Positions 1 through 64,000 of a DNA stretch of 64,000 nucleotides are shown here, piece after piece. The DNA is taken from IMG/VR virus record IMGVR_UViG_3300025876_000006, positions 64,001-128,000 of that record; one strand, 5' to 3'. How positions within the stretch are numbered: the first letter of the stretch is position 1; every line of letters begins with the position of its first letter. The translations under genes were made by a program, and so were the position numbers. This DNA comes from a virus. A model generated the notes under the pieces. It saw only the letters and a list, made by a program, of their open reading frames with translations, ran no database searches and was not told the DNA's origin.

Positions 1-2
1 AT

Positions 3-2099
3 ATTACATCTGATGATAAGATGGCAACAGTTCATAGTGATGACTATGATTATGGAACTCAAAAATATACCGATGGCGCGCCAATTGCAGCGCTATCTCC
101 AATTACTGGAACATGGGCAAAGGCAAAAGAAATCGTTCCAAATGGTCATCGCACGATGATGATTGATGAAGATGGAATTCCATATGCTTGGGGTTATCAA
201 TCAAATTATTATGGATTACGCGGGCAAGGCGCGTATATAAACCCAGAAAACAATTGGACTTCAAATAGTGCAAGCGGGTTAACTGTTGATCAAATTACAG
301 ATCATACGCCGATACCATGTATGGTTCCAAACGCAACCGCGATATTCAGTTCTAATAAATGTAATTATATTCGAATAAAACAAGTAGCATATGATACTTA
401 CCTCTCAGGTGATTATTGGTGGAGAAGAAATGGATTTCATGTTATTACTAAAGATGGCTATGATTTAGATGATGCTAAATTCTTTACAGGCAATAACGAA
501 GATGATGGAATAAACAAACCAACAATACGTGGTCGTGTAATTTCTGGAGGTCATCTTAATGCTAACTATTGGTATGAAAACGCATCTGCTAACAGCGCTA
601 ATGCAACGACCGCACGAGGTCCAATAATCTGGGGGCCGGGGCAAACTCAAATGGGAGCCGTTCTTTGGTGGGAATATGGAAACTCAACTCAAACATTAAC
701 AGGCAGTCCTAACGGAGAGCCAGAAAGAGTTCAGTCTCCAGGAAACAAATCCTTTAACTTCTATACTCCAGAAAATGCAAATTATGATTCAGATTACCCT
801 TGGTATATTAAGAAAATCGTTTCTAGTTGTTGGGATCATTTTGTTATTGTTGGAAAAGAAGGCGACGATGACGCTAATGAATTATGGCATTGGGGAATAA
901 ACGCATATTATGAATCAGGTAACCAAGCTACGCGTGGAGTAAATAATCAATTTATGGTACCTGTTCATGACGGAATTAATCGAAATCTTGGTTCTCCAAT
1001 GGTCAATGATGGCGGTAATACACGAATTTTTAGAAGGAAAGATTCTCAACCACATGGCCTTAAAAACCTAGATGCTATTAAATTACCAAATAATTATTGG
1101 TATTTTGTAATTCTTGGCGATGGTAATAACGAAAGAAAGAATACGCGCTTTAGAGTATATCCATATTCTGGAACAAATGCATTAAAGAACGGGTTGTTTC
1201 CAAATAGTCCTGGAACAACAAATGCAACATCATATACTCTTAGTGCAACTACAAGTACCTTTATTCCAAATTATCAAACTCGATTAACAGGAATTGTTGA
1301 TTTACAAATTAATCATTGGCAAAATAATACAACACAAAACGTTGTATGGGCTTTACGGAAGAACTCTTCAACCTTTTCTACTTGGACCAATCCGAATCAT
1401 GACTTATGGACATGGGGAAGAAATAACCATGGACAAACTGGACAAGGTAATACTGGTTCATGGAGATCTCCTGCTAAGATTACAGGTTATACTGATCAAA
1501 TATACAATACTGGTCATGGTAACTTTGTTAGAAAAAATGCTGCACTATTTTTTACAGGATATCACGGTAATTCCGGAGGAGTTGGATTTGCTAAAGCAAT
1601 TTCAAGTACAAATACAACTCAAAGCGTAACATCTCTTCAACGAGTAACAATCGGCGCAGCCGGTAATAATGCTTGTAAAAAATTATTTGTAGTTCCTTGG
1701 CAAGGCAATACTGGAAACCAACAATTTGCAGTTACACGATCGGTCACAGATGAAGCAGGTGGTATTCAAGCACAACTATATGTTAATGGATATACCTATT
1801 ATCATGAAACCGGCTGGCATATGGGTTCAGGAGCAGAAACTCACGATTCTGCTAATAATTATACGAATGGGTGGCGTCGAATATTCTTCCCAGAAGATCC
1901 AATGAATATTGTTCAAATTGCAACAGGTAACCCACATGTTATGTTTATATTATGTAAAGATGGTGGTGATCCTGATGCTGAACGCGGAAGACTATATGTA
2001 GCCGGTTGGGTACAGGGAACTAGAGCGACATCACACGACGAAGCTATTCATCCAGTGTTTACATCAGCTCAACGATATGTTAGAACTACTTACGTTTAA
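3..2099 (+). CDS. RCC1-repeat-like virion/tail surface protein, 5' end probably outside window
   Basis: The frame stays open to the left edge of the window. The first ATG (position 21) has no ribosome site, so the true start is probably upstream and 692 residues is a minimum. The protein carries spaced W-G motifs with glycine-rich turns (WHWGINAYYESGNQ, LWTWGRNNHGQTGQG, LYVAGW) of the kind seen in RCC1-type beta-propeller repeats. It is rich in Asn, Gly, Tyr and Trp and has no transmembrane segment. RCC1-like repeats occur in some phage tail-fibre and baseplate-associated proteins. The next gene is a large fibre and the virion block follows, so a receptor-binding or tail surface role is inferred. 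Enzymatic function is not indicated. The ending (TTYV) looks intact. Confidence 0.6.
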   Translation: MTSDDKMATVHSDDYDYGTQKYTDGAPIAALSPITGTWAKAKEIVPNGHRTMMIDEDGIPYAWGYQSNYYGLRGQGAYINPENNWTSNSASGLTVDQITDHTPIPCMVPNATAIFSSNKCNYIRIKQVAYDTYLSGDYWWRRNGFHVITKDGYDLDDAKFFTGNNEDDGINKPTIRGRVISGGHLNANYWYENASANSANATTARGPIIWGPGQTQMGAVLWWEYGNSTQTLTGSPNGEPERVQSPGNKSFNFYTPENANYDSDYPWYIKKIVSSCWDHFVIVGKEGDDDANELWHWGINAYYESGNQATRGVNNQFMVPVHDGINRNLGSPMVNDGGNTRIFRRKDSQPHGLKNLDAIKLPNNYWYFVILGDGNNERKNTRFRVYPYSGTNALKNGLFPNSPGTTNATSYTLSATTSTFIPNYQTRLTGIVDLQINHWQNNTTQNVVWALRKNSSTFSTWTNPNHDLWTWGRNNHGQTGQGNTGSWRSPAKITGYTDQIYNTGHGNFVRKNAALFFTGYHGNSGGVGFAKAISSTNTTQSVTSLQRVTIGAAGNNACKKLFVVPWQGNTGNQQFAVTRSVTDEAGGIQAQLYVNGYTYYHETGWHMGSGAETHDSANNYTNGWRRIFFPEDPMNIVQIATGNPHVMFILCKDGGDPDAERGRLYVAGWVQGTRATSHDEAIHPVFTSAQRYVRTTYV

Positions 2100-2104
2100 A
2101 CCTG

Positions 2105-2112
2105 AATAAATA
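2105..2112 (+). promoter_or_regulatory. Late promoter element (AATAAATA) for the large fibre gene
   Basis: AATAAATA matches the marine T4-like late consensus NATAAATA. It lies 9 nt before ATG 2122, so the predicted leader is only a few bases. Confidence 0.6.
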
Positions 2113-2121
2113 TTTAAAATC

Positions 2122-5100
2122 ATGGCAATTACACCAACAAAAATTATACTAAAACATTCGTTTAATAGTGGAGCAGAGCCTGATCCTGCGTCACTTGTTA
2201 ATGGAGAACTTGCTTTTAATGCGACAGATTCAACTTTGTTTTGGAAAGATCAATCTGGAGATTTAATAACAAAATCATTAAACATTAATGAAGATATTGC
2301 TGCAGTTATTAGGGATGAATATAGCGACTTTTTAATATCAGATATTAATTTAGTTGCTGGTGATAATAACAAATCAAATTTAGTTGTATCATATTATAGT
2401 GGAGATACAACCAAAAACTTAGGTGATGTAAGAGGTGCGACAGGACTTGGAATTAGTCCTGTCGCAGTTTATGAGTGGGCAGATGAAATTCCTACAGCGG
2501 GTGATATTAGTAATCCTTTATCAGCTGCATTACAAAGAACCGGCGTAACCGTTGCAGTTTTATATGGAGTGACTACAGGTGATAGCCCAGTGTGGACTAA
2601 TACTCACATATATGTATATAATGCAACTGCAGATTCTTGGACAGATCTTGGAGAACTAATTGGTGCCGTTGGTCCAACCGGATTAACTGGTGATGTGGGT
2701 GCAACTGGTCCAACCGGCCCAACTGGTCCAACTGGTGCTGTGGGTCTAACAGGACCAGCTTCTAGTGCGGCAACCGATATTGATAAAGGTATCGTAGAGT
2801 TTTCAACACAATCAGAAGTTTGGAGTGCAGATGGAAACGACCCTGCTAATAATACTGTTGTTAGAGCTAAGCATTTATTAACTAAAAAAGATGAAGTTAA
2901 TTCTGCTTTAACCTTTGCAGATCTTGGCGTTGGAAATGCCGCAGGAAATGGAAAAATAAGAATTCACCCTGATGGGCAAGTCGCTTTAAGTTTAACCAAT
3001 TCAGCTATTCCTCCAATAACTGGCGATGAAAATCCAGGAAGTGCCGTTAATGGTATATTACCTGAAGGTTATGTTGCGTTAAGGCGAGATGCAACCGACG
3101 TGTTTATTGATTTAAACGTTGGCGGTTCTATTACAAGTAAGCAGATTGGTAGTGACCAAACGCTAACATTAAATGGAACAAGTATTGAAATTAGTGGAGG
3201 CAATAGTATTCAACTTCCAGTGCCAGTTATTGGAGGAATGCAAAGTTTAATTTTTGATCCACAAACTTTTGAATTAACAATTGATGGAGGTAATACAGTT
3301 ACATTACCACAAAATACAAATTTACAAGACTTATCAATTGTTGATGATCAATTAACACTCTCCGATAGTAATACAGTTACATTACCAGTAACGACCGCTC
3401 AAGGACAAAAAGCAGATTCTGCAATTCAACCTTCTGATATTGATACTTTATCAGGACTTAATAGTATATTAACTGATGCTGAACTTATTGATACAGAGGA
3501 TTTTCGATTAATTAATCAGCGTCAACCTTTATATCATATACATGAAATAAACGATTTGACTGCGCCTGAAGGTGCGCAAGATGGCCAAGTTATTAGATAT
3601 AATGAAAACCTTGGGGAGTTTTCTTTAGAAGATTTTATCTTTGATGTAAGCAATAGTATAACAGAATCTGTTTTCACTGAAGCTGATATTTTTGCAAATG
3701 ATAAACTTATATTTAAAGATACAAGTAATGCAGAAGTTGCAAGATATGCTGAAGTTTCAACAATTTTTGAAAATACTTCAAGCGTTGGTATTGGAAGAGC
3801 TCCTGGAAGCGCGGATTATGCACTTGATGTTTTAGGGCAGGATGTAATATTTGCAAAAGAAAATTATACGAGTGGCATATTATTATCTGCCGGTGATGGC
3901 GGTATAGAATTATTTGACGGCGCCAATGATTATACCGAGGAGCCTGGTTGGGGAAATCCATATATTGATTTTAAAAACCAACAAACCGATGATTATAGTA
4001 GCCGTATAATTAAACAAGGTGACGCATTAAAGATTGTAACCGGTGGCAATGGCGGCACTGGTGGTAAATTTCATTTTTCTCAATCTGGCGAATTTGTAAT
4101 TGGGCAGCGCCTAACTAGTGAAGTTATCAGCTATGATGAAATTACTGGCTTTGCAGGTCATGATTTGGTAGTTGGCCGAGAAGCTTTAGATGTTAGAGGT
4201 AATATTGCTCTTGGTCGATATAGTACAGATGTATCCGATTATGATGCAAGTAATTATATATCATTTGCAGGAACATATGGAGACCCAGACGCCGCCTTTA
4301 TAGGAGAACGCCGTTATGATGAAACCGCAGATCAAAAAAGTGAGTTACTTATCTACAAAGGTAATGACCCGGGCAGTGGCGGTAATGCCGATCGAATTAG
4401 AATTGCATCAGGCGAATTTAGAATTGATACCTACGAATCACAAATGCCATTCACGCCACCTTTAGGGTTTAACGCAATAGGCGAATCTACTAATTTAATT
4501 AATAGGTTTAGAATAACTGATGATGGTAATGTCGGTATTGGAACCGGTGAAACAAATCCTCCAATGAAGTTATCTATTCAAGGCGGAACTATTGGTATTG
4601 ATTCTAACAGTGATGACGATTGGGGAATGATTGACCAAGGTACTACTAATTCAGGTATTGGATTCAGAGGATCTGGTTTTAATGCTAGCCAGGGCTTGGA
4701 TTTATGTGTTACTGGAAGTGGTAACGTTGGAATTGGAACTGAAACGCCAAACAGCCCGTTACAAGTAATTGGTAATACTCAAATAGATGGTAAATTATAT
4801 GTTGCTGATAGCCTCTTCCTTGGATCAGATTATTCTGCGGCTGGGTCTGGCAACACTTGGCCATTAGCACTAATTACCGCAACTCGAACCACTGAAATCC
4901 CTAATACAGATTTAGGACAAAAGGATGATTTACGATTAAGCAGCAACGACTCTGTAAGTATATATACCGATGGTGATTGGAACAGCACAGATACAACTGA
5001 TATTCCTAAATTTCGTGTTATACAAAATGGAAATGTTGGTATTGGAACAATTGATCCTCTTGAAAAATTACATGTTGTTGGACAAGGCCTTTTCACACAG

Positions 5101-5907
5101 GGCCAAAATGCCGACGATGGTGGCGTTCTTATTAATGGCAGCGCTGGAAGTATTGAATTAATAGAGTCAGTAGCCGATGGTGACAACCCGTTCATCGACT
5201 TTAAAACGGCCGGAAGTGCTGAAGATTTTGATTGTCGCATTATTAAAGAGGATAACGGACTGGAATTCCATACCGGTGATGGGACCCCATCACCAAGACG
5301 CTTAAAGATTCAAAGCGATGGCCTAGTTAGGGTTGGACCTGATTCTGTAGCACCAGTTAGTACTTTAAGTATTACCGACGGCGGAATTGCTATCAGTAGT
5401 AATGGAGATGCCGATTGGGGATTTATTGATCAAGGACCTGATAATTCTGGAATTGGATTTAGAGGCCAAGGGTCGCTTACTTCATCAGACCTTGATTTAA
5501 CAGTAACTCAAGCCGGAGATACTGTTATTAAGCAAGGCCAGAAATTAACAATTGGAACTGATGACATATTTCCAAATACTTTAAGCGGAATTCCAACTCC
5601 TGGAGCTCCTTATAGCACAAGCTTAATCGGCAGCAGTGGCCATGTACAACTACCTGGTGGTTTAATTATGAAGTTTGGAACTGCTATGAGTAACATAGAT
5701 GGCGCCCAAACGTTTATCTTTGAAGAAGAGTTTCCAAATAATATGTTTACTATACATATTACAAAACAAGGGGGCGGTGGTACGACTATGTCATATGATT
5801 CATATAACCGTCAAGGTTTTACTATAAATCGGCCAGACGGCATTGATAATTCTCAGGGCGCTGGTAGTAACGGCGTTGGATTCTGTTGGCAAGCAATCGG
5901 TAATTAA
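2122..5907 (+). CDS. Large tail fibre protein with collagen-like segment and duplicated modules
   Basis: A 1261-residue protein. Residues 1-50 resemble the N-terminal module common in phage fibres, with the pattern GAEPDPASLVNGELAFNATD. A collagen-like GxT run lies near residues 188-212. The central part contains NVGIGT motifs typical of fibre shafts, and two module types occur twice: an IDFK...RIIK block and a DWG-IDQG-NSGIGFRG block. The last 80 residues (LPGGLIMKFGT ... FCWQAIGN) resemble the Gp53-like C-terminal receptor-binding domain of phage fibres. No intramolecular S74 chaperone is seen. AATAAATA lies 9 bases before the start, consistent with late expression. The adhesin role is known for the family; the receptor is unknown. 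Confidence 0.85.
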   Translation: MAITPTKIILKHSFNSGAEPDPASLVNGELAFNATDSTLFWKDQSGDLITKSLNINEDIAAVIRDEYSDFLISDINLVAGDNNKSNLVVSYYSGDTTKNLGDVRGATGLGISPVAVYEWADEIPTAGDISNPLSAALQRTGVTVAVLYGVTTGDSPVWTNTHIYVYNATADSWTDLGELIGAVGPTGLTGDVGATGPTGPTGPTGAVGLTGPASSAATDIDKGIVEFSTQSEVWSADGNDPANNTVVRAKHLLTKKDEVNSALTFADLGVGNAAGNGKIRIHPDGQVALSLTNSAIPPITGDENPGSAVNGILPEGYVALRRDATDVFIDLNVGGSITSKQIGSDQTLTLNGTSIEISGGNSIQLPVPVIGGMQSLIFDPQTFELTIDGGNTVTLPQNTNLQDLSIVDDQLTLSDSNTVTLPVTTAQGQKADSAIQPSDIDTLSGLNSILTDAELIDTEDFRLINQRQPLYHIHEINDLTAPEGAQDGQVIRYNENLGEFSLEDFIFDVSNSITESVFTEADIFANDKLIFKDTSNAEVARYAEVSTIFENTSSVGIGRAPGSADYALDVLGQDVIFAKENYTSGILLSAGDGGIELFDGANDYTEEPGWGNPYIDFKNQQTDDYSSRIIKQGDALKIVTGGNGGTGGKFHFSQSGEFVIGQRLTSEVISYDEITGFAGHDLVVGREALDVRGNIALGRYSTDVSDYDASNYISFAGTYGDPDAAFIGERRYDETADQKSELLIYKGNDPGSGGNADRIRIASGEFRIDTYESQMPFTPPLGFNAIGESTNLINRFRITDDGNVGIGTGETNPPMKLSIQGGTIGIDSNSDDDWGMIDQGTTNSGIGFRGSGFNASQGLDLCVTGSGNVGIGTETPNSPLQVIGNTQIDGKLYVADSLFLGSDYSAAGSGNTWPLALITATRTTEIPNTDLGQKDDLRLSSNDSVSIYTDGDWNSTDTTDIPKFRVIQNGNVGIGTIDPLEKLHVVGQGLFTQGQNADDGGVLINGSAGSIELIESVADGDNPFIDFKTAGSAEDFDCRIIKEDNGLEFHTGDGTPSPRRLKIQSDGLVRVGPDSVAPVSTLSITDGGIAISSNGDADWGFIDQGPDNSGIGFRGQGSLTSSDLDLTVTQAGDTVIKQGQKLTIGTDDIFPNTLSGIPTPGAPYSTSLIGSSGHVQLPGGLIMKFGTAMSNIDGAQTFIFEEEFPNNMFTIHITKQGGGGTTMSYDSYNRQGFTINRPDGIDNSQGAGSNGVGFCWQAIGN

Positions 5908-5918
5908 AAATACTATTT

Positions 5919-5926
5919 TATAAATA
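5919..5926 (+). promoter_or_regulatory. Late promoter TATAAATA
   Basis: A perfect T4 late element between the fibre gene and the small membrane protein gene. The start codon is 45 nt downstream, so this transcript has a normal leader. Confidence 0.65.
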
Positions 5927-5971
5927 AGTTTATAATAAGTAAACCAAACCTTTATATTATACCCATTTGTT

Positions 5972-6421
5972 ATGAAACACACAGAAGTTGACGAAGATGC
6001 CTTTACGCGCGAAATGAAACTTGTCGTTGCTGAAACTATCAAAGAGTTACATGCGACTGACACTGGTATACGATTTAAAAAACCAAATACGATTCAAGGG
6101 TGGTTGGCAGTTACTTTAGCATGTATTGCTTTATCTGGTTTTGTTGGGTCAAGTATTATATTTTTAAATAATGTAAGTACTCACCATCAATTACCAGCAC
6201 ATTCTGGGACTAAAAAATTATTAGAAGAAGTAGCAGAGATTCATGAACTACATTCTAGAGATCAGGTATTTCATATCAAAGAAGAACGATTACAACTTCA
6301 AATATTAGCAGAAACCGCTCCAATTCATGAAAAGGTAAGCGTAATTAAAGAAGACGTAAAGGCTATTGAAACAAAGGTTGATATTTTACTCGATCGTGAG
6401 TTTAAGAGAAATGCTAATTAG
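5972..6421 (+). CDS. Single-pass membrane protein with coiled-coil tail (holin- or spanin-like topology)
   Basis: 149 residues. About 44 charged residues are followed by one hydrophobic span (residues ~45-67, GWLAVTLACIALSGFVGSSI) and then a charged, heptad-rich C-terminal region likely on the periplasmic side. This topology is shared by T4-type holin T (cytoplasmic N-terminus, one TM, periplasmic domain) and by inner-membrane spanins, but no sequence signature identifies either. It sits between virion surface genes and gene 13, behind a perfect late promoter. A lysis role is inference; a structural or assembly membrane anchor is possible. Confidence 0.55.
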   Translation: MKHTEVDEDAFTREMKLVVAETIKELHATDTGIRFKKPNTIQGWLAVTLACIALSGFVGSSIIFLNNVSTHHQLPAHSGTKKLLEEVAEIHELHSRDQVFHIKEERLQLQILAETAPIHEKVSVIKEDVKAIETKVDILLDREFKRNAN

Positions 6422-6445
6422 CGTTATTATTTAAAGATATATTTT

Positions 6446-6453
6446 TATAAATA
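6446..6453 (+). promoter_or_regulatory. Late promoter TATAAATA
   Basis: A perfect late element 61 nt before the start of the four-TM membrane protein gene at 6515. Confidence 0.6.
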
Positions 6454-6514
6454 TATTATATAAAGTAGAGATTTAGGATTTATTTCTGCTTTAAACACCA
6501 CACACATAAAATAT

Positions 6515-6997
6515 ATGACGCCTTACGAAACCTTTAAAGCTTTTGCTCAATTACAGTCTATAGCTTGGACTTTGCCGATGCTGGCCCTATGTATCATTGT
6601 TGTCTTTAAAGCTTTTAAGCCTGCAAAGAATGCTAATAAGAAGGGTGCCAGCAATTCTTCAGAAAAAATGAGATGGTTTCTTACCGGAATTTTTATTGGG
6701 TTCCTTGGAAATATTCTTGATAATACATACTGGGCTTTTTATTGGGGAGCTGGTTATTTACAAATGCAAGAACCTGTTGATGCATTAATTAGTTTTGGTG
6801 TTTTTCCTAACCTTGTTTTTAGACAAGGGATGACATTGTTAGCTGCGTATTGCCATATAAAAGCTTTTATACCTGCAGAAAATAAATTATTAGCTAAGAA
6901 GGTTCATAAGATATTTATTGCTACTATTATTTTGGGGCAAGGGTATATTCTATTACTGATCGCTTTAAAATACGGTTTGTTCTTAAACGCCAAATAA
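6515..6997 (+). CDS. Polytopic membrane protein of unknown function
   Basis: 160 residues with about four hydrophobic segments (near residues 14-32, 50-64, 88-115 and 128-150). A lysine-rich cytoplasmic loop lies near residues 37-52 (KPAKNANKKG). I do not recognise the family. It has its own late promoter 61 nt upstream and follows a one-TM protein, so the pair could be a lysis or membrane-remodelling unit. The 3' end overlaps the reverse-strand gene at 6983-7162 by 15 bp, tail to tail. Confidence 0.55.
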   Translation: MTPYETFKAFAQLQSIAWTLPMLALCIIVVFKAFKPAKNANKKGASNSSEKMRWFLTGIFIGFLGNILDNTYWAFYWGAGYLQMQEPVDALISFGVFPNLVFRQGMTLLAAYCHIKAFIPAENKLLAKKVHKIFIATIILGQGYILLLIALKYGLFLNAK

Positions 6998-7162
6998 GTT
7001 TATTTCTTCTTGATCGGATTTAAACTTTCCTTTATCTCCGGCAGAAAAGTAAATATCATTGCCTTCTTTTTTATAGATCATGATATAATCTATGTCTCCA
7101 CATCCGAGTTTTTTAAATAATTCCCGAGCGCCTTTGTTAATGTATACTATTTCATTATTCAT
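6983..7162 (-). CDS. Small reverse-strand protein, 59 aa, unknown
   Basis: This reading frame fills the gap between the membrane protein gene and gene 13, where the plus strand has no gene. I chose the ATG at 7162 (MNNEIVYINKGARELFKKLG). A longer frame runs up to 7225, but it would include promoter-like AT-rich DNA and overlap gene 13. The predicted peptide has balanced charge and a GCGDIDYIMIYKK core, as in a small globular protein. No ribosome site is visible; an AT-rich TATAAATT lies 2 nt upstream. It is one of only two reverse-strand genes in the window. Confidence 0.55.
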   Translation of the reverse strand: MNNEIVYINKGARELFKKLGCGDIDYIMIYKKEGNDIYFSAGDKGKFKSDQEEINLFGV

Positions 7163-7185
7163 ACAATTTATATATAATAAGTTTA

Positions 7186-7193
7186 TATAAATA
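7186..7193 (+). promoter_or_regulatory. Late promoter TATAAATA of gene 13
   Basis: Perfect element, exactly 5 nt before ATG 7199. The predicted transcription start falls on or next to the A of the start codon. Confidence 0.75.
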
Positions 7194-7198
7194 ATAGT

Positions 7199-7951
7199 AT
7201 GGCTAGACCAGAAACAAGAGACCAATTAGCAGAATATTGTTTAAGAGCTTTAGGCGCTCCTGTCATTGAAATTAACCTTGATGAAGATCAAATCGATGAT
7301 CGCATTGATGAAGCTATTCAATTTTATCAGGAGTACCATTCAGATGCAGTAGTAAGAACCTTTGTTAAACATGAGATAACGCAAGATACTATTGATAATA
7401 GGGAAATTCAATTACCAGATTCAATATTAAGCGTAACTCGAATCAGAGGTTTAAATTCATCAAGTCTTGGTGGAATGTTTAGTGTTAAATATCAAATGCA
7501 CCTTAATGATGTTGCTGGATTGAATGGATCAAACGGCGGAGGATTAGTAAACTATGAAATGACTAAACAAAACCTTTCATTAATTGATGATATTATAAAT
7601 GGTCATTCTCAACAGGTTTCATATAGTCGCCACAAAAATACAATTAAAATACATAGCGATATTACAGGTTATGCCGGCGTTGGAAATTTTATTCTTGTTG
7701 AATGTTACCAAACAATAGATCCAAATTCATATCCTGAAGTATATAATGATATGGCTTTAAAAGAATTATTAACACTACTTCTTAAAAAACAATGGGGTGC
7801 AAATCTAATTAAATTTGAAGGAATGCAACTACCGGGCGGCGTAACAATAAACGGGAGGCCAATTTATGATGACGCTGTAACAGATTTAAAAGAACTTAAA
7901 GAAAGATGGCAATTACAATATGAAGCACCCGTTGATTTTTATTGTGGTTAA
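7199..7951 (+). CDS. 13: Neck protein gp13
   Basis: 250 residues, likely the head-completion or neck protein that links portal and tail connector in T4-like heads. The N-terminus (RDQLAEYCLRALGAPVIEINLDEDQIDDRIDEAIQFY, quoted only as a pattern of acidic helices) is typical of marine T4-like gp13. It begins the canonical 13-14-15-16-17 series. It has a late promoter 5 nt upstream and no Shine-Dalgarno sequence. T4 gp13 is about 309 residues, so this form is somewhat shorter. Confidence 0.88.
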   Translation: MARPETRDQLAEYCLRALGAPVIEINLDEDQIDDRIDEAIQFYQEYHSDAVVRTFVKHEITQDTIDNREIQLPDSILSVTRIRGLNSSSLGGMFSVKYQMHLNDVAGLNGSNGGGLVNYEMTKQNLSLIDDIINGHSQQVSYSRHKNTIKIHSDITGYAGVGNFILVECYQTIDPNSYPEVYNDMALKELLTLLLKKQWGANLIKFEGMQLPGGVTINGRPIYDDAVTDLKELKERWQLQYEAPVDFYCG

Positions 7952-7963
7952 AATATAATACCA

Positions 7964-8899
7964 ATGGCTTTAAATAAATATTTTCAAAACGGCGCTAAGT
8001 CTGAACAAAACTTATATGAGTCTCTTGTTATAGAGTCCATACAGATTCATGGCATTGACGTTTATTATATTCCTCGTAAGATTATTAAGAGGGACTTTGT
8101 TTTAAATGAAGACGTGGTTTCAACCTTTGATAAAGCATTCAAAGTTGAAATGTATGTTGAGGAAATGGAGGGCTTTGAAGGAGATTCTAAAATTTATGAA
8201 AAGTTTGGTTTAGAAGTTAGAGATGAAATGACGTTACGCGTCGCTAAGTATCGATGGAACCAACTTATTCAGCGTCACGGTTATGCTGATGATGCAGTGC
8301 GTCCAAGAGAGGGCGATTTAATTTATGTGCCTCTTTATAAATCTATTTTTGAAATTCGTTATTCTGATTCTAAAAAACCATTTTATCAATTACAAGACTT
8401 ACCATTATTTACTCTTACATGCGAGAAGTTTGAATATGAAGGACAAGAAATTGATACAGGCATTGACGATATTGATGACATACAAGAAAAACTTTCTCAA
8501 GGATTTACTTTTGTTATTGATTCCAAAACAGAACCAAATTTTATTGATGGAGAAACATTAACATTTACTACACCCGGCGGTATAACTGGTAATACAGAGT
8601 TCTTTGAATATAATATAGTTCCAGATAGTGACCCAATTGTTGAAGAAATGAGAGTTGGCACTTTAACGTTTGATGACGGATATTTCCATAATATTGAGGC
8701 TAACACATCATTCTTAGGTACTGAAAGCGGGGGCTCTTTAATTATAAGTGAACTAAGAAGCCTTGACGATTCCGACTCTGATATATTTAATTCAGATCAT
8801 TGGGCAGGTAATGCAACGTTTGCTGATGCGGCTAACGGTTTAGAATTTATTGACTTTTCAGAGAGCAATCCATTCGGTGAACCATTTAATTTCCAATAA
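7964..8899 (+). CDS. 14: Neck protein gp14
   Basis: 311 residues, following gp13 by 12 nt. It is the second neck protein; with gp13 it seals the packaged head and makes the tail attachment site. Motifs near residues 1-130 (MALNKYFQNGAKSEQNLYESL, DVYYIPRK, GLEVRDEMTLRVAKYRWNQL) follow the family pattern. The C-terminal ~130 residues are acidic and glycine- or serine-rich, making it longer than T4 gp14 (256 aa). No late element immediately precedes it, so it is probably co-transcribed with gene 13. Confidence 0.88.
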   Translation: MALNKYFQNGAKSEQNLYESLVIESIQIHGIDVYYIPRKIIKRDFVLNEDVVSTFDKAFKVEMYVEEMEGFEGDSKIYEKFGLEVRDEMTLRVAKYRWNQLIQRHGYADDAVRPREGDLIYVPLYKSIFEIRYSDSKKPFYQLQDLPLFTLTCEKFEYEGQEIDTGIDDIDDIQEKLSQGFTFVIDSKTEPNFIDGETLTFTTPGGITGNTEFFEYNIVPDSDPIVEEMRVGTLTFDDGYFHNIEANTSFLGTESGGSLIISELRSLDDSDSDIFNSDHWAGNATFADAANGLEFIDFSESNPFGEPFNFQ

Positions 8900-8902
8900 A
8901 TA
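8895..8902 (+). promoter_or_regulatory. Late promoter element AATAAATA of gene 15
   Basis: AATAAATA overlaps the gene 14 stop codon and lies 7 nt before ATG 8910. Confidence 0.6.
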
Positions 8903-8909
8903 AAAAACT

Positions 8910-9689
8910 ATGCTAGGACACGATTATTTTTACCATGCCAATGTTCGAAAGATCATTAGTGTGTTTGGCTCATTATTTAATGATATCTATATTGGTAAGC
9001 GAGTTGATGGCGCGTTAACAAGCGTTCAGCGAGTTCCTTTAGCCTATGCGCCAAGAGAAAGATATTTGGCAAGAATAAATGAATCTACCCTTGATGAATC
9101 TATTGCTATTAAATTACCAAGAATGTCATTTGAGATTGCTGATATTACATATGACGCTGCTACTAAGTTAACAAAATTTAATCAAACAATACAAAAGGAC
9201 GCTGATGGAAATTGCTTTAATGTATTTCAAGCAGTACCTTATAACATGACAATTGATTTAAATGTTTTATCTAGATCTCAAGACGAAGCTCTTCAAATCG
9301 TTGAACAAATTTTACCATTCTTTAGCCCTTCATATACGCTTTCAGTAAAAGGTTTAGAAGGTCCTGAGAGTATAACAGATATTCCAATAAGCCTAAACTC
9401 CCTTGATCATGAAGATTCGTATCAAGGTGGTATTAAAGATTCACGAAGAACTATTATATATACATTGAGCTTTGGCGTTAAGGTTAAGTTTGCAGGGCCT
9501 TTAATACCATGTAATAACGGCGGTTTAATTAAAGCTATTGATGTAAGTATTATGGAAGAAGAAGGCAAAGATGCCTTTGGCGGCGTTGAAGTTAAAACGG
9601 CACTGAGAGCGCAAACCGAAGATGATTTTGATTGTGTTGTTAACTTAGGAATCATTGATCCTGATAGAGATATTTGGCCAGATGATTAA
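8910..9689 (+). CDS. 15: Tail sheath stabiliser / tail terminator gp15
   Basis: 259 residues, close to T4 gp15 (272). In T4 it forms the terminator ring on top of the contractile tail and binds the neck. The start MLGHDYFYHANVRKIISVFGSLF is the recognisable family N-terminus, followed by IYIGKRVDG and a conserved central region around PRMSFEIADITYDA. Position after gp14 and before the terminase genes fits the T4 order. Confidence 0.9.
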   Translation: MLGHDYFYHANVRKIISVFGSLFNDIYIGKRVDGALTSVQRVPLAYAPRERYLARINESTLDESIAIKLPRMSFEIADITYDAATKLTKFNQTIQKDADGNCFNVFQAVPYNMTIDLNVLSRSQDEALQIVEQILPFFSPSYTLSVKGLEGPESITDIPISLNSLDHEDSYQGGIKDSRRTIIYTLSFGVKVKFAGPLIPCNNGGLIKAIDVSIMEEEGKDAFGGVEVKTALRAQTEDDFDCVVNLGIIDPDRDIWPDD

Positions 9690-9713
9690 GGCAATTTTTA
9701 AATAAATTATATT

Positions 9714-10160
9714 ATGAGTAAAGATAAAAACGAAATTTTAAAATCACTTGAGAATAATATTCCAAGTGAAATGAAAAATAATATGGAACTCCGCCCTTTA
9801 AAAAAGGAGCCAACTCAAGACCGCCTTATATCAGATGCTGAAGAGGATTTTGAAATAGCTCGTAAACAAATTAAAAGTTTAATTGATACTAGTGGAGAAG
9901 CTATTGAGCAGATGCATAACTTAGCAGCTGACGCAGAACATCCTCGTGCTTTTGAAGTTCTTGGTGCTTTAATAAAGCAAACCGCAGAAATGAATGGGCA
10001 GCTTTTAGATTTACAAAAACAACGAAAGGCTTTAATTAAAGACGAAAATAAAGCAGCGTCCACCACTACAAATAACAGTATTTTTGTTGGCACTACAACA
10101 GAGTTACAAAATTTATTAAAAGGTGATGATAACGCTGACAATATAATCGAAGTTGATTAA
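9714..10160 (+). CDS. 16: Terminase small subunit gp16
   Basis: 148 residues. In T4-like phages gp16 recognises concatemeric DNA and regulates the gp17 packaging motor. The central region (residues ~40-105: EEDFEIARKQIKSLIDTSGEAI, EHPRAFEVLGALIKQTAEMNGQLL) is a predicted helical pair, and the protein ends acidic. It lies immediately before gene 17 (2 nt gap). Length is close to T4 gp16 (164). Confidence 0.88.
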   Translation: MSKDKNEILKSLENNIPSEMKNNMELRPLKKEPTQDRLISDAEEDFEIARKQIKSLIDTSGEAIEQMHNLAADAEHPRAFEVLGALIKQTAEMNGQLLDLQKQRKALIKDENKAASTTTNNSIFVGTTTELQNLLKGDDNADNIIEVD

Positions 10161-10162
10161 AG

Positions 10163-11746
10163 ATGAAAAATAATTCTTATAATGGTAATACCTTTATTAA
10201 AGCGGATGGAGTACAACAAAGCTTTACTAAAGAAGAAGTAATTGAATATAAGAAATGTATGAATAATATTTCATACTTCTGCGAAAAATATGTTAAGGTA
10301 ATTAGTTTAGATAAAGGATTAGTTCCATTTAAATTAAGAGGGTACCAAGAAGATCTTGTAAACCATTATAAAGATAATCGTTTTAGTATTGTTTTAGCTT
10401 GCCGTCAAAGTGGTAAAAGTATCACGTCAATAGCATGGCTACTTCATTACTTAGTATTTAATTCAAATAAGAAGATCGGTATTCTTGCCAATAAAGGAGC
10501 AACTGCAAGAGAAATGCTTGCGAGGCTAACTCTAATGTTAGAGAATTTACCATTCTTTTTACAGCCTGGCTGTAAAGTTTTAAATAAAGGTAATATTATT
10601 TTCAGTCATAACTCTGAGATTATTGCCGGAGCTACTAGTTCTAGTAGTATTCGTGGTTTGAGTTTGAATGTTGTATTCCTTGATGAGTTTGCTTTCGTTC
10701 AAAGGTCGGAAGAGTTTTACACTAGTACATATCCAGTTATTACTTCTGGTGAAGACACTAAGGTAATTATTACAAGCACTCCAAATGGACTTGGTAATAT
10801 GTTTTATAAACTATGGGAAGGCGCTGTCCAAAAAGCTAATAACTTTGCGCCATACACAGTTAGTTGGTGGGATGTTCCAGGCAGAGATGAAGCTTGGAAA
10901 AAAGAAACTATTGCTAATACATCTGCCGTTCAATTTAAACAAGAATTTGAAATTGAGTTTATTGGTAGCTCTCATACTTTAATTGATACAAATGTTCTTT
11001 TAGGAATGAATTCACGAAATCCTGAAAAAATTCAACATGATATTAATTATTATGAAGAGCCAAATCTTAGTCATACTTATGTTTTAACTGCAGATGTTTC
11101 AAAGGGAAGAGGACAAGACTATAGTACTTTTTCTGTCATTGATATAACAAACCAACCATTTAAACAAGTTTGTACATATAGAAATAATACAATTTCCCCG
11201 CTATTATTCCCAGATGTTATTATTAGAGCAGCAAAAACATATAACGATGCGCTTGTAATTATAGAGAATAATGATGCAGGACAAGTAGTATGTAATGCTG
11301 TTTATTATGAACATGAGTATGAAAATACTTTTACAACAAGCACAGTAAAATCAAATGGTATTGGCGTAACAATGTCTGCAAAAGTTAAACGAATGGGCTG
11401 TTCTAACTTAAAAGATTTGTTAGAAGGCGGTAAATTATTATTGGTTGATCCCAATACAATAGCAGAATTTAGTTCGTTTGAGCCAAAGGGTAACTCATAT
11501 TCGGGTGCAAGTGGAACACACGATGATTCTGTAATGAACTTTGTTTTATTTGCATGGTTTGTTAGTACTGACTTTTTCAGATCATTAACTGATATAGAAA
11601 TTAAAGATCTTCTATATAAAGAAAGGATTCTGGAAATGGAAGAGGATCTACCTCCATTTGGTTATATGCATGGATCTAAAGATAATAGAAACGATGAGCA
11701 TAGTAACTTAGTAGATAATATTAAAGATTGGAAATCGGCCTTTTAA
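10163..11746 (+). CDS. 17: Terminase large subunit gp17
   Basis: 527 residues; the packaging motor ATPase and headful nuclease. Walker A ACRQSGKS is near residues 79-86 and the Walker B-like VVFLDEFAF near 170. The RNase H-fold nuclease motifs are LTADVSKGRGQD (~308), IENNDAG (~367) and THDDSV (~452). It is shorter than T4 gp17 (610) but has both domains. No Shine-Dalgarno sequence. A small hairpin (CGGCC/GGCCG, 11736-11752) overlaps the stop codon. Confidence 0.95.
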   Translation: MKNNSYNGNTFIKADGVQQSFTKEEVIEYKKCMNNISYFCEKYVKVISLDKGLVPFKLRGYQEDLVNHYKDNRFSIVLACRQSGKSITSIAWLLHYLVFNSNKKIGILANKGATAREMLARLTLMLENLPFFLQPGCKVLNKGNIIFSHNSEIIAGATSSSSIRGLSLNVVFLDEFAFVQRSEEFYTSTYPVITSGEDTKVIITSTPNGLGNMFYKLWEGAVQKANNFAPYTVSWWDVPGRDEAWKKETIANTSAVQFKQEFEIEFIGSSHTLIDTNVLLGMNSRNPEKIQHDINYYEEPNLSHTYVLTADVSKGRGQDYSTFSVIDITNQPFKQVCTYRNNTISPLLFPDVIIRAAKTYNDALVIIENNDAGQVVCNAVYYEHEYENTFTTSTVKSNGIGVTMSAKVKRMGCSNLKDLLEGGKLLLVDPNTIAEFSSFEPKGNSYSGASGTHDDSVMNFVLFAWFVSTDFFRSLTDIEIKDLLYKERILEMEEDLPPFGYMHGSKDNRNDEHSNLVDNIKDWKSAF

Positions 11747-11758
11747 GGGCCGTTATAA

Positions 11759-11766
11759 AATAAATA
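11759..11766 (+). promoter_or_regulatory. Late promoter element AATAAATA of gene 18
   Basis: It lies 70 nt before the gene 18 start, giving a leader of roughly 65 nt that ends in a purine-rich ribosome site (GAAAGGAAAA, 11821-11830). This is one of the few leadered late genes. Confidence 0.6.
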
Positions 11767-11836
11767 TTGTTATTGAGAATATTCTTATTATGCTAATTAT
11801 AAATTGTAAAACAAAATACACTGAAAGGAAAAACTT

Positions 11837-13681
11837 ATGGGATTTTTAGTATCACCTGGAGTTGAGATCAAAGAAACTGATCTCACAGATATAGTGCCAG
11901 CACAATCCACCTCTATTGGTGGATATGCAGGGTACTTTCGTTGGGGACCGTCGGGACGTTTAGTCACGGTAGGCTCAGAAACAGACCTCGCTAAGGTTTT
12001 TGGAACACCAGAAATCAAGGGAGAAATCGAAGTTAGCTTCTTAACTGCTGCTAGCTTTTTAAAATATGGCAATTCATTAAAAGTAGCGCGGGCCGTTAAT
12101 GGCTCTTATAACGCGACATCAGGAGGCGCAGGTATGGATACTATTCCAGCACCAGCCGGCTTCACTGGCGATTATGACCCAGGCGTAATTAATGGACAAG
12201 ACGACTTAGATAGATTATCATCTGAATTACTTGGGATTGATTCGAATATCGTTGCACGATATGCGGGTTCTTTAGGTAACTCACTGCGTGTTTATTTTAT
12301 AACAGAAGACAATTGGGACACAGTAGATAGTACCATTAAAGCTCAATTAGGATATAAACCAACCAACACTGTTTGGGCGGAAAATCTTTTAGGCGATACA
12401 ACTGCAAAAGATGAAATTCACGTATTGGTTGTAGACCAAGGTGGTGCATTTTCTGGAGATCAAGGTAGCATTCTTGAAATTTACCAAGGTTTATCAATGG
12501 CAGCAAATGCAAAAGATGAGTTTGGTGAGTCTAACTATTGGGTTTCTAAATTAAATGGAGGAAGTTCATATGTTTGGGCCGTTCGTCCTACTGAAGAGCC
12601 TATTCTTGTTCAAGGAGCGCTTATAGATTTTTATGCTGGAATTAATAGTATTTTACAAGAGGTTACAGAGACCACCGGCACAGTGACAGTTCCAGTGGAA
12701 GGTTTTGAAGAATATTATGTTGATCTCGCAGATGGAATGGACGACGCCGATTATACTGCAGATCCTGTAGTGGAGGCAATCGAATTATTTGGCGATTATG
12801 AAACCGTTGATGTTAACTTGATTTTTGCACAGAACTTTACAGAGCTTGCTCTTGATTACGATTATGTAACGTCAAAAACCAAAACCGTTGATGATAAACT
12901 TTTAGAAATTGCTAATACACGTAAAGACTGTATGGCATTCCTTTCTGCTCCTTTAAAGGTTAAAGAATACACAAATGATGTCGACCGATTGAATGAGGTA
13001 TTATGGAAATTTGAAGGTAAATCTGGCTCCGGAGGTGTTACTTCTACAAGTTATGCAGTATTTGATAGTACTCCTGCTTATGTTTATAATCGTTATAAAG
13101 ACCAATATGTTTGGATTCCTTTATGCGGTCATATTGCAGGTCTTTGCGCAAATACAGATAATGTTTCAGAGCCATGGTTCTCTCCAGCTGGATTAAACCG
13201 AGGTAATATTCAAAGTGTTATTAAACTTGCTTACAATCCTAAGCAGGCCGATCGTGATGAATTATACAAGAAAAGAGTTAACCCAGTGGTTTCTTTCCCT
13301 GGCCAAGGTATCGTTCTATATGGTGATAAGACAGCCCTAGCACGTCCTTCTGCGTTTGATCGCATTAATGTTCGTAGGTTGTTTATGACCGTTGAGAAGG
13401 CAATTGCTACATCTGCTAAATTCCAGTTATTTGAAATTAACGACGAGTTTACAAGATCAGCTTTTGTTAATGCAATCGCGCCATTCTTACGAGATGTTCA
13501 AGGTCGTCGAGGAATCGAAGACTTTAAGATAGTGTGTGACTCATCGAATAATACATCACAAGTTGTTGATGGAAACCGATTCGTTGCTGATATTTACATC
13601 AAGCCGTTACGTTCAATTAACTTTATCACGCTTAACTTTATAGCTACCAGAACAGGTGCTATTTTTGAAGAGCTGGTTTAA
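11837..13681 (+). CDS. 18: Tail sheath protein gp18
   Basis: 614 residues; the contractile sheath subunit (T4 gp18 is 659). The N-terminus MGFLVSPGVEIKETDLTD and the following ...TSIGGYAGYFRWGP pattern are diagnostic of T4-type sheath. The C-terminal domain includes GLNRGNIQSVIKLAYNP, FPGQGIVLYGDKTAL and INVRRLFMTVEKAI, which are core sheath motifs. It has a ribosome site AAGGAAAA about 7 nt upstream, unlike most genes here, fitting high expression. Confidence 0.96.
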   Translation: MGFLVSPGVEIKETDLTDIVPAQSTSIGGYAGYFRWGPSGRLVTVGSETDLAKVFGTPEIKGEIEVSFLTAASFLKYGNSLKVARAVNGSYNATSGGAGMDTIPAPAGFTGDYDPGVINGQDDLDRLSSELLGIDSNIVARYAGSLGNSLRVYFITEDNWDTVDSTIKAQLGYKPTNTVWAENLLGDTTAKDEIHVLVVDQGGAFSGDQGSILEIYQGLSMAANAKDEFGESNYWVSKLNGGSSYVWAVRPTEEPILVQGALIDFYAGINSILQEVTETTGTVTVPVEGFEEYYVDLADGMDDADYTADPVVEAIELFGDYETVDVNLIFAQNFTELALDYDYVTSKTKTVDDKLLEIANTRKDCMAFLSAPLKVKEYTNDVDRLNEVLWKFEGKSGSGGVTSTSYAVFDSTPAYVYNRYKDQYVWIPLCGHIAGLCANTDNVSEPWFSPAGLNRGNIQSVIKLAYNPKQADRDELYKKRVNPVVSFPGQGIVLYGDKTALARPSAFDRINVRRLFMTVEKAIATSAKFQLFEINDEFTRSAFVNAIAPFLRDVQGRRGIEDFKIVCDSSNNTSQVVDGNRFVADIYIKPLRSINFITLNFIATRTGAIFEELV

Positions 13682-13690
13682 TAAAGGATT

Positions 13691-13698
13691 GATAAATA
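13691..13698 (+). promoter_or_regulatory. Late promoter element GATAAATA of gene 19
   Basis: GATAAATA lies 28 nt before ATG 13727, leaving an A-rich leader of about 20 nt. Confidence 0.55.
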
Positions 13699-13726
13699 TT
13701 AATATAAACAGTAGAAAATAAAAAAA

Positions 13727-14314
13727 ATGAGTAATATATCAGATTTTAAATCACAATTAACAGGGGGAGGCGCAAGGCCAAACCTATTCAAATGTAAAGT
13801 GTTTTTTCCGCCTGAGCTTTCAACAGATACGTTGACTAAGCTTGGTAGCTTTATGATCAAAGGAGCGCAACTTCCATCGAGTGTTATAGCACCCGTCGAA
13901 GTTCCTTACCTAGGTCGTAAGTTAAAGGTTGCAGGAGACCGTACATTTGAACCATGGACGATTACAGTTATTAACGACGAAAACATGCTTATAAGGGATG
14001 CCTTTGAAACATGGATGGATCTTATTAACGATAATAAAGCAAACACGTCTCAGTACAGCCAATCAGGCGAAGCGCTAAACTATATGCGCCCTGTAGAAGT
14101 TGAGCAACTTGGTCGTGATGGCGCAGGTCATGGACTCTCATCCGGACTTGGTGCTGCGATTAAGGGTTATAAATTAATCGATGCATTCCCAACAAACATC
14201 AGTGCAATTGATCTTAATTATGAAACCAACGATACGATTGAAGAGTTTACAGTAGAATTTAATTACCAATATTGGGTAAGTAATACCACTGCTGCAACAT
14301 CAGATTCAAACTAA
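13727..14314 (+). CDS. 19: Tail tube protein gp19
   Basis: 195 residues; monomer of the inner tail tube (T4 gp19 is 163). Family features are NLFKCKVFFP at the N-terminus, the turn ...GAQLPSSVIAPVEVPYLGRKLKVAGDRTFEPWTITVINDENMLIRDAFETW, here described as the conserved L-P-x-S and G-D-R-x-F-E-P-W motifs, and the C-terminal DAFPTNISAIDL. It follows the sheath gene as in T4 and ends just before a strong stem-loop. Confidence 0.95.
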   Translation: MSNISDFKSQLTGGGARPNLFKCKVFFPPELSTDTLTKLGSFMIKGAQLPSSVIAPVEVPYLGRKLKVAGDRTFEPWTITVINDENMLIRDAFETWMDLINDNKANTSQYSQSGEALNYMRPVEVEQLGRDGAGHGLSSGLGAAIKGYKLIDAFPTNISAIDLNYETNDTIEEFTVEFNYQYWVSNTTAATSDSN

Positions 14315-14343
14315 TCGTTATAATTAGTTAAAACAAATTAAGT

Positions 14344-14382
14344 CTTAGAATTACCCTGAGTTGATCTTGGGGTAATTCTAAG
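14344..14382 (+). terminator. Perfect stem-loop between genes 19 and 20
   Basis: A 13-bp perfect stem (CTTAGAATTACCC with GGGTAATTCTAAG) that can extend by 4 more pairs including G-U wobbles to a 5-nt loop. It is not followed by a T tract (CATTATATAT comes next). It could be a weak terminator, an mRNA-stabilising or processing hairpin at the gp19 mRNA end, or a regulator of gene 20. Confidence 0.6.
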
Positions 14383-14397
14383 CATTATATATAATAT

Positions 14398-15900
14398 ATG
14401 AATGTATTCGGATTTGACATAAGTAAAAAGCTAAAGAAAGCAAATATACTAGACGATGAAAGTGACGCAAAGGATTCTATTGAAAGTTTTGCTCCGCCTT
14501 TAAATGATGACGGCTCTGCTGTTTTTTCATCAGGGGCGGCGTCTGGTTATTATGGGCAAGTTCTCGATTTGGATAATTTAAATATTCAAAACGAAAAAGA
14601 TCTAATTAAAAGTTATAGAACGGCGGCAGCTCAACCTGAGTGCGATCTCGCAATTAATGATATTGTTAATGCTGCTATTGTTGGAGATTCTAATACTGCT
14701 CCTGTAAATTTAGTTCTTGACGATGTAGATTTAACGGATGGTATTAAAAAGAAATTTAGAGATGAGTTTGATACAATTATTAAACTATTAAAATTTAATT
14801 TTAATTCACATGACGTCTTTAGGCGGTGGTATATTGATGGTAAACTATATTACCATTTAATGATTGATTCTGAAAATATTAAACAAGGTATTAAAGATGT
14901 TCGATTAATTGATCCTTTACATATTCGTAAAGTAAAAGAAGTTACTAAGAAAGTTAGTAAAAGAACCGGTGAAGAAACCACTGGTGTTACTAAAGAGTAT
15001 TACCTTTATGGGCAAGATATGTCTGCAGGAAACCAGGCTTTAAAAATCGACCCAAATGTTATTGTATATGTTCCATCGGGAACAACAGACGAAACACAAA
15101 AAATTTCAACGTCATATCTTCATAAAAGTGTAAAACTAGTAAACCAATTGCGTGTAATGGAAGACGCTCTTGTTATTTACAGAATATCACGAGCTCCTGA
15201 ACGCCGCATATTTTATATTGATATTGGTAACCTTCCTAAAGGTAAAGCCGAAGAATATGTTCAAGGAATTATGTCTAAGTATCGTAATAAGTTAATTTAC
15301 GATGCGCGAACTGGAGAAGTTCAGGATGAAAGTAAGAGCATGAGTATGCTCGAAGATTTTTGGTTACCACGCCGTGAAGGTGGTCGAGGAACAGAGATTA
15401 CTACGCTCCCAGGCGGTGAGAATCTTTCTCAAATTGATGATGTTATCTTTTTCCAAAAGAAACTATATCGTTCATTAAATGTTCCGTTAAGTAGGATTGA
15501 TTCTGAAAGCACTTATAACGCTGGACGAGTTAGTGAGATTTCAAGAGAAGAAGTAAAATTCCAAAAGTTTATTAATAGACTTCGCCGTAAGTTTTCGGTA
15601 TTGTTTATTAATATGCTTAGAGTACAGTGCTTGCTAAAACGCATTTGTACTGAAGAAGAATGGGATGATATTGAACAGAAAATAGCAATTGACTTTATTG
15701 AAGATAACTATTTTTCAGAGTTAAAGGACTTTGAAATCCTAAGAGAACGCATTACAATGTTAGAACAAATACAGCCATTTATTGGTAAGTATTATTCTAA
15801 GAAGTGGGTAAGATCTAATGTTCTTAACTTCACTGACGAGGATGTTGAAAGAATCGACGCTGAAATTGAAGAAGATCCTGTTGATGATGATGAGTTTTAA
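14398..15900 (+). CDS. 20: Portal protein gp20
   Basis: 500 residues (T4 gp20 is 524). It is the dodecameric head vertex for DNA entry and the site of prohead initiation. The protein has the family-typical N-terminal helical region, APERRIFYIDIGNLPKGKAEEY, ...DFWLPRREGGRGTEITTLPGGENLSQIDD and LYRSLNVPLSRIDSE, here cited as landmarks. It lies between tail tube and prohead core genes as in T4, and ends in an acidic tail. Confidence 0.95.
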   Translation: MNVFGFDISKKLKKANILDDESDAKDSIESFAPPLNDDGSAVFSSGAASGYYGQVLDLDNLNIQNEKDLIKSYRTAAAQPECDLAINDIVNAAIVGDSNTAPVNLVLDDVDLTDGIKKKFRDEFDTIIKLLKFNFNSHDVFRRWYIDGKLYYHLMIDSENIKQGIKDVRLIDPLHIRKVKEVTKKVSKRTGEETTGVTKEYYLYGQDMSAGNQALKIDPNVIVYVPSGTTDETQKISTSYLHKSVKLVNQLRVMEDALVIYRISRAPERRIFYIDIGNLPKGKAEEYVQGIMSKYRNKLIYDARTGEVQDESKSMSMLEDFWLPRREGGRGTEITTLPGGENLSQIDDVIFFQKKLYRSLNVPLSRIDSESTYNAGRVSEISREEVKFQKFINRLRRKFSVLFINMLRVQCLLKRICTEEEWDDIEQKIAIDFIEDNYFSELKDFEILRERITMLEQIQPFIGKYYSKKWVRSNVLNFTDEDVERIDAEIEEDPVDDDEF

Positions 15901-15925
15901 AATAGATGCTTAAAACAAAAAATTA

Positions 15926-15937
15926 TATAAATAAATA
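15926..15937 (+). promoter_or_regulatory. Tandem late promoter elements before the prohead core gene
   Basis: TATAAATA (15926-15933) overlaps AATAAATA (15930-15937). They lie 12 and 8 nt before ATG 15946. Confidence 0.6.
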
Positions 15938-15945
15938 ATATTAAA

Positions 15946-16611
15946 ATGAATACAAACGAATTAATAAAAAGCATAGTTTCAGGCGATACTAAGCAATCTT
16001 CTTCGATTTTAAATACTCTTTTAAAAGATAAAGTTAAAACTGAAATTGATTTACAAAGAGTAACTGCAGCAAATAACATTTTTACTGATGCTGAAGATGT
16101 TGTTGAAGCTTGTGGCAAAGAGAAAAAGAAGAAGAGTAAAGAAGAAGTAGAAGAAGGTAATGAATTTACTAAAGCTGCTGCTAAAGCAGTTATTGATGGC
16201 GAAGAGGAATTCGAATTCAACGGTAAGACTTACAAAGCAACTATTGATAAAGAAGCTGCTAAAAAAATCCTTGGTATTAAAGAAGATAATTTAGAAGAAT
16301 CGACGGTAAATCTCAAATCTCTACATGGTAAGCCTTATTCGGTTTGGCATAATTTTAAATTAAGTGATTACAATAAAAAACGTGATGAAGTTTTAGCCTT
16401 TTTCCATAAACTTACTAATTCAAATAAGAAAGAGGTCTTTATAGATGGAGAAGATATTGTTATTATGCATCGTGGAAAACCACATACAATGCCAGCCTTT
16501 TCTAAGAGAAGCGGCATTACTTTTAAAAATGTTTACGATGATATTATAAAACTTTTAGATTCTGTACAACATAATTCAAGTTCGATAAATGAAGCAACAA
16601 GATTTGCATAA
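15946..16611 (+). CDS. Prohead core / scaffold-associated protein (gp67/gp68 position)
   Basis: 221 residues at the place where T4 has core genes 67 and 68, between portal and protease. The N-terminal ~45 residues (ELIKSIVSGDTKQSSSILNTLL...) match the helical start of prohead core proteins in marine T4-like phages. The middle is acidic and lysine-rich (KEKKKKSKEEVEEG). Two gp21-type sites are visible: LEE followed by S (near residue 123) and INE followed by A (C-terminal region). The second half (YSVWHNFKLSDYNKKRDEVL...) is an extra globular part that I do not recognise. Processing by gp21 is inferred. Confidence 0.7.
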   Translation: MNTNELIKSIVSGDTKQSSSILNTLLKDKVKTEIDLQRVTAANNIFTDAEDVVEACGKEKKKKSKEEVEEGNEFTKAAAKAVIDGEEEFEFNGKTYKATIDKEAAKKILGIKEDNLEESTVNLKSLHGKPYSVWHNFKLSDYNKKRDEVLAFFHKLTNSNKKEVFIDGEDIVIMHRGKPHTMPAFSKRSGITFKNVYDDIIKLLDSVQHNSSSINEATRFA

Positions 16612-16612
16612 T

Positions 16613-17269
16613 ATGAAACTAATAACAGAACACAACGAGGAGCTAAATTACCTCACCGAAACAAAGGATGGCAAAAAGAGTCATATCATCGAAGGTATCT
16701 TTATGCAAGCCGATCAGCTTAATCATAATAAAAGGATTTACCCAAAGGCAATTCTAGAAGGTTCGGTTAAAAAATACGTTGAGAATTACGTTGCAAAAGG
16801 TCGCGCAGTTGGTGAATTAAACCATCCTGAAGGCCCTTCAATTAATTTGGATAAAGTATCTCATCGTATTACAGAGCTTAGCTGGAATGGTAACAATGTT
16901 ATTGGTAAAGCAAAGATTCTTGATACTCCAATGGGAACAATCGTTAAGGGATTACTTGAAGGCGGTTGCCAACTTGGTGTTAGTTCACGAGGAATGGGCA
17001 GTGTATCAAAAAATCGCCAAGGCGTTGATGTTGTTAACGAAGACTTTATTTTAGCAACAGTTGATATTGTACAAGATCCTTCAGCTCCGAGCGCATTTGT
17101 AAATGGTATTATGGAAGGCGTTGAGTACTTCTTTGAAGGAAACCAAATCGTTACAAAAGCAGCAGAGCATATTAAAGCTGAGGCTGACAAACTTTCTTTA
17201 AATCAATTAGAAGAGCAACAGCAGCAGCTGTTCTCATCCTTTCTTAAGGATATTTCAATTGATTTATAA
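16613..17269 (+). CDS. 21: Prohead maturation protease gp21
   Basis: A herpesvirus-assemblin-like serine protease that digests scaffold and trims capsid proteins after [L/I]xE. I chose ATG 16613 (MKLITEHNEEL), 1 nt after the core gene stop; an in-frame ATG at 16589 would overlap that gene. Landmarks are IIEGIFMQADQLNHNKRIYPKAIL, the catalytic His in GELNHPEG (~residue 67) and the catalytic Ser in GVSSRGMGS (~123). T4 gp21 is about 212 residues, so 218 is normal. Confidence 0.95.
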   Translation: MKLITEHNEELNYLTETKDGKKSHIIEGIFMQADQLNHNKRIYPKAILEGSVKKYVENYVAKGRAVGELNHPEGPSINLDKVSHRITELSWNGNNVIGKAKILDTPMGTIVKGLLEGGCQLGVSSRGMGSVSKNRQGVDVVNEDFILATVDIVQDPSAPSAFVNGIMEGVEYFFEGNQIVTKAAEHIKAEADKLSLNQLEEQQQQLFSSFLKDISIDL

Positions 17270-17317
17270 ACAAATTTTTTATTATGGTTAATGTGAGAAT
17301 TTATAGTATGGGAAATA

Positions 17318-17386
17318 ATGAATATTAATGAGACTGAGATCGCTTATGATTTCCTCTCCAACTTAAAAGAAACTAAGAAAAACTAA
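17318..17386 (+). CDS. Possible 22-residue leader ORF before gene 22
   Basis: A short reading frame (MNINETEIAYDFLSNLKETKKN) fills most of the 119-nt gap between genes 21 and 22 and ends 2 nt before the gene 22 start. It might be a real mini-gene, a translational coupling leader or chance. The start of the gene at 62687 (MNINETNEDT) is similar in its first six residues. Confidence 0.3.
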   Translation: MNINETEIAYDFLSNLKETKKN

Positions 17387-17388
17387 AT

Positions 17389-18789
17389 ATGTCTAATAAT
17401 ATATTAAACGAAGAATATGATGTTTTCGACATTGTCGAAGCTGACTTAGATTCTCTTGACACGTTAGAGGAAGTTCCTAATTTGGAAATAAGTGAAGAAG
17501 CCTCTGACTCTGAGGAAACACTCGATGATTCTATTGAAGAATCTGTCGAAGAAACCGAAGAAAACGCTGAAGATATTGCAATCTATAATGAAAGCAATGA
17601 AATTAGTGAGGATGTCAATGAGATTGAAGATTATTTAGTACAACGCAGAAATGCACGAACTAAATCCGAAATGGAAATAAGTGAACAACATCCTAACAAA
17701 CAAGAAACAATGGAAGAACAAGAAATTAGCGAAGAAGCGGTAGCCGTTGAGGAAACCGAAGAAATCGTTGAAGGTTCTGTTGAGCAAGCTGAAGAAGTAG
17801 TTGCTGAACAAACTGAAGAAGTTGAAACTACTGAAGAAGTAGAAGAGATCGAAGAAGCTAAGAAAGCTACTAAGAAAGAATCCGATGACGAAGAGGAAGA
17901 AGAATCTGATGAAGATTCCGACGACGAAGAAGAAATGGATTCCGACGAAGAAGACGAAGACGAAGAAGAAGAAGACGTAAAGTCCGAAAAGAAAGTTAAA
18001 AAGGAAGATGCTATTGCGGTTGAAACCGACGATATTAAACGTTTAATTGAGTCAGAAGAAAACCTTACCGAAGGCTTTAAAGCCAAGGCTGCTCTTATTT
18101 TTGAAACTGAAGTTCGTTCACAAATCGCTGAAGCTAAGGAGAAGATCCAAGCTGAATATGATGAGAAACTAACTGAAGAAGTTGAGACAATGAGCTCAGC
18201 TTTATCAGAGCAAGTTGATGAGTATTTAACCTACGCAGTATCTGAGTGGGCTAAGGAAAATTCAGTTGCTATTGAAACTTCTCTACGTACTTCTATTGCT
18301 GAAGACTTCATGTCTTCACTTAAGACTCTCTTTGTTGAGAACTATATTGAAGTTCCTGAAACTAAGGTTGATCTTTTCGAGCAATTGGAAAGTGAAGTTG
18401 CCCAAGTTAAAGAGGACTTTGATAAGACACGCGCAATTGCTGACGAATTGGCCGATAAGGTTGATGCATTAACTCGTGAAAAGGTTATTGTTGAGTCATG
18501 CGAAGGTCTTGTTCAAACTCAAGTAGAAAAACTAAAATCATTGGCTGAGGGCGTTGATTTTGAAGGTGAAGATAAATTCCGTGAGAGTATTAATACTCTT
18601 AAGGGCTTCTACTTTGAAGGCGCTGAGTCAATTAATGAAGAAACGGAAGAACAAGAGTCTGATGAAGATTCTTATTCAACCACAGAAACTATTGTTGAAG
18701 AATCTGCCAGCTCTGATAAGCCAAAGGTTTCCAAAGCAATGCAAAATTATTTAAGTGCTATTAGCAAAGGGAAGAAATTCTCCGAGTAA
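17389..18789 (+). CDS. 22: Prohead scaffold core protein gp22
   Basis: 466 residues, much longer than T4 gp22 (269), mainly through a very acidic Glu/Asp-rich N-terminal half (residues ~20-210) with a D/E/S run near 160-200. The C-terminal half is predicted coiled-coil, the usual scaffold part (AKAALIFETEVRSQIAEAKEKIQAEY...). Several gp21-type [L/I]xE sites are present (for example LTE-G, IAE-A, LAE-G), as expected for a scaffold degraded to small peptides during maturation. It lies directly between protease and major capsid genes. Confidence 0.9.
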   Translation: MSNNILNEEYDVFDIVEADLDSLDTLEEVPNLEISEEASDSEETLDDSIEESVEETEENAEDIAIYNESNEISEDVNEIEDYLVQRRNARTKSEMEISEQHPNKQETMEEQEISEEAVAVEETEEIVEGSVEQAEEVVAEQTEEVETTEEVEEIEEAKKATKKESDDEEEEESDEDSDDEEEMDSDEEDEDEEEEDVKSEKKVKKEDAIAVETDDIKRLIESEENLTEGFKAKAALIFETEVRSQIAEAKEKIQAEYDEKLTEEVETMSSALSEQVDEYLTYAVSEWAKENSVAIETSLRTSIAEDFMSSLKTLFVENYIEVPETKVDLFEQLESEVAQVKEDFDKTRAIADELADKVDALTREKVIVESCEGLVQTQVEKLKSLAEGVDFEGEDKFRESINTLKGFYFEGAESINEETEEQESDEDSYSTTETIVEESASSDKPKVSKAMQNYLSAISKGKKFSE

Positions 18790-18822
18790 AGCATTTCCTA
18801 TACAAAAAACAAAACACAAAAC

Positions 18823-18830
18823 TATAAATT
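18823..18830 (+). promoter_or_regulatory. Late-promoter-like TATAAATT before the major capsid gene
   Basis: Seven of eight bases match TATAAATA. It lies 6 nt before ATG 18837, the same geometry as other late genes here. No Shine-Dalgarno sequence is visible in the A-rich upstream region. Confidence 0.5.
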
Positions 18831-18836
18831 AAAACT

Positions 18837-20078
18837 ATGTTTAATTCAGAAGAACTAGAAAAAAAGTGGGCTCCCATTCTTGAGAGCGCCGATGCACCTG
18901 CCTTCGCCGATAACCATCGCAAAGCAGTAACTGCAGTTATGTTAGAAAACCAAGAGAAGGCACTTGCCGAAGCTCGTGGCCAATCGCAATACCTCAATGA
19001 AGCAGGCGAACCTTCAAACGTTGTTTCTGGTACCGATAACTGGGATCCAGTACTCATCAGCCTTGTACGTCGTGCAATGCCAAGCCTTATCGCTTATGAT
19101 GTTTGTGGTGTTCAGCCAATGTCCGGTCCTACTGGTCTCATCTTCGCGATGAAGTCTCGTTATAATGGCGTTGATGCATCTCCTGTTGAAACAACTGATG
19201 ACGAAGCTCTTTTCAATGCTCCTACTCAATTCGCTCCTTCTACCTCTACCGCACTTGGTGAAGGCAACATTACTAAGGACATGGGTTTCACTATCGAGAA
19301 AGTTGTTGTTGAAGCTAAGACACGTGCTCTTAAAGCTGAGTACTCAATGGAACTCGCTCAAGACCTCAAGGCCATTCACGGTCTTGATGCTGAAGCAGAA
19401 CTTGCTAATATTCTTAGCACTGAGATCCTTGCTGAAATCAACCGCGAAGTTATTGATTCAATTAATACCGCAGCGGTTCTAGGTTTCACCAACCAACTTA
19501 CTGGTACAGGTGATGAAGGTAACTTTGATCTTGACGTTGATGCAGACGGCCGTTGGGCTGTTGAGAAGTTCAAATCACTTCTCTTCCAACTTGAGCTTGA
19601 ATCCAATGAGATTGCTAAAGGCACTCGTCGTGGAAAAGGTAACTATGTTATCTGCTCTTCAAACGTTGCTTCTGCTCTTGCAGCTGCAGGCGTTCTCGAC
19701 TATGCTCCAGCTATCGCGTCCAACTTAAACGTTGACACAACTGGTAACACATTCGCCGGTCTTATCAATGGCCGCATTAAGGTATATGTTGATCCATATG
19801 CAGTTGATGATTACGCTACCGTTGGTTACAAAGGTGCTAACTCGTATGATGCTGGTATTTACTACTGCCCATACGTTCCTCTTACAATGGTTCGCGCCGT
19901 TGACGAGAACAGCTTCCAGCCTAAGATCGGCTTTAAGACTCGTTATGGTCTTGCTGCTAACCCAATGGCTCATGATCCTATTGCTGGTCCAACTAGTAAG
20001 CCAGCAGGTACTGCTAACAACCCTTACTTCCGTAGGTTTACCGTTTCCAATATCAATGGTACTAACCCTGCTGTTTAA
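18837..20078 (+). CDS. 23: Major capsid protein gp23
   Basis: 413 residues; HK97-fold major head subunit. Family landmarks are LEKKWAPILES at the start, NWDPVLISLVRRAMPSLIAYDVCGVQPMSGPTGLIFAM, EYSMELAQDLKAIHGLDAEAELANILS and FKTRYGL near the end. A gp21-type cleavage site, LNE before A (residues 53-56), is where the T4 homologue loses its N-terminal ~65 residues. Codon use is more GC-rich and uniform than in neighbours (many GCT/CTT/GTT), fitting very high expression. A strong terminator follows. Confidence 0.97.
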   Translation: MFNSEELEKKWAPILESADAPAFADNHRKAVTAVMLENQEKALAEARGQSQYLNEAGEPSNVVSGTDNWDPVLISLVRRAMPSLIAYDVCGVQPMSGPTGLIFAMKSRYNGVDASPVETTDDEALFNAPTQFAPSTSTALGEGNITKDMGFTIEKVVVEAKTRALKAEYSMELAQDLKAIHGLDAEAELANILSTEILAEINREVIDSINTAAVLGFTNQLTGTGDEGNFDLDVDADGRWAVEKFKSLLFQLELESNEIAKGTRRGKGNYVICSSNVASALAAAGVLDYAPAIASNLNVDTTGNTFAGLINGRIKVYVDPYAVDDYATVGYKGANSYDAGIYYCPYVPLTMVRAVDENSFQPKIGFKTRYGLAANPMAHDPIAGPTSKPAGTANNPYFRRFTVSNINGTNPAV

Positions 20079-20126
20079 TTAGCAAAAGCTAAATTTCGTC
20101 CACTACCTTAGGACGACACAAACCCG

Positions 20127-20163
20127 ATGAGGGGCTGTCAGAAATGGCGGTCCCTCATTTTTT
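20127..20163 (+). terminator. Rho-independent terminator after gene 23
   Basis: A 14-bp continuous stem (with G-U pairs) capped by a GAAA tetraloop (20141-20144), followed by TTTTTT (20158-20163). The next late promoter starts 3 nt later. Confidence 0.93.
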
Positions 20164-20165
20164 GT

Positions 20166-20173
20166 TATAAATA
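20166..20173 (+). promoter_or_regulatory. Late promoter TATAAATA of the gp19-fold gene
   Basis: Perfect element exactly 5 nt before ATG 20179, immediately after the gene 23 terminator. Confidence 0.75.
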
Positions 20174-20178
20174 ATAAT

Positions 20179-20670
20179 ATGATTGAGAATAATTTTTTAC
20201 CGACAACCGATAACTTTACTGTTCATATTGGTACGCAAGCAAGTAAATCAGTTCTGAATAAAAACATTGTTTCGTTTTCATTACCAGCTATTACCAATAA
20301 CGAGATTGCGACTCCTTATATGAATATGCCTGGATTTTCTGTTTCGGAAACAACAAGTAAAGAACCATTGGCCATCTCATTTATTTGTGATGAAACTATG
20401 GAAGCATATGAAGAAGTTTATAATTGGATGAATGATAATAACAATCCAAACAAAGATTCCAATGATCAAAACTCTAGTTTAATTGATTTTAAAGATATTA
20501 CAATTAATATTAAATCAAGCCATAATAATTTAAATAAGCAATTACATTTTAAAGATGCATTTCCAACATCGCTTGGGGGTGTTGATTTTAATATACAAGC
20601 AGAAGGCGAACCAGTATATGCGGTATTCCAAGTATCGTTTAGATATGATACTTTTGAGTTTAGGAAATAA
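20179..20670 (+). CDS. Second tail-tube-fold protein (gp19-like; gp3 position)
   Basis: 163 residues. The pattern is that of T4 gp19-fold proteins: NNFLP...NFTVHIGTQ, IVSFSLPAITNNEIATPY, PLAISFICDETMEAYEEVYNWM and the C-terminal KDAFPTSLGGVDFNIQ. It is not a copy of the gp19 at 13727. In marine T4-like phages the gene between 23 and uvsY is often annotated as tail completion protein gp3, so tube terminator, tube initiator (gp54-like) or a second tube protein are all possible. It has its own terminator-promoter boundary. Confidence 0.75.
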   Translation: MIENNFLPTTDNFTVHIGTQASKSVLNKNIVSFSLPAITNNEIATPYMNMPGFSVSETTSKEPLAISFICDETMEAYEEVYNWMNDNNNPNKDSNDQNSSLIDFKDITINIKSSHNNLNKQLHFKDAFPTSLGGVDFNIQAEGEPVYAVFQVSFRYDTFEFRK

Positions 20671-20688
20671 GCATTATATATAAATTAT

Positions 20689-21138
20689 ATGATGGATCTA
20701 GAATCACTACTAAAACTGTGGGAAACCGATTCTAAAATTGACGATGTTAATTTAGATGATACAAGTATTAACAGCGCGAAGCTGCATAGTAAATATCTTG
20801 AGTTACATTCTCACGCTAAACTAAGACTAAAGAAAAAAGAATTAGAATTAGCCGTTTTGAATAAAGACCTTTGGTTATATTACAATGGTAAAATGACTAA
20901 AGAAGAAATGGATGCGTTAAGTTGGAATTACGATCCTTTTAATGGAATGGCCAAACCGCTTAAAGGCGACATGAATAAATTTTATGATGCTGACCCAAAT
21001 AAAGTTGAGATGGAAATGAGAGTTGAATACTTAAAAACCTATTGCGATACTTGTAAAGATATAATTGATAATGTTCGTTTTAGACATTTAACTATTAAGA
21101 ATATAATCGCGCATCGCCAGTTTGTATCTGGAAATTAA
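20689..21138 (+). CDS. uvsY: Recombination mediator UvsY
   Basis: 149 residues (T4 UvsY 137). It loads UvsX recombinase on gp32-coated single-stranded DNA. The N-terminal pattern LESLLKLWETDSKIDDVNLD followed by SAKLHSKYLELHSHAKLRLKKKELE is diagnostic, as is LWLYYNGKMTKEEMDAL. It lies 2 nt before uvsW, the classic uvsY-uvsW pair. Confidence 0.93.
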   Translation: MMDLESLLKLWETDSKIDDVNLDDTSINSAKLHSKYLELHSHAKLRLKKKELELAVLNKDLWLYYNGKMTKEEMDALSWNYDPFNGMAKPLKGDMNKFYDADPNKVEMEMRVEYLKTYCDTCKDIIDNVRFRHLTIKNIIAHRQFVSGN

Positions 21139-21140
21139 AA

Positions 21141-22514
21141 ATGAGTAGTACGTATGACATATCACATGTAGATGAAACCTTAATTCATATTAAGTCGGAT
21201 GATTCTGGTGCTATGATGGATCTTAGCGAGCATTATACTTTTTATGTTGACGGGTATAAATTTATGCCAAGTTACAGAAATAAGATGTGGGATGGAAAAA
21301 TTCGTTTACTGAATATGCGCAATAATACTTTGCCATATGGTTTATTACCAAAGACACTTAGTTTTGCAAAGGATAGTGGATATGGAATTAACCTTTGCTC
21401 TACTCTTAAAAACAAAGAGGTTATAGATAAAGATTACCTTGATAAATTTGCAAATTCTCAAGAGCTAAGAGCTGGAGGAAAAAAAATTGAGCTTCGTGAT
21501 TATCAGTATGACGCATTTATTCATGGAATTACTGAGGGCAGATCATTAATTGTTTCACCAACTGGTTCTGGTAAGAGTTTAATAATTTACATGTATATCA
21601 AATGGTATATAGAAAATCATGATGATAATGTTTTAATCATTGTTCCAACTACTTCATTGGTTGAACAAATGAGTAAAGACTTTGCCGATTATAGTTCACA
21701 CGATGATTCCTTTGATGCTGATCTCGAAATACATAAAATATATTCTGGTAAAGAAAAAGAAAACTTTGATGCTCGTGTTATTATTTCAACATGGCAAAGC
21801 GCTATAAACCTTCGGCCTGAATGGTTCCAACAATATGGGATGATCATTGGAGACGAAGCGCACCTCTTTAAAGCCAAGAGTCTTAATAAGATTATGGGGA
21901 TGTTAGTTAATGCGCCTTATAGAATTGGTACTACTGGAACTCTTGATGGAAGTCTTTGTAATGAATTGGTTTTAATTGGAAACTTTGGTCCAACGTTTAA
22001 CGTAATTTCAACTAAGAAATTAATTGATTCAAAGACACTCGCTGATCTTGAAATTAAATGTATTGTATGCAACCATGATGATGCTCTAAAGAAAGCAGTT
22101 GTTAAAATGGATTATCAAAGTGAAATTGCAACCATTGTTGAACACCCAAACCGAAATAAATTTATATCAAAGTTAGCGCTTGATCAAAATGGTAATACAC
22201 TTGTTCTTTTTAATCTCGTTAAGAAACATGGTAAACCTTTGTTTAAAATGATTCAAGACAGCGCAGATGATAAAGATAATATCTTTTATGTTAGTGGAGA
22301 AGTAAAAGCGGATGACAGAGAAAACATTCGAAGTATTGTTGATACTAATCCCTTAACAACAACAATGAAATTTGGTTTAAAAAAGATCACTGTCGGGCAA
22401 AACGTAAAAGTTCCATTAACAGATGGATCTGAAAAATTAGCGTGTGAAATAACAATAGATGATGATGTATTAGAAAATTGGGTAATGGCTCGATGGCGTG
22501 AAGCGGGAATATAA
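21141..22514 (+). CDS. uvsW: UvsW helicase, N-terminal part, interrupted
   Basis: SF2 helicase that unwinds R-loops and branched DNA and resolves recombination intermediates in T4. Visible motifs are DYQYDAFIHGI (Q-like), Walker A SPTGSGKS (~residues 137-144), GDEAHLF (~236) and GTTGT (~258). Homology runs to YVSGEVKADDRENIRSIVDTN (~residue 403). From about 22350 the frame enters unrelated sequence and stops at 22514. Helicase motifs V-VI lie separately at 22682-22999. The gene is therefore split by an insertion of about 330 bp, and this half alone lacks the arginine-finger region. Confidence 0.85.
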   Translation: MSSTYDISHVDETLIHIKSDDSGAMMDLSEHYTFYVDGYKFMPSYRNKMWDGKIRLLNMRNNTLPYGLLPKTLSFAKDSGYGINLCSTLKNKEVIDKDYLDKFANSQELRAGGKKIELRDYQYDAFIHGITEGRSLIVSPTGSGKSLIIYMYIKWYIENHDDNVLIIVPTTSLVEQMSKDFADYSSHDDSFDADLEIHKIYSGKEKENFDARVIISTWQSAINLRPEWFQQYGMIIGDEAHLFKAKSLNKIMGMLVNAPYRIGTTGTLDGSLCNELVLIGNFGPTFNVISTKKLIDSKTLADLEIKCIVCNHDDALKKAVVKMDYQSEIATIVEHPNRNKFISKLALDQNGNTLVLFNLVKKHGKPLFKMIQDSADDKDNIFYVSGEVKADDRENIRSIVDTNPLTTTMKFGLKKITVGQNVKVPLTDGSEKLACEITIDDDVLENWVMARWREAGI

Positions 22515-22687
22515 AAGTAAAAAGACTTGGATGTTCTGGTGTACCTGGGAGGGTTATAATAAGAAGGACATAGATTTTAATAATGAAGGAATGAATGATT
22601 TAGATAAGATAAGTTATTCAGAATATAGAAAAAGATTAATATTAAAAAAAGAAAACAATTCATATGAAACCAGATAAAGTAACAAAT
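22344..22687 (+). other. ~330-bp insertion interrupting uvsW
   Basis: The flanks join as one UvsW sequence (...ENIRSIVDTN + TTGAIIVASTGVFSTGINIKN). Removing 326 or 338 bp restores the frame; neither length is a multiple of three, so an intact in-frame intein is excluded. TAACAA occurs at both ends (22354-22359 and 22680-22685). Inside, frame 1 continues open for 51 codons (from ATG 22364, ending WVMARWREAGI), and another frame is open from about 22486 to 22677 (...TWMFWCTWEGYNKKDIDF...). No group I intron core is recognisable. It may be a decayed homing-endonuclease or intein remnant, or an unusual intron. Confidence 0.7.
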
Positions 22688-22999
22688 ACCACCGGAGCAA
22701 TTATTGTGGCAAGTACTGGTGTGTTTTCAACAGGAATTAATATTAAGAACTTACATAATATTATATTCGCTAGTCCAACAAAATCTCAAATTAAAGTTCT
22801 TCAAAGTATTGGTCGTGGATTGAGAAAATCAGATGATGGAAGAAAAACTACTGTATTTGATATTTCTGATAACCTTAGTTGGCGTAAAAAGAAAAACTAT
22901 ACGTTTAAACATGCTCAGGAAAGAATCCGTATATATAATAAAGAGGGATTCAAATACAAGATCTTCGAAATACCATTAAGTTTAGATGAAATACAATAA
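22664..22999 (+). CDS. uvsW: UvsW helicase, C-terminal part
   Basis: From residue ~7 onward this is the UvsW C-terminal helicase region: TTGAIIVASTGVFSTGINIKNLHNIIFASPTKS (motif V region) and QSIGRGLRKSDDG (motif VI with the arginines). Homology begins at 22682. An ATG at 22664 could allow separate translation, so the two parts might act as a split protein, or a spliced mRNA could restore the gene. It overlaps the start of the next gene by 14 nt. Confidence 0.8.
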   Translation: MKPDKVTNTTGAIIVASTGVFSTGINIKNLHNIIFASPTKSQIKVLQSIGRGLRKSDDGRKTTVFDISDNLSWRKKKNYTFKHAQERIRIYNKEGFKYKIFEIPLSLDEIQ

Positions 23000-23372
23000 C
23001 GACATATCAAACAAACTTGATGTTAGAATCTTTACTACTATTTCTGGAAGAGTCTTAATTGGAGAACTTATTAATGTATCGGATATTGGAGTTGAATTAG
23101 AAAATGTATTTTTAATGGACCCTTCTAATCCCGAAGGGATGGTTCCCATACATCAAGATTCAATAATGAATACATCAATAATAACTTTATATGATAAGAT
23201 TATTGAAACTGAAACATCAGTTAATAGTGAATCAACTTTAAGTAATTACATTCAACATTGTTTAGGTAATACTTTAATGGATATTGAATCTAACTTTCCA
23301 AAAAAAATCAATAAAAAAAATAAGGATACTAATGATGATACCTTATTTAATTGGAGGAATAGGTTTAATTGA
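22986..23372 (+). CDS. Small Sm-like (LSm/Hfq-type fold) protein
   Basis: 128 residues. Residues ~11-60 (LDVRIFTTISGRVLIGELINVSDIGVELENVFLM, read as strand pattern) show the Sm1 layout: V-x-G-x-L-x-G-x-L then D then V-x-L-x-N. The C-terminal 50 residues are polar and lysine/asparagine-rich. Similar small LSm-like proteins are found near uvsW in marine T4-like phages as far as I recall. RNA binding is an inference; no experimental role is known to me. Its start overlaps the end of uvsW. Confidence 0.55.
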   Translation: MKYNNDISNKLDVRIFTTISGRVLIGELINVSDIGVELENVFLMDPSNPEGMVPIHQDSIMNTSIITLYDKIIETETSVNSESTLSNYIQHCLGNTLMDIESNFPKKINKKNKDTNDDTLFNWRNRFN

Positions 23373-23472
23373 TTATTGTTTTTGTTATTCTATAGAATAT
23401 TATACTATAAAATCAATAGTATGTAAATAATAAAATTCATAATAATAAAAAAAGATTGATAGCATTTTGTTA

Positions 23473-23501
23473 TATACATTAGACTAAATCTATGGTATAA
23501 T
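23473..23501 (+). promoter_or_regulatory. Sigma-70-like promoter of gene 55
   Basis: TATACA, 17 bp, TATAAT. The -10 ends 8 nt before ATG 23510, so the transcript is nearly leaderless. Confidence 0.7.
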
Positions 23502-23509
23502 ATATACAT

Positions 23510-24196
23510 ATGAAGGATAAAGATAAACCTACATCAGATGAAGTAGTCAATAAGAAAGCCGTTAAGAAGAAGACGGCAAAAAAGAAAACTGCTAAGAAGA
23601 AGACTGCGAAGAAACGTGGCCCACATTATATTGATAACGCTTTATTCGGGCAAGCCGTATCTGAACATGTTAAAGGTGTTAAAGAAGATATTGAAAACGG
23701 TATAGATCCAAGAGGTATTACTGATTATATTGGTAAATGTTTTTTGAATATTGCAGAAGGTCTTTCTCATAGTGGTAATTTTATTAACTATACATATCGA
23801 GAGGATATGGTTATGGATGCAGTTGAGAATTGTATTAAGTATGTTAATAATTATGATATTGATAAACCTACGCGAACAGGAAAGCCAAACGCGTTTAGTT
23901 ACTTTACACAAATTAGTTGGTTTGCTTTTCTAAGAAGGATTGCCAAAGAAAAGAAACAAACTGAGATCAAACAAAAAATAATCAGTACATCTGCTGTTGA
24001 TGTATTTGCTGACTTTAGTGGAGACTCTGCTCAAATTGGTGAAGGAGTAATTAATAGGATGAGAAATACAAACCCATTCTTTAAAGAAGAAAAGGGCCCA
24101 ACTCCTGAAGAAGTTGAGTTACCGCCAAAGCGTAGAGGAAGACGTCCTGCTAAGAAAGCTAAGAACGGTCCTTTAACTGATTTTTTCGATAAGTAA
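23510..24196 (+). CDS. 55: Late-transcription sigma factor gp55
   Basis: 228 residues (T4 gp55 185). It directs RNA polymerase to TATAAATA promoters, which this phage has in number. The core (residues ~65-155) contains YIGKCFLNIAEGLS, YREDMVMDAVENCIKYVNNYD and KPNAFSYFTQISWFAFLRRIAKEKK. Residues ~15-36 are a histone-H1-like run of AVKKKTAKKK repeats, and KRRGRRPAKKAK near the C-terminus is AT-hook-like. The last residues, PLTDFFDK, resemble the hydrophobic-acidic clamp-binding epitope at the end of T4 gp55. Transcribed from a host-type promoter as expected. Confidence 0.93.
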   Translation: MKDKDKPTSDEVVNKKAVKKKTAKKKTAKKKTAKKRGPHYIDNALFGQAVSEHVKGVKEDIENGIDPRGITDYIGKCFLNIAEGLSHSGNFINYTYREDMVMDAVENCIKYVNNYDIDKPTRTGKPNAFSYFTQISWFAFLRRIAKEKKQTEIKQKIISTSAVDVFADFSGDSAQIGEGVINRMRNTNPFFKEEKGPTPEEVELPPKRRGRRPAKKAKNGPLTDFFDK

Positions 24197-24197
24197 T

Positions 24198-25280
24198 ATG
24201 AAGTTAGTTGTAATAACAGACACTCATGCGGGTGTTAAAAATGGTAGTGATATCTTCTTAGATTATTCTGAAAGATTTTATGATAAGGTTTTCTTTCCTT
24301 ATTGTTTAGAAAATGGTATAACTAAGATACTTCATCTTGGTGATTATTTTGATCATCGAAGAGTGGTAAATTTTAAAGTTCTTAGTAGGAATAAGAAAAT
24401 GTTTCTTGATAAGTTAAGAGAACATGGAATGACCATGGATCTTATTCCAGGAAACCACGACGTATTTTATAAAAATACAAATTCATTATCAAGTTGCGAA
24501 GAGATTCTTCAACATTATAAAGATGTTGTAAATCTACACATGGAACCAACCGTCGTGAGTTATGGTAGTTTGGATATTGCATTAATCCCTTGGATAAATT
24601 CTGAGAATTACGATGAAGTAACTAACTTTGTTAAAAATGTAAAAGCTCCATTCTTAGGTGGGCATTTAGAACTTCAAGGATTTGATATGATGAAAGGAGT
24701 TCAAGCTAGTTCTGGAGCTATGAAGTCTGATATCTTTTCTCGATTTGAAATTGTAATGAGCGGCCACTTTCATACGAAAAGCAATAAAGGAAATATTCAT
24801 TATCTTGGAACTCCCTTTGAATTAACCTGGGCAGATTGTAATGATCCAAAGTTTTTCCATGTTATTGATACAGAGACACGTGAGCTAATGCCAATTCGTA
24901 ACCCGCTTACAATTTATAATAAACTAGTATATGATGATAGTAAAGCGTCTGATGATATTATCACAGAGATTAAGTCGTGTAATTTTAGTTGTGTACCAGA
25001 TTCATATGTAAAAGTAATTGTTATTAATAAGAAGAACCCGTTTCTTTTTGACAAATATATTGATGAGATAATTAATAAAGAGCCCTTTGATTTAAAGATT
25101 GTAGAAAACTTTGATGAATATCTTTCAGAAAATGTTGAAGATGAAAAGATTGAAATAACTGATACTGTCAGCTTATTGAATACATATGTTGATTCTGTTG
25201 AAACTGAATTAGACTCTGACCGAATAAAATTAAAACTACAAGAACTTTTTGTTGAAGCTCAATCTTCAGACGCACTATAA
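24198..25280 (+). CDS. 47: Recombination endonuclease subunit gp47 (Mre11/SbcD-like)
   Basis: 360 residues (T4 339). The calcineurin-like phosphoesterase motifs are ordered as expected: DTHAG (residues 7-11), GDYFDHRR (~48), GNHDVFY (~85) and SGHFHTKS (~188). With gp46 it resects DNA ends for recombination-dependent replication and host DNA breakdown. It starts 1 nt after gene 55 and ends 6 nt before gene 46. Confidence 0.95.
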   Translation: MKLVVITDTHAGVKNGSDIFLDYSERFYDKVFFPYCLENGITKILHLGDYFDHRRVVNFKVLSRNKKMFLDKLREHGMTMDLIPGNHDVFYKNTNSLSSCEEILQHYKDVVNLHMEPTVVSYGSLDIALIPWINSENYDEVTNFVKNVKAPFLGGHLELQGFDMMKGVQASSGAMKSDIFSRFEIVMSGHFHTKSNKGNIHYLGTPFELTWADCNDPKFFHVIDTETRELMPIRNPLTIYNKLVYDDSKASDDIITEIKSCNFSCVPDSYVKVIVINKKNPFLFDKYIDEIINKEPFDLKIVENFDEYLSENVEDEKIEITDTVSLLNTYVDSVETELDSDRIKLKLQELFVEAQSSDAL

Positions 25281-25286
25281 AATATT

Positions 25287-27008
25287 ATGATAGAATTCCA
25301 TACCTTAACATATTCAAATTTTCTCTCAGTTGGAGATACACCAATCACTATTGATTTTGAAGCAACTAAATCAACATTAATTGTTGGCCATAATGGATCT
25401 GGTAAGAGTTTAATGCTAGATGCTCTTAGCTTTGCTTTGTTTGGTAAACCACACCGAGCTATTAATAAGCCTCAATTAATTAATAGTATCAATGGTAAAA
25501 AGTGTTTAGTAGAAATAACCTTTTCGGTTGGTAATAAGAATTACAAAATCGTCCGAGGACTTAAACCAAACATTTTTGAGATATGGGTTAATGGTGAAAT
25601 GATTAACCAAGAATCTCATTCCCGCGATTTTCAAAAGTTACTTGAGACAAACATTCTTAAATTAAACCATAAGAGTTTTCACCAAGTTGTTGTATTAGGT
25701 AATGGCAATTTTGTTCCATTCATGCAGATGCGCCAATATGAAAGGCGCAATGTTATTGAAGATCTTTTGGATATTAGTATATTTTCTAAGATGAATACTA
25801 TTCTTAAAGATAATAATGCTAAGCTGAAAGATCAAATTAAAGATAATGAATATCAGTGGAAGTTGATTAAAGAAAAGATTATTTTACAGCGTAAGCATAT
25901 TGATAAGTTATCAGATATCAGTGAATCTAATCGAGTTAAATATGAATCAGAGATTGCAGATATTCAATCAGAACAAAACGTTTTAATTGAAAGTAACGAA
26001 AAAATCTTGGTTCGTTACAAAGCAGAGCATAGTGATACTGAAAAGAAGCTTAATACTTTAAATCGTAGTTTGAATAAAATGAAATCATTTGAATCTCAGA
26101 TTAAAAGTAAAATGAATGCTATTGAAAAGGAAGCCGAGTTTTACAAGTCTAACTCAGCTTGCCCAACATGTAGCCAAACTATTGATACGGTTATACGCGA
26201 TAACAAACTAGAATCTTGTGGATGTAAACAAGAAGAACTAACTGATGGTTTTGAAAAATTACAGAACAACATTAAATCTACCGGCGAACAACTACAAACC
26301 ACTAATCAGGAAATGCAAGAGTTGTTTAAACTTAATAATGAAATGACTAGTAATAATGTTTTGATTAAAAACTTTTCAAAGCGGATATCTGAATTAAGTG
26401 CTCAAAAGAATGAAACCGCAGATGATAACGATTTAAAGAAATCGCAGAATGAATTACTTGATATGCAAACTACTAGGGATGACCTTAGCGATTTAAAATC
26501 AAAGCAAATTGAAGAAAAACATTATAATGATGTTATTGGTGAACTGCTAAAGGATACTGGTATTAAAACGAAGATCATTCGTCAATACCTTCCCCCGATG
26601 AATAAGTTAATTAATAATTATCTGCAGTTGCTTGACTTCTTTGTTAGTTTTGAATTGGATGAAAACTTTAATGAAACTATTAGAAGCCGCCATCGTGATG
26701 ACTTTAGTTATGCATCATTCAGTGAAGGAGAGAAACAACGAATTGACTTAAGTCTTTTATTTGCATGGCGACAAATTGCCAAAATGAAAAACTCAGCAAA
26801 TACAAACCTTCTTATATTGGACGAAGTGTTTGATGCTAGTCTTGATTTTGACGGCATTGATAATTTGTTAAAGATAATGCATTCGCTTGATGATGAAACT
26901 CGTGTTTTTGTTATTAGCCATAAGCAAGACCTCCTTGAAGGAAAATTTGATCGTAAGATTGAGTTTCAAAGACGCCAAAACTTCACAAGCATAAAATCTA
27001 TCACGTAA
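25287..27008 (+). CDS. 46: Recombination endonuclease subunit gp46 (Rad50/SbcC-like)
   Basis: 573 residues (T4 560). Walker A GHNGSGKS lies near residues 34-41. Long coiled coils flank a zinc hook CPTC (~292). The ABC signature SEGEKQR (~480) and Walker B LLILDEVFD (~509) follow. Partner of gp47. A 269-nt gap follows. Confidence 0.95.
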   Translation: MIEFHTLTYSNFLSVGDTPITIDFEATKSTLIVGHNGSGKSLMLDALSFALFGKPHRAINKPQLINSINGKKCLVEITFSVGNKNYKIVRGLKPNIFEIWVNGEMINQESHSRDFQKLLETNILKLNHKSFHQVVVLGNGNFVPFMQMRQYERRNVIEDLLDISIFSKMNTILKDNNAKLKDQIKDNEYQWKLIKEKIILQRKHIDKLSDISESNRVKYESEIADIQSEQNVLIESNEKILVRYKAEHSDTEKKLNTLNRSLNKMKSFESQIKSKMNAIEKEAEFYKSNSACPTCSQTIDTVIRDNKLESCGCKQEELTDGFEKLQNNIKSTGEQLQTTNQEMQELFKLNNEMTSNNVLIKNFSKRISELSAQKNETADDNDLKKSQNELLDMQTTRDDLSDLKSKQIEEKHYNDVIGELLKDTGIKTKIIRQYLPPMNKLINNYLQLLDFFVSFELDENFNETIRSRHRDDFSYASFSEGEKQRIDLSLLFAWRQIAKMKNSANTNLLILDEVFDASLDFDGIDNLLKIMHSLDDETRVFVISHKQDLLEGKFDRKIEFQRRQNFTSIKSIT

Positions 27009-27204
27009 CTCGTTAATGGTTAATAGGTTAAAATGCATAAAACGTGATAATAACGTAAAAAGGGCATTAGAGAGCAATTCTTCTTATTTCCTATAATATA
27101 TACGTCAAACAGTTTTAAAATGGCTCTTTAAACGGTCTTTTTTACGACAAACCCTTATTCTACGGGGGTTCCAGAACAAAATGTGCATTTTGTGAATTAT
27201 TTTA
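27009..27204 (+). other. Non-coding gap upstream of the VWA/protease gene
   Basis: No convincing gene. It contains a TATAAT at 27092-27097 without a good -35, a possible AACCC/GGGTT hairpin near 27150-27170, and a perfect 16-bp palindrome, CAAAATG-TG-CATTTTG (27177-27192), 12 bp before the -35 of the next promoter. A similar AAAATG...CATTTT arrangement precedes the promoter at 29680, so the palindrome may be an operator. Confidence 0.5.
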
Positions 27205-27233
27205 TTTACATTCTATGCTTTTTAGAGTATAAT
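27205..27233 (+). promoter_or_regulatory. Sigma-70-like promoter of the metalloprotease-VWA gene
   Basis: TTTACA, 17 bp, TATAAT. The leader (ATATCTACAAGGACGG...) is about 38 nt and nearly matches the leader of the MoxR gene at 29770. Confidence 0.75.
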
Positions 27234-27277
27234 ATATCTACAAGGACGGCACGAGAATAGCCAACCACCACTATATC

Positions 27278-29635
27278 ATGATTAAAGAACCACACGTTAT
27301 TAAACCAAAGCCTGACCGCACTATTATTAATATAGACGCTCAGAAACAGCTTGCCAAATTATTAGCCACTGAAGATATTCAAGTGACTGTTGGCAATTTT
27401 AAGACAGCCTATTTTGATGTTAAAAATCGAGTTCTTGGATTGCCTGCGTGGAATACCGATACTAAAGAGGTTTCCGACCTGCTGGTTGGCCATGAAGTTG
27501 GTCATGCTCTATTTACTCCTGAGGATGGAATTACTAAATTTAAAGAGCGTTATCCAAAACTCCCTTTTGACATTGCCAACATTGTTGAAGATATTAGGAT
27601 TGAAAAGATGATCCAATTTAAATATCCTGGCCTTATTAAATCCTTTAATGATGGATACTCCTATTTTAAAGAAAACGATCTTTTTGAAATTAAAGATAAG
27701 GATGTGAATGCTTTAGGATTCATTGATCGTATTAACCTTAAAGGTAAATTAAGAGATCTTATTGATGTCCAATTCTCCGATGAGGAAACCGTATTATTTG
27801 ATAAGGTTAACCGGTGTAAAACCTATGATGATGTATTGGACGTTATTCAAGAGCTTGCTGATTTTATTGAGAAAGAGGAAGAGAAAAACCCCAAAGAAAA
27901 GGCAAAACAGCCTTCTGATGACGGCGAGGATAACCAAATGTCTAACGATTCAGAATCAGGTGACGATGATTTAGAATCAGAAGATGATGATGGCGATTCC
28001 TCTTCAAAATCCTCAGAAGATAAAAACTCATCTCCAGATACTAATACATCACATGGTGGAAACTCTGGAGGACAGCTTCACAGTAAAGAAGAAGAAACCT
28101 CAGAAGCGTTTAAATCAGAAACTCAAGATTCATTAGATAAACACCTTGAGGATCTTGGTGAAATGGCATCCAATGAAACTATCCTAAATAAATTTCCTGA
28201 AAAAAATGTGGGAAATTTAGTACACTCCCTCGATGACGTTCGCACGGCGCGTAAAGCCAGTATTCATTATGATACTATTATGAATGATCCAATGGTTCAC
28301 GAAAAGTGGGCCTTGTTTAAGAATTCTACAAAGAAAAATGTAAATATCCTTTGTAAAGAATTTGAAAGGCGAAAAGCCGCACATTCATATTCAAGATCTA
28401 CACAAGCTAGAACCGGAGCCATCAATGTAAACAAATTGCATAGTTACCAATATGATGATCAGATTTTTAAATCGGTAACCAACCTTGCTGATTCTAAAAA
28501 CCACGGAATGAATATTTTTATTGATAACTCAGGAAGCATGGGTAATTGCATCAGCGATGTTATTAAACAGACTATTCAATTGGTTATGTTTTGTAAGACG
28601 GTTGATATTCCGTTCTCTGTTTATAGTTTCACCAGTAAATCCGGTAGAGCCTTTTTGGAAAATGGTAAGTATATTAGAAAATACGAAAATAAAAACGACT
28701 TCTTTAGAAATAATTTCCAATACGGAAATAACCTTGATATCTTTACTACCGAGGTTTGTGAGTTAATGAATTCCTCTTTAAAGAAATCTAAATATGAAAC
28801 TGCTTTAAAAGAATTATATATTCAAAGCGGTGCAATATTTTCAGATGGAGATAAATATGATAAGCTATCCATTCAAATAAATCAACCGTATGGCACTAGA
28901 ACATATCAGACTAACCTATATTTGGAACATAACTGTATGAATTCTGAATTAGAAGAGATGGGCGGCACTCCTCTTATTGAAACTTTAATCATGGCTCACG
29001 GCCTTATCAAAAATTTCAGGAAAACGCATAATGTTGAAAAAATGACAACTGTATTTTTAACAGATGGCGAAGGCCAAACTCCTCACTCTCATTCTACCGA
29101 GCCAAAAGTAGAGGATGAAGAAAATCAAATGTATTCAAATTCTAAAGACCCTTGGGGAAATTACCGATATATTAAAATAGGAAAAGATACTGTTGATATT
29201 AGTCGCCAAAACCCGAATGCATATTCTGATGTTGTAAAAAGTATTAAGAAGGACACCGGCTCTAAGATGATTGGATTCTTCTTAACTTCAAGTCCGGCAA
29301 ATGGCAGAAATCATTCATTCGGCGCATTGGCTCATATTAAAAATCTACGTAAGTGGGAATATATTGACAAGTGTAAAAATGAAGCTAAGAAACTAAAAAG
29401 CAACTGTTATGCTATTGAAAATGGATATAACTATGATACCTATTTCGTTATTGATAACCTTAAATCCTTAAAAATAAATGATGAAGAAGAATTTCAAGTG
29501 CCAGACACCGTTGATACTGAAGATCTTAACAAAGCCGCGAATAGAAGTAAATTGGCAACCTCCTTTAAGAAGTTTAATACCACTAAACGACAGAGCCGAA
29601 TTTTCCTTAATAAATTCATTGACACGGTGATTTAA
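27278..29635 (+). CDS. CobT-like protein: zinc-metalloprotease-like domain plus VWA domain
   Basis: 785 residues. Residues ~65-110 hold HEVGHALF (HExxH) and a downstream NIVEDIRIE, the layout of a gluzincin-type or CobT-like N-terminal domain. Residues ~200-290 are a long acidic, serine-rich linker. From ~410 a von Willebrand A domain carries the MIDAS motif DNSGSMG (~415), a threonine region and FLTDGEG (~595). CobT proteins of aerobic cobaltochelatase combine an acidic linker and a VWA domain, and pair with the MoxR-type ATPase CobS, as encoded next. Whether the phage pair makes cobalamin or remodels another protein is not known. No CobN is present in the window. Confidence 0.75.
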   Translation: MIKEPHVIKPKPDRTIINIDAQKQLAKLLATEDIQVTVGNFKTAYFDVKNRVLGLPAWNTDTKEVSDLLVGHEVGHALFTPEDGITKFKERYPKLPFDIANIVEDIRIEKMIQFKYPGLIKSFNDGYSYFKENDLFEIKDKDVNALGFIDRINLKGKLRDLIDVQFSDEETVLFDKVNRCKTYDDVLDVIQELADFIEKEEEKNPKEKAKQPSDDGEDNQMSNDSESGDDDLESEDDDGDSSSKSSEDKNSSPDTNTSHGGNSGGQLHSKEEETSEAFKSETQDSLDKHLEDLGEMASNETILNKFPEKNVGNLVHSLDDVRTARKASIHYDTIMNDPMVHEKWALFKNSTKKNVNILCKEFERRKAAHSYSRSTQARTGAINVNKLHSYQYDDQIFKSVTNLADSKNHGMNIFIDNSGSMGNCISDVIKQTIQLVMFCKTVDIPFSVYSFTSKSGRAFLENGKYIRKYENKNDFFRNNFQYGNNLDIFTTEVCELMNSSLKKSKYETALKELYIQSGAIFSDGDKYDKLSIQINQPYGTRTYQTNLYLEHNCMNSELEEMGGTPLIETLIMAHGLIKNFRKTHNVEKMTTVFLTDGEGQTPHSHSTEPKVEDEENQMYSNSKDPWGNYRYIKIGKDTVDISRQNPNAYSDVVKSIKKDTGSKMIGFFLTSSPANGRNHSFGALAHIKNLRKWEYIDKCKNEAKKLKSNCYAIENGYNYDTYFVIDNLKSLKINDEEEFQVPDTVDTEDLNKAANRSKLATSFKKFNTTKRQSRIFLNKFIDTVI

Positions 29636-29679
29636 TAGGAAAAAATGTGAAAATAAATGCATTTTCTATCATTATTTTA

Positions 29680-29708
29680 TTTACATTCACTAAGATTTAG
29701 TTTATAAT
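29680..29708 (+). promoter_or_regulatory. Sigma-70-like promoter of the CobS/MoxR gene
   Basis: TTTACA, 17 bp, TATAAT. Its flanks (ATTATTTTATTTACATTC and TATAATATATCTACAAGGA) repeat those of the promoter at 27205. Confidence 0.75.
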
Positions 29709-29769
29709 ATATCTACAAGGAAGGGAACGGATTCGCTAAGTACCTCCCATTACACCATCAAATTACATT

Positions 29770-30990
29770 ATGAAAAAAGACACCACAAATACGCAGAAGC
29801 CTGAGTCCAACTATGACACTGTAATGTCAGAATTAGAACAAGCAGTCTCAACATATCCAATCGTTAAAACGAAGGATATTTACACACACGCTAGAGCCCA
29901 CGGTTATAGTTACAATAGTGCCAAAGAAACCTTTATGCACTCCGGCCCAAAGCGAGGTGAATGGGACATGCGCAATGTCTGCCTAACTAAGCCTACGCAA
30001 AAGAAAGCTTCGGTGGCTCAACCTCAGCAAAGTAACTCTGCTGATGAGAATTTCAAATTTGCCACTTCGGTCCAATCGGTTTCCAATGACGATGTTTATA
30101 TCCCAGAGGTAGATCCTAACTTTATTTCATGGGGCGACTTCTCAAAGATTAAGAAGATTATCGACTCAAAACAATTTTTCCCTCTGTACATTAGTGGAAT
30201 GTCAGGAAACGGGAAAACAATGATGGTTGAACAAGCCTGCGCAAAGGCAAAGCGCGAATATGTTCGAGTACAGATATCACCAGAAACTGATGAAGACGAT
30301 CTGATTGGTGGTTTTCGTCTCATCAATGGTGAGACTGTATTCCAAAAAGGACCGGTACTAAAAGCCATGGAAGCTGGATGTATACTATTGATCGACGAAA
30401 TGGACCGAGGTTCAAATAAGATCATGTGTCTCCAAGGCGTCTTGGAAGGTAAGCCGGTGATGGTGAAAAAAACGGGTGGCGTAGTTCACCCCGCTCCTGG
30501 GTTCAACGTTATTGCAACGGCGAATACTAAGGGGCGGGGTGCCGATGATGGACGATACTCTGCCGCACAAATCATTGATGATGCTTTCGTAGAACGATTC
30601 GTAGCAAGTATCGATCAGCCCTTCCCCGCATATAATGTCGAACTAAAAATTATTAAGAAGCATATGACTTCATGCGATGTCAGAGGGCACGATGATTTTG
30701 CTGATAAACTCGTCAGCTGGGGCGCAGTTATCCGTAAGACTTACGAAAGTGAAGGCGTTGACGAATTAATCTCAACTCGCCGACTATGCCACATTGTTAA
30801 AGCTCTTTCAATCTTTAACAATCGCCTTGAAGCAATTAAGATGTGTATCACCCGATTCGAAGATGAGACTAAGGAAGCTTTCCTCGATCTCTATACCAAG
30901 ATTGATACAAATCAAATTGACAAAGATATGAATTTCACGACTGACGAAAACTCGACTGACGAAAACTCTAGTGATACTAGCCAACACTAA
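29770..30990 (+). CDS. MoxR-family AAA+ ATPase, CobS-like
   Basis: 406 residues. The AAA+ core starts near residue 120: Walker A GMSGNGKTM (~143-151), Walker B LLIDEMDR (~207), sensor-1 ATANTKGRG (~248) and arginine-rich RRLCHIV (~340). ETDEDDLIGGFRL is the CobS/MoxR signature loop. A winged-helix-like N-terminal part (residues ~15-75) precedes it. Phage cobS-type genes are known in cyanophages. Here it follows a CobT-like VWA gene with a cloned-looking promoter and leader, so the two are probably co-regulated and physically interacting. The very C-terminus is a TDENSTDENSSD repeat. Confidence 0.85.
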   Translation: MKKDTTNTQKPESNYDTVMSELEQAVSTYPIVKTKDIYTHARAHGYSYNSAKETFMHSGPKRGEWDMRNVCLTKPTQKKASVAQPQQSNSADENFKFATSVQSVSNDDVYIPEVDPNFISWGDFSKIKKIIDSKQFFPLYISGMSGNGKTMMVEQACAKAKREYVRVQISPETDEDDLIGGFRLINGETVFQKGPVLKAMEAGCILLIDEMDRGSNKIMCLQGVLEGKPVMVKKTGGVVHPAPGFNVIATANTKGRGADDGRYSAAQIIDDAFVERFVASIDQPFPAYNVELKIIKKHMTSCDVRGHDDFADKLVSWGAVIRKTYESEGVDELISTRRLCHIVKALSIFNNRLEAIKMCITRFEDETKEAFLDLYTKIDTNQIDKDMNFTTDENSTDENSSDTSQH

Positions 30991-31033
30991 TAAACAACAA
31001 ACGGCTATAACAACAAAAACAAAAACAACAAAT

Positions 31034-31291
31034 ATGAATAAACAACAAATTGCTAAATTCCGCACGCTCGTTAAACGCAACACTCAATCAGACGCTGTTG
31101 CCGAATGTCTTAACCGAGGCGAAGAGTTCTCAGTTGAAGATGCAAAAATGGCTGGCATTGGCGATCCCCGCCGTGTCGTAAATCGCCTTCGCACAGAGCG
31201 AGGTGTTAAGATTTACTCTAACTCTCACCGCCTACGCGGCGGTACTACCGTTAAGCGATACACCCTAGTTAGTCCTAAGGCAAAACGTTAA
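31034..31291 (+). CDS. Small winged-HTH-like DNA-binding protein
   Basis: 85 residues; I chose the internal ATG 31034 (MNKQQIAKF), since an upstream ATG overlaps the MoxR gene. The basic protein has VAECLNRGEEFSVEDAKMAGIGDPRRVVNRLRTERG, i.e. helix-turn-helix followed by a wing and RYTLVSPKAKR, resembling small phage helix-turn-helix (HTH_39-like) proteins. It could regulate the early promoters around it; the palindrome at 27177 is a candidate site. It is followed by a strong terminator. Confidence 0.6.
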   Translation: MNKQQIAKFRTLVKRNTQSDAVAECLNRGEEFSVEDAKMAGIGDPRRVVNRLRTERGVKIYSNSHRLRGGTTVKRYTLVSPKAKR

Positions 31292-31309
31292 TAGACGGTA
31301 ATAATAGTG

Positions 31310-31351
31310 CCGTGTCAGGGTTGTGGTGGTCCTGACACGGTTACTTTTTTT
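31310..31351 (+). terminator. Rho-independent terminator
   Basis: A 10-bp perfect stem (CCGTGTCAGG/CCTGACACGG), 11-nt loop, then seven T (31345-31351). The clamp promoter starts inside or immediately after it. Confidence 0.93.
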
Positions 31352-31352
31352 A

Positions 31353-31381
31353 TTTACAAATCACTACAATTAGAATATAAT
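31353..31381 (+). promoter_or_regulatory. Sigma-70-like promoter of gene 45
   Basis: TTTACA, 17 bp, TATAAT, ending 6 nt before ATG 31388. Predicted leaderless transcript. Confidence 0.8.
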
Positions 31382-31387
31382 ATCATT

Positions 31388-32059
31388 ATGACAACGTTAT
31401 CAAACGACACCTTAAACATCCTAAAGAACTTCTCAGATATCAATCCAAATTTGGTTGTTAAGCCTGGGAATTCTCTAAGCACAATCGCCGAAGCAAAGAA
31501 TATTTTTGCAGTAGCTGAAATTACAGAAACCTTTGAATCTCAATTTGGAATCTATGATCTTAACGAATTTATCAATGTAGTTAACTTGGTAGATGAACCT
31601 GAGCTTTCCTTTAACGGCGAATCAGTAACTCTACAAAATGGAAAAGCTAAAGCATCTTATCGCTTCGCCGATGAAAGCATTCTCACTTCGCCTCAAAACG
31701 AAATCACAATGCCATCAACTGAAGTAAGTGTATCAATCAGTGGTAATACTTTAACTCAAATTAGGAGTGCGGCTCGTGTTATGAACCATGCTATCGTCTC
31801 GCTAAAAGGTGAAGATGGCGTAGTTACTTTAGCCGTAGTTGATCCAAAGAACCCAACAGCAAACACATTTTCAATCATTCTCGATGAAGACAACGAATGC
31901 AAATCATCCTTTGATCTGCAGTTCCTCATCGCGAATTTAAAAGTTCTTAGCGGAGACTATAATGTAAAAATTAGTTCAAAGCTAATCAGTGAGTGGATAA
32001 ATACATCAGTGCCTGTAAAATATTACATCGCTCTTGAAAAAACATCAACTTACAACTAA
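31388..32059 (+). CDS. 45: Sliding clamp gp45
   Basis: 223 residues (T4 228); trimeric processivity clamp for gp43 and co-activator of late transcription through gp55. The start MTTLSNDTLNILKNFSDINPNLVVKPGN is the family N-terminus; ATG 31388 lies directly behind a promoter and after a terminator, excluding upstream starts. It opens the 45-44-62-regA operon, as in T4. Confidence 0.92.
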   Translation: MTTLSNDTLNILKNFSDINPNLVVKPGNSLSTIAEAKNIFAVAEITETFESQFGIYDLNEFINVVNLVDEPELSFNGESVTLQNGKAKASYRFADESILTSPQNEITMPSTEVSVSISGNTLTQIRSAARVMNHAIVSLKGEDGVVTLAVVDPKNPTANTFSIILDEDNECKSSFDLQFLIANLKVLSGDYNVKISSKLISEWINTSVPVKYYIALEKTSTYN

Positions 32060-32098
32060 ACTAGTAAAGTAAAAACAACAAAACAACAAAACATAATT

Positions 32099-32374
32099 AT
32101 GGAAAACGAAGAAAATACCGCAACGGAAACCCCTGAAACTGTCGAAATTAACCTTGGAGCAGTAGCAATGGTATGTAGAGTAATCGCAGCATGTACAGAG
32201 CGTGGCGCGATTAAAGCAGAAGAAATGTCAACCGTTGGTCAAGTATTTGATTATATGCGCGCATTCCTTCCCGCACCAGAAGCTAAAGCTGAAGGCGAAG
32301 AAGCTGAAGGCGAAGAAGCTGAAGGCGAAGAAGCAACCGCTGAATCCGATATTCTTGAGCCGGTAGAAGCCTAA
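32099..32374 (+). CDS. Small acidic protein with EGEEA repeats
   Basis: 91 residues between clamp and clamp-loader genes, in the same operon. The N-terminal half (EINLGAVAMVCRVIAACTERGAIKAEEMSTVGQVFDYMRAFL) looks like a small helical domain. The C-terminal part contains a 15-bp unit repeated three times, coding for (A)EGEE. I recognise no family. Its position suggests a replication-associated accessory. Confidence 0.6.
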   Translation: MENEENTATETPETVEINLGAVAMVCRVIAACTERGAIKAEEMSTVGQVFDYMRAFLPAPEAKAEGEEAEGEEAEGEEATAESDILEPVEA

Positions 32375-32399
32375 ACAAAAATTGACTTAAATTTATATT

Positions 32400-33335
32400 A
32401 TGACTGAAACACTTTGGTGCGAAAAGTATCGCCCAACCACGATTGACGATTGTATCCTTCCTAACGAATTAAAGAAAACATTTAATTCTATTGTTAAATC
32501 AGGAGAGGTTCACAACATGTTATTGACCGGCTCAGCTGGTCTTGGAAAAACAACTGTAGCAAAAGCATTATGCAATCAACTTAATCTTGACTATATGTTA
32601 ATCAACGGTTCGGAAGAATCCGGTATTGATGTATTAAGAAATAAGATTAAGCAGTTTGCTAGTAGCGTTAGTCTTGGCGGCGGTTTAAAGGTAATCATTC
32701 TTGATGAGGCTGATTATCTTAACGCCCAAAGTACACAGCCTGCTTTGCGCGGTTTCATTGAGGAGTTTTCTAATAACTGTAGGTTTATCTTAACTTGCAA
32801 TTTTAAGAATCGAATCATTGAGCCGTTGCATAGCAGGTGTTCAGTCATTGAGTTTAATACAAATAAAAAGGATCTTGCCACACTTGCTGGTAAGTTCCTA
32901 TCGCGTTTAAAAACTATATTAGATAAGGAAGGCATTAAGTATGAAGATAAAATACTAGCCGAACTTATTATTAGATATGCTCCAGATTGGAGAAGGATTA
33001 TTGGTGAGTGCCAACGATATGGAGCAGGCGGTGAAATCCAGCCAACTGTTTTACTTGGAGTATCTGATTCTAATATTTCTGAGGTTATTACTTTCCTAAA
33101 GTCAAAAGACTTTAAAGGAATGCGAGGATGGGTATGCAATAATACATCTCTTGATAGTACTGTTGTATTTAGAAAGATATACGATTCATTATATGATTAT
33201 GCAGATCCTTCATCTATTCCTTCTGCAGTTTTAATCATTGCCGATTATAGTTACAAAGCAGCGTTCTGTGGTGATAAAGAAATCAACATGGTTGCCTGTT
33301 TAGTAGAGTTAATGGCAAACATTAAATGGAAGTAA
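32400..33335 (+). CDS. 44: Clamp loader large subunit gp44
   Basis: 311 residues (T4 319). AAA+ ATPase that opens gp45 onto primer ends. Motifs: LWCEKYRPTTIDDCILP at the start, Walker A GSAGLGKTT (~residues 43-51), Walker B IILDEADYL (~100) and the SRC motif LHSRCSVIEF (~142). Confidence 0.95.
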   Translation: MTETLWCEKYRPTTIDDCILPNELKKTFNSIVKSGEVHNMLLTGSAGLGKTTVAKALCNQLNLDYMLINGSEESGIDVLRNKIKQFASSVSLGGGLKVIILDEADYLNAQSTQPALRGFIEEFSNNCRFILTCNFKNRIIEPLHSRCSVIEFNTNKKDLATLAGKFLSRLKTILDKEGIKYEDKILAELIIRYAPDWRRIIGECQRYGAGGEIQPTVLLGVSDSNISEVITFLKSKDFKGMRGWVCNNTSLDSTVVFRKIYDSLYDYADPSSIPSAVLIIADYSYKAAFCGDKEINMVACLVELMANIKWK

Positions 33336-33775
33336 TGAGCAAAGTTAAAAAACTTTCCTTCTTTGATATTTTAAATAATATTAATGCTGGTTCTAAAGCT
33401 CCGGATATTCTTAAAGGTGTAACTGCTGATTCTAGTGAAACCTTACCAGACCCTGATAGTCCTGAGAAAGCTTATACTCCATTTATGATTAACCGAGGGT
33501 TATCTCAGTTTAATGATACTATTCTATTTGCTAATGAGATGAATATGAATTATCATCTCCCTGCTAGAATGCAATATGATTTTTATAAGAACGTATTACG
33601 TCCTCGTAAAAGATTTAGTAAATGGTTTAAAGCAATTCCTGACAGTAATGATATTAAAATTATCATGGATCACTATGGATATAGTTCTGAGAAAGCGCGC
33701 GATGTATTGGATTTATTTAATAAAGAAGAGTTAAAAGCTTTACATCGTCATCATGACAAAGGTGGAAAAGCATAA
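33335..33775 (+). CDS. 62: Clamp loader small subunit gp62
   Basis: 146 residues (T4 187). Start chosen at ATG 33335, which overlaps the gene 44 stop by one base (TAATG); the ATG at 33326 would add three residues. The pattern SFFDILNNINAGSK..., NRGLSQFNDTILFANEMNMNYHLPARMQYDFYKN is typical of gp62. It completes the 4:1 clamp-loader with gp44. Confidence 0.9.
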   Translation: MSKVKKLSFFDILNNINAGSKAPDILKGVTADSSETLPDPDSPEKAYTPFMINRGLSQFNDTILFANEMNMNYHLPARMQYDFYKNVLRPRKRFSKWFKAIPDSNDIKIIMDHYGYSSEKARDVLDLFNKEELKALHRHHDKGGKA

Positions 33776-33781
33776 TAAATA
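33774..33781 (+). promoter_or_regulatory. Late promoter element AATAAATA before regA
   Basis: AATAAATA overlaps the gene 62 stop and lies 6 nt before ATG 33788. It suggests that regA is also transcribed late, apart from read-through from the clamp operon. Confidence 0.5.
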
Positions 33782-33787
33782 ATTATA

Positions 33788-34219
33788 ATGAACATTGATA
33801 ATGAAAAAATAAAAAGTTGGTCTCCTGATGAAATGCTTGAGATCTATTTGTCTGAGCCAGACGATTTTCTTAAGGTAAAAGAAACCCTTACTCGAATTGG
33901 AGTCTCTTCTCAAAGGGAAGAAAACACTTTATTTCAAAGTTGCCATATTCTTCATAAGCAAGGGCGATACTTTATTCTACACTTTAAAGAACTATTTTTA
34001 CTTGATGGTAAACCTTCTAATTTTACTGAAGAAGATTTTAAAAGAAGGAACACTATAACAACTCTCTTATCTGATTGGGGTTTGCTAGAATTAGTAAACT
34101 ATACTCATGCTAGTGAAAAGACCAACTTAAAACAAATTAAAATTGTACCATTCAAAGAGAAGAAGAATTGGACTCTTAATTCCAAATATAATATTGGTAA
34201 TGTAAAGAAAAAATCTTAG
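33788..34219 (+). CDS. regA: Translational repressor RegA
   Basis: 143 residues (T4 122). RegA binds start regions of early mRNAs and blocks ribosomes. The conserved stretch is PDDFLKVKETLTRIGVSS, then LFQSCHILHKQGRYFILHFKELFLLDGK and EEDFKRRNTITTLLSDWGLLELV. A ~15-residue N-terminal extension (SWSPDEMLEIYLSE) precedes the T4 start. With so many leaderless starts in this genome, its target sites would lie inside coding sequence. Confidence 0.93.
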   Translation: MNIDNEKIKSWSPDEMLEIYLSEPDDFLKVKETLTRIGVSSQREENTLFQSCHILHKQGRYFILHFKELFLLDGKPSNFTEEDFKRRNTITTLLSDWGLLELVNYTHASEKTNLKQIKIVPFKEKKNWTLNSKYNIGNVKKKS

Positions 34220-34222
34220 TAT

Positions 34223-34230
34223 TATAAATA
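34223..34230 (+). promoter_or_regulatory. Late promoter TATAAATA
   Basis: Perfect element exactly 5 nt before ATG 34236, the first gene with the shared N-terminal cassette. Confidence 0.75.
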
Positions 34231-34235
34231 AAAAC

Positions 34236-34280
34236 ATGAGTACTGAGAAATATTTGTTACCAAACGAGAAGAAGCGTTTA
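34236..34280 (+). repeat. N-terminal cassette repeat, copy 1
   Basis: 45 bp identical to copy 2 (34580-34624) and four mismatches from copy 3 (35214-35258). All copies begin with the start codon. Confidence 0.95.
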
Positions 34281-34562
34281 TACGAATCTATTACAATTCC
34301 AAAGAAAAAAGAAGAGGTTCTGAAACTAATTAAGGATGCTCCTAAAACAAAAGCAACTTCTAAAGATACCAATAATCTATGGAACAAAATATCCACTTCT
34401 TTAGTAGGTCCACTTGAAGATTTAATGTATGAAAAACCATATGATAAAGCATATAGTGCTGGATATAATGGTGATAAAGAACCAAAGAATCCATTTAAAA
34501 AAGATACATTAGCTTACTGGTTCTTTACTAATTTATATACTCAAGGGAGTAACGATAATTAA
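34236..34562 (+). CDS. Small protein 1 with shared N-terminal cassette (candidate packaged head protein)
   Basis: 108 residues. The first 15 residues, MSTEKYLLPNEKKRL, are shared with the genes at 34580 and 35214, and then the sequences diverge. The shared part ends in LYE followed by S, a gp21-type [L/I]xE cleavage site at residues 15-17. The remainder (KKEEVLKLIKDAPKTKATSKDTNNLWNKIS...) is lysine-rich and unrecognised. It has a late promoter. In T4, internal head proteins share a short N-terminal targeting peptide cut by gp21; the same logic is inferred here. Confidence 0.6.
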   Translation: MSTEKYLLPNEKKRLYESITIPKKKEEVLKLIKDAPKTKATSKDTNNLWNKISTSLVGPLEDLMYEKPYDKAYSAGYNGDKEPKNPFKKDTLAYWFFTNLYTQGSNDN

Positions 34563-34566
34563 TTTT

Positions 34567-34574
34567 TAAAAATA
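34567..34574 (+). promoter_or_regulatory. Late-promoter-like TAAAAATA
   Basis: One mismatch from TATAAATA, exactly 5 nt before ATG 34580. Confidence 0.5.
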
Positions 34575-34579
34575 AAACC

Positions 34580-34624
34580 ATGAGTACTGAGAAATATTTG
34601 TTACCAAACGAGAAGAAGCGTTTA
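34580..34624 (+). repeat. N-terminal cassette repeat, copy 2
   Basis: Identical in 45 of 45 bases to copy 1 at 34236. Confidence 0.95.
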
Positions 34625-34933
34625 GATGAAGAAACATTATCTGAAGCTAAAGTGCCATCTGACTATTTAGATTTCCAAAGCGATGATAAAAGTTATAAAG
34701 TTTATCAAGCAGATAATAATGGAGAATCTTCTGTAAGACCCGCCGAAAAGGCAAGTAAAAATTGGCCGACTGGTGCTCCAGTAACTAAGACTTTTAAAAA
34801 AGTTTCATCTGCTCCAATTCCAAAAGGTGAGTTCTGGGTTTTAGAATCTGATAAAAGTTTTTATTGGATGGTTAACGGCACTTGGTATTCGATCAGTAAA
34901 AAAGACCATCCCCGCCCACCATTTGATTATTAA
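34580..34933 (+). CDS. Small protein 2 with shared N-terminal cassette (candidate packaged head protein)
   Basis: 117 residues. N-terminus as in the gene at 34236, ending in LDE followed by E (residues 15-18). The body (FQSDDKSYKVYQADNNGESSVRPAEKASKNWPTG...FWVLESDKSFYWMVNGTWYSISK) looks like a small beta-rich domain with several Trp and Tyr. Unknown function. It is followed without spacer (TAAATG) by the gene at 34934, which carries a different, MKSFK-type N-terminus. Confidence 0.6.
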   Translation: MSTEKYLLPNEKKRLDEETLSEAKVPSDYLDFQSDDKSYKVYQADNNGESSVRPAEKASKNWPTGAPVTKTFKKVSSAPIPKGEFWVLESDKSFYWMVNGTWYSISKKDHPRPPFDY

Positions 34934-35188
34934 ATGAAAAGCTTTAAACAATATTTAGAGGGATTGCGTATTGCTTATACTCCAGCTCAACAAAAAGCGA
35001 TGGATAAAAGGACAAATGCGATGAATTCAGATCTTAAGAAAAAGTTTAAAGCTGGAAAGATTTCAATTAAATGGTCTCAGACAAGAGGCGGTCACGCTAT
35101 CTTTGTTAAAGGTAGAATGGAAGGTCCTCTCTTTGATTCTGAAGATGACGCTGAAAAATATTTAAAAAAACTCGGTATTCGAGTATAA
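34934..35188 (+). CDS. Small basic protein with capsid-targeting-like N-terminus MKSFKQYLEG
   Basis: 84 residues, pI clearly basic. The first ten residues resemble T4 internal-protein targeting peptides (MKTYQEFIAE) and match the N-termini of genes at 52778, 56315 and 58867. The [L/I]xE site is imperfect here (YLE-G). The body contains KISIKWSQTRGGHAIFVKGRMEG and ends DAEKYLKKLGIRV. Its last 41 bp plus flanks recur at 35688-35728. Function unknown; it could bind DNA in the head. Confidence 0.6.
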   Translation: MKSFKQYLEGLRIAYTPAQQKAMDKRTNAMNSDLKKKFKAGKISIKWSQTRGGHAIFVKGRMEGPLFDSEDDAEKYLKKLGIRV

Positions 35189-35190
35189 AT
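35150..35190 (+). repeat. Direct repeat copy A (3' end of the gene at 34934)
   Basis: 41 bp covering the last 13 codons and the TATAAATT after them. 40 of 41 bases match 35688-35728. Confidence 0.9.
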
Positions 35191-35200
35191 TAAATTAAAA

Positions 35201-35208
35201 TATAAATA
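35201..35208 (+). promoter_or_regulatory. Late promoter TATAAATA
   Basis: Perfect element exactly 5 nt before ATG 35214. Confidence 0.75.
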
Positions 35209-35213
35209 AAATC

Positions 35214-35258
35214 ATGAGTACTGAGAAATATTTGTTGCCAAACGAGAAGAAGTGTCTG
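35214..35258 (+). repeat. N-terminal cassette repeat, copy 3
   Basis: 41 of 45 bases match copies 1 and 2; most changes are silent, one makes Arg14 a Cys. Confidence 0.9.
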
Positions 35259-35666
35259 GATGAAGCAAAACTTGCAGGTAAAAATAGAGAACGGCTTGAT
35301 AGTTTAATCTCTTTATATGTCACGGCAACAGATCCCGAGGCAGATTATTATTATGATGGAGATGTTCCTGATGCTGAAAAGATTTTAAATGATATTAAAA
35401 AAGAATTTGGATCAAAAATTGCCAAAGATGTTGGTAATGGAACAAATATTTTCCATTATGGTAGAGATAATAATCAAGGAGGTCGCTTAACATACGGGGA
35501 TGCGACAAAACAGCGTGGCGCAAGACGTATCACAAAAGGTGGTAAAATTAATAAGCAGGACGCAGCAAAACTTAAAAAGGATATTAAAGATATTTTAAAG
35601 AATACAAAATTAAATACTGCTTATCGATCACATAAGTTAAAAGGAAAATTACCAGAGAGTAATTAA
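35214..35666 (+). CDS. Small protein 3 with shared N-terminal cassette (candidate packaged head protein)
   Basis: 150 residues. The N-terminus MSTEKYLLPNEKKCL is followed by DE-A, again a gp21-type site (LDE, residues 15-17). The body is charged: residues ~20-80 acidic (ATDPEADYYYDGDVPDAEK), and the last 60 strongly basic (RGARRITKGGKINKQDAAKLKKDIK). This suits a nucleic-acid contact. No family recognised. Confidence 0.6.
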   Translation: MSTEKYLLPNEKKCLDEAKLAGKNRERLDSLISLYVTATDPEADYYYDGDVPDAEKILNDIKKEFGSKIAKDVGNGTNIFHYGRDNNQGGRLTYGDATKQRGARRITKGGKINKQDAAKLKKDIKDILKNTKLNTAYRSHKLKGKLPESN

Positions 35667-35687
35667 TAAAAAACCTTTGACACTGAA

Positions 35688-35728
35688 GCTGAAAAATATT
35701 TAAAAAAACTCGGAATTCGAGTATAAAT
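35688..35728 (+). pseudogene. Direct repeat copy B: orphan 3' end of a 34934-type gene
   Basis: 40 of 41 bases match 35150-35190, including codons AEKYLKKLGIRV and stop, but no start or body is present. It is a gene-tail remnant. One base change makes the trailing TATAAATT a perfect TATAAATA, now the likely hsp20 late promoter. Confidence 0.85.
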
Positions 35729-35729
35729 A
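35722..35729 (+). promoter_or_regulatory. Late promoter TATAAATA of hsp20
   Basis: Perfect element 92 nt before ATG 35822, giving a structured leader of roughly 87 nt. Confidence 0.65.
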
Positions 35730-35734
35730 GATTT

Positions 35735-35821
35735 GTAATACGATACGTTTTCGTATTATAAAGAGGTGCCGAAAGGATCTCAATTAATAAAAAATAACTC
35801 GCTTAATAAGGAGTTCAAAAT
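35735..35821 (+). promoter_or_regulatory. ROSE-like RNA thermometer in the hsp20 leader
   Basis: The leader has an upstream hairpin (stem TAATACGA/TCGTATTA, 35736-35758) and a 3' hairpin at 35796-35815. In the latter, AACTC-G-CTT pairs with AAGGAGTT around an AAT loop: eight base pairs with one bulged G (35801). The paired 3' strand is the Shine-Dalgarno AAGGAG (35808-35813), 8 nt before the ATG. The anti-SD strand contains TCGCT, which fits the UYGCU motif of ROSE elements that control small heat-shock genes. Temperature control is inferred. Confidence 0.7.
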
Positions 35822-36253
35822 ATGACAATAACAAATACACTAAATTCGTTGCCGCGTTCTTTCGCGGTTGGGTTCGATTCAATCTTTGATAGATTAGAAT
35901 CAAGAGAGAAAGCATCTTATCCTCCTCACAATATTGTGAAGCATAATGAGGATGAGTTTGAAATCGCACTAGCAGTCGCAGGCTTCAGTGATAAAGATCT
36001 TTCCGTCAAACAAGACGGAGATCAACTTATCGTTGAATCTGATTGCGTTGAGCTTAATGGAGATAAAGAATATCTTCATAAAGGAATTGCTACTCGAAGT
36101 TTCATCAAGAAGTTTACATTAGCCGATCACATTCGTGTCGAGCAAGTAGCGCTTGTTGATGGTATACTTTCAGTTCTACTAAAGAAAGAAATTCCTGAAG
36201 AAATGAAACCTAAGAAGTTTACTATTCTTCCAGAGTTTATTAACGAAGATTAA
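35822..36253 (+). CDS. hsp20: Small heat-shock protein Hsp20
   Basis: 143 residues. Alpha-crystallin domain spans about residues 38-135: PPHNIVKHNEDEFEIALAVAGFSDKDLSVKQDGDQLIVES (described as the usual beta-strand pattern) and SFIKKFTLADHIRVEQVALVDGILSVLLKKEIP, with the A-x-x-x-G-V/I-L signature as VDGILSV. ATP-independent holdase that prevents aggregation. Hsp20 genes are frequent in marine T4-like phages. It has the best ribosome site in the window, buried in a thermometer-like hairpin, and a GAAA-capped terminator. Confidence 0.93.
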   Translation: MTITNTLNSLPRSFAVGFDSIFDRLESREKASYPPHNIVKHNEDEFEIALAVAGFSDKDLSVKQDGDQLIVESDCVELNGDKEYLHKGIATRSFIKKFTLADHIRVEQVALVDGILSVLLKKEIPEEMKPKKFTILPEFINED

Positions 36254-36274
36254 ACTTTGCAGTTAAAACATAAT

Positions 36275-36308
36275 AAAAGGGTTCTTCAGAAATGAGGAGC
36301 CCTTTTTT
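36275..36308 (+). terminator. Rho-independent terminator after hsp20
   Basis: 14-bp stem from 36275 to 36306 with a GAAA tetraloop (36289-36292) and a six-T tail. The loop-closing bases (CA-GAAA-TG) are the same as in the gene 23 terminator. Confidence 0.93.
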
Positions 36309-36321
36309 ATTAACTTTAGTA

Positions 36322-36350
36322 TTTACATCTATAATAAAAGATGATATAAT
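36322..36350 (+). promoter_or_regulatory. Sigma-70-like promoter of gene 43
   Basis: TTTACA, 17 bp, TATAAT, ending 6 nt before ATG 36357. Predicted leaderless transcript. Confidence 0.8.
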
Positions 36351-36356
36351 ATATAC

Positions 36357-38885
36357 ATGAAGAACAGCATTAGTGGATTCTACACCAGCGTCGATAGACA
36401 CATGAACATGATTAAGTATCGAGGATACGATCATGATGGCAAAAAAATATATGATTCATTTAAATATCGGCCAACGCTTTATGTAAATAGCAAAGACCGT
36501 AACTCAGAATGGAAAGCGATTGATGGAACTCCTGTAGGCCCAATGCAGTTTGGCACTATGAGCGAATGCCGCCAGTTCTGTAAACATTATGAAGATGTTC
36601 CTTCGTTTAAAATATATGGAAATGAAAAGCATGTTCCAGCATTTATCCAAAGCCAGTGGCCTGGCGAAATTGAGTATGATAAAAAGATGGTCGACATTCT
36701 TTACATCGATATTGAAACTGCTATTGGTACAGGCTTTCCAGAACCAATGCGAGCAGAACAAGAGATTCTTACAATCGCAGTAAAGAGTAGCCGTTGTGAT
36801 ACTTATATCATCTGGGGACTAAAGGATTATGACCTTTCTAAAAGTGAAGTGCCACATCTTAGAAAAGAGTATCGCCAGTTTGATACTGAAACCGAACTCT
36901 TAAATGATTTTCTAGATTGGTGGAGTGATCCTATTAATACTCCAGATGTTATCACTGGTTGGAATACAGAGTTCTTTGATATTCCTTACATCGTTAATAG
37001 AATAGCTCGTATGTTGGGCAACGATGCAACCAAGCGATTATCTCCTTGGAAAAAAATTACAGATAGAACCGTAAATGTATTTGGCCGTGAGCAAACCAGC
37101 TATAACATTATGGGTATTCAACAACTCGATTACCTTGACTTATTTAAAAAGTTTACTCTTAATACTTATGGCCAACAAGAATCATATAAGCTAGATAATA
37201 TTGCCGAGGTTGTTCTTGAACAAAAGAAGCTAGCTTTTGAAGGCGATCTAAAAGAATTATATGAACAAGATTTTCAGAAGTTTGTTGATTATAATATCGT
37301 TGATGTTGAATTGATTGAACTGTTTGAAAAGAAACTTGGCTTAATTGATTTGGTATTTACTCTAGCATATTTTGGCGGAGTTAATTATACAGATACGCTC
37401 GGTACTGTTTCTATATGGGATAGTATAATCTTTAGGAATCTTGCTAAAAAGAAAATAGCGATTCCTCCATCAAAACCAAGTGCTAAAGCAGAATATGCTG
37501 GAGGGTTTGTTAAGCCAGTTGTGCCAGGGATGTATGATTGGGTAATGAGCTTCGATTTGAACAGCTTGTATCCTAACCTTATTATACAATATAATATGAG
37601 TCCTGAGACCCTCGTAAGGCATTCTACAGTGCCTAATATTACACCTGATCGAGTACTCGAAGATCAAACAAACATATCCCCTGACAGTAATTTGGCGGTT
37701 GCCGCAAATGGCGCAACATTTAGTAGACATAAGCAAGGGTTTCTACCAGAGATTATTGAAGAGCTTTATAATAAGCGTAAGAAGATTAAAGCAGAAATGC
37801 TAGATAAAAAGAAAGAGAATGAAAAGCAAAAAAGTAAGATATTAGACTCAGAAATCGCCAGACTTGAAACTGAACAAATGGCGATCAAGATTCTAATGAA
37901 CAGCCTGTATGGAGCTTTGGCTAACAGATGGTTCCGTTACTTTGATCTTCTTGTTGCTGAAGGAATTACTCTTACAGGTCAACTTGTTATTCGTTGGGCA
38001 GAACAACATGCAAACAAATGGTTATCTTCATTCCTTAAAGATGAGAAGCCAGTTGATAGAGTTATAGCAGCAGACACTGACTCCATTTACGTTAATGTTC
38101 AAGATGTAATTGATAAGCTTAATCCAAAAAGTCCAGTTGAGTTTCTTGATAAGTTTGGTGAAGAAGGTATGGTTCCTGCATTGGAAAAAGCTTTTAATAA
38201 GTTAGGCGGTATTACAAATTCATATAAGAATACGATGGTGATGGCGCGAGAAGCTATTGCTGATAAAGCTATATGGACTGCAAAGAAACGATATATTTTA
38301 AATGTTCTTAACAATGAAGGTGTTCAATATGCTGAGCCGAAAATTAAGATCATGGGTATTGAAGCTATTAAGAGTTCTACTCCAAAAGTATGTCGAGGCG
38401 CTATGAAGGAAATGTTTAAAGTAATGATGAGCGGGGATGAAGATAAAACTCAAAAAGCGATCGCTTTCTTTCATAACCACTTTAATTCTTTGCCGGCCCA
38501 TGAAATCGCAAGTCCTCGTGGAATTAATAATGTTACAAAATATTATGATTCACAAACTCTATATTGTAAAGGAACACCAATGCATTGCCGCGCGGCCTTA
38601 GTATATAACGATCAGTTAAAGAAGTTTAACTTAACTAATAAGTATAGGGAAATCCAAGGCGGCAATAAAATTAAGTTTGTATTTCTTAAAAAGCATAACC
38701 CAACTGGAGAAAACGTAATTGGGTTTATTGATAAGTTGCCACACGAATTTGGTTTAGATAAGTTCATTGATTATGAAACTCAATTCCAAAAAGCTTTCCT
38801 TGATCCAATTAATCTTATCTTACATGCTATTAGTTGGTCGGCAGAACCTCAAGCTAGTTTGGAAGACTTCTTTGGGCAAGTATAG
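36357..38885 (+). CDS. 43: Replicative DNA polymerase gp43 (family B)
   Basis: 842 residues (T4 898). 3'-5' exonuclease motifs: YIDIETA (~117), GWNTEFFDIPYI (~201) and an Exo III region near VDYNIVDVELI (~317). Polymerase motifs: A, SFDLNSLYPNLI (~399); B, KILMNSLYGALANR (~511); C, AADTDSIYV (~571). The C-terminus ASLEDFFGQV resembles the gp45-binding peptide of T4/RB69 polymerase. No intron or intein interrupts it. Confidence 0.97.
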   Translation: MKNSISGFYTSVDRHMNMIKYRGYDHDGKKIYDSFKYRPTLYVNSKDRNSEWKAIDGTPVGPMQFGTMSECRQFCKHYEDVPSFKIYGNEKHVPAFIQSQWPGEIEYDKKMVDILYIDIETAIGTGFPEPMRAEQEILTIAVKSSRCDTYIIWGLKDYDLSKSEVPHLRKEYRQFDTETELLNDFLDWWSDPINTPDVITGWNTEFFDIPYIVNRIARMLGNDATKRLSPWKKITDRTVNVFGREQTSYNIMGIQQLDYLDLFKKFTLNTYGQQESYKLDNIAEVVLEQKKLAFEGDLKELYEQDFQKFVDYNIVDVELIELFEKKLGLIDLVFTLAYFGGVNYTDTLGTVSIWDSIIFRNLAKKKIAIPPSKPSAKAEYAGGFVKPVVPGMYDWVMSFDLNSLYPNLIIQYNMSPETLVRHSTVPNITPDRVLEDQTNISPDSNLAVAANGATFSRHKQGFLPEIIEELYNKRKKIKAEMLDKKKENEKQKSKILDSEIARLETEQMAIKILMNSLYGALANRWFRYFDLLVAEGITLTGQLVIRWAEQHANKWLSSFLKDEKPVDRVIAADTDSIYVNVQDVIDKLNPKSPVEFLDKFGEEGMVPALEKAFNKLGGITNSYKNTMVMAREAIADKAIWTAKKRYILNVLNNEGVQYAEPKIKIMGIEAIKSSTPKVCRGAMKEMFKVMMSGDEDKTQKAIAFFHNHFNSLPAHEIASPRGINNVTKYYDSQTLYCKGTPMHCRAALVYNDQLKKFNLTNKYREIQGGNKIKFVFLKKHNPTGENVIGFIDKLPHEFGLDKFIDYETQFQKAFLDPINLILHAISWSAEPQASLEDFFGQV

Positions 38886-38923
38886 ATAAAACAAAGGTAT
38901 GACACTCACACAATAAAAAACAA

Positions 38924-39115
38924 ATGAACCAACTAAACAGAAACCTGACAAACGTTATTAACGAATTACAACAAGACTATTTAAAGTTTGATGATACCGT
39001 AAGAACCATCGAAGTTCTTAATGCGATTAACAATTACTTTCACACGACAGAGGAAACTCCTTTGTCTAATAAAAGCAGAGACATTCTAAAAGAAATTAAA
39101 ATATATGGAAAATAA
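38924..39115 (+). CDS. Small hypothetical protein, 63 aa
   Basis: A mostly helical peptide (NRNLTNVINELQQDYLKFDDTVRTIEVLNAINNYF). It overlaps the next gene by 11 nt and sits in the polymerase transcription unit. No family recognised. Confidence 0.55.
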   Translation: MNQLNRNLTNVINELQQDYLKFDDTVRTIEVLNAINNYFHTTEETPLSNKSRDILKEIKIYGK

Positions 39116-39635
39116 TAAAACAGTAGAAGACGTGATAAAACTAATTCCAGAAACACTTGATGATTGGGTAACGCTTGTTCCTAAAAATGACTCTCTAACA
39201 TGGCAAGCATCATCTACCGATTGGCCAAGCGATATTGATAACATGCATAATAAGTATGGTGTTCATTGCGCGCTTAAAAAGTTAGATAGTAAAGACCTAA
39301 GAGAATTTCTAAACTTTCGTTTAGACTTCCTAGAAGAAGAACTTACTGAAACAAAAAATGCAGTTGGTAAACTACATTGTGATGACGTTGATTGCGAAGA
39401 AGTGGTTGATGGTTTAATTGATCTTTGCGTTGTCGCTATTGGAACGTTAAATGCGTTTGGAGTTGACGAACATAAAGCGTGGGAAGCAGTTCATAACGCT
39501 AATATGAATAAGGAAGTCGGCGTTAAAGAAGGTCGAGACAATCCACTAGGTCTTCCAGATTTAGTAAAGCCTAAAGGGTGGGTCGCGCCAGATCATTCTG
39601 ATAATCACGGGTTTCTTCCTAAATTAAACGAATAA
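39105..39635 (+). CDS. MazG-like / phosphoribosyl-ATP pyrophosphohydrolase-like NTPase
   Basis: 176 residues. The all-alpha NTP pyrophosphohydrolase signature appears as FLNFRLDFLEEELTET (~65-80, EExxE type) and EEVVDGLIDLCVVAIGTLNAFG (~102, with D replacing E in ExxD). The C-terminal AWEAVHNANMNKEVGVKEGRDNPLGLPDLVKPKGW... pattern is common in phage members. Probable roles are removal of non-canonical dNTPs or tuning of nucleotide pools. It may also act on ppGpp-type alarmones, but this is not shown. Confidence 0.8.
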   Translation: MENNKTVEDVIKLIPETLDDWVTLVPKNDSLTWQASSTDWPSDIDNMHNKYGVHCALKKLDSKDLREFLNFRLDFLEEELTETKNAVGKLHCDDVDCEEVVDGLIDLCVVAIGTLNAFGVDEHKAWEAVHNANMNKEVGVKEGRDNPLGLPDLVKPKGWVAPDHSDNHGFLPKLNE

Positions 39636-39639
39636 AAGA

Positions 39640-39668
39640 TTTACATTTTAGTAAATATAGTATATAAT
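39640..39668 (+). promoter_or_regulatory. Sigma-70-like promoter of the Imm-like gene
   Basis: TTTACA, 17 bp, TATAAT, ending 7 nt before ATG 39676. Confidence 0.75.
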
Positions 39669-39675
39669 ATTAATT

Positions 39676-39879
39676 ATGGATTTACTTCTATTCATCATGC
39701 TTTTAATAGTGGCAAGCCTTTGCTACTTAATACCCACTTTTGTGGCGGTCGTAAATAAACATAAATACGCTCTTCCTATTTTTATAGCTAACCTATTCTT
39801 TGGCGTTACGGTTGTGGGATGGGCCGCTCTATTAATCTTTGCTATACTTAAAGAGTTTAGAGCAGAAAATAAAGTATGA
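39676..39879 (+). CDS. imm: Superinfection immunity protein, T4 Imm-like
   Basis: 67 residues with two transmembrane segments (residues ~2-26 and ~32-58). The pattern YLIPTFVAVVNKHKYALPIFIANLFFGVTVVGWAALLIFAI matches the Imm_superinfect family, where a conserved P-T and N-x-x-x-G-x-T-x-x-G-W are key. T4 Imm (83 aa) blocks DNA entry of superinfecting phages. Expressed from an early-type promoter, as needed for that role. It overlaps the next gene by 4 nt (ATGA). Confidence 0.85.
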   Translation: MDLLLFIMLLIVASLCYLIPTFVAVVNKHKYALPIFIANLFFGVTVVGWAALLIFAILKEFRAENKV

Positions 39880-40814
39880 AATATTCATTAACTATATTTA
39901 AATCAATCTTTGATAATTCGACTCATCGTAAGATGTCCTTTGACGGTTGGGATGAGTTTAAAGAACTTCTTTTAAACCTTAGTAAAGAAGATGGTTATAA
40001 ACCAAAGAAAGACGAAAGAAAAGATGGTTCACCTCTTATCAGCCCAGCAGTATATGATAAAGATGAAAAGCGAAGAAATGTAAATGTTTTATGTTGGGGT
40101 GGTTGGGCTGCAATTGACGTTGACGATTATGAGTGTAATTTCGAACAAGCGTTGGTTGTTTTTAAAGATATCAAATGTGTTGTTTATAATAGCGCAAGCT
40201 CGACAAAAGAAAAGCCAAAGTTCAGAGTTATTATACCATTCACAAAGACTATAGAAAAGGATGATATAAAGCATTTATGGTTTGCTCTGAATAAAGAGTT
40301 TAATTCATTAGGCGATCCACAAACGAAGGATCTATCAAGGATGTATTACGTCCCAGCACAATATCCAGGTGCTTATTCATTCATTCATTGTAACGATGAC
40401 GCCGACTTTTTAGATGTTGATTTAATAATGAAAAAGCATCCGTTTATAGTACCTCAAGAAAATTCATTTAAAAGTAAACTAAGTGAAGAAATGAAAATTA
40501 AGCTGATGAAGTATAAATCTAATCAACTTAACAACACCTCTATTACTTGGTCTTCATATAGAGATTGCCCATTTGTAAATAAACAATTAGTAAATGAATA
40601 TCGTGTTATTTCAGAAACTGGTTGGTATTCTAAATTATATTCAATTATGGTTAGTATTGCCGGATCCGCAATACATAAAGGATACCCAATTACTGTTAAT
40701 GAAATTGTAAAGCTTGCTAAAGATATTGATATGGATACTGGATGCTGGTATAAAAATAGGCCATTAGATATTGAAGCAGAACGCGCATTAACCTTTGCAC
40801 TTCAAAATGCGTAA
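39876..40814 (+). CDS. AEP (archaeo-eukaryotic primase)-like protein
   Basis: 312 residues. The order WAAIDVDDYE (~85-95, DxD metal site), SSTKEKPKFRVIIPF (~110-125) and GDPQTKDLSRMYYVPAQYPGAY (~147-168) matches primase-polymerases of plasmids and phages in the AEP superfamily. Residues ~200-312 form a helical PriCT-like tail. T4-like phages usually prime with the unrelated DnaG-type gp61, so this is an additional or alternative primase. It lies between the Imm-like gene and a late small gene. Confidence 0.65.
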   Translation: MKYSLTIFKSIFDNSTHRKMSFDGWDEFKELLLNLSKEDGYKPKKDERKDGSPLISPAVYDKDEKRRNVNVLCWGGWAAIDVDDYECNFEQALVVFKDIKCVVYNSASSTKEKPKFRVIIPFTKTIEKDDIKHLWFALNKEFNSLGDPQTKDLSRMYYVPAQYPGAYSFIHCNDDADFLDVDLIMKKHPFIVPQENSFKSKLSEEMKIKLMKYKSNQLNNTSITWSSYRDCPFVNKQLVNEYRVISETGWYSKLYSIMVSIAGSAIHKGYPITVNEIVKLAKDIDMDTGCWYKNRPLDIEAERALTFALQNA

Positions 40815-40816
40815 TT

Positions 40817-40824
40817 AATAAATA
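40817..40824 (+). promoter_or_regulatory. Late promoter element AATAAATA
   Basis: AATAAATA exactly 5 nt before ATG 40830. Confidence 0.65.
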
Positions 40825-40829
40825 ATATT

Positions 40830-41162
40830 ATGAAGATTGAAACCAAACTGAAACGCCAGTTTAATAAAATACAAAAGGATACTGGTGTAAAACTTCCAGC
40901 TGACTATGAGTATTATTGTGGTTTATATAAATGGCCAAAAGGTTTGCGTAAGATTCTTAGTAAACGATTCAATAGCAGTTGTATGCTACATGATATTCAA
41001 CATGTTTCAGGTGTTATTGATTATAAAGAAGCCGATCGCATGTTCCTTAAAAACGCTAAAGAACAAGCGGGGCGCAACGATTTTTGGATATTAATGGCAT
41101 ATGTATTTTACGGCGCCGTTCGTATATTAACAAAAACAAAAGCAATACGAAACAAGAAATAA
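40830..41162 (+). CDS. Small protein with CxxHDxxH motif (DUF1353 / phospholipase A2-like)
   Basis: 110 residues. SSCMLHDIQHVSGVIDYKEADRMFLKNAKE places a Cys-x-x-His-Asp-x-x-His motif before a helix with KEAD-x-x-F, and a hydrophobic helix (ILMAYVFYGAVRIL) follows. The layout is seen in DUF1353 and in small secreted phospholipase A2-like domains. It has a late promoter, unlike its early-type neighbours, so a role in virion or lysis is possible. Activity is not established. Confidence 0.5.
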   Translation: MKIETKLKRQFNKIQKDTGVKLPADYEYYCGLYKWPKGLRKILSKRFNSSCMLHDIQHVSGVIDYKEADRMFLKNAKEQAGRNDFWILMAYVFYGAVRILTKTKAIRNKK

Positions 41163-41174
41163 AACTCTAAACAT

Positions 41175-41182
41175 TATAAATA
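41175..41182 (+). promoter_or_regulatory. Late promoter TATAAATA
   Basis: Perfect element 7 nt before ATG 41190. Confidence 0.65.
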
Positions 41183-41189
41183 AATTTAT

Positions 41190-41411
41190 ATGAAAAAGAA
41201 AAACAAAAGAGCTCGTGACGAAGAAGGCCAGTTTGTTGGAGATGATCCAAGCACTCCTGATATTAATGAAGCCTTTGCAGAAGATGCTCAACCACCTAAA
41301 GAAGCACCAGCTAAAGCGTCAGGCCCTAAAAAACTAACTCCGGGCCAGATTAAGAAATTAAAAGGCGAATGGGGTAGCCAGTTTAAAAATAAATTTAAAG
41401 GACGTTATTAA
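41190..41411 (+). CDS. Small lysine-rich conserved phage protein, 73 aa
   Basis: The N-terminus KKKNKRARDEEGQFVGDDPSTPDINEAF is one I associate with small proteins in many marine T4-like phages. A central Ala/Pro-rich linker and a basic end (KKLKGEWGSQFKNKFKGRY) follow. Late promoter; function unknown. A perfect stem-loop follows. Confidence 0.65.
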   Translation: MKKKNKRARDEEGQFVGDDPSTPDINEAFAEDAQPPKEAPAKASGPKKLTPGQIKKLKGEWGSQFKNKFKGRY

Positions 41412-41436
41412 TATTCACGTAAATAATTAAACCATG

Positions 41437-41469
41437 ATATGGCTTCTAGTATTTTTCTAGAAGCCATAT
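41437..41469 (+). terminator. Stem-loop terminator
   Basis: 13-bp perfect stem (ATATGGCTTCTAG/CTAGAAGCCATAT) with a 7-nt T-rich loop, followed by a weak T tract (TTGTTATTT) that merges into the next promoter. Confidence 0.75.
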
Positions 41470-41475
41470 TTGTTA

Positions 41476-41504
41476 TTTACAAACTTGGTAAAATATGGTA
41501 TAAT
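41476..41504 (+). promoter_or_regulatory. Sigma-70-like promoter of the thymidylate-synthase-like gene
   Basis: TTTACA, 17 bp, TATAAT. The start codon is 32 nt after the -10, so this gene has a short leader. Confidence 0.75.
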
Positions 41505-41536
41505 ATCTTTATACATAATTATACTAACATTACAAT

Positions 41537-42235
41537 ATGAACATTAAATCCGTAAGAGACACCTTAGCAAATCTCCATAAAAATAAAGAATATGTCATAG
41601 TTAATAAACAATTAACTGTTGAAATTATTGGAGCATCTTTCATAGCAAATACTGATTCTATATTTGGTTTGGCCAATGAAGATTATATTGATCGAGAATT
41701 AATGTGGTATAGAAGTATGTCTCGTAATGTAAATGATATTAAAGGTAAGGTTCCAAAGATCTGGGAAATTGTTTCATCGCCAAAAGGAGAGATAAATTCA
41801 AATTATGGATATCTAATAAATCACAAAGATAACTATTACCAATACAAGAATGTATTAGAAACTCTTAAGAAGGATCCTAACTCGCGCAGAGCAATAATGA
41901 TTTATACAAATCCTAAAATGCATACTCAATTTAAAAGGAAAGGTATGACAGATTTTGTTTGTACAAATACTGTTCAATATGTTATTCGTAAAAACAAATT
42001 GTCTGCAATTGTCCAAATGAGATCAAACGATGCTTGGGCCGGTTATAGAAACGATTACGCTTGGCAGAAATATGTTCTTAACAAGTTAGCAAAAGACCTA
42101 AATTGCAAAGAAGGTAACATTCATTGGAATGCTGGTAGCTTACACGTATATGAAAATCAATTCTACCTACTAGACCATTATTTAAAAACAGGAGAACACG
42201 AGATTACTAAAAAACAATATAATAACAACCTCTAA
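41537..42235 (+). CDS. Thymidylate synthase-superfamily protein (possible pyrimidine hydroxymethylase)
   Basis: 232 residues, shorter than ThyA (~264). Superfamily marks: PNSRRAIMIYTNP (~115, phosphate-binding arginines), DFVCTNTVQYVI (~139, region of the catalytic Cys), IVQMRSNDAWAGYRNDYAW (~159) and GSLHVYENQFYLLDH (~205). The usual P-C-H/W active-site context is C-T-N-T here, and the G-x-P-F-N loop is changed to AGYRND. It may methylate dUMP or hydroxymethylate dUMP or dCMP. Neighbouring genes include a Nmad-type protein and a glucosyltransferase-like protein, which favours base modification, but the substrate cannot be told. Confidence 0.7.
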   Translation: MNIKSVRDTLANLHKNKEYVIVNKQLTVEIIGASFIANTDSIFGLANEDYIDRELMWYRSMSRNVNDIKGKVPKIWEIVSSPKGEINSNYGYLINHKDNYYQYKNVLETLKKDPNSRRAIMIYTNPKMHTQFKRKGMTDFVCTNTVQYVIRKNKLSAIVQMRSNDAWAGYRNDYAWQKYVLNKLAKDLNCKEGNIHWNAGSLHVYENQFYLLDHYLKTGEHEITKKQYNNNL

Positions 42236-42251
42236 AAACCCACCACCCAAT

Positions 42252-43001
42252 ATGTACAGTATTAAAAAACTAGGATATGACGATTGGAATGACGCGCTTG
42301 ATGCTTTCTTAGAATATAAAACCAGAGATGTGGAAAAAAACAATTTATCATTTGATGAATGGTATTCTTTTAAAACAAGAATCAAAAAAATTAATGAAAA
42401 AATTAAAAATGGGGAAGCATCTTCTAATGTTAATAAACATATAAAAAAAGATATCAAAAAACATAGCGATGACTCTGAAAATTTAACATTAGCAGAAAAT
42501 GAAATTTTGGAAATGCTGAATAACTTAAATTTAGATGTAAGCATTTCGCCTAGATATAAAGAAGAATCATACTCTGAAAGAATATGCAGAGAAGCGGAAG
42601 AGCTAGCTCGCCGCGCCCATATTGGTCAAACTCGCCATAATGGAAACCCTTACATTCATCATATTGAAGATGTTGTTAACATAATTAAATCTAATAGTAA
42701 TAGCAACACCGCTGAAGCAATTATTGTTGCATGGTTACACGACGTTATTTCAACCACTTCTTACACAAGTGAATTTTTATTAGAGCAATCTTGGGTAACT
42801 AAAAGAATGCTTAATGCTATTGAAGAAATTGAAATTGGTTATTTTGAAACATATCAACAGTATGTTAACAGATTAAAAGAAAATAATTTAGCTTGGGTCG
42901 TTAAGTTAGCAAAGCTTATGTCTCTTATGGATAATAATCCGACACAAGATGAGCAATTTGAGATTGAAACATTTTGCGATTATCTTGAAGATGAGCCGTA
43001 A
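42252..43001 (+). CDS. HD-domain protein, RelA/SpoT or MESH1-like (p)ppGpp hydrolase family
   Basis: 249 residues. A charged N-terminal ~105 residues of unknown fold precede an HD domain: AEELARRAHIGQTRHNGNPYIHH (~115-137) and AEAIIVAWLHDVIS (~155-165). This is the order of metal ligands in small alarmone hydrolases. The usual HDxxED motif reads HDVISTT, so the acidic pair is missing and activity may be altered. It overlaps no neighbours and follows the thymidylate-synthase-like gene by 16 nt. Confidence 0.7.
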   Translation: MYSIKKLGYDDWNDALDAFLEYKTRDVEKNNLSFDEWYSFKTRIKKINEKIKNGEASSNVNKHIKKDIKKHSDDSENLTLAENEILEMLNNLNLDVSISPRYKEESYSERICREAEELARRAHIGQTRHNGNPYIHHIEDVVNIIKSNSNSNTAEAIIVAWLHDVISTTSYTSEFLLEQSWVTKRMLNAIEEIEIGYFETYQQYVNRLKENNLAWVVKLAKLMSLMDNNPTQDEQFEIETFCDYLEDEP

Positions 43002-43019
43002 AATAACTAAATAAAAAGA

Positions 43020-43048
43020 TTTACATTCTTATTAATATGTGGTATAAT
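43020..43048 (+). promoter_or_regulatory. Sigma-70-like promoter of the Nmad1-like gene
   Basis: TTTACA, 17 bp, TATAAT, ending 7 nt before ATG 43056. Confidence 0.78.
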
Positions 43049-43055
43049 TAATCAT

Positions 43056-43403
43056 ATGAATAAGGAAGCTAAAGAAAGTATTAAGGTATTACGAGAGTGT
43101 GCCGAATTACAAACTGCTAAATCAAGAGATTATCAAAATCCTAACAGCCGAATTAAACAAGCTGATTATTATCCACGAGGCATCGCATCTATCTTAGATA
43201 TTATTTACGCCAAAACTCTTAGAATGTATTCGGTTCTAGAAGCTATGGAATCTGATACTGGATATGAGCCAAACTTTGAATCTCTTGAAGATTCTGGTAA
43301 AGATCTTATTAACTATGCGTCGTTCTTAGTAGCTTATATGAGACATGGCGTAGATGGCCAAGATGTTAATAAAGATTTTTTAAATCGAAACGGAAACAAA
43401 TAG
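43056..43403 (+). CDS. DUF1599-like (nucleotide-modification-associated) protein
   Basis: 115 residues. The pattern KSRDYQNPNSRIKQADYYPRGIASILDIIYAKTLRMYSVLEAM...ESLEDSGKDLINYASFLVAYM follows DUF1599 or nucleotide modification associated domain 1 proteins: K-x-x-D-Y, K-x-x-R and S-x-x-D-L-x-N-Y-A. Such proteins are found beside DNA base-modification genes in phages. It begins a run that continues with glycosyltransferase and kinase-like genes. Confidence 0.65.
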   Translation: MNKEAKESIKVLRECAELQTAKSRDYQNPNSRIKQADYYPRGIASILDIIYAKTLRMYSVLEAMESDTGYEPNFESLEDSGKDLINYASFLVAYMRHGVDGQDVNKDFLNRNGNK

Positions 43404-43410
43404 ATATATT

Positions 43411-44688
43411 ATGAGAATCGGCATCGGCAAGATTGGTAAGTCTGTATTATTCAATAGTAAAAATTGGGGCGCTGTTGGCGGTGACAATGAAGCTCCTATT
43501 TTATATGAACACCTAATAACACAAAACCCTGAGCATACTTTTGTTATGCTTGGCGCTAGTGACTTTGATAGATTATCTATTGCCGAGCAAGAACGGATTA
43601 ACGTTCATGGTAATTTCATATATGCTTTCTCTGGGTTTTCCGAATGGCGAAAAAATCAATGGGATAAATCTAAAGCTCAACACCCTTCAAATGATAGGCA
43701 AGAGTTTATGGAAAACATTATTATTCCAAATCCAAAATTTGAAATTGATGCTGGTGTTTTTATGTGCGGTCAAGTTGCAACTTCTAATGTTGGGGGTTGG
43801 GCTCGTAAACAAACAGATCATACTCAATTAGCAAAGCCACTTGATGTTCAACGAAAGTACGCAGGACCAACAATTCATTATCTTAATAAGTATAAAGAAG
43901 TACCTTGGTTAATGTTATTAAACGATCCTCGCCTTTATCCTGGGAAGATGAGAGACCTAATGAATCCTCCTAGGAAGATCTTTTCACAATATAATCAAAA
44001 GTGTTTACACCGTAATAGTATTGAATATGATAGCCCTGTTAGGGAAATAACAGAAATAGAACAATTATATAAAGGTATTGAAACTACATTTTTAATTGGA
44101 AAAGAAAAGGGTAAATCTATTCAAGAAGCACCAAACACATTAGATAGTTTCTTTGGTGAGCCTGAAGAAAAGACAACTGAAAAAGATATTAACTTTATGA
44201 TTGTTTGTAATGAGGGCAAACCATCGCGTTATCCTGATTTGAAAAAATATATTTTAGAACATGTCGATGATGTTGATATTTACGGACAATGGAACTCCGA
44301 TACAATTGGAGATGACTCTCGATTCAAAGGACCTAAGAAGTTTAACGATTTAATGAGAATGTTGCCACGAGTTAAATATACTTTTTGTATTCCAATTAAA
44401 AAGGGTTGGGTTACCGCAAAGTTTTGGGAAATGGCTCATTATGGAATTATACCATTCCTGCATCCAACCTATGATCAACAAAAACATTTGGATGTACCTG
44501 ATTTTATTAGAGTAAAAGATTCTAAAGATCTTTTTAATAAAATTAAATTCCTTGAAGAAAACCCTAAAGCTTATCAGCAACTTCGCGATCAGTTAGATGA
44601 TATTCTTAAAGAAGAGTATTATGATGGGAGTTATCTCAATGATTTGATCCTAGGTAAATTAACTGAACTAAATAAAAGTAATGCATAA
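43411..44688 (+). CDS. GT-B glycosyltransferase-like protein with clamp-binding-like motif
   Basis: 425 residues. The N-terminal half (MRIGIGKIGKSVLFNSKNWGAVGGDNEAPILYEHL...TFVMLGASD) resembles the acceptor domain and the C-terminal half (NFMIVCNEGKPSRYPDLKKYIL; TAKFWEMAHYGIIPFLHP) the donor domain of GT-B enzymes, comparable in layout to T4 alpha-glucosyltransferase. Between them (~residues 240-252) lies APNTLDSFFGEP, close to the clamp motif at the C-terminus of gp43. T4 AGT is reported to bind gp45, so DNA glucosylation is a reasonable hypothesis. It overlaps the next gene by 8 nt. Confidence 0.6.
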   Translation: MRIGIGKIGKSVLFNSKNWGAVGGDNEAPILYEHLITQNPEHTFVMLGASDFDRLSIAEQERINVHGNFIYAFSGFSEWRKNQWDKSKAQHPSNDRQEFMENIIIPNPKFEIDAGVFMCGQVATSNVGGWARKQTDHTQLAKPLDVQRKYAGPTIHYLNKYKEVPWLMLLNDPRLYPGKMRDLMNPPRKIFSQYNQKCLHRNSIEYDSPVREITEIEQLYKGIETTFLIGKEKGKSIQEAPNTLDSFFGEPEEKTTEKDINFMIVCNEGKPSRYPDLKKYILEHVDDVDIYGQWNSDTIGDDSRFKGPKKFNDLMRMLPRVKYTFCIPIKKGWVTAKFWEMAHYGIIPFLHPTYDQQKHLDVPDFIRVKDSKDLFNKIKFLEENPKAYQQLRDQLDDILKEEYYDGSYLNDLILGKLTELNKSNA

Positions 44689-45703
44689 CAAAAGAATAGT
44701 TTTAGACTTTGATGATACACTCGCTTTAACAACAAATCGCGATTGGGAACATGCTGAACCAAACATAGAGTTAATTCAAAAGGTTAATTCTTTATATGAC
44801 GATGGGTGGGAGGTTGATATTTTTACGGCACGAGGATCTATCTCTTGTAAAACTCGAGAAGAAGCTAAAGAAAAGTATGCCGGCCAAATCAAAAAGTGGC
44901 TAAAGAAAAACGGAGTCAAGTATAGGTCTCTAAGTTTTGACAAACCACTCGCTGCATACTATATTGACGATAAAGGTATCTCTCCTGAACTTTTCCTTAA
45001 GACTGATATTAGACAACTCGATGGAGGTTTGTCTGGTGCTGATATTTTTACTGATGGAACATATGTTCATAAAACAGATAAGAATGCTCACAAAGTTAAT
45101 GAATGGTATTCACAAGTAAAGAACTATATTAATACACCTGAAGTTCTAAGACTTGTTGGTGAAACTTTAACAATTGAGTATATACAACATGACAAAAGTT
45201 TCTTCAAGAATAATTTCCACCGTGCAATCGGAATTATTCAAGAAAGTCTTGAAGATTTAAAGGAGATTGATTCGCCTGAAGATTCTCTTGAATTTTCTGA
45301 TTATGTTGCGCGGATTTATTCGCACTCTGATATTTCTGGTGAGTCATATTTTAATACCATATGTGATTCTCTTAAGTATTTAAATCTTAAACGTTCATTT
45401 TCTCATGGCGACTTTGGAGTTACAAATATGTTATTTAAGAGTGAGACTCTTTACTTAATTGACCCTATTCCCGATGTGTTTGGCTGTACCGAAATTGATG
45501 CAGCTAAATTCTGTGCGAGCCTTATCGTGAATCAATATGATAACGACATAGTCAATAACTCGATCTCAACATTATCTATGTTTAATTCTATTAATCAGAC
45601 CGACTTTAAAATTCTTATTGCGGCTGAACTCATTCGAGTTTTTAAATATCATCCTAATAACCAAATCATTTCTAAAGCAGTTAAAAACATATGTGTATTA
45701 TGA
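44681..45703 (+). CDS. HAD-like phosphatase fused to an APH/choline-kinase-like domain
   Basis: 340 residues in two parts. Residues 1-110 are a HAD-type domain: VLDFDDTLALT (~6-16, nucleophile and acid aspartates), VDIFTARGS and a C-terminal YYIDDKGI. From about residue 120 the protein resembles aminoglycoside or choline phosphotransferases, with the catalytic loop SHGDFGVTNMLF (~238) and metal site YLIDPIPD (~255). Such fusions point to sugar or polyol phosphate handling. The next two genes are a GT-A glycosyltransferase and a cytidylyltransferase, so a CDP-activated or phosphorylated surface or DNA decoration is likely. Confidence 0.7.
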   Translation: MHNKRIVLDFDDTLALTTNRDWEHAEPNIELIQKVNSLYDDGWEVDIFTARGSISCKTREEAKEKYAGQIKKWLKKNGVKYRSLSFDKPLAAYYIDDKGISPELFLKTDIRQLDGGLSGADIFTDGTYVHKTDKNAHKVNEWYSQVKNYINTPEVLRLVGETLTIEYIQHDKSFFKNNFHRAIGIIQESLEDLKEIDSPEDSLEFSDYVARIYSHSDISGESYFNTICDSLKYLNLKRSFSHGDFGVTNMLFKSETLYLIDPIPDVFGCTEIDAAKFCASLIVNQYDNDIVNNSISTLSMFNSINQTDFKILIAAELIRVFKYHPNNQIISKAVKNICVL

Positions 45704-46608
45704 ACAACATTTTAATAATAAGTAACAAACCTGAACGGCTCGAATCGTTCATTAAATATTACAACATTTTCAATGAACCGACTGATATAGTTCTAAATGT
45801 AATACTCGATGATCGTTATCAAACATATGATCTTAGTGATACTATTAAGGATAATTATAACATCTATTATGCGTCTGATGCGGTTAAGCAATTGGTTCCA
45901 AGATTATCTGATCCTGAGACCGCGGAGATTATCCTTGACAAATTCCGTTTGTCAATTAAGCTTCTTGTTATTTTATATGCTCATGAAGTACTAGGTATGG
46001 AAAAGGTTTGTATGATGGACGATGACACGTTCCTTATTCAACCTATTGATAGTTACTTCGAAAATGATTATGTTTTCTATAATGAAAGAGTACTTGGTCG
46101 CATGTCTGTTGCTGTCGAGAATCTTATGACAGGAATCTACAGTGATCTTGTGGATGTTCATAAAATGAATACTAAGCCCCACTTTACTTTAAACTCAGGT
46201 CAGGTAATACATACAAAAAATCCAAATCTATTCAAGTTTATTGATAGAGCGTTCTGTTCAGACTTACTTAATGTCGTATGTGGAGCTATCGAGAAGTATA
46301 AATCAAAGAAGAACTACCTGGGTAATATTCATCATCGACCAATTGGTGGAAAGTATTGGATCATGGAACAAAACGTCTATGCTGTTTACTTCAGGTGGTT
46401 AACCGAGAATGGTTATGCTGTAAAAGAGTTTCCAAGAAATGAGTTTAAGCTATACGAAGGCCTTCTTAAACCAAATTATACAATGGACAGAATTAGAAAA
46501 CTTCCAAAATTTTTACATTACCTTCCTACAGATAAGTCACCGTTATATGATACGGTCGCAAAGCAGCTTGACAGAATCATAAATAAAGAAATACATGTTC
46601 CTAGATAA
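45700..46608 (+). CDS. GT-A-type glycosyltransferase-like protein
   Basis: 302 residues; ATG 45700 overlaps the previous stop (ATGA), preferred over ATG 45691. The N-terminus NNILIISNKPERLESFIKYY and the CMMDDDTFLI motif (~residue 104-113) fit a nucleotide-sugar-binding GT-A domain with a DxD metal site. NSGQVIHTKN and GGKYWIMEQNVYAVYFRWL lie further on. It overlaps the next gene by 14 nt. Acceptor unknown. Confidence 0.65.
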   Translation: MNNILIISNKPERLESFIKYYNIFNEPTDIVLNVILDDRYQTYDLSDTIKDNYNIYYASDAVKQLVPRLSDPETAEIILDKFRLSIKLLVILYAHEVLGMEKVCMMDDDTFLIQPIDSYFENDYVFYNERVLGRMSVAVENLMTGIYSDLVDVHKMNTKPHFTLNSGQVIHTKNPNLFKFIDRAFCSDLLNVVCGAIEKYKSKKNYLGNIHHRPIGGKYWIMEQNVYAVYFRWLTENGYAVKEFPRNEFKLYEGLLKPNYTMDRIRKLPKFLHYLPTDKSPLYDTVAKQLDRIINKEIHVPR

Positions 46609-47029
46609 AAATAAACTACCAAATGATGCTAAGATTGGCTTCACCTGTTCAACCTTCGATTTATTACACGCCGGTCATATTGTGATGTTGCAAGAAGCAA
46701 AATCATTATGCGACTATCTTGTATGTGGTCTATTAATTGATCCAACTGTTGACCGCCCTGATTCTAAAAACAAACCGATCCAATCTCCATTTGAAAGGTA
46801 CGTACAATTATCGTCATGCCGATATGTCGATGAAGTTATACCTTTCACGACTGAGCAAGAAATAGTTGACATCATATTAACTATAAATCCTGACATCAGA
46901 ATTGTTGGCGAAGAATATCGAGACACGGATCACACAGGAAAGGGCTTATGCCCTGTACATTATAATAAAAGAAAACATTCATTCTCTTCGTCAGATCTTA
47001 GAGACCGAGTAATAAAATCAAATATATAA
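46595..47029 (+). CDS. Cytidylyltransferase, glycerol-3-phosphate type (TagD-like)
   Basis: 144 residues. GFTCSTFDLLHAGHIVML (~15-32) holds the HxGH nucleotidyltransferase motif. RYVDEVIPF (~76), IRIVGEEYRDTDHTGKG (~99-115) and SSSDLRDRV (~133) match glycerol-3-phosphate or phosphocholine cytidylyltransferases, with a variant of the usual R-T-x-G-I-S-T-T. Makes CDP-alcohols. It closes a three-gene overlapping cassette with the HAD-kinase and the GT-A gene. Confidence 0.85.
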   Translation: MFLDKNKLPNDAKIGFTCSTFDLLHAGHIVMLQEAKSLCDYLVCGLLIDPTVDRPDSKNKPIQSPFERYVQLSSCRYVDEVIPFTTEQEIVDIILTINPDIRIVGEEYRDTDHTGKGLCPVHYNKRKHSFSSSDLRDRVIKSNI

Positions 47030-47047
47030 TTATATAAAACACACGCC

Positions 47048-47085
47048 TATTACATCATGATGATCATGATAGGCAAAGCATAATA
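47048..47085 (+). other. Stem-loop between cytidylyltransferase and methyltransferase genes
   Basis: GCCTAT...ATAGGC (47047-47076) encloses the palindrome CATGAT-G-ATCATG. There is no T tract. It could be an attenuating hairpin or a protein site. Confidence 0.4.
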
Positions 47086-47115
47086 AAAATTTAAGTAAAA
47101 AAATATTAAAATAAA

Positions 47116-48330
47116 ATGAAAAGTGAAATAACATATGGCAGTATCGTGCCTTTAATCGGAGGAGAAAGTTTAGGAATTCAAAATGTTCTTGATGGTAAAC
47201 ATCCTGAATGGGTAATGTCATATCGAGCTTTTGAAGCTAATGATGCCCATTATATGAATCATATTAGAAACCAAGGGTATGAAGGAGATTATGTATTTCT
47301 TGATGAAACTCATGGTTATAAAGCAAAACAAGTAGATGTAGTAAATACGGTTTGCCCTTGCGCAGGTTTATCATCCTTATCACCAACATCAAATGCTAAG
47401 AGTGCTACAAACGATTGGATGTATCATACGGCCGAGCATGTTCTTGAAAATATTAAACCAAAAGTATTTTGGGGAGAGAACGCGCCAAGACTAGCGATGT
47501 CAACAGGAGCTCCGGTTGTCGATAAATTAAAAGAAATTGCTAAGAAATTTAATTATACATTTAGCATTTACAAAACAAAAAGTCTGGTGCAAGGTTTTTC
47601 TCAAGTTCGTGATAGGACGTTCTATTTCTTTTGGAAAGACGATTCTGTTCCACTCTTTGATTATATCCATCGACCAAATCAAAAAATTGAAGATTTATTA
47701 AACGCCGTTGTAAATGATCCGGAAGATCCTATGAGCGAAGTTCTTAATAAAGATATTCCTTCAGAGTTTTGTTTATATAATTATATTCTCAATGAAATTC
47801 ATGGCGGTATTTCTCATGCTGAGTTTGTAGATAAGCATTTAGAAAAATCATCAAATGCGTTTCATTATATTGAAAATAACGATTCATATGATAAACTAAT
47901 CCCATGGCTACAAGAAAAGGGAGAAGATCGTTGGGCTGCTACAATTGGTCGAATGAATGAAAAAATTAAAAATGGCAAAGGAGTAATGAGAAGAACTGTT
48001 ACATGGCCCAAGGATTATATTGGTGCTTTTGTTGGCCACCTCCCACAATGGCTTACTCATCCAACTGAAGATCGTTATTTAACGGTTCGCGAGTGTATGG
48101 AAATTATGTATTTGCCTAAAGACTTTCAATTACTTAATACTAAACAATGGAATCATATTTGTCAAAATGTTCCTGTTAAGACAGCCGAAGATATGATGGG
48201 CCAAATTGTAAAATATTTACAAGGTGATCTTGATAAAGTAAATACCACATATATCTTACAAGATAATAAAAGGCAGAGGTGGGAAGCTGAACAAGAATGT
48301 GAAACCGCTTCATTAGAAGACTTCACATAA
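47116..48330 (+). CDS. C5 cytosine DNA methyltransferase
   Basis: 404 residues. Motif IV VNTVCPCAGLSSLSP (~77-91) with the catalytic Cys in PCAGLS, motif VI WGENAP (~120), motif VIII QVRDRTFYFF (~163) and a late R-x-L-T-V-R-E-C-M-E-I-M-Y-L-P-x-D-F motif (~350) are in order. Motif I is atypical (VPLIGGESLGIQN). It could protect the genome from restriction. The C-terminus ASLEDFT nearly repeats the gp43 C-terminal clamp motif. No restriction gene is adjacent. Confidence 0.85.
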   Translation: MKSEITYGSIVPLIGGESLGIQNVLDGKHPEWVMSYRAFEANDAHYMNHIRNQGYEGDYVFLDETHGYKAKQVDVVNTVCPCAGLSSLSPTSNAKSATNDWMYHTAEHVLENIKPKVFWGENAPRLAMSTGAPVVDKLKEIAKKFNYTFSIYKTKSLVQGFSQVRDRTFYFFWKDDSVPLFDYIHRPNQKIEDLLNAVVNDPEDPMSEVLNKDIPSEFCLYNYILNEIHGGISHAEFVDKHLEKSSNAFHYIENNDSYDKLIPWLQEKGEDRWAATIGRMNEKIKNGKGVMRRTVTWPKDYIGAFVGHLPQWLTHPTEDRYLTVRECMEIMYLPKDFQLLNTKQWNHICQNVPVKTAEDMMGQIVKYLQGDLDKVNTTYILQDNKRQRWEAEQECETASLEDFT

Positions 48331-48346
48331 TAATAATATTTAATGA

Positions 48347-48375
48347 TTTACATTCATTAAAAAATAGATTATAAT
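48347..48375 (+). promoter_or_regulatory. Sigma-70-like promoter of uvsX
   Basis: TTTACA, 17 bp, TATAAT. The start codon is 25 nt after the -10 in an A-rich leader with no Shine-Dalgarno sequence. Confidence 0.75.
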
Positions 48376-48400
48376 ATTAACAGCAACAAAATAAAACTAT

Positions 48401-49489
48401 ATGTCATTACTAGATAAACTAAAAAAGAACTGCCGAGTAAAAGAAGCCGACGTCCTAGCCGATAGCCAATTTTACGCGGAGAAGGATATGATTCCAACAC
48501 CAGTGCCGATGATTAACGTCGCGCTTAGTGGAAAAATGGATGGGGGTTTAACAAGCGGGTTAACCGTATTGGCTGGGCCTTCTAAACACTTTAAAACTTC
48601 ATTTGCTCTACTAATGGCAAGTGCTTATTTAAAACAACATAAGGACGCGGTTCTAATGTTTTATGATTCAGAGTTTGGTTCTCCGCAAGCATACTTTGAA
48701 AGCTTTGGTATTGATATTAACCGAGTACTTCATATTCCTATTAAGAATGTCGAAGAACTGAAGTTCGATATGATTAACCAATTTGAAGATCTAGATCGCA
48801 AAGATAAAGTTATTGTTATTATTGATTCGATTGGTAACCTTGCATCTAAGAAGGAGATGGACGACGCTATTAACGAAAAGAGTGTCGCTGATATGAGCCG
48901 AGCAAAATCCATTAAGGGTTTATTCCGAATGGCTACTCCTTACTTAACAATGAAAGACATTCCTCTGATTGCAGTTAACCATACATATCAAGAGATGGGG
49001 CTGTTTCCAAGAGCGGTTGTATCAGGAGGAACTGGAATTTATTATTCAGCAGATACCATTTGGATTATTGGTCGTTCACAAGATAAAAAAGGAACAGAGA
49101 TTCAAGGTTATCACTTTAACGTTGTAGTTGAGAAAAGCAGATTTGTTAAAGAGAAAAGCCGTATTCCAATTACAGTGAGTTGGGAAGGTGGAATTCAAAA
49201 ATGGAGTGGCCTGCTTGATGTTGCGATTGACGGAGGTTATGCTACAAAACCAAAGAACGGATGGTACATGGCAAATAACCCAGAGACGGGTGAAGAACTG
49301 CATCCTGTTAACCGTCGTGCCGCCGACACTCTTAATAAAGAGTTTTGGGAACCTATCTTTGAGAAAACTGACTTTGCCGATTTTATTAAAAACAAATTTA
49401 CGATTGGTTTACATGATATGTCAGGTGATGAAGCTGAAGTGGTTGTAGATGCCGCTCTTGAAACTGAAACTATTGAAGAAGATGCTTGA
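48401..49489 (+). CDS. uvsX: RecA-like recombinase UvsX
   Basis: 362 residues (T4 391). Walker A GPSKHFKTS (~59-67), VLMFYDSEFGS (~85), Walker B VIVIIDSIGNL (~137), and the DNA-binding loop region with VVSGGTGIYYSAD. Strand-exchange protein for recombination-dependent replication; partner of UvsY. The C-terminus is acidic as in other RecA proteins. It overlaps the next gene by 8 nt. Confidence 0.95.
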   Translation: MSLLDKLKKNCRVKEADVLADSQFYAEKDMIPTPVPMINVALSGKMDGGLTSGLTVLAGPSKHFKTSFALLMASAYLKQHKDAVLMFYDSEFGSPQAYFESFGIDINRVLHIPIKNVEELKFDMINQFEDLDRKDKVIVIIDSIGNLASKKEMDDAINEKSVADMSRAKSIKGLFRMATPYLTMKDIPLIAVNHTYQEMGLFPRAVVSGGTGIYYSADTIWIIGRSQDKKGTEIQGYHFNVVVEKSRFVKEKSRIPITVSWEGGIQKWSGLLDVAIDGGYATKPKNGWYMANNPETGEELHPVNRRAADTLNKEFWEPIFEKTDFADFIKNKFTIGLHDMSGDEAEVVVDAALETETIEEDA

Positions 49490-49784
49490 AGAAGGATCAG
49501 ACTATGAAATTGTTTCCCATGGTAAAATTAAAGACCATGCTTCAATTAAAATTCTTAAAGGAGAATATGAAGGCGTCCAATATAGTTATGGGAAAATCTC
49601 ATTTGAATTAAAGGACGTTGATGGTATGGAACTGCCAGTATTAAAGTTCATTTATGAAATTGATAAACATCCTGAAACAATAGAAAAAGAAACCTTAGAA
49701 AAAGACCAATATTTTACATCTTATATTGGAACTATATTAGATAAAATATTAATAGAACAAGGTCAAACAGATAAGCATGAATAA
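49482..49784 (+). CDS. Small conserved protein between UvsX and gp41
   Basis: 100 residues; ATG 49482 overlaps the uvsX stop. The sequence IVSHGKIKDHASIKILKGEYEGVQYSYGKISFELKDVDGMELPVLKFIYEI is a mixed alpha/beta pattern that marine T4-like phages keep at this place. T4 has gene 40 between uvsX and 41, but no membrane segment is visible here, so homology to gp40 is doubtful. It overlaps gene 41 by 8 nt. Confidence 0.6.
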   Translation: MLEEGSDYEIVSHGKIKDHASIKILKGEYEGVQYSYGKISFELKDVDGMELPVLKFIYEIDKHPETIEKETLEKDQYFTSYIGTILDKILIEQGQTDKHE

Positions 49785-51174
49785 ATCTTTCGAGGAAATT
49801 ATATTAACAAATTTAATTAATAATGAGAAGTTTTGTAGAAAATCATTACCTCATATTAAATCAGAATATTTTGATAACCAAGAAAAAGCAGTTTATGATT
49901 TAATCGTTAACTTTATTTCTAAGTATAACAAACTGCCAACAAGTAACGTTCTTTTAATTGAACTTCAGAATTCTGAATATAGTAATCGTAGCGATGTAAA
50001 TGAAATATATCAAACAATTACTAATTTAGAACAAGCTGATAATAGCGATGAAGATTGGTTGTTAGAAAGTACTGAAACATGGTGTAAAGATCGAGCAGTT
50101 CATAATGCAGTAATGGAAAGTATTTCTATTATTGATGGAAAGAGCCCAGATAAAAACGAAGGTATTATTCCAGAGATTTTAAGTAAAGCTCTTTCCGTAA
50201 CATTTGATACGGCGGTTGGCCATGATTATATTGGCGATGCTGAATCTCGATTTGATTTTTATAATAGAGATGAAGAGAAGTTACCATTTGATTTAACAAT
50301 GTTTAATGAAATCACCGGCGGTGGTTTACCTAATAAAACATTAAACATTATCCTTGCAGGAACTGGTGTTGGTAAGAGTTTGGCTATGTGCCACCTTGCT
50401 GCAGATGGAATTTCTCAAGGAAAGAATGTTCTTTATATAACAATGGAAATGGCTGAAGAGCGTATCGCTGAACGTATTGATGCTAATTTGTTTGATGTAA
50501 GGATTGATCAACTTGATACGCTTTCCCGTGAAAACTTTAATTCTAAAATAAAGAAAGTTTCTGATAAAGTTAAAGGTCAGTTGATTATTAAGGAATACCC
50601 AACTGCTGGAGCTCATGTTGGTCACTTCAGAGCTTTGATAACAGAGCTTAAAATGAAGAAACAATTTGTACCAGATGTTATCTTTATTGATTATCTAAAC
50701 ATTTGTGCTAGTAGCAGAATTAAAGGTTTAAGCGGAGGCGTTAACACCTATTCTTTAATTAAAAGTATTGCTGAAGAAGTTAGAGGATTGGCCGTTGAGT
50801 GTAATGTTCCAATTTGGAGTGCTACTCAGGTTACTCGTTCTGGATTTAATAATTCCGATGTTGACTTAACTGATACATCAGAAAGTTTCGGCTTACCTGC
50901 CACAGCTGACTTAATGATTGCTTTAATTAGTAATGAACAGTTAGAAGGAATGAATCAAATAATGGTAAAGCAATTGAAGAATCGTTATAATGATCCAAGT
51001 AATAATAAACGGTTTGTCGTTGGAGTAGATAAATCTAAGATGCGTTTATATGATGTTGCTGACCCAACTCAAGATATATTAGATGATTCTAAAATAGCAG
51101 GAGCACAAGTGGGTAATAGTGATGCCATGCATAACATTGGTAAGAACGTAGACTTCTCTGGTTTTAAAGTTTGA
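49777..51174 (+). CDS. 41: Replicative helicase gp41 (DnaB-like)
   Basis: 465 residues (T4 475). N-terminal helical domain followed by the RecA-fold helicase: GGGLPNKTLNIILAGTGVGKSLAMCHLA with Walker A (~195-202), VLYITMEMAEERIAERIDANL, VIFIDYLNIC (~308) and the C-terminal NRYNDPSNNKRFVVGVDKSKMRLYD. Hexameric 5'-3' helicase at the fork. No gp61-type primase is in the window. Confidence 0.95.
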   Translation: MNKSFEEIILTNLINNEKFCRKSLPHIKSEYFDNQEKAVYDLIVNFISKYNKLPTSNVLLIELQNSEYSNRSDVNEIYQTITNLEQADNSDEDWLLESTETWCKDRAVHNAVMESISIIDGKSPDKNEGIIPEILSKALSVTFDTAVGHDYIGDAESRFDFYNRDEEKLPFDLTMFNEITGGGLPNKTLNIILAGTGVGKSLAMCHLAADGISQGKNVLYITMEMAEERIAERIDANLFDVRIDQLDTLSRENFNSKIKKVSDKVKGQLIIKEYPTAGAHVGHFRALITELKMKKQFVPDVIFIDYLNICASSRIKGLSGGVNTYSLIKSIAEEVRGLAVECNVPIWSATQVTRSGFNNSDVDLTDTSESFGLPATADLMIALISNEQLEGMNQIMVKQLKNRYNDPSNNKRFVVGVDKSKMRLYDVADPTQDILDDSKIAGAQVGNSDAMHNIGKNVDFSGFKV

Positions 51175-51179
51175 AACTT

Positions 51180-51187
51180 TATAAATA
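51180..51187 (+). promoter_or_regulatory. Late promoter TATAAATA of the packaged-ATPase candidate
   Basis: Perfect element 22 nt before ATG 51210; it marks the switch from replication genes to a late module. Confidence 0.65.
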
Positions 51188-51209
51188 ACTAAAATTACTA
51201 TTACACTAA

Positions 51210-52766
51210 ATGGATATTAACAAACTAAGATTTAAGGATTTCGTATTAACTGAAGGTATTTCATCAGGCTCTATTGAGAAAGCTACCTTTTTAATGATTA
51301 AGTATTTAAAAAAGAAGACGGGTTTAAACCTTTTCGCAATGCCAGAGCTAGAGCAATATAAAGGATCTGCTGGTAAAGGATTTGGTTTACGTTTGTTCGC
51401 TAATAAGAATGGTATATCCGTTCGATTAAACTTCTCTTCAACAAGAGCTCAAACGAATGCATTAACCGGATTTGATGTTTGGTTAGGAGACGGTAAACCA
51501 TCAACACGAGTTGAGTTTGCTAATATGACAAGCGTTGTTAAAATCCTTCCTATTGTTGCTGAAATCATTAATAACAAAGGTTCAAACAGTAAAGTAGTTT
51601 ATACTATTCCAGATGGAGTTCCTTTAAATGAAGGATACGCATATGGAACAGATTCCATTCTTTTAAAAGAAGCAGCGGGAGCTGGTGATGTTCCAGCAAT
51701 GTTTGATGATATTGTTGATATGATTGTATCTCCTAACTTTTCAAAAGGGAAGATCTATAGGAAATATAAAAGTGCTGGAGTTAAAGTATTCGAAGCTCTT
51801 GAAGAAGTATATCCAAAGAACATTACCAAGCAAGGCGTTAAATATGTATTTGACGGTAAGCCTGCAGTAGTACAAAAGATCAAGAAAGATAAATCTAAAA
51901 TTCTTGAAATGATTGGCGCTAACGAAGGTAAAGTAACTAAAGGGAGTGCTAAAGAAACATATGCTGATAATTCAAATGCAGATGAGCTTTTAAATGATAG
52001 AGAACGATTAAGTTTTGAAGCTCAGTTAGAAGATCTTGAGAATCTATTGAAACTAACCGTTAATGGCGCAGCGAACGCAATCTTTATTGCTGGGCGTGGC
52101 GGAGTTGGTAAAACGTTTACTACAGAAAAGATTCTTGGTGAAATGGGTTATAGAGATGGAGCTGGTTACTTTAAGAACACTGGTTCTGCTAGTGCGGCTG
52201 GAATGTATTCTCTATTATTTAAATATAAGAATGAAATTATCTTCTTCGATGATAGTGACGATGCTCTTAAAGACCAAGAAAGCCGTAACCTTTTAAAAGC
52301 TGCAACCGATACCAAAAAGATTCGTAAACTCGTTTGGAACAAGATGGGTAAGAATGTTGCAGAGCCTGATGAAATGACTGACGATGAAATCCTTGATGCT
52401 GGATTAATTCCACGTTACTTTGAATTCACGGGCAAGATCATCTTTATCTCTAACCTTAAGATGAACAAGCTTGATCCTGATGGCGCACTAAGAACTCGAG
52501 CATTTATTATTGATATTGATCCAACCGAAGGCGAAATTTACGACTTTATGGATAAGATTGTCGGTAAGATTTCTTTAGAAGAAGGTTTAACTCTTGATTT
52601 AACAGAACGTAAACGAGTAGTTGATCTATTAAGAAAAGGAAAAAGTAAGCAATCATCAAACCTTCGTAAGCTATCCCGTGGTTTAAATATGGCCGCTGGA
52701 GCTTTAAAAGCAGGTGTTGCCGTTGCCGATAAAGAGTTGGCTCGTATGATTGAAATTTACGCTTAA
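51210..52766 (+). CDS. AAA ATPase with capsid-targeting-like N-terminus
   Basis: 518 residues. The start MDINKLRFKDFVLTEG contains an F-K-D-F pattern and LTE-G (residues 13-16), a gp21-type cleavage site. Residues ~20-250 are an unrecognised alpha/beta region. An AAA-type ATPase follows: FIAGRGGVGKTFTTEKIL (Walker A ~295-302), IIFFDDSDDAL (Walker B ~343) and IIFISNLKM (sensor, ~410). The late promoter and proposed prohead processing suggest a head-packaged ATPase. A chaperone for head contents is possible. Confidence 0.65.
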   Translation: MDINKLRFKDFVLTEGISSGSIEKATFLMIKYLKKKTGLNLFAMPELEQYKGSAGKGFGLRLFANKNGISVRLNFSSTRAQTNALTGFDVWLGDGKPSTRVEFANMTSVVKILPIVAEIINNKGSNSKVVYTIPDGVPLNEGYAYGTDSILLKEAAGAGDVPAMFDDIVDMIVSPNFSKGKIYRKYKSAGVKVFEALEEVYPKNITKQGVKYVFDGKPAVVQKIKKDKSKILEMIGANEGKVTKGSAKETYADNSNADELLNDRERLSFEAQLEDLENLLKLTVNGAANAIFIAGRGGVGKTFTTEKILGEMGYRDGAGYFKNTGSASAAGMYSLLFKYKNEIIFFDDSDDALKDQESRNLLKAATDTKKIRKLVWNKMGKNVAEPDEMTDDEILDAGLIPRYFEFTGKIIFISNLKMNKLDPDGALRTRAFIIDIDPTEGEIYDFMDKIVGKISLEEGLTLDLTERKRVVDLLRKGKSKQSSNLRKLSRGLNMAAGALKAGVAVADKELARMIEIYA

Positions 52767-52772
52767 TAAATA
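52765..52772 (+). promoter_or_regulatory. Late promoter element AATAAATA
   Basis: AATAAATA exactly 5 nt before ATG 52778. Confidence 0.7.
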
Positions 52773-52777
52773 ATAAT

Positions 52778-54160
52778 ATGAAATCATTTCAAACTTTCTT
52801 AATTGAGGGAACCAAGTTAACTCCCCGTGAATTAAAAAAACCAGCTACTGGAGGGCCGAACTCTGGAGTTTCTCGCCTTGAAATTCTTTCTAATAAAATT
52901 AGAAAACAAGAACCTTTAACTTTAGCAAATGGTAAAACGTTTATTGTGACTGATACTGCTGGAGCTTTATCTTCTATTGAACAATTTAGAAAAGACGGAA
53001 TGGCTTTTAAACTAATTGGAAAAAGCGGATCGGAAATTTCATCGTCGGATCTATTAAAAACGCTTGAGTTTGGTGGTGGTACTGGAGCTGGTGGTGGAAC
53101 AAAAAATACAGCAATTGGAGAATCTGCTCAATGTGTATGGATGGCCGCAATGGTTGAAATTGGATATGATAAACCAATTGAAAGTTTTACTGATGAAGTA
53201 TTAACTAAAGCGTTTAAAAAGGTAAGTGTTGGAAAAACTTCGTTAAAAGATATTTTAAGTATTGATGAGAGTTGGAAAACATCCTCATATTTAACAGCAC
53301 ACTTCGCAATTAAAGAGCGTCTTATTGAAAGAGGTATGACTTTTCATAGAGATGATTCTCTTATGAAAGAAATTTATAAAGCTAAAAACACAGCTTTTAA
53401 AAATAACGATTTTAAACCACTTACAGATGATAAATGGAACCCAGGCGATATTTGGGTGGCTGATTCTGACTTTAAATTATCAGAATTAAAAACTGATACA
53501 CTAGAAGGATTTAATGATGATATACTCGACTTATATTTACAAAAGAGACTTGTTGGTATTTCATTAAAGAAAGTTTCTAAAGCAGTAAAAGGAGTTGAAA
53601 AAAATGTTACTCGTCCACCAGAAACTGAAGATTACAAATTTGTAGCAGGCCATATTAAAGCGTTAACACGAGGAGAATGGTATACAAGTAAAACTAATTA
53701 TATTACTTATATGGGCGGGCAACTAGATATTAGAGCAAACACCGGTTTTGGTTCTCATAAAGTAGAAATTAAAGGTAAAGGCGCCAGAGGAGGCGGAGCT
53801 TCTTGGGGCGTTATGTCTGATGCTGCTAAAAGAATTTATCGAAAAGAACTTCCAAAAAATAATAAAATGAAAAAAGATGCTAAACTAATAGCATCTGGTG
53901 ATAAAAGAGCAGTTCAAAATTTTACTAAGTTATTACAAACCGTGGATAAAAAAATATCCAATGCAGAAGTAATAGAAAAATTAGCAAGTCTTGGCAAAAA
54001 CGCTGATATATGGGTTCACGGTAAACTAGGTGGCCTTTATGTATTACAATTAATATCAAAAGGTGGCCAAAAGGCAAATAAGTTTATTACTCAGATAATT
54101 AACTATGCTGGTAGTTCTACTTCAGACTCAAGCGCATATATTATTCTAAAAGAGAAATAA
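52778..54160 (+). CDS. Candidate packaged protein with nuclease-like core and MKSFQTFLIEG N-terminus
   Basis: 460 residues. The N-terminus matches the T4 internal-protein targeting peptide in geometry: hydrophobic at 8, Glu at 10, then Gly (LIE-G). In the middle, WNPGDIWVADSDFKLSEL (~222-240) and VGISLKKVS (~259) resemble the D...xK elements of a PD-(D/E)xK nuclease fold. Earlier, GGGTGAGGGTKNTAIGESAQCVWMA is a glycine-rich loop. Function is inferred; it may be an injected nuclease or an anti-host factor. Late promoter 5 nt upstream. Confidence 0.6.
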   Translation: MKSFQTFLIEGTKLTPRELKKPATGGPNSGVSRLEILSNKIRKQEPLTLANGKTFIVTDTAGALSSIEQFRKDGMAFKLIGKSGSEISSSDLLKTLEFGGGTGAGGGTKNTAIGESAQCVWMAAMVEIGYDKPIESFTDEVLTKAFKKVSVGKTSLKDILSIDESWKTSSYLTAHFAIKERLIERGMTFHRDDSLMKEIYKAKNTAFKNNDFKPLTDDKWNPGDIWVADSDFKLSELKTDTLEGFNDDILDLYLQKRLVGISLKKVSKAVKGVEKNVTRPPETEDYKFVAGHIKALTRGEWYTSKTNYITYMGGQLDIRANTGFGSHKVEIKGKGARGGGASWGVMSDAAKRIYRKELPKNNKMKKDAKLIASGDKRAVQNFTKLLQTVDKKISNAEVIEKLASLGKNADIWVHGKLGGLYVLQLISKGGQKANKFITQIINYAGSSTSDSSAYIILKEK

Positions 54161-54175
54161 TATTATTAGTATCAA

Positions 54176-54259
54176 ATGAAGATATTAACATTCATACTAA
54201 TAGTTATAGTACTAACCTCATGTGGCATTGCGCCTCCTGAGTGTATGATTGGGCATTAA
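54176..54259 (+). CDS. Tiny lipoprotein, 27 aa precursor
   Basis: MKILTFILIVIVLTSCG shows a lysine, a hydrophobic h-region and the lipobox L-T-S-C (Cys16). The mature peptide is only 12 residues (CGIAPPECMIGH) and has a second cysteine. It lies in the 99-nt gap after the nuclease-like gene and abuts the stop of the reverse-strand gene. A role as outer-membrane lipopeptide, mini-spanin or superinfection-exclusion factor is possible. Confidence 0.6.
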   Translation: MKILTFILIVIVLTSCGIAPPECMIGH

Positions 54260-55840
54260 TTAATCTTCGACCCAAACCGCGGCCAAAGATACTCGAGCAA
54301 GACTTTCAGTTGATTGCACAATAAATGAAATGCTGCTATTTGGTGGAACTACAATTCTTAGATCCCCAAGATTAATCGAAGAACTTCCCCCGCCAGGTAC
54401 TTCAAACATGTAAATTGGCAGATTGTTGTCAACTGTTGTGCTTACATCTCCTATAGTATCTGAATAATATACAGATGAATTTTCCTCGCTTCTTGTGTTA
54501 TACTCAAGCTCAGGTAATCCATTAAAATTATAATATACTGATACAAGTACAGGCGTTCCAGCTGGATTTGTTAAGAATGCCGAATTAATATTTTTTAATA
54601 AAACTTCTCTAGTATTAATTTTATTCTTATAAATTAATCTATTATGTAAAGTTAATACATGATGATAATCATCTGCAGATAAGTTAGGGTTTTCATCATA
54701 TGTAATTGATGTAGCAGTTGGCAGTTTTGTATTTTCTATTAAACCTTCAATTGCGCCTAACATAGAACCACCTGATACATAAATATCAGTTCCAGTTCCA
54801 CCTAAACTTGCAGCAATCCATCCAACCTTTAACGATGGGTTATCAACGTGAACATCATCATAATTATTTGCATATTTTATTTCATGGAAAACAATCATGT
54901 CTCCATTTAACGGGTTTTCAATAGAGAATCTAATTTGCCCAGCACCAAGCCATCTAAAATTAATTTGGAAAACGTTTAATTTAGTTGGATTTAATATTGC
55001 TCTACTATAACCATTACCATCAAGAGTATCACCATTAAAGTCTTCTTGGTATGTCCAATTATTAGTATGATTTACACCACCTTGAAGAACTGAAAGAGTA
55101 GCAGTAACGCCAGTTGAATCTGTATCAGAAAAAGAAAATGTTCCGGTTTTAGGCCCAACCCCAGTTGATAAAAAACAAACTTTATCAGCAACATATTCTA
55201 AAATCCAAAAATCACTTATAATACCATGATGTATTTTTCTTGCCACATCATTGGCAGTATCTCCTGCTAAGACTGCAATAACAAAATCTTCATCATTTAA
55301 TGTTACGGTAATATTTCCAGATGTTGTGGCTGAATTACTAATAACAATATTATGAATATGGGCTTTACCTTTATTCTGTAAAAGAACTCCAAATTTATCA
55401 CCATCAAAGCCAACCTGTATAGCTTGCTCTTGCGCAAAGAATCCCGCTCTTTGAGTATAACCGATGGCTCCTTCTGTAAATTGAGCAGTGAACCGTGTTA
55501 ACGCGCCCTGCCCTGGTCTATATCTTACTGCTCTTTTTGATCTAATAACGCCATAACCACCCAATGAAGTTCCGGTTCTACATTCTAGTAAAGTGTTTGA
55601 GGCTATTGCAGATCCACTCTCAGATTCATAAGACTCAAATAGTCTTTCATCTAAACCATATAAACCATCCAATTGAAATACCGGCGTAATAGGAACACTC
55701 ACATGTTCTCCAAATACGCTTACTGCTGAAGCGCTTGATGTTTTAACTGGATTACCATATTCATCAACCGCTAATGACGCCTCAAAAAGCGAGGTATTAT
55801 CATTAAGATAATTTTGAGAGGTTCTATTCCACTGGGCCAT
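54260..55840 (-). CDS. Reverse-strand virion-structural-like protein
   Basis: 526 residues. I chose ATG 55840 (MAQWNRTSQNYLND), because a perfect late promoter sits 5 nt upstream; a longer frame would run through the promoter. The sequence is rich in Gly, Ser, Thr and Asn with beta-strand patterns and no cysteine clusters: GVIRSKRAVRYRPGQGALTRFTAQFT, RAGFFAQEQAIQVGFDGDKFGVLLQNKG, FQINFRWLGAGQIRFSIEN. These occur in large virion proteins of marine T4-like phages that I recall as unclassified structural proteins. Position and strand are odd. Confidence 0.7.
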   Translation of the reverse strand: MAQWNRTSQNYLNDNTSLFEASLAVDEYGNPVKTSSASAVSVFGEHVSVPITPVFQLDGLYGLDERLFESYESESGSAIASNTLLECRTGTSLGGYGVIRSKRAVRYRPGQGALTRFTAQFTEGAIGYTQRAGFFAQEQAIQVGFDGDKFGVLLQNKGKAHIHNIVISNSATTSGNITVTLNDEDFVIAVLAGDTANDVARKIHHGIISDFWILEYVADKVCFLSTGVGPKTGTFSFSDTDSTGVTATLSVLQGGVNHTNNWTYQEDFNGDTLDGNGYSRAILNPTKLNVFQINFRWLGAGQIRFSIENPLNGDMIVFHEIKYANNYDDVHVDNPSLKVGWIAASLGGTGTDIYVSGGSMLGAIEGLIENTKLPTATSITYDENPNLSADDYHHVLTLHNRLIYKNKINTREVLLKNINSAFLTNPAGTPVLVSVYYNFNGLPELEYNTRSEENSSVYYSDTIGDVSTTVDNNLPIYMFEVPGGGSSSINLGDLRIVVPPNSSISFIVQSTESLARVSLAAVWVED

Positions 55841-55845
55841 ACTTT

Positions 55846-55853
55846 TATTTATA
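55846..55853 (-). promoter_or_regulatory. Late promoter TATAAATA (reverse strand)
   Basis: Perfect element on the minus strand, exactly 5 nt before the ATG at 55840; only 2 bp from the divergent plus-strand element. Confidence 0.78.
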
Positions 55854-55855
55854 CA

Positions 55856-55863
55856 AATAAATA
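55856..55863 (+). promoter_or_regulatory. Late promoter element AATAAATA (divergent pair)
   Basis: AATAAATA exactly 5 nt before ATG 55869; forms a near-palindromic pair with 55846-55853. Confidence 0.72.
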
Positions 55864-55868
55864 ACTTT

Positions 55869-56303
55869 ATGAAGAGGATACGGGTATATGGTTGTTTGGA
55901 CAAACCTAAGTTAAAAAAAGAAATACGTGAAGCTGCGTCTCTTTTTATTCAAGATCTTTTACCACGTAAACGCAAGTATGATATAACAATAACAATATCT
56001 TCAGGTTTATCTAAAAAAGTAGGATCCTTTGGAGAATGCTGGTCATGGTCTCGTAATGAATATACAGTTAAGATCGACGGATCTCAAACAAAGGAAAATA
56101 TTTTTAAAACACTTGCTCATGAATTTGTACACGTTAAACAATTCTCAGTTGGAGAATTAAAATTCTTAACTAAATTTGATGTTTGGCAAGGAACCGTATA
56201 TTACCATGGAGCTAAATACGAAACTCTTCCATGGGAAAGGGAAGCAACTCAATATGAAAAAATTCTATATAACAAACATATTGTCAATAAAAGACAATTA
56301 TAA
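55869..56303 (+). CDS. Zinc metallopeptidase-like protein (SprT-like)
   Basis: 144 residues. KTLAHEFVHVKQFSVGELKFL carries HExxH (His84, Glu85, His88), and LPWEREATQYE downstream supplies a likely third zinc ligand (Glu). The small size and E-x-x-A helix are like SprT-family or minigluzincin peptidases. It has a late promoter and precedes the packaged-enzyme candidates, but its own N-terminus (MKRIRVYGCL) lacks the targeting-like peptide. Substrate unknown. Confidence 0.7.
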   Translation: MKRIRVYGCLDKPKLKKEIREAASLFIQDLLPRKRKYDITITISSGLSKKVGSFGECWSWSRNEYTVKIDGSQTKENIFKTLAHEFVHVKQFSVGELKFLTKFDVWQGTVYYHGAKYETLPWEREATQYEKILYNKHIVNKRQL

Positions 56304-56306
56304 ATA
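56299..56306 (+). promoter_or_regulatory. Late promoter TATAAATA
   Basis: Perfect element 8 nt before ATG 56315, overlapping the peptidase stop codon. Confidence 0.7.
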
Positions 56307-56314
56307 CTAAATAA

Positions 56315-57238
56315 ATGAAGTCCTTTAAAGAATATATTGGTGAAGCTGCTAAAACACAAAAGCAGTTCATTGCTCACCTTGATAAAATGCCACCACTCAA
56401 ATTTCTTGAACTTGCAAAACGTCTTGATAAAGAAATGGGCGGAGTTCTTTCAAAGGATAATGCTGAGATCAGAGAGAAGATGGATGGTTCAGCTCTTCGT
56501 ATTGGTTTAGATGAGAAGGGGCGATTCTTTGCTCAAACTTCTACATCGCCTTCATTTTTTAACTTTGGCGATTTTAGAAAGCGTTTTTCTAAGCATGGTG
56601 AAGAAGCCGCACTTATGGGAGACAAGTGGGATGATATTTTTAAAATGATAAAGAGTGACTCCAAGGTTAATGCCATTCTTAAAAAGTATAATACTAAAAA
56701 CGGTATTAAGGTTGTTGGAGAGATTATGTATCCTCCGCTTGGTATTGATTTACTTGATAAAATGCGATTTATTCGTATTGATTATGAGAAGAAAAAACTT
56801 GGTTCTGATTATACCTTCGTTCCTTTTTACGTTATGGATAATGAAAATAACATACATCCAAAAGAAAAAGAAATCTTTAAAGAACTATACAAGATATCAA
56901 ATTCTAAACGTAAATATGTCAATACCGTTGTTTTAAAGGATAAAGACATTAATATTAAAACGGATTTGAGTATTGTAAACAACGATCTTGTTAAGAAATA
57001 TAAAAATTTAAATGATATATTGGTATCAAGGAAGCATATAGATCGTGAGTTAAAGGAAAAAATTAAAAACGAAATTTTACTTCTACAGCGTAAACTGGCC
57101 GCTAAAATTCTTTCATATGTTGATGGTGGTTTATTAGGAAAAGATTTTGAAGGTATTGTAATTAAACTCAGTGACGGATCACTAATCAAAATTATTTCTG
57201 ATAAGTTTAAGAACACCACCTTTGATAAAAACCGCTAA
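56315..57238 (+). CDS. ATP-dependent ligase-like nucleotidyltransferase with capsid-targeting-like N-terminus
   Basis: 307 residues. The start MKSFKEYIGEA has hydrophobic-8, Glu-10 and Ala-11 (IGE-A), the T4 geometry. The body shows ligase motifs: motif I EKMDGS (KxDG, Lys55), motif III-like VVGEIMYPP (~134), motif IV FEGIVIKL (~279) and motif V KIISDKF (~292). A ligase that joins DNA or RNA, or a related RNA-capping-type enzyme, is likely. Being late and possibly packaged, it could repair or circularise injected DNA; this is a hypothesis. Confidence 0.75.
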   Translation: MKSFKEYIGEAAKTQKQFIAHLDKMPPLKFLELAKRLDKEMGGVLSKDNAEIREKMDGSALRIGLDEKGRFFAQTSTSPSFFNFGDFRKRFSKHGEEAALMGDKWDDIFKMIKSDSKVNAILKKYNTKNGIKVVGEIMYPPLGIDLLDKMRFIRIDYEKKKLGSDYTFVPFYVMDNENNIHPKEKEIFKELYKISNSKRKYVNTVVLKDKDINIKTDLSIVNNDLVKKYKNLNDILVSRKHIDRELKEKIKNEILLLQRKLAAKILSYVDGGLLGKDFEGIVIKLSDGSLIKIISDKFKNTTFDKNR

Positions 57239-57244
57239 TAAATA
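57237..57244 (+). promoter_or_regulatory. Late promoter element AATAAATA
   Basis: AATAAATA overlaps the stop codon of the ligase-like gene and lies 8 nt before ATG 57253. Confidence 0.65.
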
Positions 57245-57252
57245 ATAATATA

Positions 57253-58158
57253 ATGCTAGCATATAAACAATTTTTAGAAAATAAACGGCAGCTGTCTGAA
57301 GGTGGTAACGCTGTTAAAGGAGTCGGACCGATTAATCAAGAGAATTCTATTCCTACATATAATAAAATTCTTAGTGAGTTTTTGCCAAAGCTTAAACTTA
57401 AAGATAAGCATGTAGCGAGTCTTGGCTCTACTGGTAAAAAAGGACCAAAGCAAACCTCAGGCGATATTGATATTGCTCTTGATGCTACCGAGCTTTTAAA
57501 ATCAAATAAGATTGACACATATGCAGATCTAATGGATTTTATTGTTGTTACAGTTAAATCTTTAGGATATGATTATAAAGATATGCGTAGTATTGGTATT
57601 GTTAGTATTGCATATCCAATTGTTAATGACGATAAGTTACAAGCAGATAAACTTGTTCAAGTAGACTTTATGGTTGTTGAAAATCTTAAACATGCAACAT
57701 GGGCTTTTCACAGTCCTTCATATCTTGAGTCCAATCTAAAGGGTTTATATAGAAACGAATTAAACTTTGCTGTCGCTAAATATGCTGGATTTAAAGTAAC
57801 TGAAAGAGACAAAGAAAGCAAAGAAGCCGTTACATGGCAGCGCTTTTGGTGGGATATTAAACGAGGCTTAAGTAAAGGAACACAAACTCGATTAAGTGCA
57901 AAGACTGGTAAAATTGTAAAAGGCACTAGACCGTTAACAAAAAACGATATTTCTGATGAGCCTGATGATATTGTTAAGTTCCTATATGGAGAGAAATATA
58001 AAGCAAGAGATATTTTAACTTTTGATGATGCTCTTAATGCTATTATGAGTAATGATTTTCCTTATAAGAAACAAAGGAAGACTATTTTAAAAGCTGCATC
58101 CGAATCTATACAAAAGAAAGGCTTCCCTATTCCGAAGCAAATGGCCAAATATATATAA
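57253..58158 (+). CDS. Pol-beta-type nucleotidyltransferase with targeting-like N-terminus
   Basis: 301 residues. The N-terminus MLAYKQFLENKRQLSEGG fits the targeting pattern with LSE-G at residues 14-17. ASLGSTGKKG (~55-64), SGDIDIALD (DxD, ~68-76) and VQVDFMVVE (third Asp, ~138) are the three acidic elements of the nucleotidyltransferase fold. A basic stretch near residues 205-222 (RGLSKGTQTRLSAKTGK) may bind nucleic acid. Substrate unknown; candidates are RNA or DNA tailing or transfer of a nucleotide to protein. Confidence 0.7.
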   Translation: MLAYKQFLENKRQLSEGGNAVKGVGPINQENSIPTYNKILSEFLPKLKLKDKHVASLGSTGKKGPKQTSGDIDIALDATELLKSNKIDTYADLMDFIVVTVKSLGYDYKDMRSIGIVSIAYPIVNDDKLQADKLVQVDFMVVENLKHATWAFHSPSYLESNLKGLYRNELNFAVAKYAGFKVTERDKESKEAVTWQRFWWDIKRGLSKGTQTRLSAKTGKIVKGTRPLTKNDISDEPDDIVKFLYGEKYKARDILTFDDALNAIMSNDFPYKKQRKTILKAASESIQKKGFPIPKQMAKYI

Positions 58159-58171
58159 CATATAACAAACG

Positions 58172-58867
58172 ATGGAAGAATTTCAAAAAAACGATATGGC
58201 TGAAGGCCGCTCATGGAAATCTATAGGACACTATACCGCAGATGGTAAAGAGTGGGCTGGAGATCAACATGCGCATAATGGTCAAATAATGACTGGTAAG
58301 ACGCATGATAAAAATAGTGTTTACTTATATCATTATAAAGAATTATCTGCTGAAGTGAGAAAAAAAATCGATGCAGAAATTGAAGAAGCAGAAAAGGATT
58401 TACGCTTACGTGACCTTGAAGTTGTTGATCCAACCGATGGCAGTTGGGGCGATGAAATGGGCTTCTTAAATCGTCGATATATGAAACGTCATAATTCGTA
58501 TGTTACTGAAGATTCCGAAGACGAATGCTATAGTGAAGCGTTAACCGCTATTCAACGAATTAAGCGTAGAGCGATAATGCGTAAAAGCAAAGCGGCTATT
58601 GCTCGTGGCCGACGTCGTTCTGAAAAGAAAAAACCAACACTTAAGGTAATGAAGAATAGAGCTTTGAAAGCTGCTAGGAACCTTTTATTTAAAAAGTTGG
58701 CGGGTCAACGATCAAAAGATGAGTTGAGCTTTTCTGAAAGATCTAGAATTGAAAAGGTTCTATCAAAAAAACAAGGGAAGATCAAAGCGATTGCTAAAAA
58801 GATTTTACCAAAATTAATCCAAAAGGAAAAAGCGAAGCGTGCTAAAAAAGCAGCAGAAAAGAAATAA
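58172..58867 (+). CDS. Highly basic protein, probable DNA-associated virion component
   Basis: 231 residues. The N-terminal half is mixed and acidic, with MAE-G near residues 9-12. The last 100 residues are strongly basic and helical (RIKRRAIMRKSKAAIARGRRR, KNRALKAARNLLFKKLAGQRSKDELSFSERSRIEKVLSKK). I recall a similar basic tail in proteins of T4-like phages next to nucleotidyltransferases. It likely binds packaged DNA. It overlaps the next gene by one base (TAATG). Confidence 0.6.
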   Translation: MEEFQKNDMAEGRSWKSIGHYTADGKEWAGDQHAHNGQIMTGKTHDKNSVYLYHYKELSAEVRKKIDAEIEEAEKDLRLRDLEVVDPTDGSWGDEMGFLNRRYMKRHNSYVTEDSEDECYSEALTAIQRIKRRAIMRKSKAAIARGRRRSEKKKPTLKVMKNRALKAARNLLFKKLAGQRSKDELSFSERSRIEKVLSKKQGKIKAIAKKILPKLIQKEKAKRAKKAAEKK

Positions 58868-59670
58868 TGAAATCATTTAAAACATTTATTAAAGAAAAGG
58901 AAGTCAAAACATTGGTGACTACCTTTGGCCGTTTTAACCCGCCACATGTTGGACACGCCGTAAACTTTAAAGAGTTAGCAGCAGCAGCTAAAAAAGAAAA
59001 AGCGGATTATAGAATTTACTCTTCGCAGTCGCAGGACGCTAAAAGGAATCCATTAGGATATGAAGAAAAAATTAAATTTCTTAGAAAGCTTTTTCCTCAA
59101 CACGCTCGTAGTATTTACTTAGACAAAAAGGTTAAAAACCCATTTGATGTTGCTAAACAAGCTTATGCAGATGGTTATGAGAAACTTGTTATTGCGGTTG
59201 GGCCAGATCGTGCGAACGAATTTAAAGATATGTTATTGAAATATAACAAAGAAGGTGGTATATTTTATTTTCCTGCCGGTATTGAAATTGTTGATACTGG
59301 AAAGGGTAAAAGGATTTCAAGCGCCACTCTTATGAGAAAGTCTGCAGAAAATAATGACCTTGCAACCTTTGCTAAAAATCTTCCTAAAACCTTTAAAGAA
59401 GTTGAAAAGTTATTTAATGCAGTAAGGAAAGGAATGGGTTTAAAAGAATCTACCAACTTCCGCAAACATATTGATATAAATCCAAATGAAGCGCGTGAGC
59501 GTTTTTTCAATAAGGAAATCTTTAATGAAAATGATAAAGTTATAAGTATAAAGGATAATAAAACTTATACTATTAAAGAGCGCTTTAGTAATTACGTTAG
59601 CGCAGCTGATGGCACCACTATTAAAAAGTTTTTTATAACAGATATAATCCCTATTAATGAAAACCCTTAA
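58867..59670 (+). CDS. HIGH-family nucleotidyltransferase with capsid-targeting-like N-terminus
   Basis: 267 residues. MKSFKTFIKEK has hydrophobic-8 and Glu-10 (IKE). VTTFGRFNPPHVGHAVNF (~18-34) has the T/HxGH motif of cytidylyl/adenylyltransferases. VIAVGPDRANEFKDML (~114) and GKGKRISSATLMR (~144-156, ISSTxxR-type) are as in nicotinamide- or pantetheine-phosphate adenylyltransferases. Residues ~180-267 form an extra C-terminal domain. The metabolite is unknown; NAD-related chemistry is one option. Confidence 0.75.
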   Translation: MKSFKTFIKEKEVKTLVTTFGRFNPPHVGHAVNFKELAAAAKKEKADYRIYSSQSQDAKRNPLGYEEKIKFLRKLFPQHARSIYLDKKVKNPFDVAKQAYADGYEKLVIAVGPDRANEFKDMLLKYNKEGGIFYFPAGIEIVDTGKGKRISSATLMRKSAENNDLATFAKNLPKTFKEVEKLFNAVRKGMGLKESTNFRKHIDINPNEARERFFNKEIFNENDKVISIKDNKTYTIKERFSNYVSAADGTTIKKFFITDIIPINENP

Positions 59671-59800
59671 ACTTATAATTTTATCTAGCTATATTTTTAT
59701 TGGGACGTCGTGTGTTCGTCCTCACTCAATAAACCTGCAAATGGAACAACTTCCAGCCGAAGAATTAGAAACAACTTTAAACCTTAAATGGAAACTTTAA
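59657..59800 (+). CDS. Small lipoprotein, 47 aa precursor
   Basis: Overlaps the end of the previous gene by 14 nt. MKTLKLIILSSYIFIGTSCV has a signal sequence with lipobox I-G-T-S-C (Cys19 acylated). The mature part is about 29 residues (CVRPHSINLQ...TLNLKWKL), acidic in the middle. Like the lipoprotein at 54176 it is too short for most gene finders. It resembles outer-membrane spanins or receptor-blocking lipoproteins in type. Confidence 0.65.
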   Translation: MKTLKLIILSSYIFIGTSCVRPHSINLQMEQLPAEELETTLNLKWKL

Positions 59801-59812
59801 CAAACAAATAAA

Positions 59813-61687
59813 ATGAAAAAACTAACAGATATTTTAGAAAACAAAAATGTTATCTTAGACGAGAATAGCGACGCTAGCTTAGAAATCCTATTAAACGAAG
59901 CCGAGGCAAAACCGCCAGAAAATACTGACGTTGGTATTGTTCTTTCAAGACTATCAGATATGATTTCAATGTCAGATGATTTGTATGATACTGCATCTTC
60001 CCTTGAAGAAATTGATAAGGAAACCGCCGATACTGTTGAATCCACATATAATTCTATTGATGAGTTATACGCGATGTTTGATGATAAGTATGATATCTTT
60101 AGATCTGATTTTGATATGGGAGATATTGAAATGGATGAAGATTTCCGTATTAGTTTAGATGATCTATTAAATGAAGCAACTGATGAGTTATCAGAAGCAT
60201 TTTTACGTTTGCCTGGCCATTTTATTAATAATGAATTATATGGAGTAGAACGAGATCTTAATACTTTTATTAAGGGTTTGCAAAATGGTAATGATGTTAA
60301 TATGAAAGAGCTTAATAAAATCATTAAGATATTACAAAGCGCTAAGAAGGAAGTTAAGAAATTCAATAAGCCTGAAGATGTTCCTGTTAGTTTTCAATAT
60401 AAAAAAGAATCTATTGACATTAATGAGTATTTCTCTAAAGCTGACTTGAAACTTATTGATAAGATGTATGACAAGAAGGGTAACCTTACTCCATTCGGAA
60501 GAAAGGTAATGAATCATGGTAAGAAGCCAGGTGATAAAGGTTATATCGAAGAAGCAACCCGTCGAAACCAAGGGCTTACTGATTTATTCCATAACCTTGC
60601 TGCAGTTGAAAGACAACTACGTCCTAACAGCCCTATTCACAGGTTAGTTGAAAAGACTGCTGAGGGTAATTATACTGCAGAATTTAAGAAGATGCAAAAA
60701 TTGGTTGCTCCTCTTGTTAAAATGTGGGATGACATTGAAGCGGACTTAGACACAGACTACCCTCGTGAATCTATTGAAGAAGCTGGAGGTGATTGGGTTG
60801 TCGTTGATTTAAATACTAAGAAGGTTACGTATGTTAAATCATATGACGCTGCTTCAAAGTATGTGAAGAAGAACGGTGGAGTAATTGCAAGCGCTGAATA
60901 TTATGTTGATAACAAAAAGAAGTTTGAAGATACCTCGTTTGAAGGAGAGCCTCTTGATGAAGCAAAACAAAAAACAATTGAGGAAGACAAGTATACTGAT
61001 CTTGGTTTAAGCGTATCCCATACTCTAAACATGGCTCAAACCTTTTGGTATAAGTTAGGCGGTAAAGCTCAAATTGATCAAAAGAAATATGCTAAGCTTG
61101 AAGCTGATTATGTTAAAAGAGGTAAAGTAAAAGTAAAGCTTGATGATATTGGTAAAGTTACATTCAAGAATGTAACACACCATCTGACATTTAAAGATAA
61201 GAGTAAAGCAATGTTCCACGTTTCTGATAAACCTGGCACACCAACCGTAATCGGAAACTTCGATGCTCTTGGTGTTAACGGTAAGCGCGGTAATATGTTC
61301 CATTCTGCTATTAAAGATAGAGATCTTGATTTAACATTTACAGAATCCATCGAAGAAGCCGTTTCTAGTTCAGCACTTTCCATTCTAAAGAAGGTCGGTT
61401 TTAAAGAAGCTCCAGTAGATAAGACAACAACAAAGGTCGTTAATTCTCTTTCTGGTAAAAAACTTAAACTGACTCAACTGTTTGGTATATCAATGCGAGC
61501 TGGTAAGTGGGCCGATATCTTTGTCGGGACTACCGAAGATGGCAAATATTTTGTGGTTGATCCATCTGGAACTACTATCTTTAATAAAGAATCTGAGTTA
61601 GTAACTGCTTTAAAGTCTGCCGCACTTGGTGAATCTATCAACCATTTTTTAAAGGGTGGTAAAGACCTTAATGACATCGTTGGTTAA
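59813..61687 (+). CDS. Head-core-like polyprotein with many protease sites
   Basis: 624 residues. The N-terminus MKKLTDILENKNVILDEN has targeting-like features (ILE and LDE). The sequence has eight [L/I]xE sites followed by A, G or S: LNE-A (29), LNE-A (121), LSE-A (128), IEE-A (~246), IEE-A (~323), LDE-A (~383), IEE-A (~514) and LGE-S (~606). They divide it into segments with different composition, for example an acidic region up to 120 and lysine-rich domains later. I infer a core protein that gp21 cuts into several internal head peptides or proteins. No enzyme domain was recognised. Confidence 0.65.
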   Translation: MKKLTDILENKNVILDENSDASLEILLNEAEAKPPENTDVGIVLSRLSDMISMSDDLYDTASSLEEIDKETADTVESTYNSIDELYAMFDDKYDIFRSDFDMGDIEMDEDFRISLDDLLNEATDELSEAFLRLPGHFINNELYGVERDLNTFIKGLQNGNDVNMKELNKIIKILQSAKKEVKKFNKPEDVPVSFQYKKESIDINEYFSKADLKLIDKMYDKKGNLTPFGRKVMNHGKKPGDKGYIEEATRRNQGLTDLFHNLAAVERQLRPNSPIHRLVEKTAEGNYTAEFKKMQKLVAPLVKMWDDIEADLDTDYPRESIEEAGGDWVVVDLNTKKVTYVKSYDAASKYVKKNGGVIASAEYYVDNKKKFEDTSFEGEPLDEAKQKTIEEDKYTDLGLSVSHTLNMAQTFWYKLGGKAQIDQKKYAKLEADYVKRGKVKVKLDDIGKVTFKNVTHHLTFKDKSKAMFHVSDKPGTPTVIGNFDALGVNGKRGNMFHSAIKDRDLDLTFTESIEEAVSSSALSILKKVGFKEAPVDKTTTKVVNSLSGKKLKLTQLFGISMRAGKWADIFVGTTEDGKYFVVDPSGTTIFNKESELVTALKSAALGESINHFLKGGKDLNDIVG

Positions 61688-61698
61688 TCTCTAATAAG

Positions 61699-61720
61699 CC
61701 TTATATATAATTATATAAGG
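61699..61720 (+). other. Stem-loop upstream of the gene at 61726
   Basis: 9-bp perfect stem (CCTTATATA/TATATAAGG) with TAAT loop between two genes, 5 nt before the start codon. No T tract follows, so it may protect an mRNA end or control translation. Confidence 0.5.
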
Positions 61721-61725
61721 TTAAT

Positions 61726-62097
61726 ATGACAAAGGAAAATAAAAAATTAAATTTAAACAATTTCTCATTATACGCAGCTCAACATTATACTAATCCAAGA
61801 GTATTAAACGTTGACGAATTTTATGAAGATTTGAATAAATTTAAATATGTAAAAAAATTATTTACCAAATATAAAACTTCTGGCGACTTAAAAGAAAGAT
61901 TAATATTAAATCATATAATTTCAATATATAATGTTTTTAACATTGAGGCGGCAACTAAAATGTGCTTTTTTAAAATGGATGAAGAATCTTATCCTGCGTT
62001 AAAAACATTCTTGTTATACTTAAACTATATTCAAGAGCATGAATTTATAAATATTCAATGTGATCTATACGTTGTAAAAAAACTAAATAAAATATAA
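61726..62097 (+). CDS. Conserved phage protein of unknown function, 123 aa
   Basis: The pattern LNNFSLYAAQHYTNPRVLNVDEFYEDLNKFKYVKKLFTKYKTSGDLKERLILNHIISIYNVF followed by KTFLLYLNYI is one I associate with a small conserved protein of marine T4-like phages (DUF7207-like). It looks like an all-alpha fold. No catalytic residues are evident. The next gene follows by 5 nt. Confidence 0.65.
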   Translation: MTKENKKLNLNNFSLYAAQHYTNPRVLNVDEFYEDLNKFKYVKKLFTKYKTSGDLKERLILNHIISIYNVFNIEAATKMCFFKMDEESYPALKTFLLYLNYIQEHEFINIQCDLYVVKKLNKI

Positions 62098-62102
62098 AAC
62101 TA

Positions 62103-62684
62103 GTGGGATTCTTATTCAAAGCAGCCGATACATTTTTTGCCTTACGATTTTTAAGGTTATTAACCATGCCCTGGACAAAAACTGGAGCGTTTCAAAATGG
62201 TATTATAGACAAAGATGGTCGGGTAATTAAAAAGCCAGAGACTCCTAAGGAAAAGGAAGTGTATAACTTGTTTCATAAATTAGTTTTTAATATTAAACGG
62301 TTATTAAATAAACTTCCATTTGGAAAATCAACTATTGCCAGTTATGCAGCCGGATTATATTTGATTAAGGAACATACCGGAATGTCAGAGCTATTAATGG
62401 GAGAGCTTCTAGAAGAAGCGTTTGGTTATAATCCAACAACCAATATTGATTTAAACGAAACCATTGAAGACTGCCAAATTCAATCTGGTAATTATATTTT
62501 AAATGAAAATTTGTTTTTTGCCAATGGCGATATGCTTGCTCCAATGGGAAATGCAACGCTGACAATTAATGAAAGCTCTACTAATATGATTGGAACTATA
62601 TTTAATATTCCAATTTATAAAGCAAAGGATAATAAAACCGACCAATTCGTTTTGGTTACCACTAACAACATAACAAAAATATAA
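62103..62684 (+). CDS. Conserved phage protein with hydrophobic N-terminus, GTG start
   Basis: 193 residues. GTG is the likely start because no ATG is available upstream. The first 25 residues (GFLFKAADTFFALRFLRLL) form an amphipathic or membrane-associating helix. Then PWTKTGAFQNGIIDKDGRVIKK leads into a region with LNKLPFGKSTIASYAAGLYLIKEH. This is a known type in marine T4-like phages near the previous gene. LLEE-A near residues 102-106 is a possible gp21 site. A virion or assembly role is likely. Confidence 0.6.
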   Translation: MGFLFKAADTFFALRFLRLLTMPWTKTGAFQNGIIDKDGRVIKKPETPKEKEVYNLFHKLVFNIKRLLNKLPFGKSTIASYAAGLYLIKEHTGMSELLMGELLEEAFGYNPTTNIDLNETIEDCQIQSGNYILNENLFFANGDMLAPMGNATLTINESSTNMIGTIFNIPIYKAKDNKTDQFVLVTTNNITKI

Positions 62685-62686
62685 AA

Positions 62687-63019
62687 ATGAATATTAACGA
62701 GACAAACGAAGATACGCCAAGTATGACGACATCTACTACAGCAACCACCGATGGAGGACCTTCTAAGAAAGGCTCATATAATCAATATAACCAAGGTGAT
62801 AATTGGAAAATTTTTGATGTTGATACGGATTGCTTTGAAAAATTTAGAAGTGGACGTAAGAAGTTCGAAAGATGGGCCCGATTTTTAAACATGGACAATG
62901 AAACACATAAATCAATTTATGACTATGCTTCAAAGCATTCAAAAAATACTATAGTTTTGCGTTGTTCAGAATCAGGCGCTCTTCGTGCAATCAGGCGTCG
63001 TTCTAGCAACGGTCTGTAA
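62687..63019 (+). CDS. Conserved small phage protein
   Basis: 110 residues. A low-complexity Thr/Ser N-terminus (SMTTSTTATTDGG) precedes a basic region: KIFDVDTDCFEKFRSGRKKFERWARFLNM ... ESGALRAIRRRSSNGL. The pattern is shared among T4-like marine phages as I recall. It begins 2 nt after the previous stop. Possibly nucleic-acid-binding through the C-terminal arginines. Confidence 0.6.
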   Translation: MNINETNEDTPSMTTSTTATTDGGPSKKGSYNQYNQGDNWKIFDVDTDCFEKFRSGRKKFERWARFLNMDNETHKSIYDYASKHSKNTIVLRCSESGALRAIRRRSSNGL

Positions 63020-63036
63020 ATAACTACAGTTTGTTA

Positions 63037-63064
63037 TTTACAAATCGCTCAGTTATGATATAAT
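63037..63064 (+). promoter_or_regulatory. Sigma-70-like promoter of nrdB
   Basis: TTTACA, 16 bp, TATAAT. The leader is about 60 nt, containing a GTGC/GCAC pair near 63092-63107. Confidence 0.7.
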
Positions 63065-63132
63065 TATACTATCATAACGAAATCAACCCGTGCCTGTAAT
63101 AAGCACAAAACCACAAAACTATAGTAACCTAA

Positions 63133-64000
63133 ATGAGCAATCCCACAATCTTTGATGAGCAGGTAAGCAGAAAGCCTAATCATTATCCATGGACCGAAGC
63201 CTTTATTGAAAGCATGCACAATGGCTTTTGGACTGATAAAGAATTTAGTTTTAAAAGCGATATCCATCAATTTAAAACGGTCCTAACCGAACAAGAACAA
63301 GAGATTATTATTCGTGATCTAAGCGCGATTGGTCAAATTGAAGTTGCTGTAAAAACATTTTGGGCTAAGCTTGGAGAGAACCTTCCACACCCATCTCTAC
63401 AGGATCTTGGTTATGTTATGGCCAATACTGAGGTTATTCATAACAATGCTTATGAACGTCTTATTTCTATTTTAGATATGGAGGATGTGTTTGAAGAAAA
63501 TCTTAAATTAGATTTTATTCAAGGACGAGTTAATTATCTTAAGAAGTATACTCACCGGTTCTATAAAGATAGTAAAAAACAATACTTATATGCTATTACC
63601 TTATTTACTTTGTTTGTTGAGAACGTTTCGTTGTTTAGTCAATTCTACGTTATTAACTGGTTTGCTCGTTATAGAAACGTTTTAAAAGACACTGATCAAC
63701 AAGTAAAATATACTCGTAACGAAGAGCGTATTCACGCAATGGTTGGCATAAAAATCATTAATACTATTCGTGAAGAACTTCCTGAGTTATTTGATGAAGA
63801 ACTTGAAGAGCGTATTGTTGCTGCAGCGCATGAAGCATTTAAAGCTGAATCTAAAATTATTGATTGGGTTGTTAATGGTATTGACGAAGAAGGTTTATCT
63901 GCTCCACTTCTAAAAGAGTTTATTAAGAATAGAATTAATGCAAGCATGGGTGATATTGGTTTTCAAAAGCCATTTGAAATTGACGAAAAATTGCTTGAAT
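63133..64000 (+). CDS. nrdB: Ribonucleotide reductase small subunit NrdB, partial at 3' end
   Basis: 289 residues are visible and the gene runs off the window. Start MSNPTIFDEQVSRKPNHYPW. Di-iron ligands appear in order: Glu in IGQIEVAVKTFW (~78), Glu and His in ANTEVIHNNAY (~103, with Tyr four residues after His as expected for the radical), Glu in VENVSLFSQF (~164) and the pair in RNEERIHAMVG (~198-204). Converts ribonucleotides to deoxyribonucleotides with NrdA, which is not in the window. It has its own early-type promoter. Confidence 0.92.
   Translation, partial: MSNPTIFDEQVSRKPNHYPWTEAFIESMHNGFWTDKEFSFKSDIHQFKTVLTEQEQEIIIRDLSAIGQIEVAVKTFWAKLGENLPHPSLQDLGYVMANTEVIHNNAYERLISILDMEDVFEENLKLDFIQGRVNYLKKYTHRFYKDSKKQYLYAITLFTLFVENVSLFSQFYVINWFARYRNVLKDTDQQVKYTRNEERIHAMVGIKIINTIREELPELFDEELEERIVAAAHEAFKAESKIIDWVVNGIDEEGLSAPLLKEFIKNRINASMGDIGFQKPFEIDEKLLE

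Follow-up and report, generated by a model that had tools for sequence, protein, structure and literature searches.

A Recombining N-Terminal Cassette in an Uncultured Marine Relative of T4 as a Probable Second Type of Cleavable Capsid-Targeting Tag

Three small genes of an uncultured marine relative of phage T4 begin with the same 45-bp cassette in front of unrelated bodies. This cassette probably codes for a propeptide of 17 residues that targets proteins to the capsid and is then cleaved off; it would be a second type of such tag, the T4-like M-K-x-[FY]-x-x-[FY]-[IL]-x-E being used elsewhere in the same genome, and we put the probability of this reading at about 0.75. A sequence-only reading had suggested an N-terminal tag that can be transferred and differs from the MKSFK type, and this is supported by the synonymous-only divergence of the tag's first half, the invariance of L15 and E17, a tag swap on a fourth gene and the sharing of one tagged gene between distant phages.

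The Phage and Its Relatives

The stretch of DNA analysed here (the window, 64,000 nucleotides) comprises bases 64001–128000 of the 170.7-kb virus record IMGVR_UViG_3300025876_000006. PHROG matches identify a T4-type portal (gp20), prohead protease gp21, scaffold gp22 and major head protein gp23; RegA and Hsp20 are also encoded in the window according to family matches, while the clamp loader and gp43 DNA polymerase are assigned by position and length. By gp23, the nearest isolates are Methylophilales phage Melnitz (58%) and Pelagibacter phage HTVC008M (56%). The head genes referred to below are as follows.

16589..17269, + strand: gp21-type prohead protease (phrog_207, E 1.3e-75), with 8 L/I-x-E sites vs 3.2 expected
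17389..18789, + strand: gp22-type scaffold (phrog_237), rich in L/I-x-E, with 22 sites vs 12.8 expected
18837..20078, + strand: gp23-type major head protein (phrog_138), predicted maturation site YLNE/A, with LNE at residues 53–55

The site YLNE/A of the phage gp23 stands at the place where T4 gp23 is cut.

The tag is known from four lineages, all of them uncultured phages. Lineage A consists of the window phage and IMG/VR contigs of nearly the same phage, found by pattern and protein scans; scans of IMG/VR revealed the cassette in three further lineages, B, C and D. Lineage B is close to A (gp43 99.4%, gp44 98.4% identical) and carries genes 1, 2 and 4 of the window without gene 3. Lineages C and D are distant from A (identity of C to A: gp43 57%, gp62 49%, regA 70%), related to each other, and both carry genes 4 and 3. 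Among isolate phages no relative of the tagged bodies was found, only chance-level matches; none of the 39 matches to a cassette-like pattern in cellular genomes is a related start tag; and a survey of N-termini in Melnitz and HTVC008M yielded no such small-gene tag, only scattered weak or repeat-protein pairs. Contigs L011 and L015 (MGTEKYFLPN...) were dropped as tag carriers, being unrelated larger proteins, as were L066–L070, which are non-genes or chance matches.

Where genes 1 and 2 sit in lineage A, lineages C and D have a 364-aa protein (L045:3578-4672, L047:3541-4635). It starts MKTPKSNSLVE or MSTHKNTSLVE, with L-V-E close to the start, and one part of it resembles a Melnitz hypothetical protein.

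Cassette Copies and Tagged Genes

The tagged genes form an island among replication genes, bounded by regA on one side and by the hsp20/DNA polymerase genes on the other. The features of the island are listed below.

34236..34280, + strand: cassette copy 1, start of gene 1, 45/45 identical to copy 2
34278..34286, + strand: predicted gp21-type site LYE, residues 15–17 of gene 1; LDE in the lineage B ortholog
34236..34562, + strand: gene 1, 108 aa, no family match; lineage B ortholog 116 aa
34580..34624, + strand: cassette copy 2, start of gene 2, 45/45 identical to copy 1
34622..34630, + strand: LDE, the predicted site in gene 2; another site, LSE, at residues 20–22, with LTE in the same place in B
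34580..34933, + strand: gene 2, 117 aa, no family match; lineage B ortholog 63–65% identical
34934..35188, + strand: gene 4, 84 aa, starting MKSFKQYLEG (T4-CTS-like); same body with an MSTEKYLLP tag in C and D
35214..35258, + strand: cassette copy 3, start of gene 3, 41/45 identical to copies 1 and 2
35256..35264, + strand: LDE, the predicted site in gene 3; C and D have LAE here
35214..35666, + strand: gene 3, 150 aa; absent in B, 81–83% identical in C and D

The cassette, MSTEKYLLPNEKKRL, encodes the peptide MSTEKYLLPNEKKR/CL. Its three copies (34236-34280, 34580-34624 and 35214-35258) have the positions and identities reported from the letters alone, copy 3 differing from the identical first two at 4/45 bases. 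A 26-base stretch of the cassette matches twice in the window, where shuffles give an expectation of 0.00, and a pattern search of the whole 170.7-kb record detected no cassette copy beyond the three. The bodies behind the cassettes are indeed unrelated, as had been claimed, with 0–5/40 residues identical after residue 20.

An L-x-E motif occupies residues 15–17 of genes 1, 2 and 3 (LYE, LDE and LDE), so that residue 18, as predicted earlier, is the correct expected new N-terminus. The sequence-only reading had placed this motif after each copy; the motifs themselves are as it gave them, but they do not lie wholly outside the repeat. The L of L-x-E is inside the 45 bp, and the protease site is therefore a part of the repeat rather than an independent element; the entire LDE is common to copies 2 and 3. 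Searching related phage genomes for the cassette, the check that reading had proposed, recovered it in B, C and D with L-x-E kept. Across all lineages the tag is 17 residues long (18 in one copy) and L-x-E is present in 9/9 copies.

Three of the four predicted mature bodies are basic, the body of gene 2 being neutral (predicted pI of genes 1, 2, 3 and 4: 9.0, 6.9, 9.7 and 10.1). Genes 1–4 have no Pfam, PHROG or NCBIfam match above the cut-off. The AlphaFold2 model of gene 3 is poor (pLDDT 39); that of gene 4 is moderate (pLDDT 73) and consists of a helix, three strands and a helix, a predicted fold with no convincing match in PDB or BFVD. Sequence matches of gene 4 to topoisomerase II (E 0.04–0.2) and of gene 3 to protein G are at chance level, and both relationships were rejected. 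A YafQ-type toxin identity for gene 3 was also discarded, as the similarity at its C-terminal end is sub-threshold and too weak to use; this likeness covers residues 108–150 (35535-35663) and ends with AYRSHKLKGKLPESN, as would a domain of this kind cut short after its first part. Gene 1 of the window lacks eight codons that follow the tag in lineage B (RLDESKTESIKESI vs RLYESI; L058:4327-4362 vs 34281-34292), and despite this it keeps L-x-E at the junction.

Selection on the Tag and the L-x-E Site

Nine copies of the cassette, named by lineage and gene, were compared: A1, A2, A3, B1, B2, C4, C3, D4 and D3. Codons 1–9 contain six variable sites, all of them synonymous, with 0 amino-acid changes in 36 pairs, although 58/72 of the possible single changes would be nonsynonymous. 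Under a simple equal-rate model, which ignores mutation bias and shared ancestry, the chance of such a synonymous-only pattern is ~5e-5. Since the lineages differ there only synonymously, codons 1–9 are under selection for the peptide they encode.

The second half of the tag behaves differently. Residues 10–14, 16 and 18 are all variable, the x at position 16 being Y, D, T or A, and L15 and E17 alone are invariant in the nine copies; these are exactly the residues that make up gp21 (L/I-x-E) recognition. Conservation of L15 and E17 had been foreseen from the window alone and held in the other phages. The best single test is the most diverged copy, B2, in which NEKKRLDE has become NQRQALTE with L-x-E retained. 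Copy D4 has one additional residue (MSDTEKYLLP) and likewise retains LAE.

PMC9026906 describes cleavage by T4 gp21 after L/I-X-E and propeptides of 10–19 residues in the T4 internal proteins. L/I-x-E is over-represented at residues 6–20 of the genes (20/63 vs 9.3 expected, p=0.0005). Shuffling indicates that ~15% of genes carry the motif in this interval by chance, so a single L/I-x-E means little, and it is the conservation across copies that constitutes the evidence.

Tag Exchange on Gene 4

Gene 4, whose body is recognised by the motif TPxQ...IKWSQxRGGxAIFVK...YLKKLGI, occurs with two different starts. The body starts with MKSFKQYLEG in lineages A and B and with MS(D)TEKYLLPHEKKRLAE in C and D, where the gene begins MSTEKYLLPHEKKRLAE and MSDTEKYLLPHEKKRLAE, respectively. 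The MSTEKYL tag has not merely been overlooked on gene 4 of lineage A, as the codon directly before its MKSFK start is a stop codon.

Tags of the MKSFK type resemble the new tag in that the gene 4 body occurs with either of them in different phages, while their sequence differs from it. The T4 CTS pattern fits such tags on three other proteins of the genome, and the reversed control gave none. The three serve here as comparison tags.

52778..52807, + strand: T4-type CTS-like tag MKSFQTFLIE
56315..56344, + strand: T4-type CTS-like tag MKSFKEYIGE
58867..58896, + strand: T4-type CTS-like tag MKSFKTFIKE

These complete MKSF tags stand on larger proteins (RNA-ligase-like, cytidylyltransferase-like), whereas the new tag is found on small proteins in one island. 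In the T4 CTS, targeting involves residues 4 and 7, and processing involves residues 8 and 10 (PMC9026906). Of these, the MKSFK tag on gene 4 has F4, Y7 and L8 but no E at position 10. Because E10 is missing, the exchange involves the targeting determinants only and not a complete cleavable tag; it is good evidence that targeting would be interchangeable, and it speaks more weakly for interchangeable cleavage.

Late-Promoter Element

A match to the late-promoter element ends 5 nt before the ATG of each tagged gene, as had been noted earlier: TATAAATA before copies 1 and 3 and TAAAAATA before copy 2. All three are consensus matches only.

34223..34230, + strand: late-promoter element TATAAATA, 5 nt ahead of gene 1
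34567..34574, + strand: TAAAAATA, late element with one mismatch, 5 nt ahead of gene 2
35201..35208, + strand: TATAAATA, 5 nt before gene 3

The element stands at 5 nt in lineages A and B (A2 with one mismatch). In lineage C, a perfect element stands at the stop codon of gene 4, 33 nt ahead of gene 3; gene 4 of C and both tagged genes of D have no element within 70 nt. Two genes without the tag, at 7199 and 20179, have a perfect TATAAATA at 5 nt as well. Hence, of the proposal that tag, promoter and site move together, the linkage of tag and site stands, whereas the promoter is separable, as the four C/D copies lack the 5-nt element and untagged genes have it. Late expression is accordingly less certain in C and D, where the element is not at the 5-nt position.

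Across the window, TATAAATA lies exactly 5 nt before an ATG at 4/12 of its sites (7186, 20166, 34223 and 35201), and Shine-Dalgarno-like sites are rare. If the T4 spacing is valid here, the first transcribed base would fall on the start codon or beside it, and the late mRNAs may then lack a leader.

The Cassette as a Recombining Unit

Between lineages A and B, the body of gene 1 differs at 9/273 bases and its cassette at 7/45 (Fisher p=0.003; third positions p=0.003), and within A the cassettes of genes 1 and 2 match each other at every base. As the cassette diverges more than the body behind it, it is the cassette, and not the gene, that was copied between genes. The C4 and C3 cassettes are likewise alike within their genome (44/45).

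The repeats also appear to recombine with loss of the sequence between them. In contig L009 the sequence upstream of copy 1 is joined to gene 2 by an exact 344-bp deletion between 59-bp repeats, and position 34280, at which the two paths separate, is also the precise end of contigs L002 and L003. This fits coexisting alleles with and without gene 1 in one population, the deletion being seen in a single contig, where it may also be an assembly error. The repeat sequences involved here and around gene 3 are the following.

34222..34280, + strand: 59-bp repeat, left arm of the gene 1-deleting recombination (L009)
34566..34624, + strand: 59-bp repeat, right arm (57/59 identical)
35147..35190, + strand: gene 4 3′ tail, copy 1 of the direct repeat flanking gene 3
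35684..35728, + strand: second copy of this repeat, a remnant of the gene 4 tail (AEKYLKKLGIRV + TATAAATA) downstream of gene 3

Gene 3, which is missing in B, lies in lineage A between the two copies of the gene 4 tail. Tag included, it is 83% identical between A and C, above the values for gp43 (57%), gp62 (49%) and regA (70%); identity in excess of that of core genes, together with absence from B, points to transfer of gene 3 between phages. The duplicated gene 4 tail after gene 3 includes the late element TATAAATA/T, which overlaps the stop codon (GTATAAAT). Since tail and element were duplicated together, the element upstream of hsp20 was kept despite the insertion of gene 3.

Comparison with T4 Internal Proteins

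The closest parallel is provided by the CTS of the T4 internal proteins IPI, IPII and IPIII, a short N-terminal propeptide on small, mostly basic, unrelated proteins that ends in L/I-x-E for gp21. T4 ipII and ipIII share MKTYQEFIAEA and the surrounding DNA while their bodies are unrelated, which is the same architecture as that of the cassette genes in the window. T4 internal proteins are basic (PMC9026906), their bodies are highly variable between relatives (PMC3012670, PMC12373910), and the CTS alone is conserved among diverse anti-restriction proteins (PMC3012670). The internal proteins are recognised mainly by the CTS; those studied block host restriction enzymes, Ip1-3 each blocking a different GmrSD enzyme (PMC12373910), and T4 phages that lost ipIII are reported to have lost one host (PMC9391042).

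By sequence, however, the new tag does not belong to the T4 CTS family. PMC9026906 assigns a role in T4 CTS targeting to the aromatic residues at positions 4 and 7; the window tag MSTEKYLLPNEKKRLDE has E4 and L7 instead, leaving the classic pattern unmatched, and its site falls at residues 15–17, unlike that of M-K-x-[FY]-x-x-[FY]-[IL]-x-E. T4 ipI, which reads MKTFKEFTSTTTPVSTITEA, has I-x-E at residues 17–19. This longer-propeptide variant (MKTFKEFTSTTTPVSTITE) resembles the window tag in the placement of I-x-E and in propeptide length, but it still opens with the MKTFKEF motif like other T4 CTSs, and the window tag does not. Packaging, cleavage and injection were shown for T4 and are predicted for the window tag, which on this evidence would work like a CTS.

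Alternative Explanations

An N-terminus common to unrelated proteins could, L-x-E included, be a docking motif for another phage or host protein, such as the replication or late-transcription machinery or a host target. The location of the island between regA and gp43 agrees with this, and docking motifs likewise show invariant residues and spread over unrelated proteins. We nevertheless regard docking as unlikely, as the only residues fixed in the second half of the tag are those recognised by gp21, and on gene 4 the tag replaces one of the MKSFK type, a type that elsewhere in the genome fits the T4 CTS pattern. The cassette does serve as a recombination patch, as the L009 deletion and the ends of L002 and L003 at 34280 illustrate, and its copies are homogenised within genomes (A1–A2 45/45, C4–C3 44/45). 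That it is nothing more than a recombination or expression module (start context, homology patch), encoding a peptide without a role, is very improbable given that codons 1–9 differ only synonymously between lineages, which argues for selection on the peptide, and that the sequences upstream differ in C and D.

A recent tandem duplication in which entire genes were copied and their bodies then diverged rapidly, which the sequence-only reading had named as the competing account, deserves almost no credence. Copies 1 and 2 do lie next to each other with all 45 bp in common, but the near absence of identity between bodies (0–5/40 residues), the separate gene 1 and gene 2 orthologs of lineage B with their own, diverged cassettes, the absence of gene 3 there, and the excess divergence of the gene 1 cassette over its body (7/45 vs 9/273, Fisher p=0.003) together exclude it. 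Equally slight is the prospect of Sec/Tat-like export or a membrane signal peptide. The tag is N-terminal, cleavable-looking and common to unrelated proteins, as such a signal would be; however, its 17 residues are hydrophilic and charged, and the longest hydrophobic run is YLLP, flanked by E, K and R, where a signal peptide has a core of ~7–15 residues. The "secretion" half of the earlier suggestion of a secretion or packaging tag must be given up, since the hydrophobic core is absent.

Proposed Function

We hypothesize that the cassette acts as a capsid-targeting propeptide in the following way. The tagged small proteins would be produced late, and residues 2–9 (STEKYLLP) would attach to the scaffold core of the prohead, by way of a gp22-like or some other core protein, so that the tagged proteins become enclosed in the prohead. 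A gp21-like protease would then cut after E17 of L-x-E, releasing the bodies within the head, from where they could be injected alongside the DNA to work, like T4 internal proteins, at an early stage of infection. The start cassette may double as a DNA homology patch through which bodies are gained, lost and exchanged in one variable island. Late timing, core binding, cleavage, packaging, injection and an early role of the bodies are what we infer from the sequences.

With less confidence, although we still lean towards it, we propose that at least two head-packaging tags, interchangeable but unrelated in sequence, are in use among marine T4-like phages, the second being a recombining plug-in that swaps unrelated early-acting injected proteins, with deletion variants coexisting in the same sea-water population. 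Within the accessible literature on capsid-targeting sequences, a partial body from which subscription papers are mostly missing, we found no second tag type for marine T4-like phages. If there is a second tag of unrelated sequence, injected proteins of these phages escape searches that use the classic motif, and the start sequence of the tag alone would be a handle for finding such proteins. The gene 4 swap could be viewed as a natural experiment that sets core-addressing residues against protease residues.

Other N-Terminal Tags in the Window

Another cluster, at 51210-59670, contains genes for larger proteins with T4-CTS-like or L/I-x-E N-termini, which start with MDINKLRFKDFVLTEG, MKSFQTFLIEG, MKSFKEYIGEA, MLAYKQFLEN and MKSFKTFIKE. 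These proteins, an RNA-ligase-like and a cytidylyltransferase-like protein among them, are candidate head-packaged enzymes.
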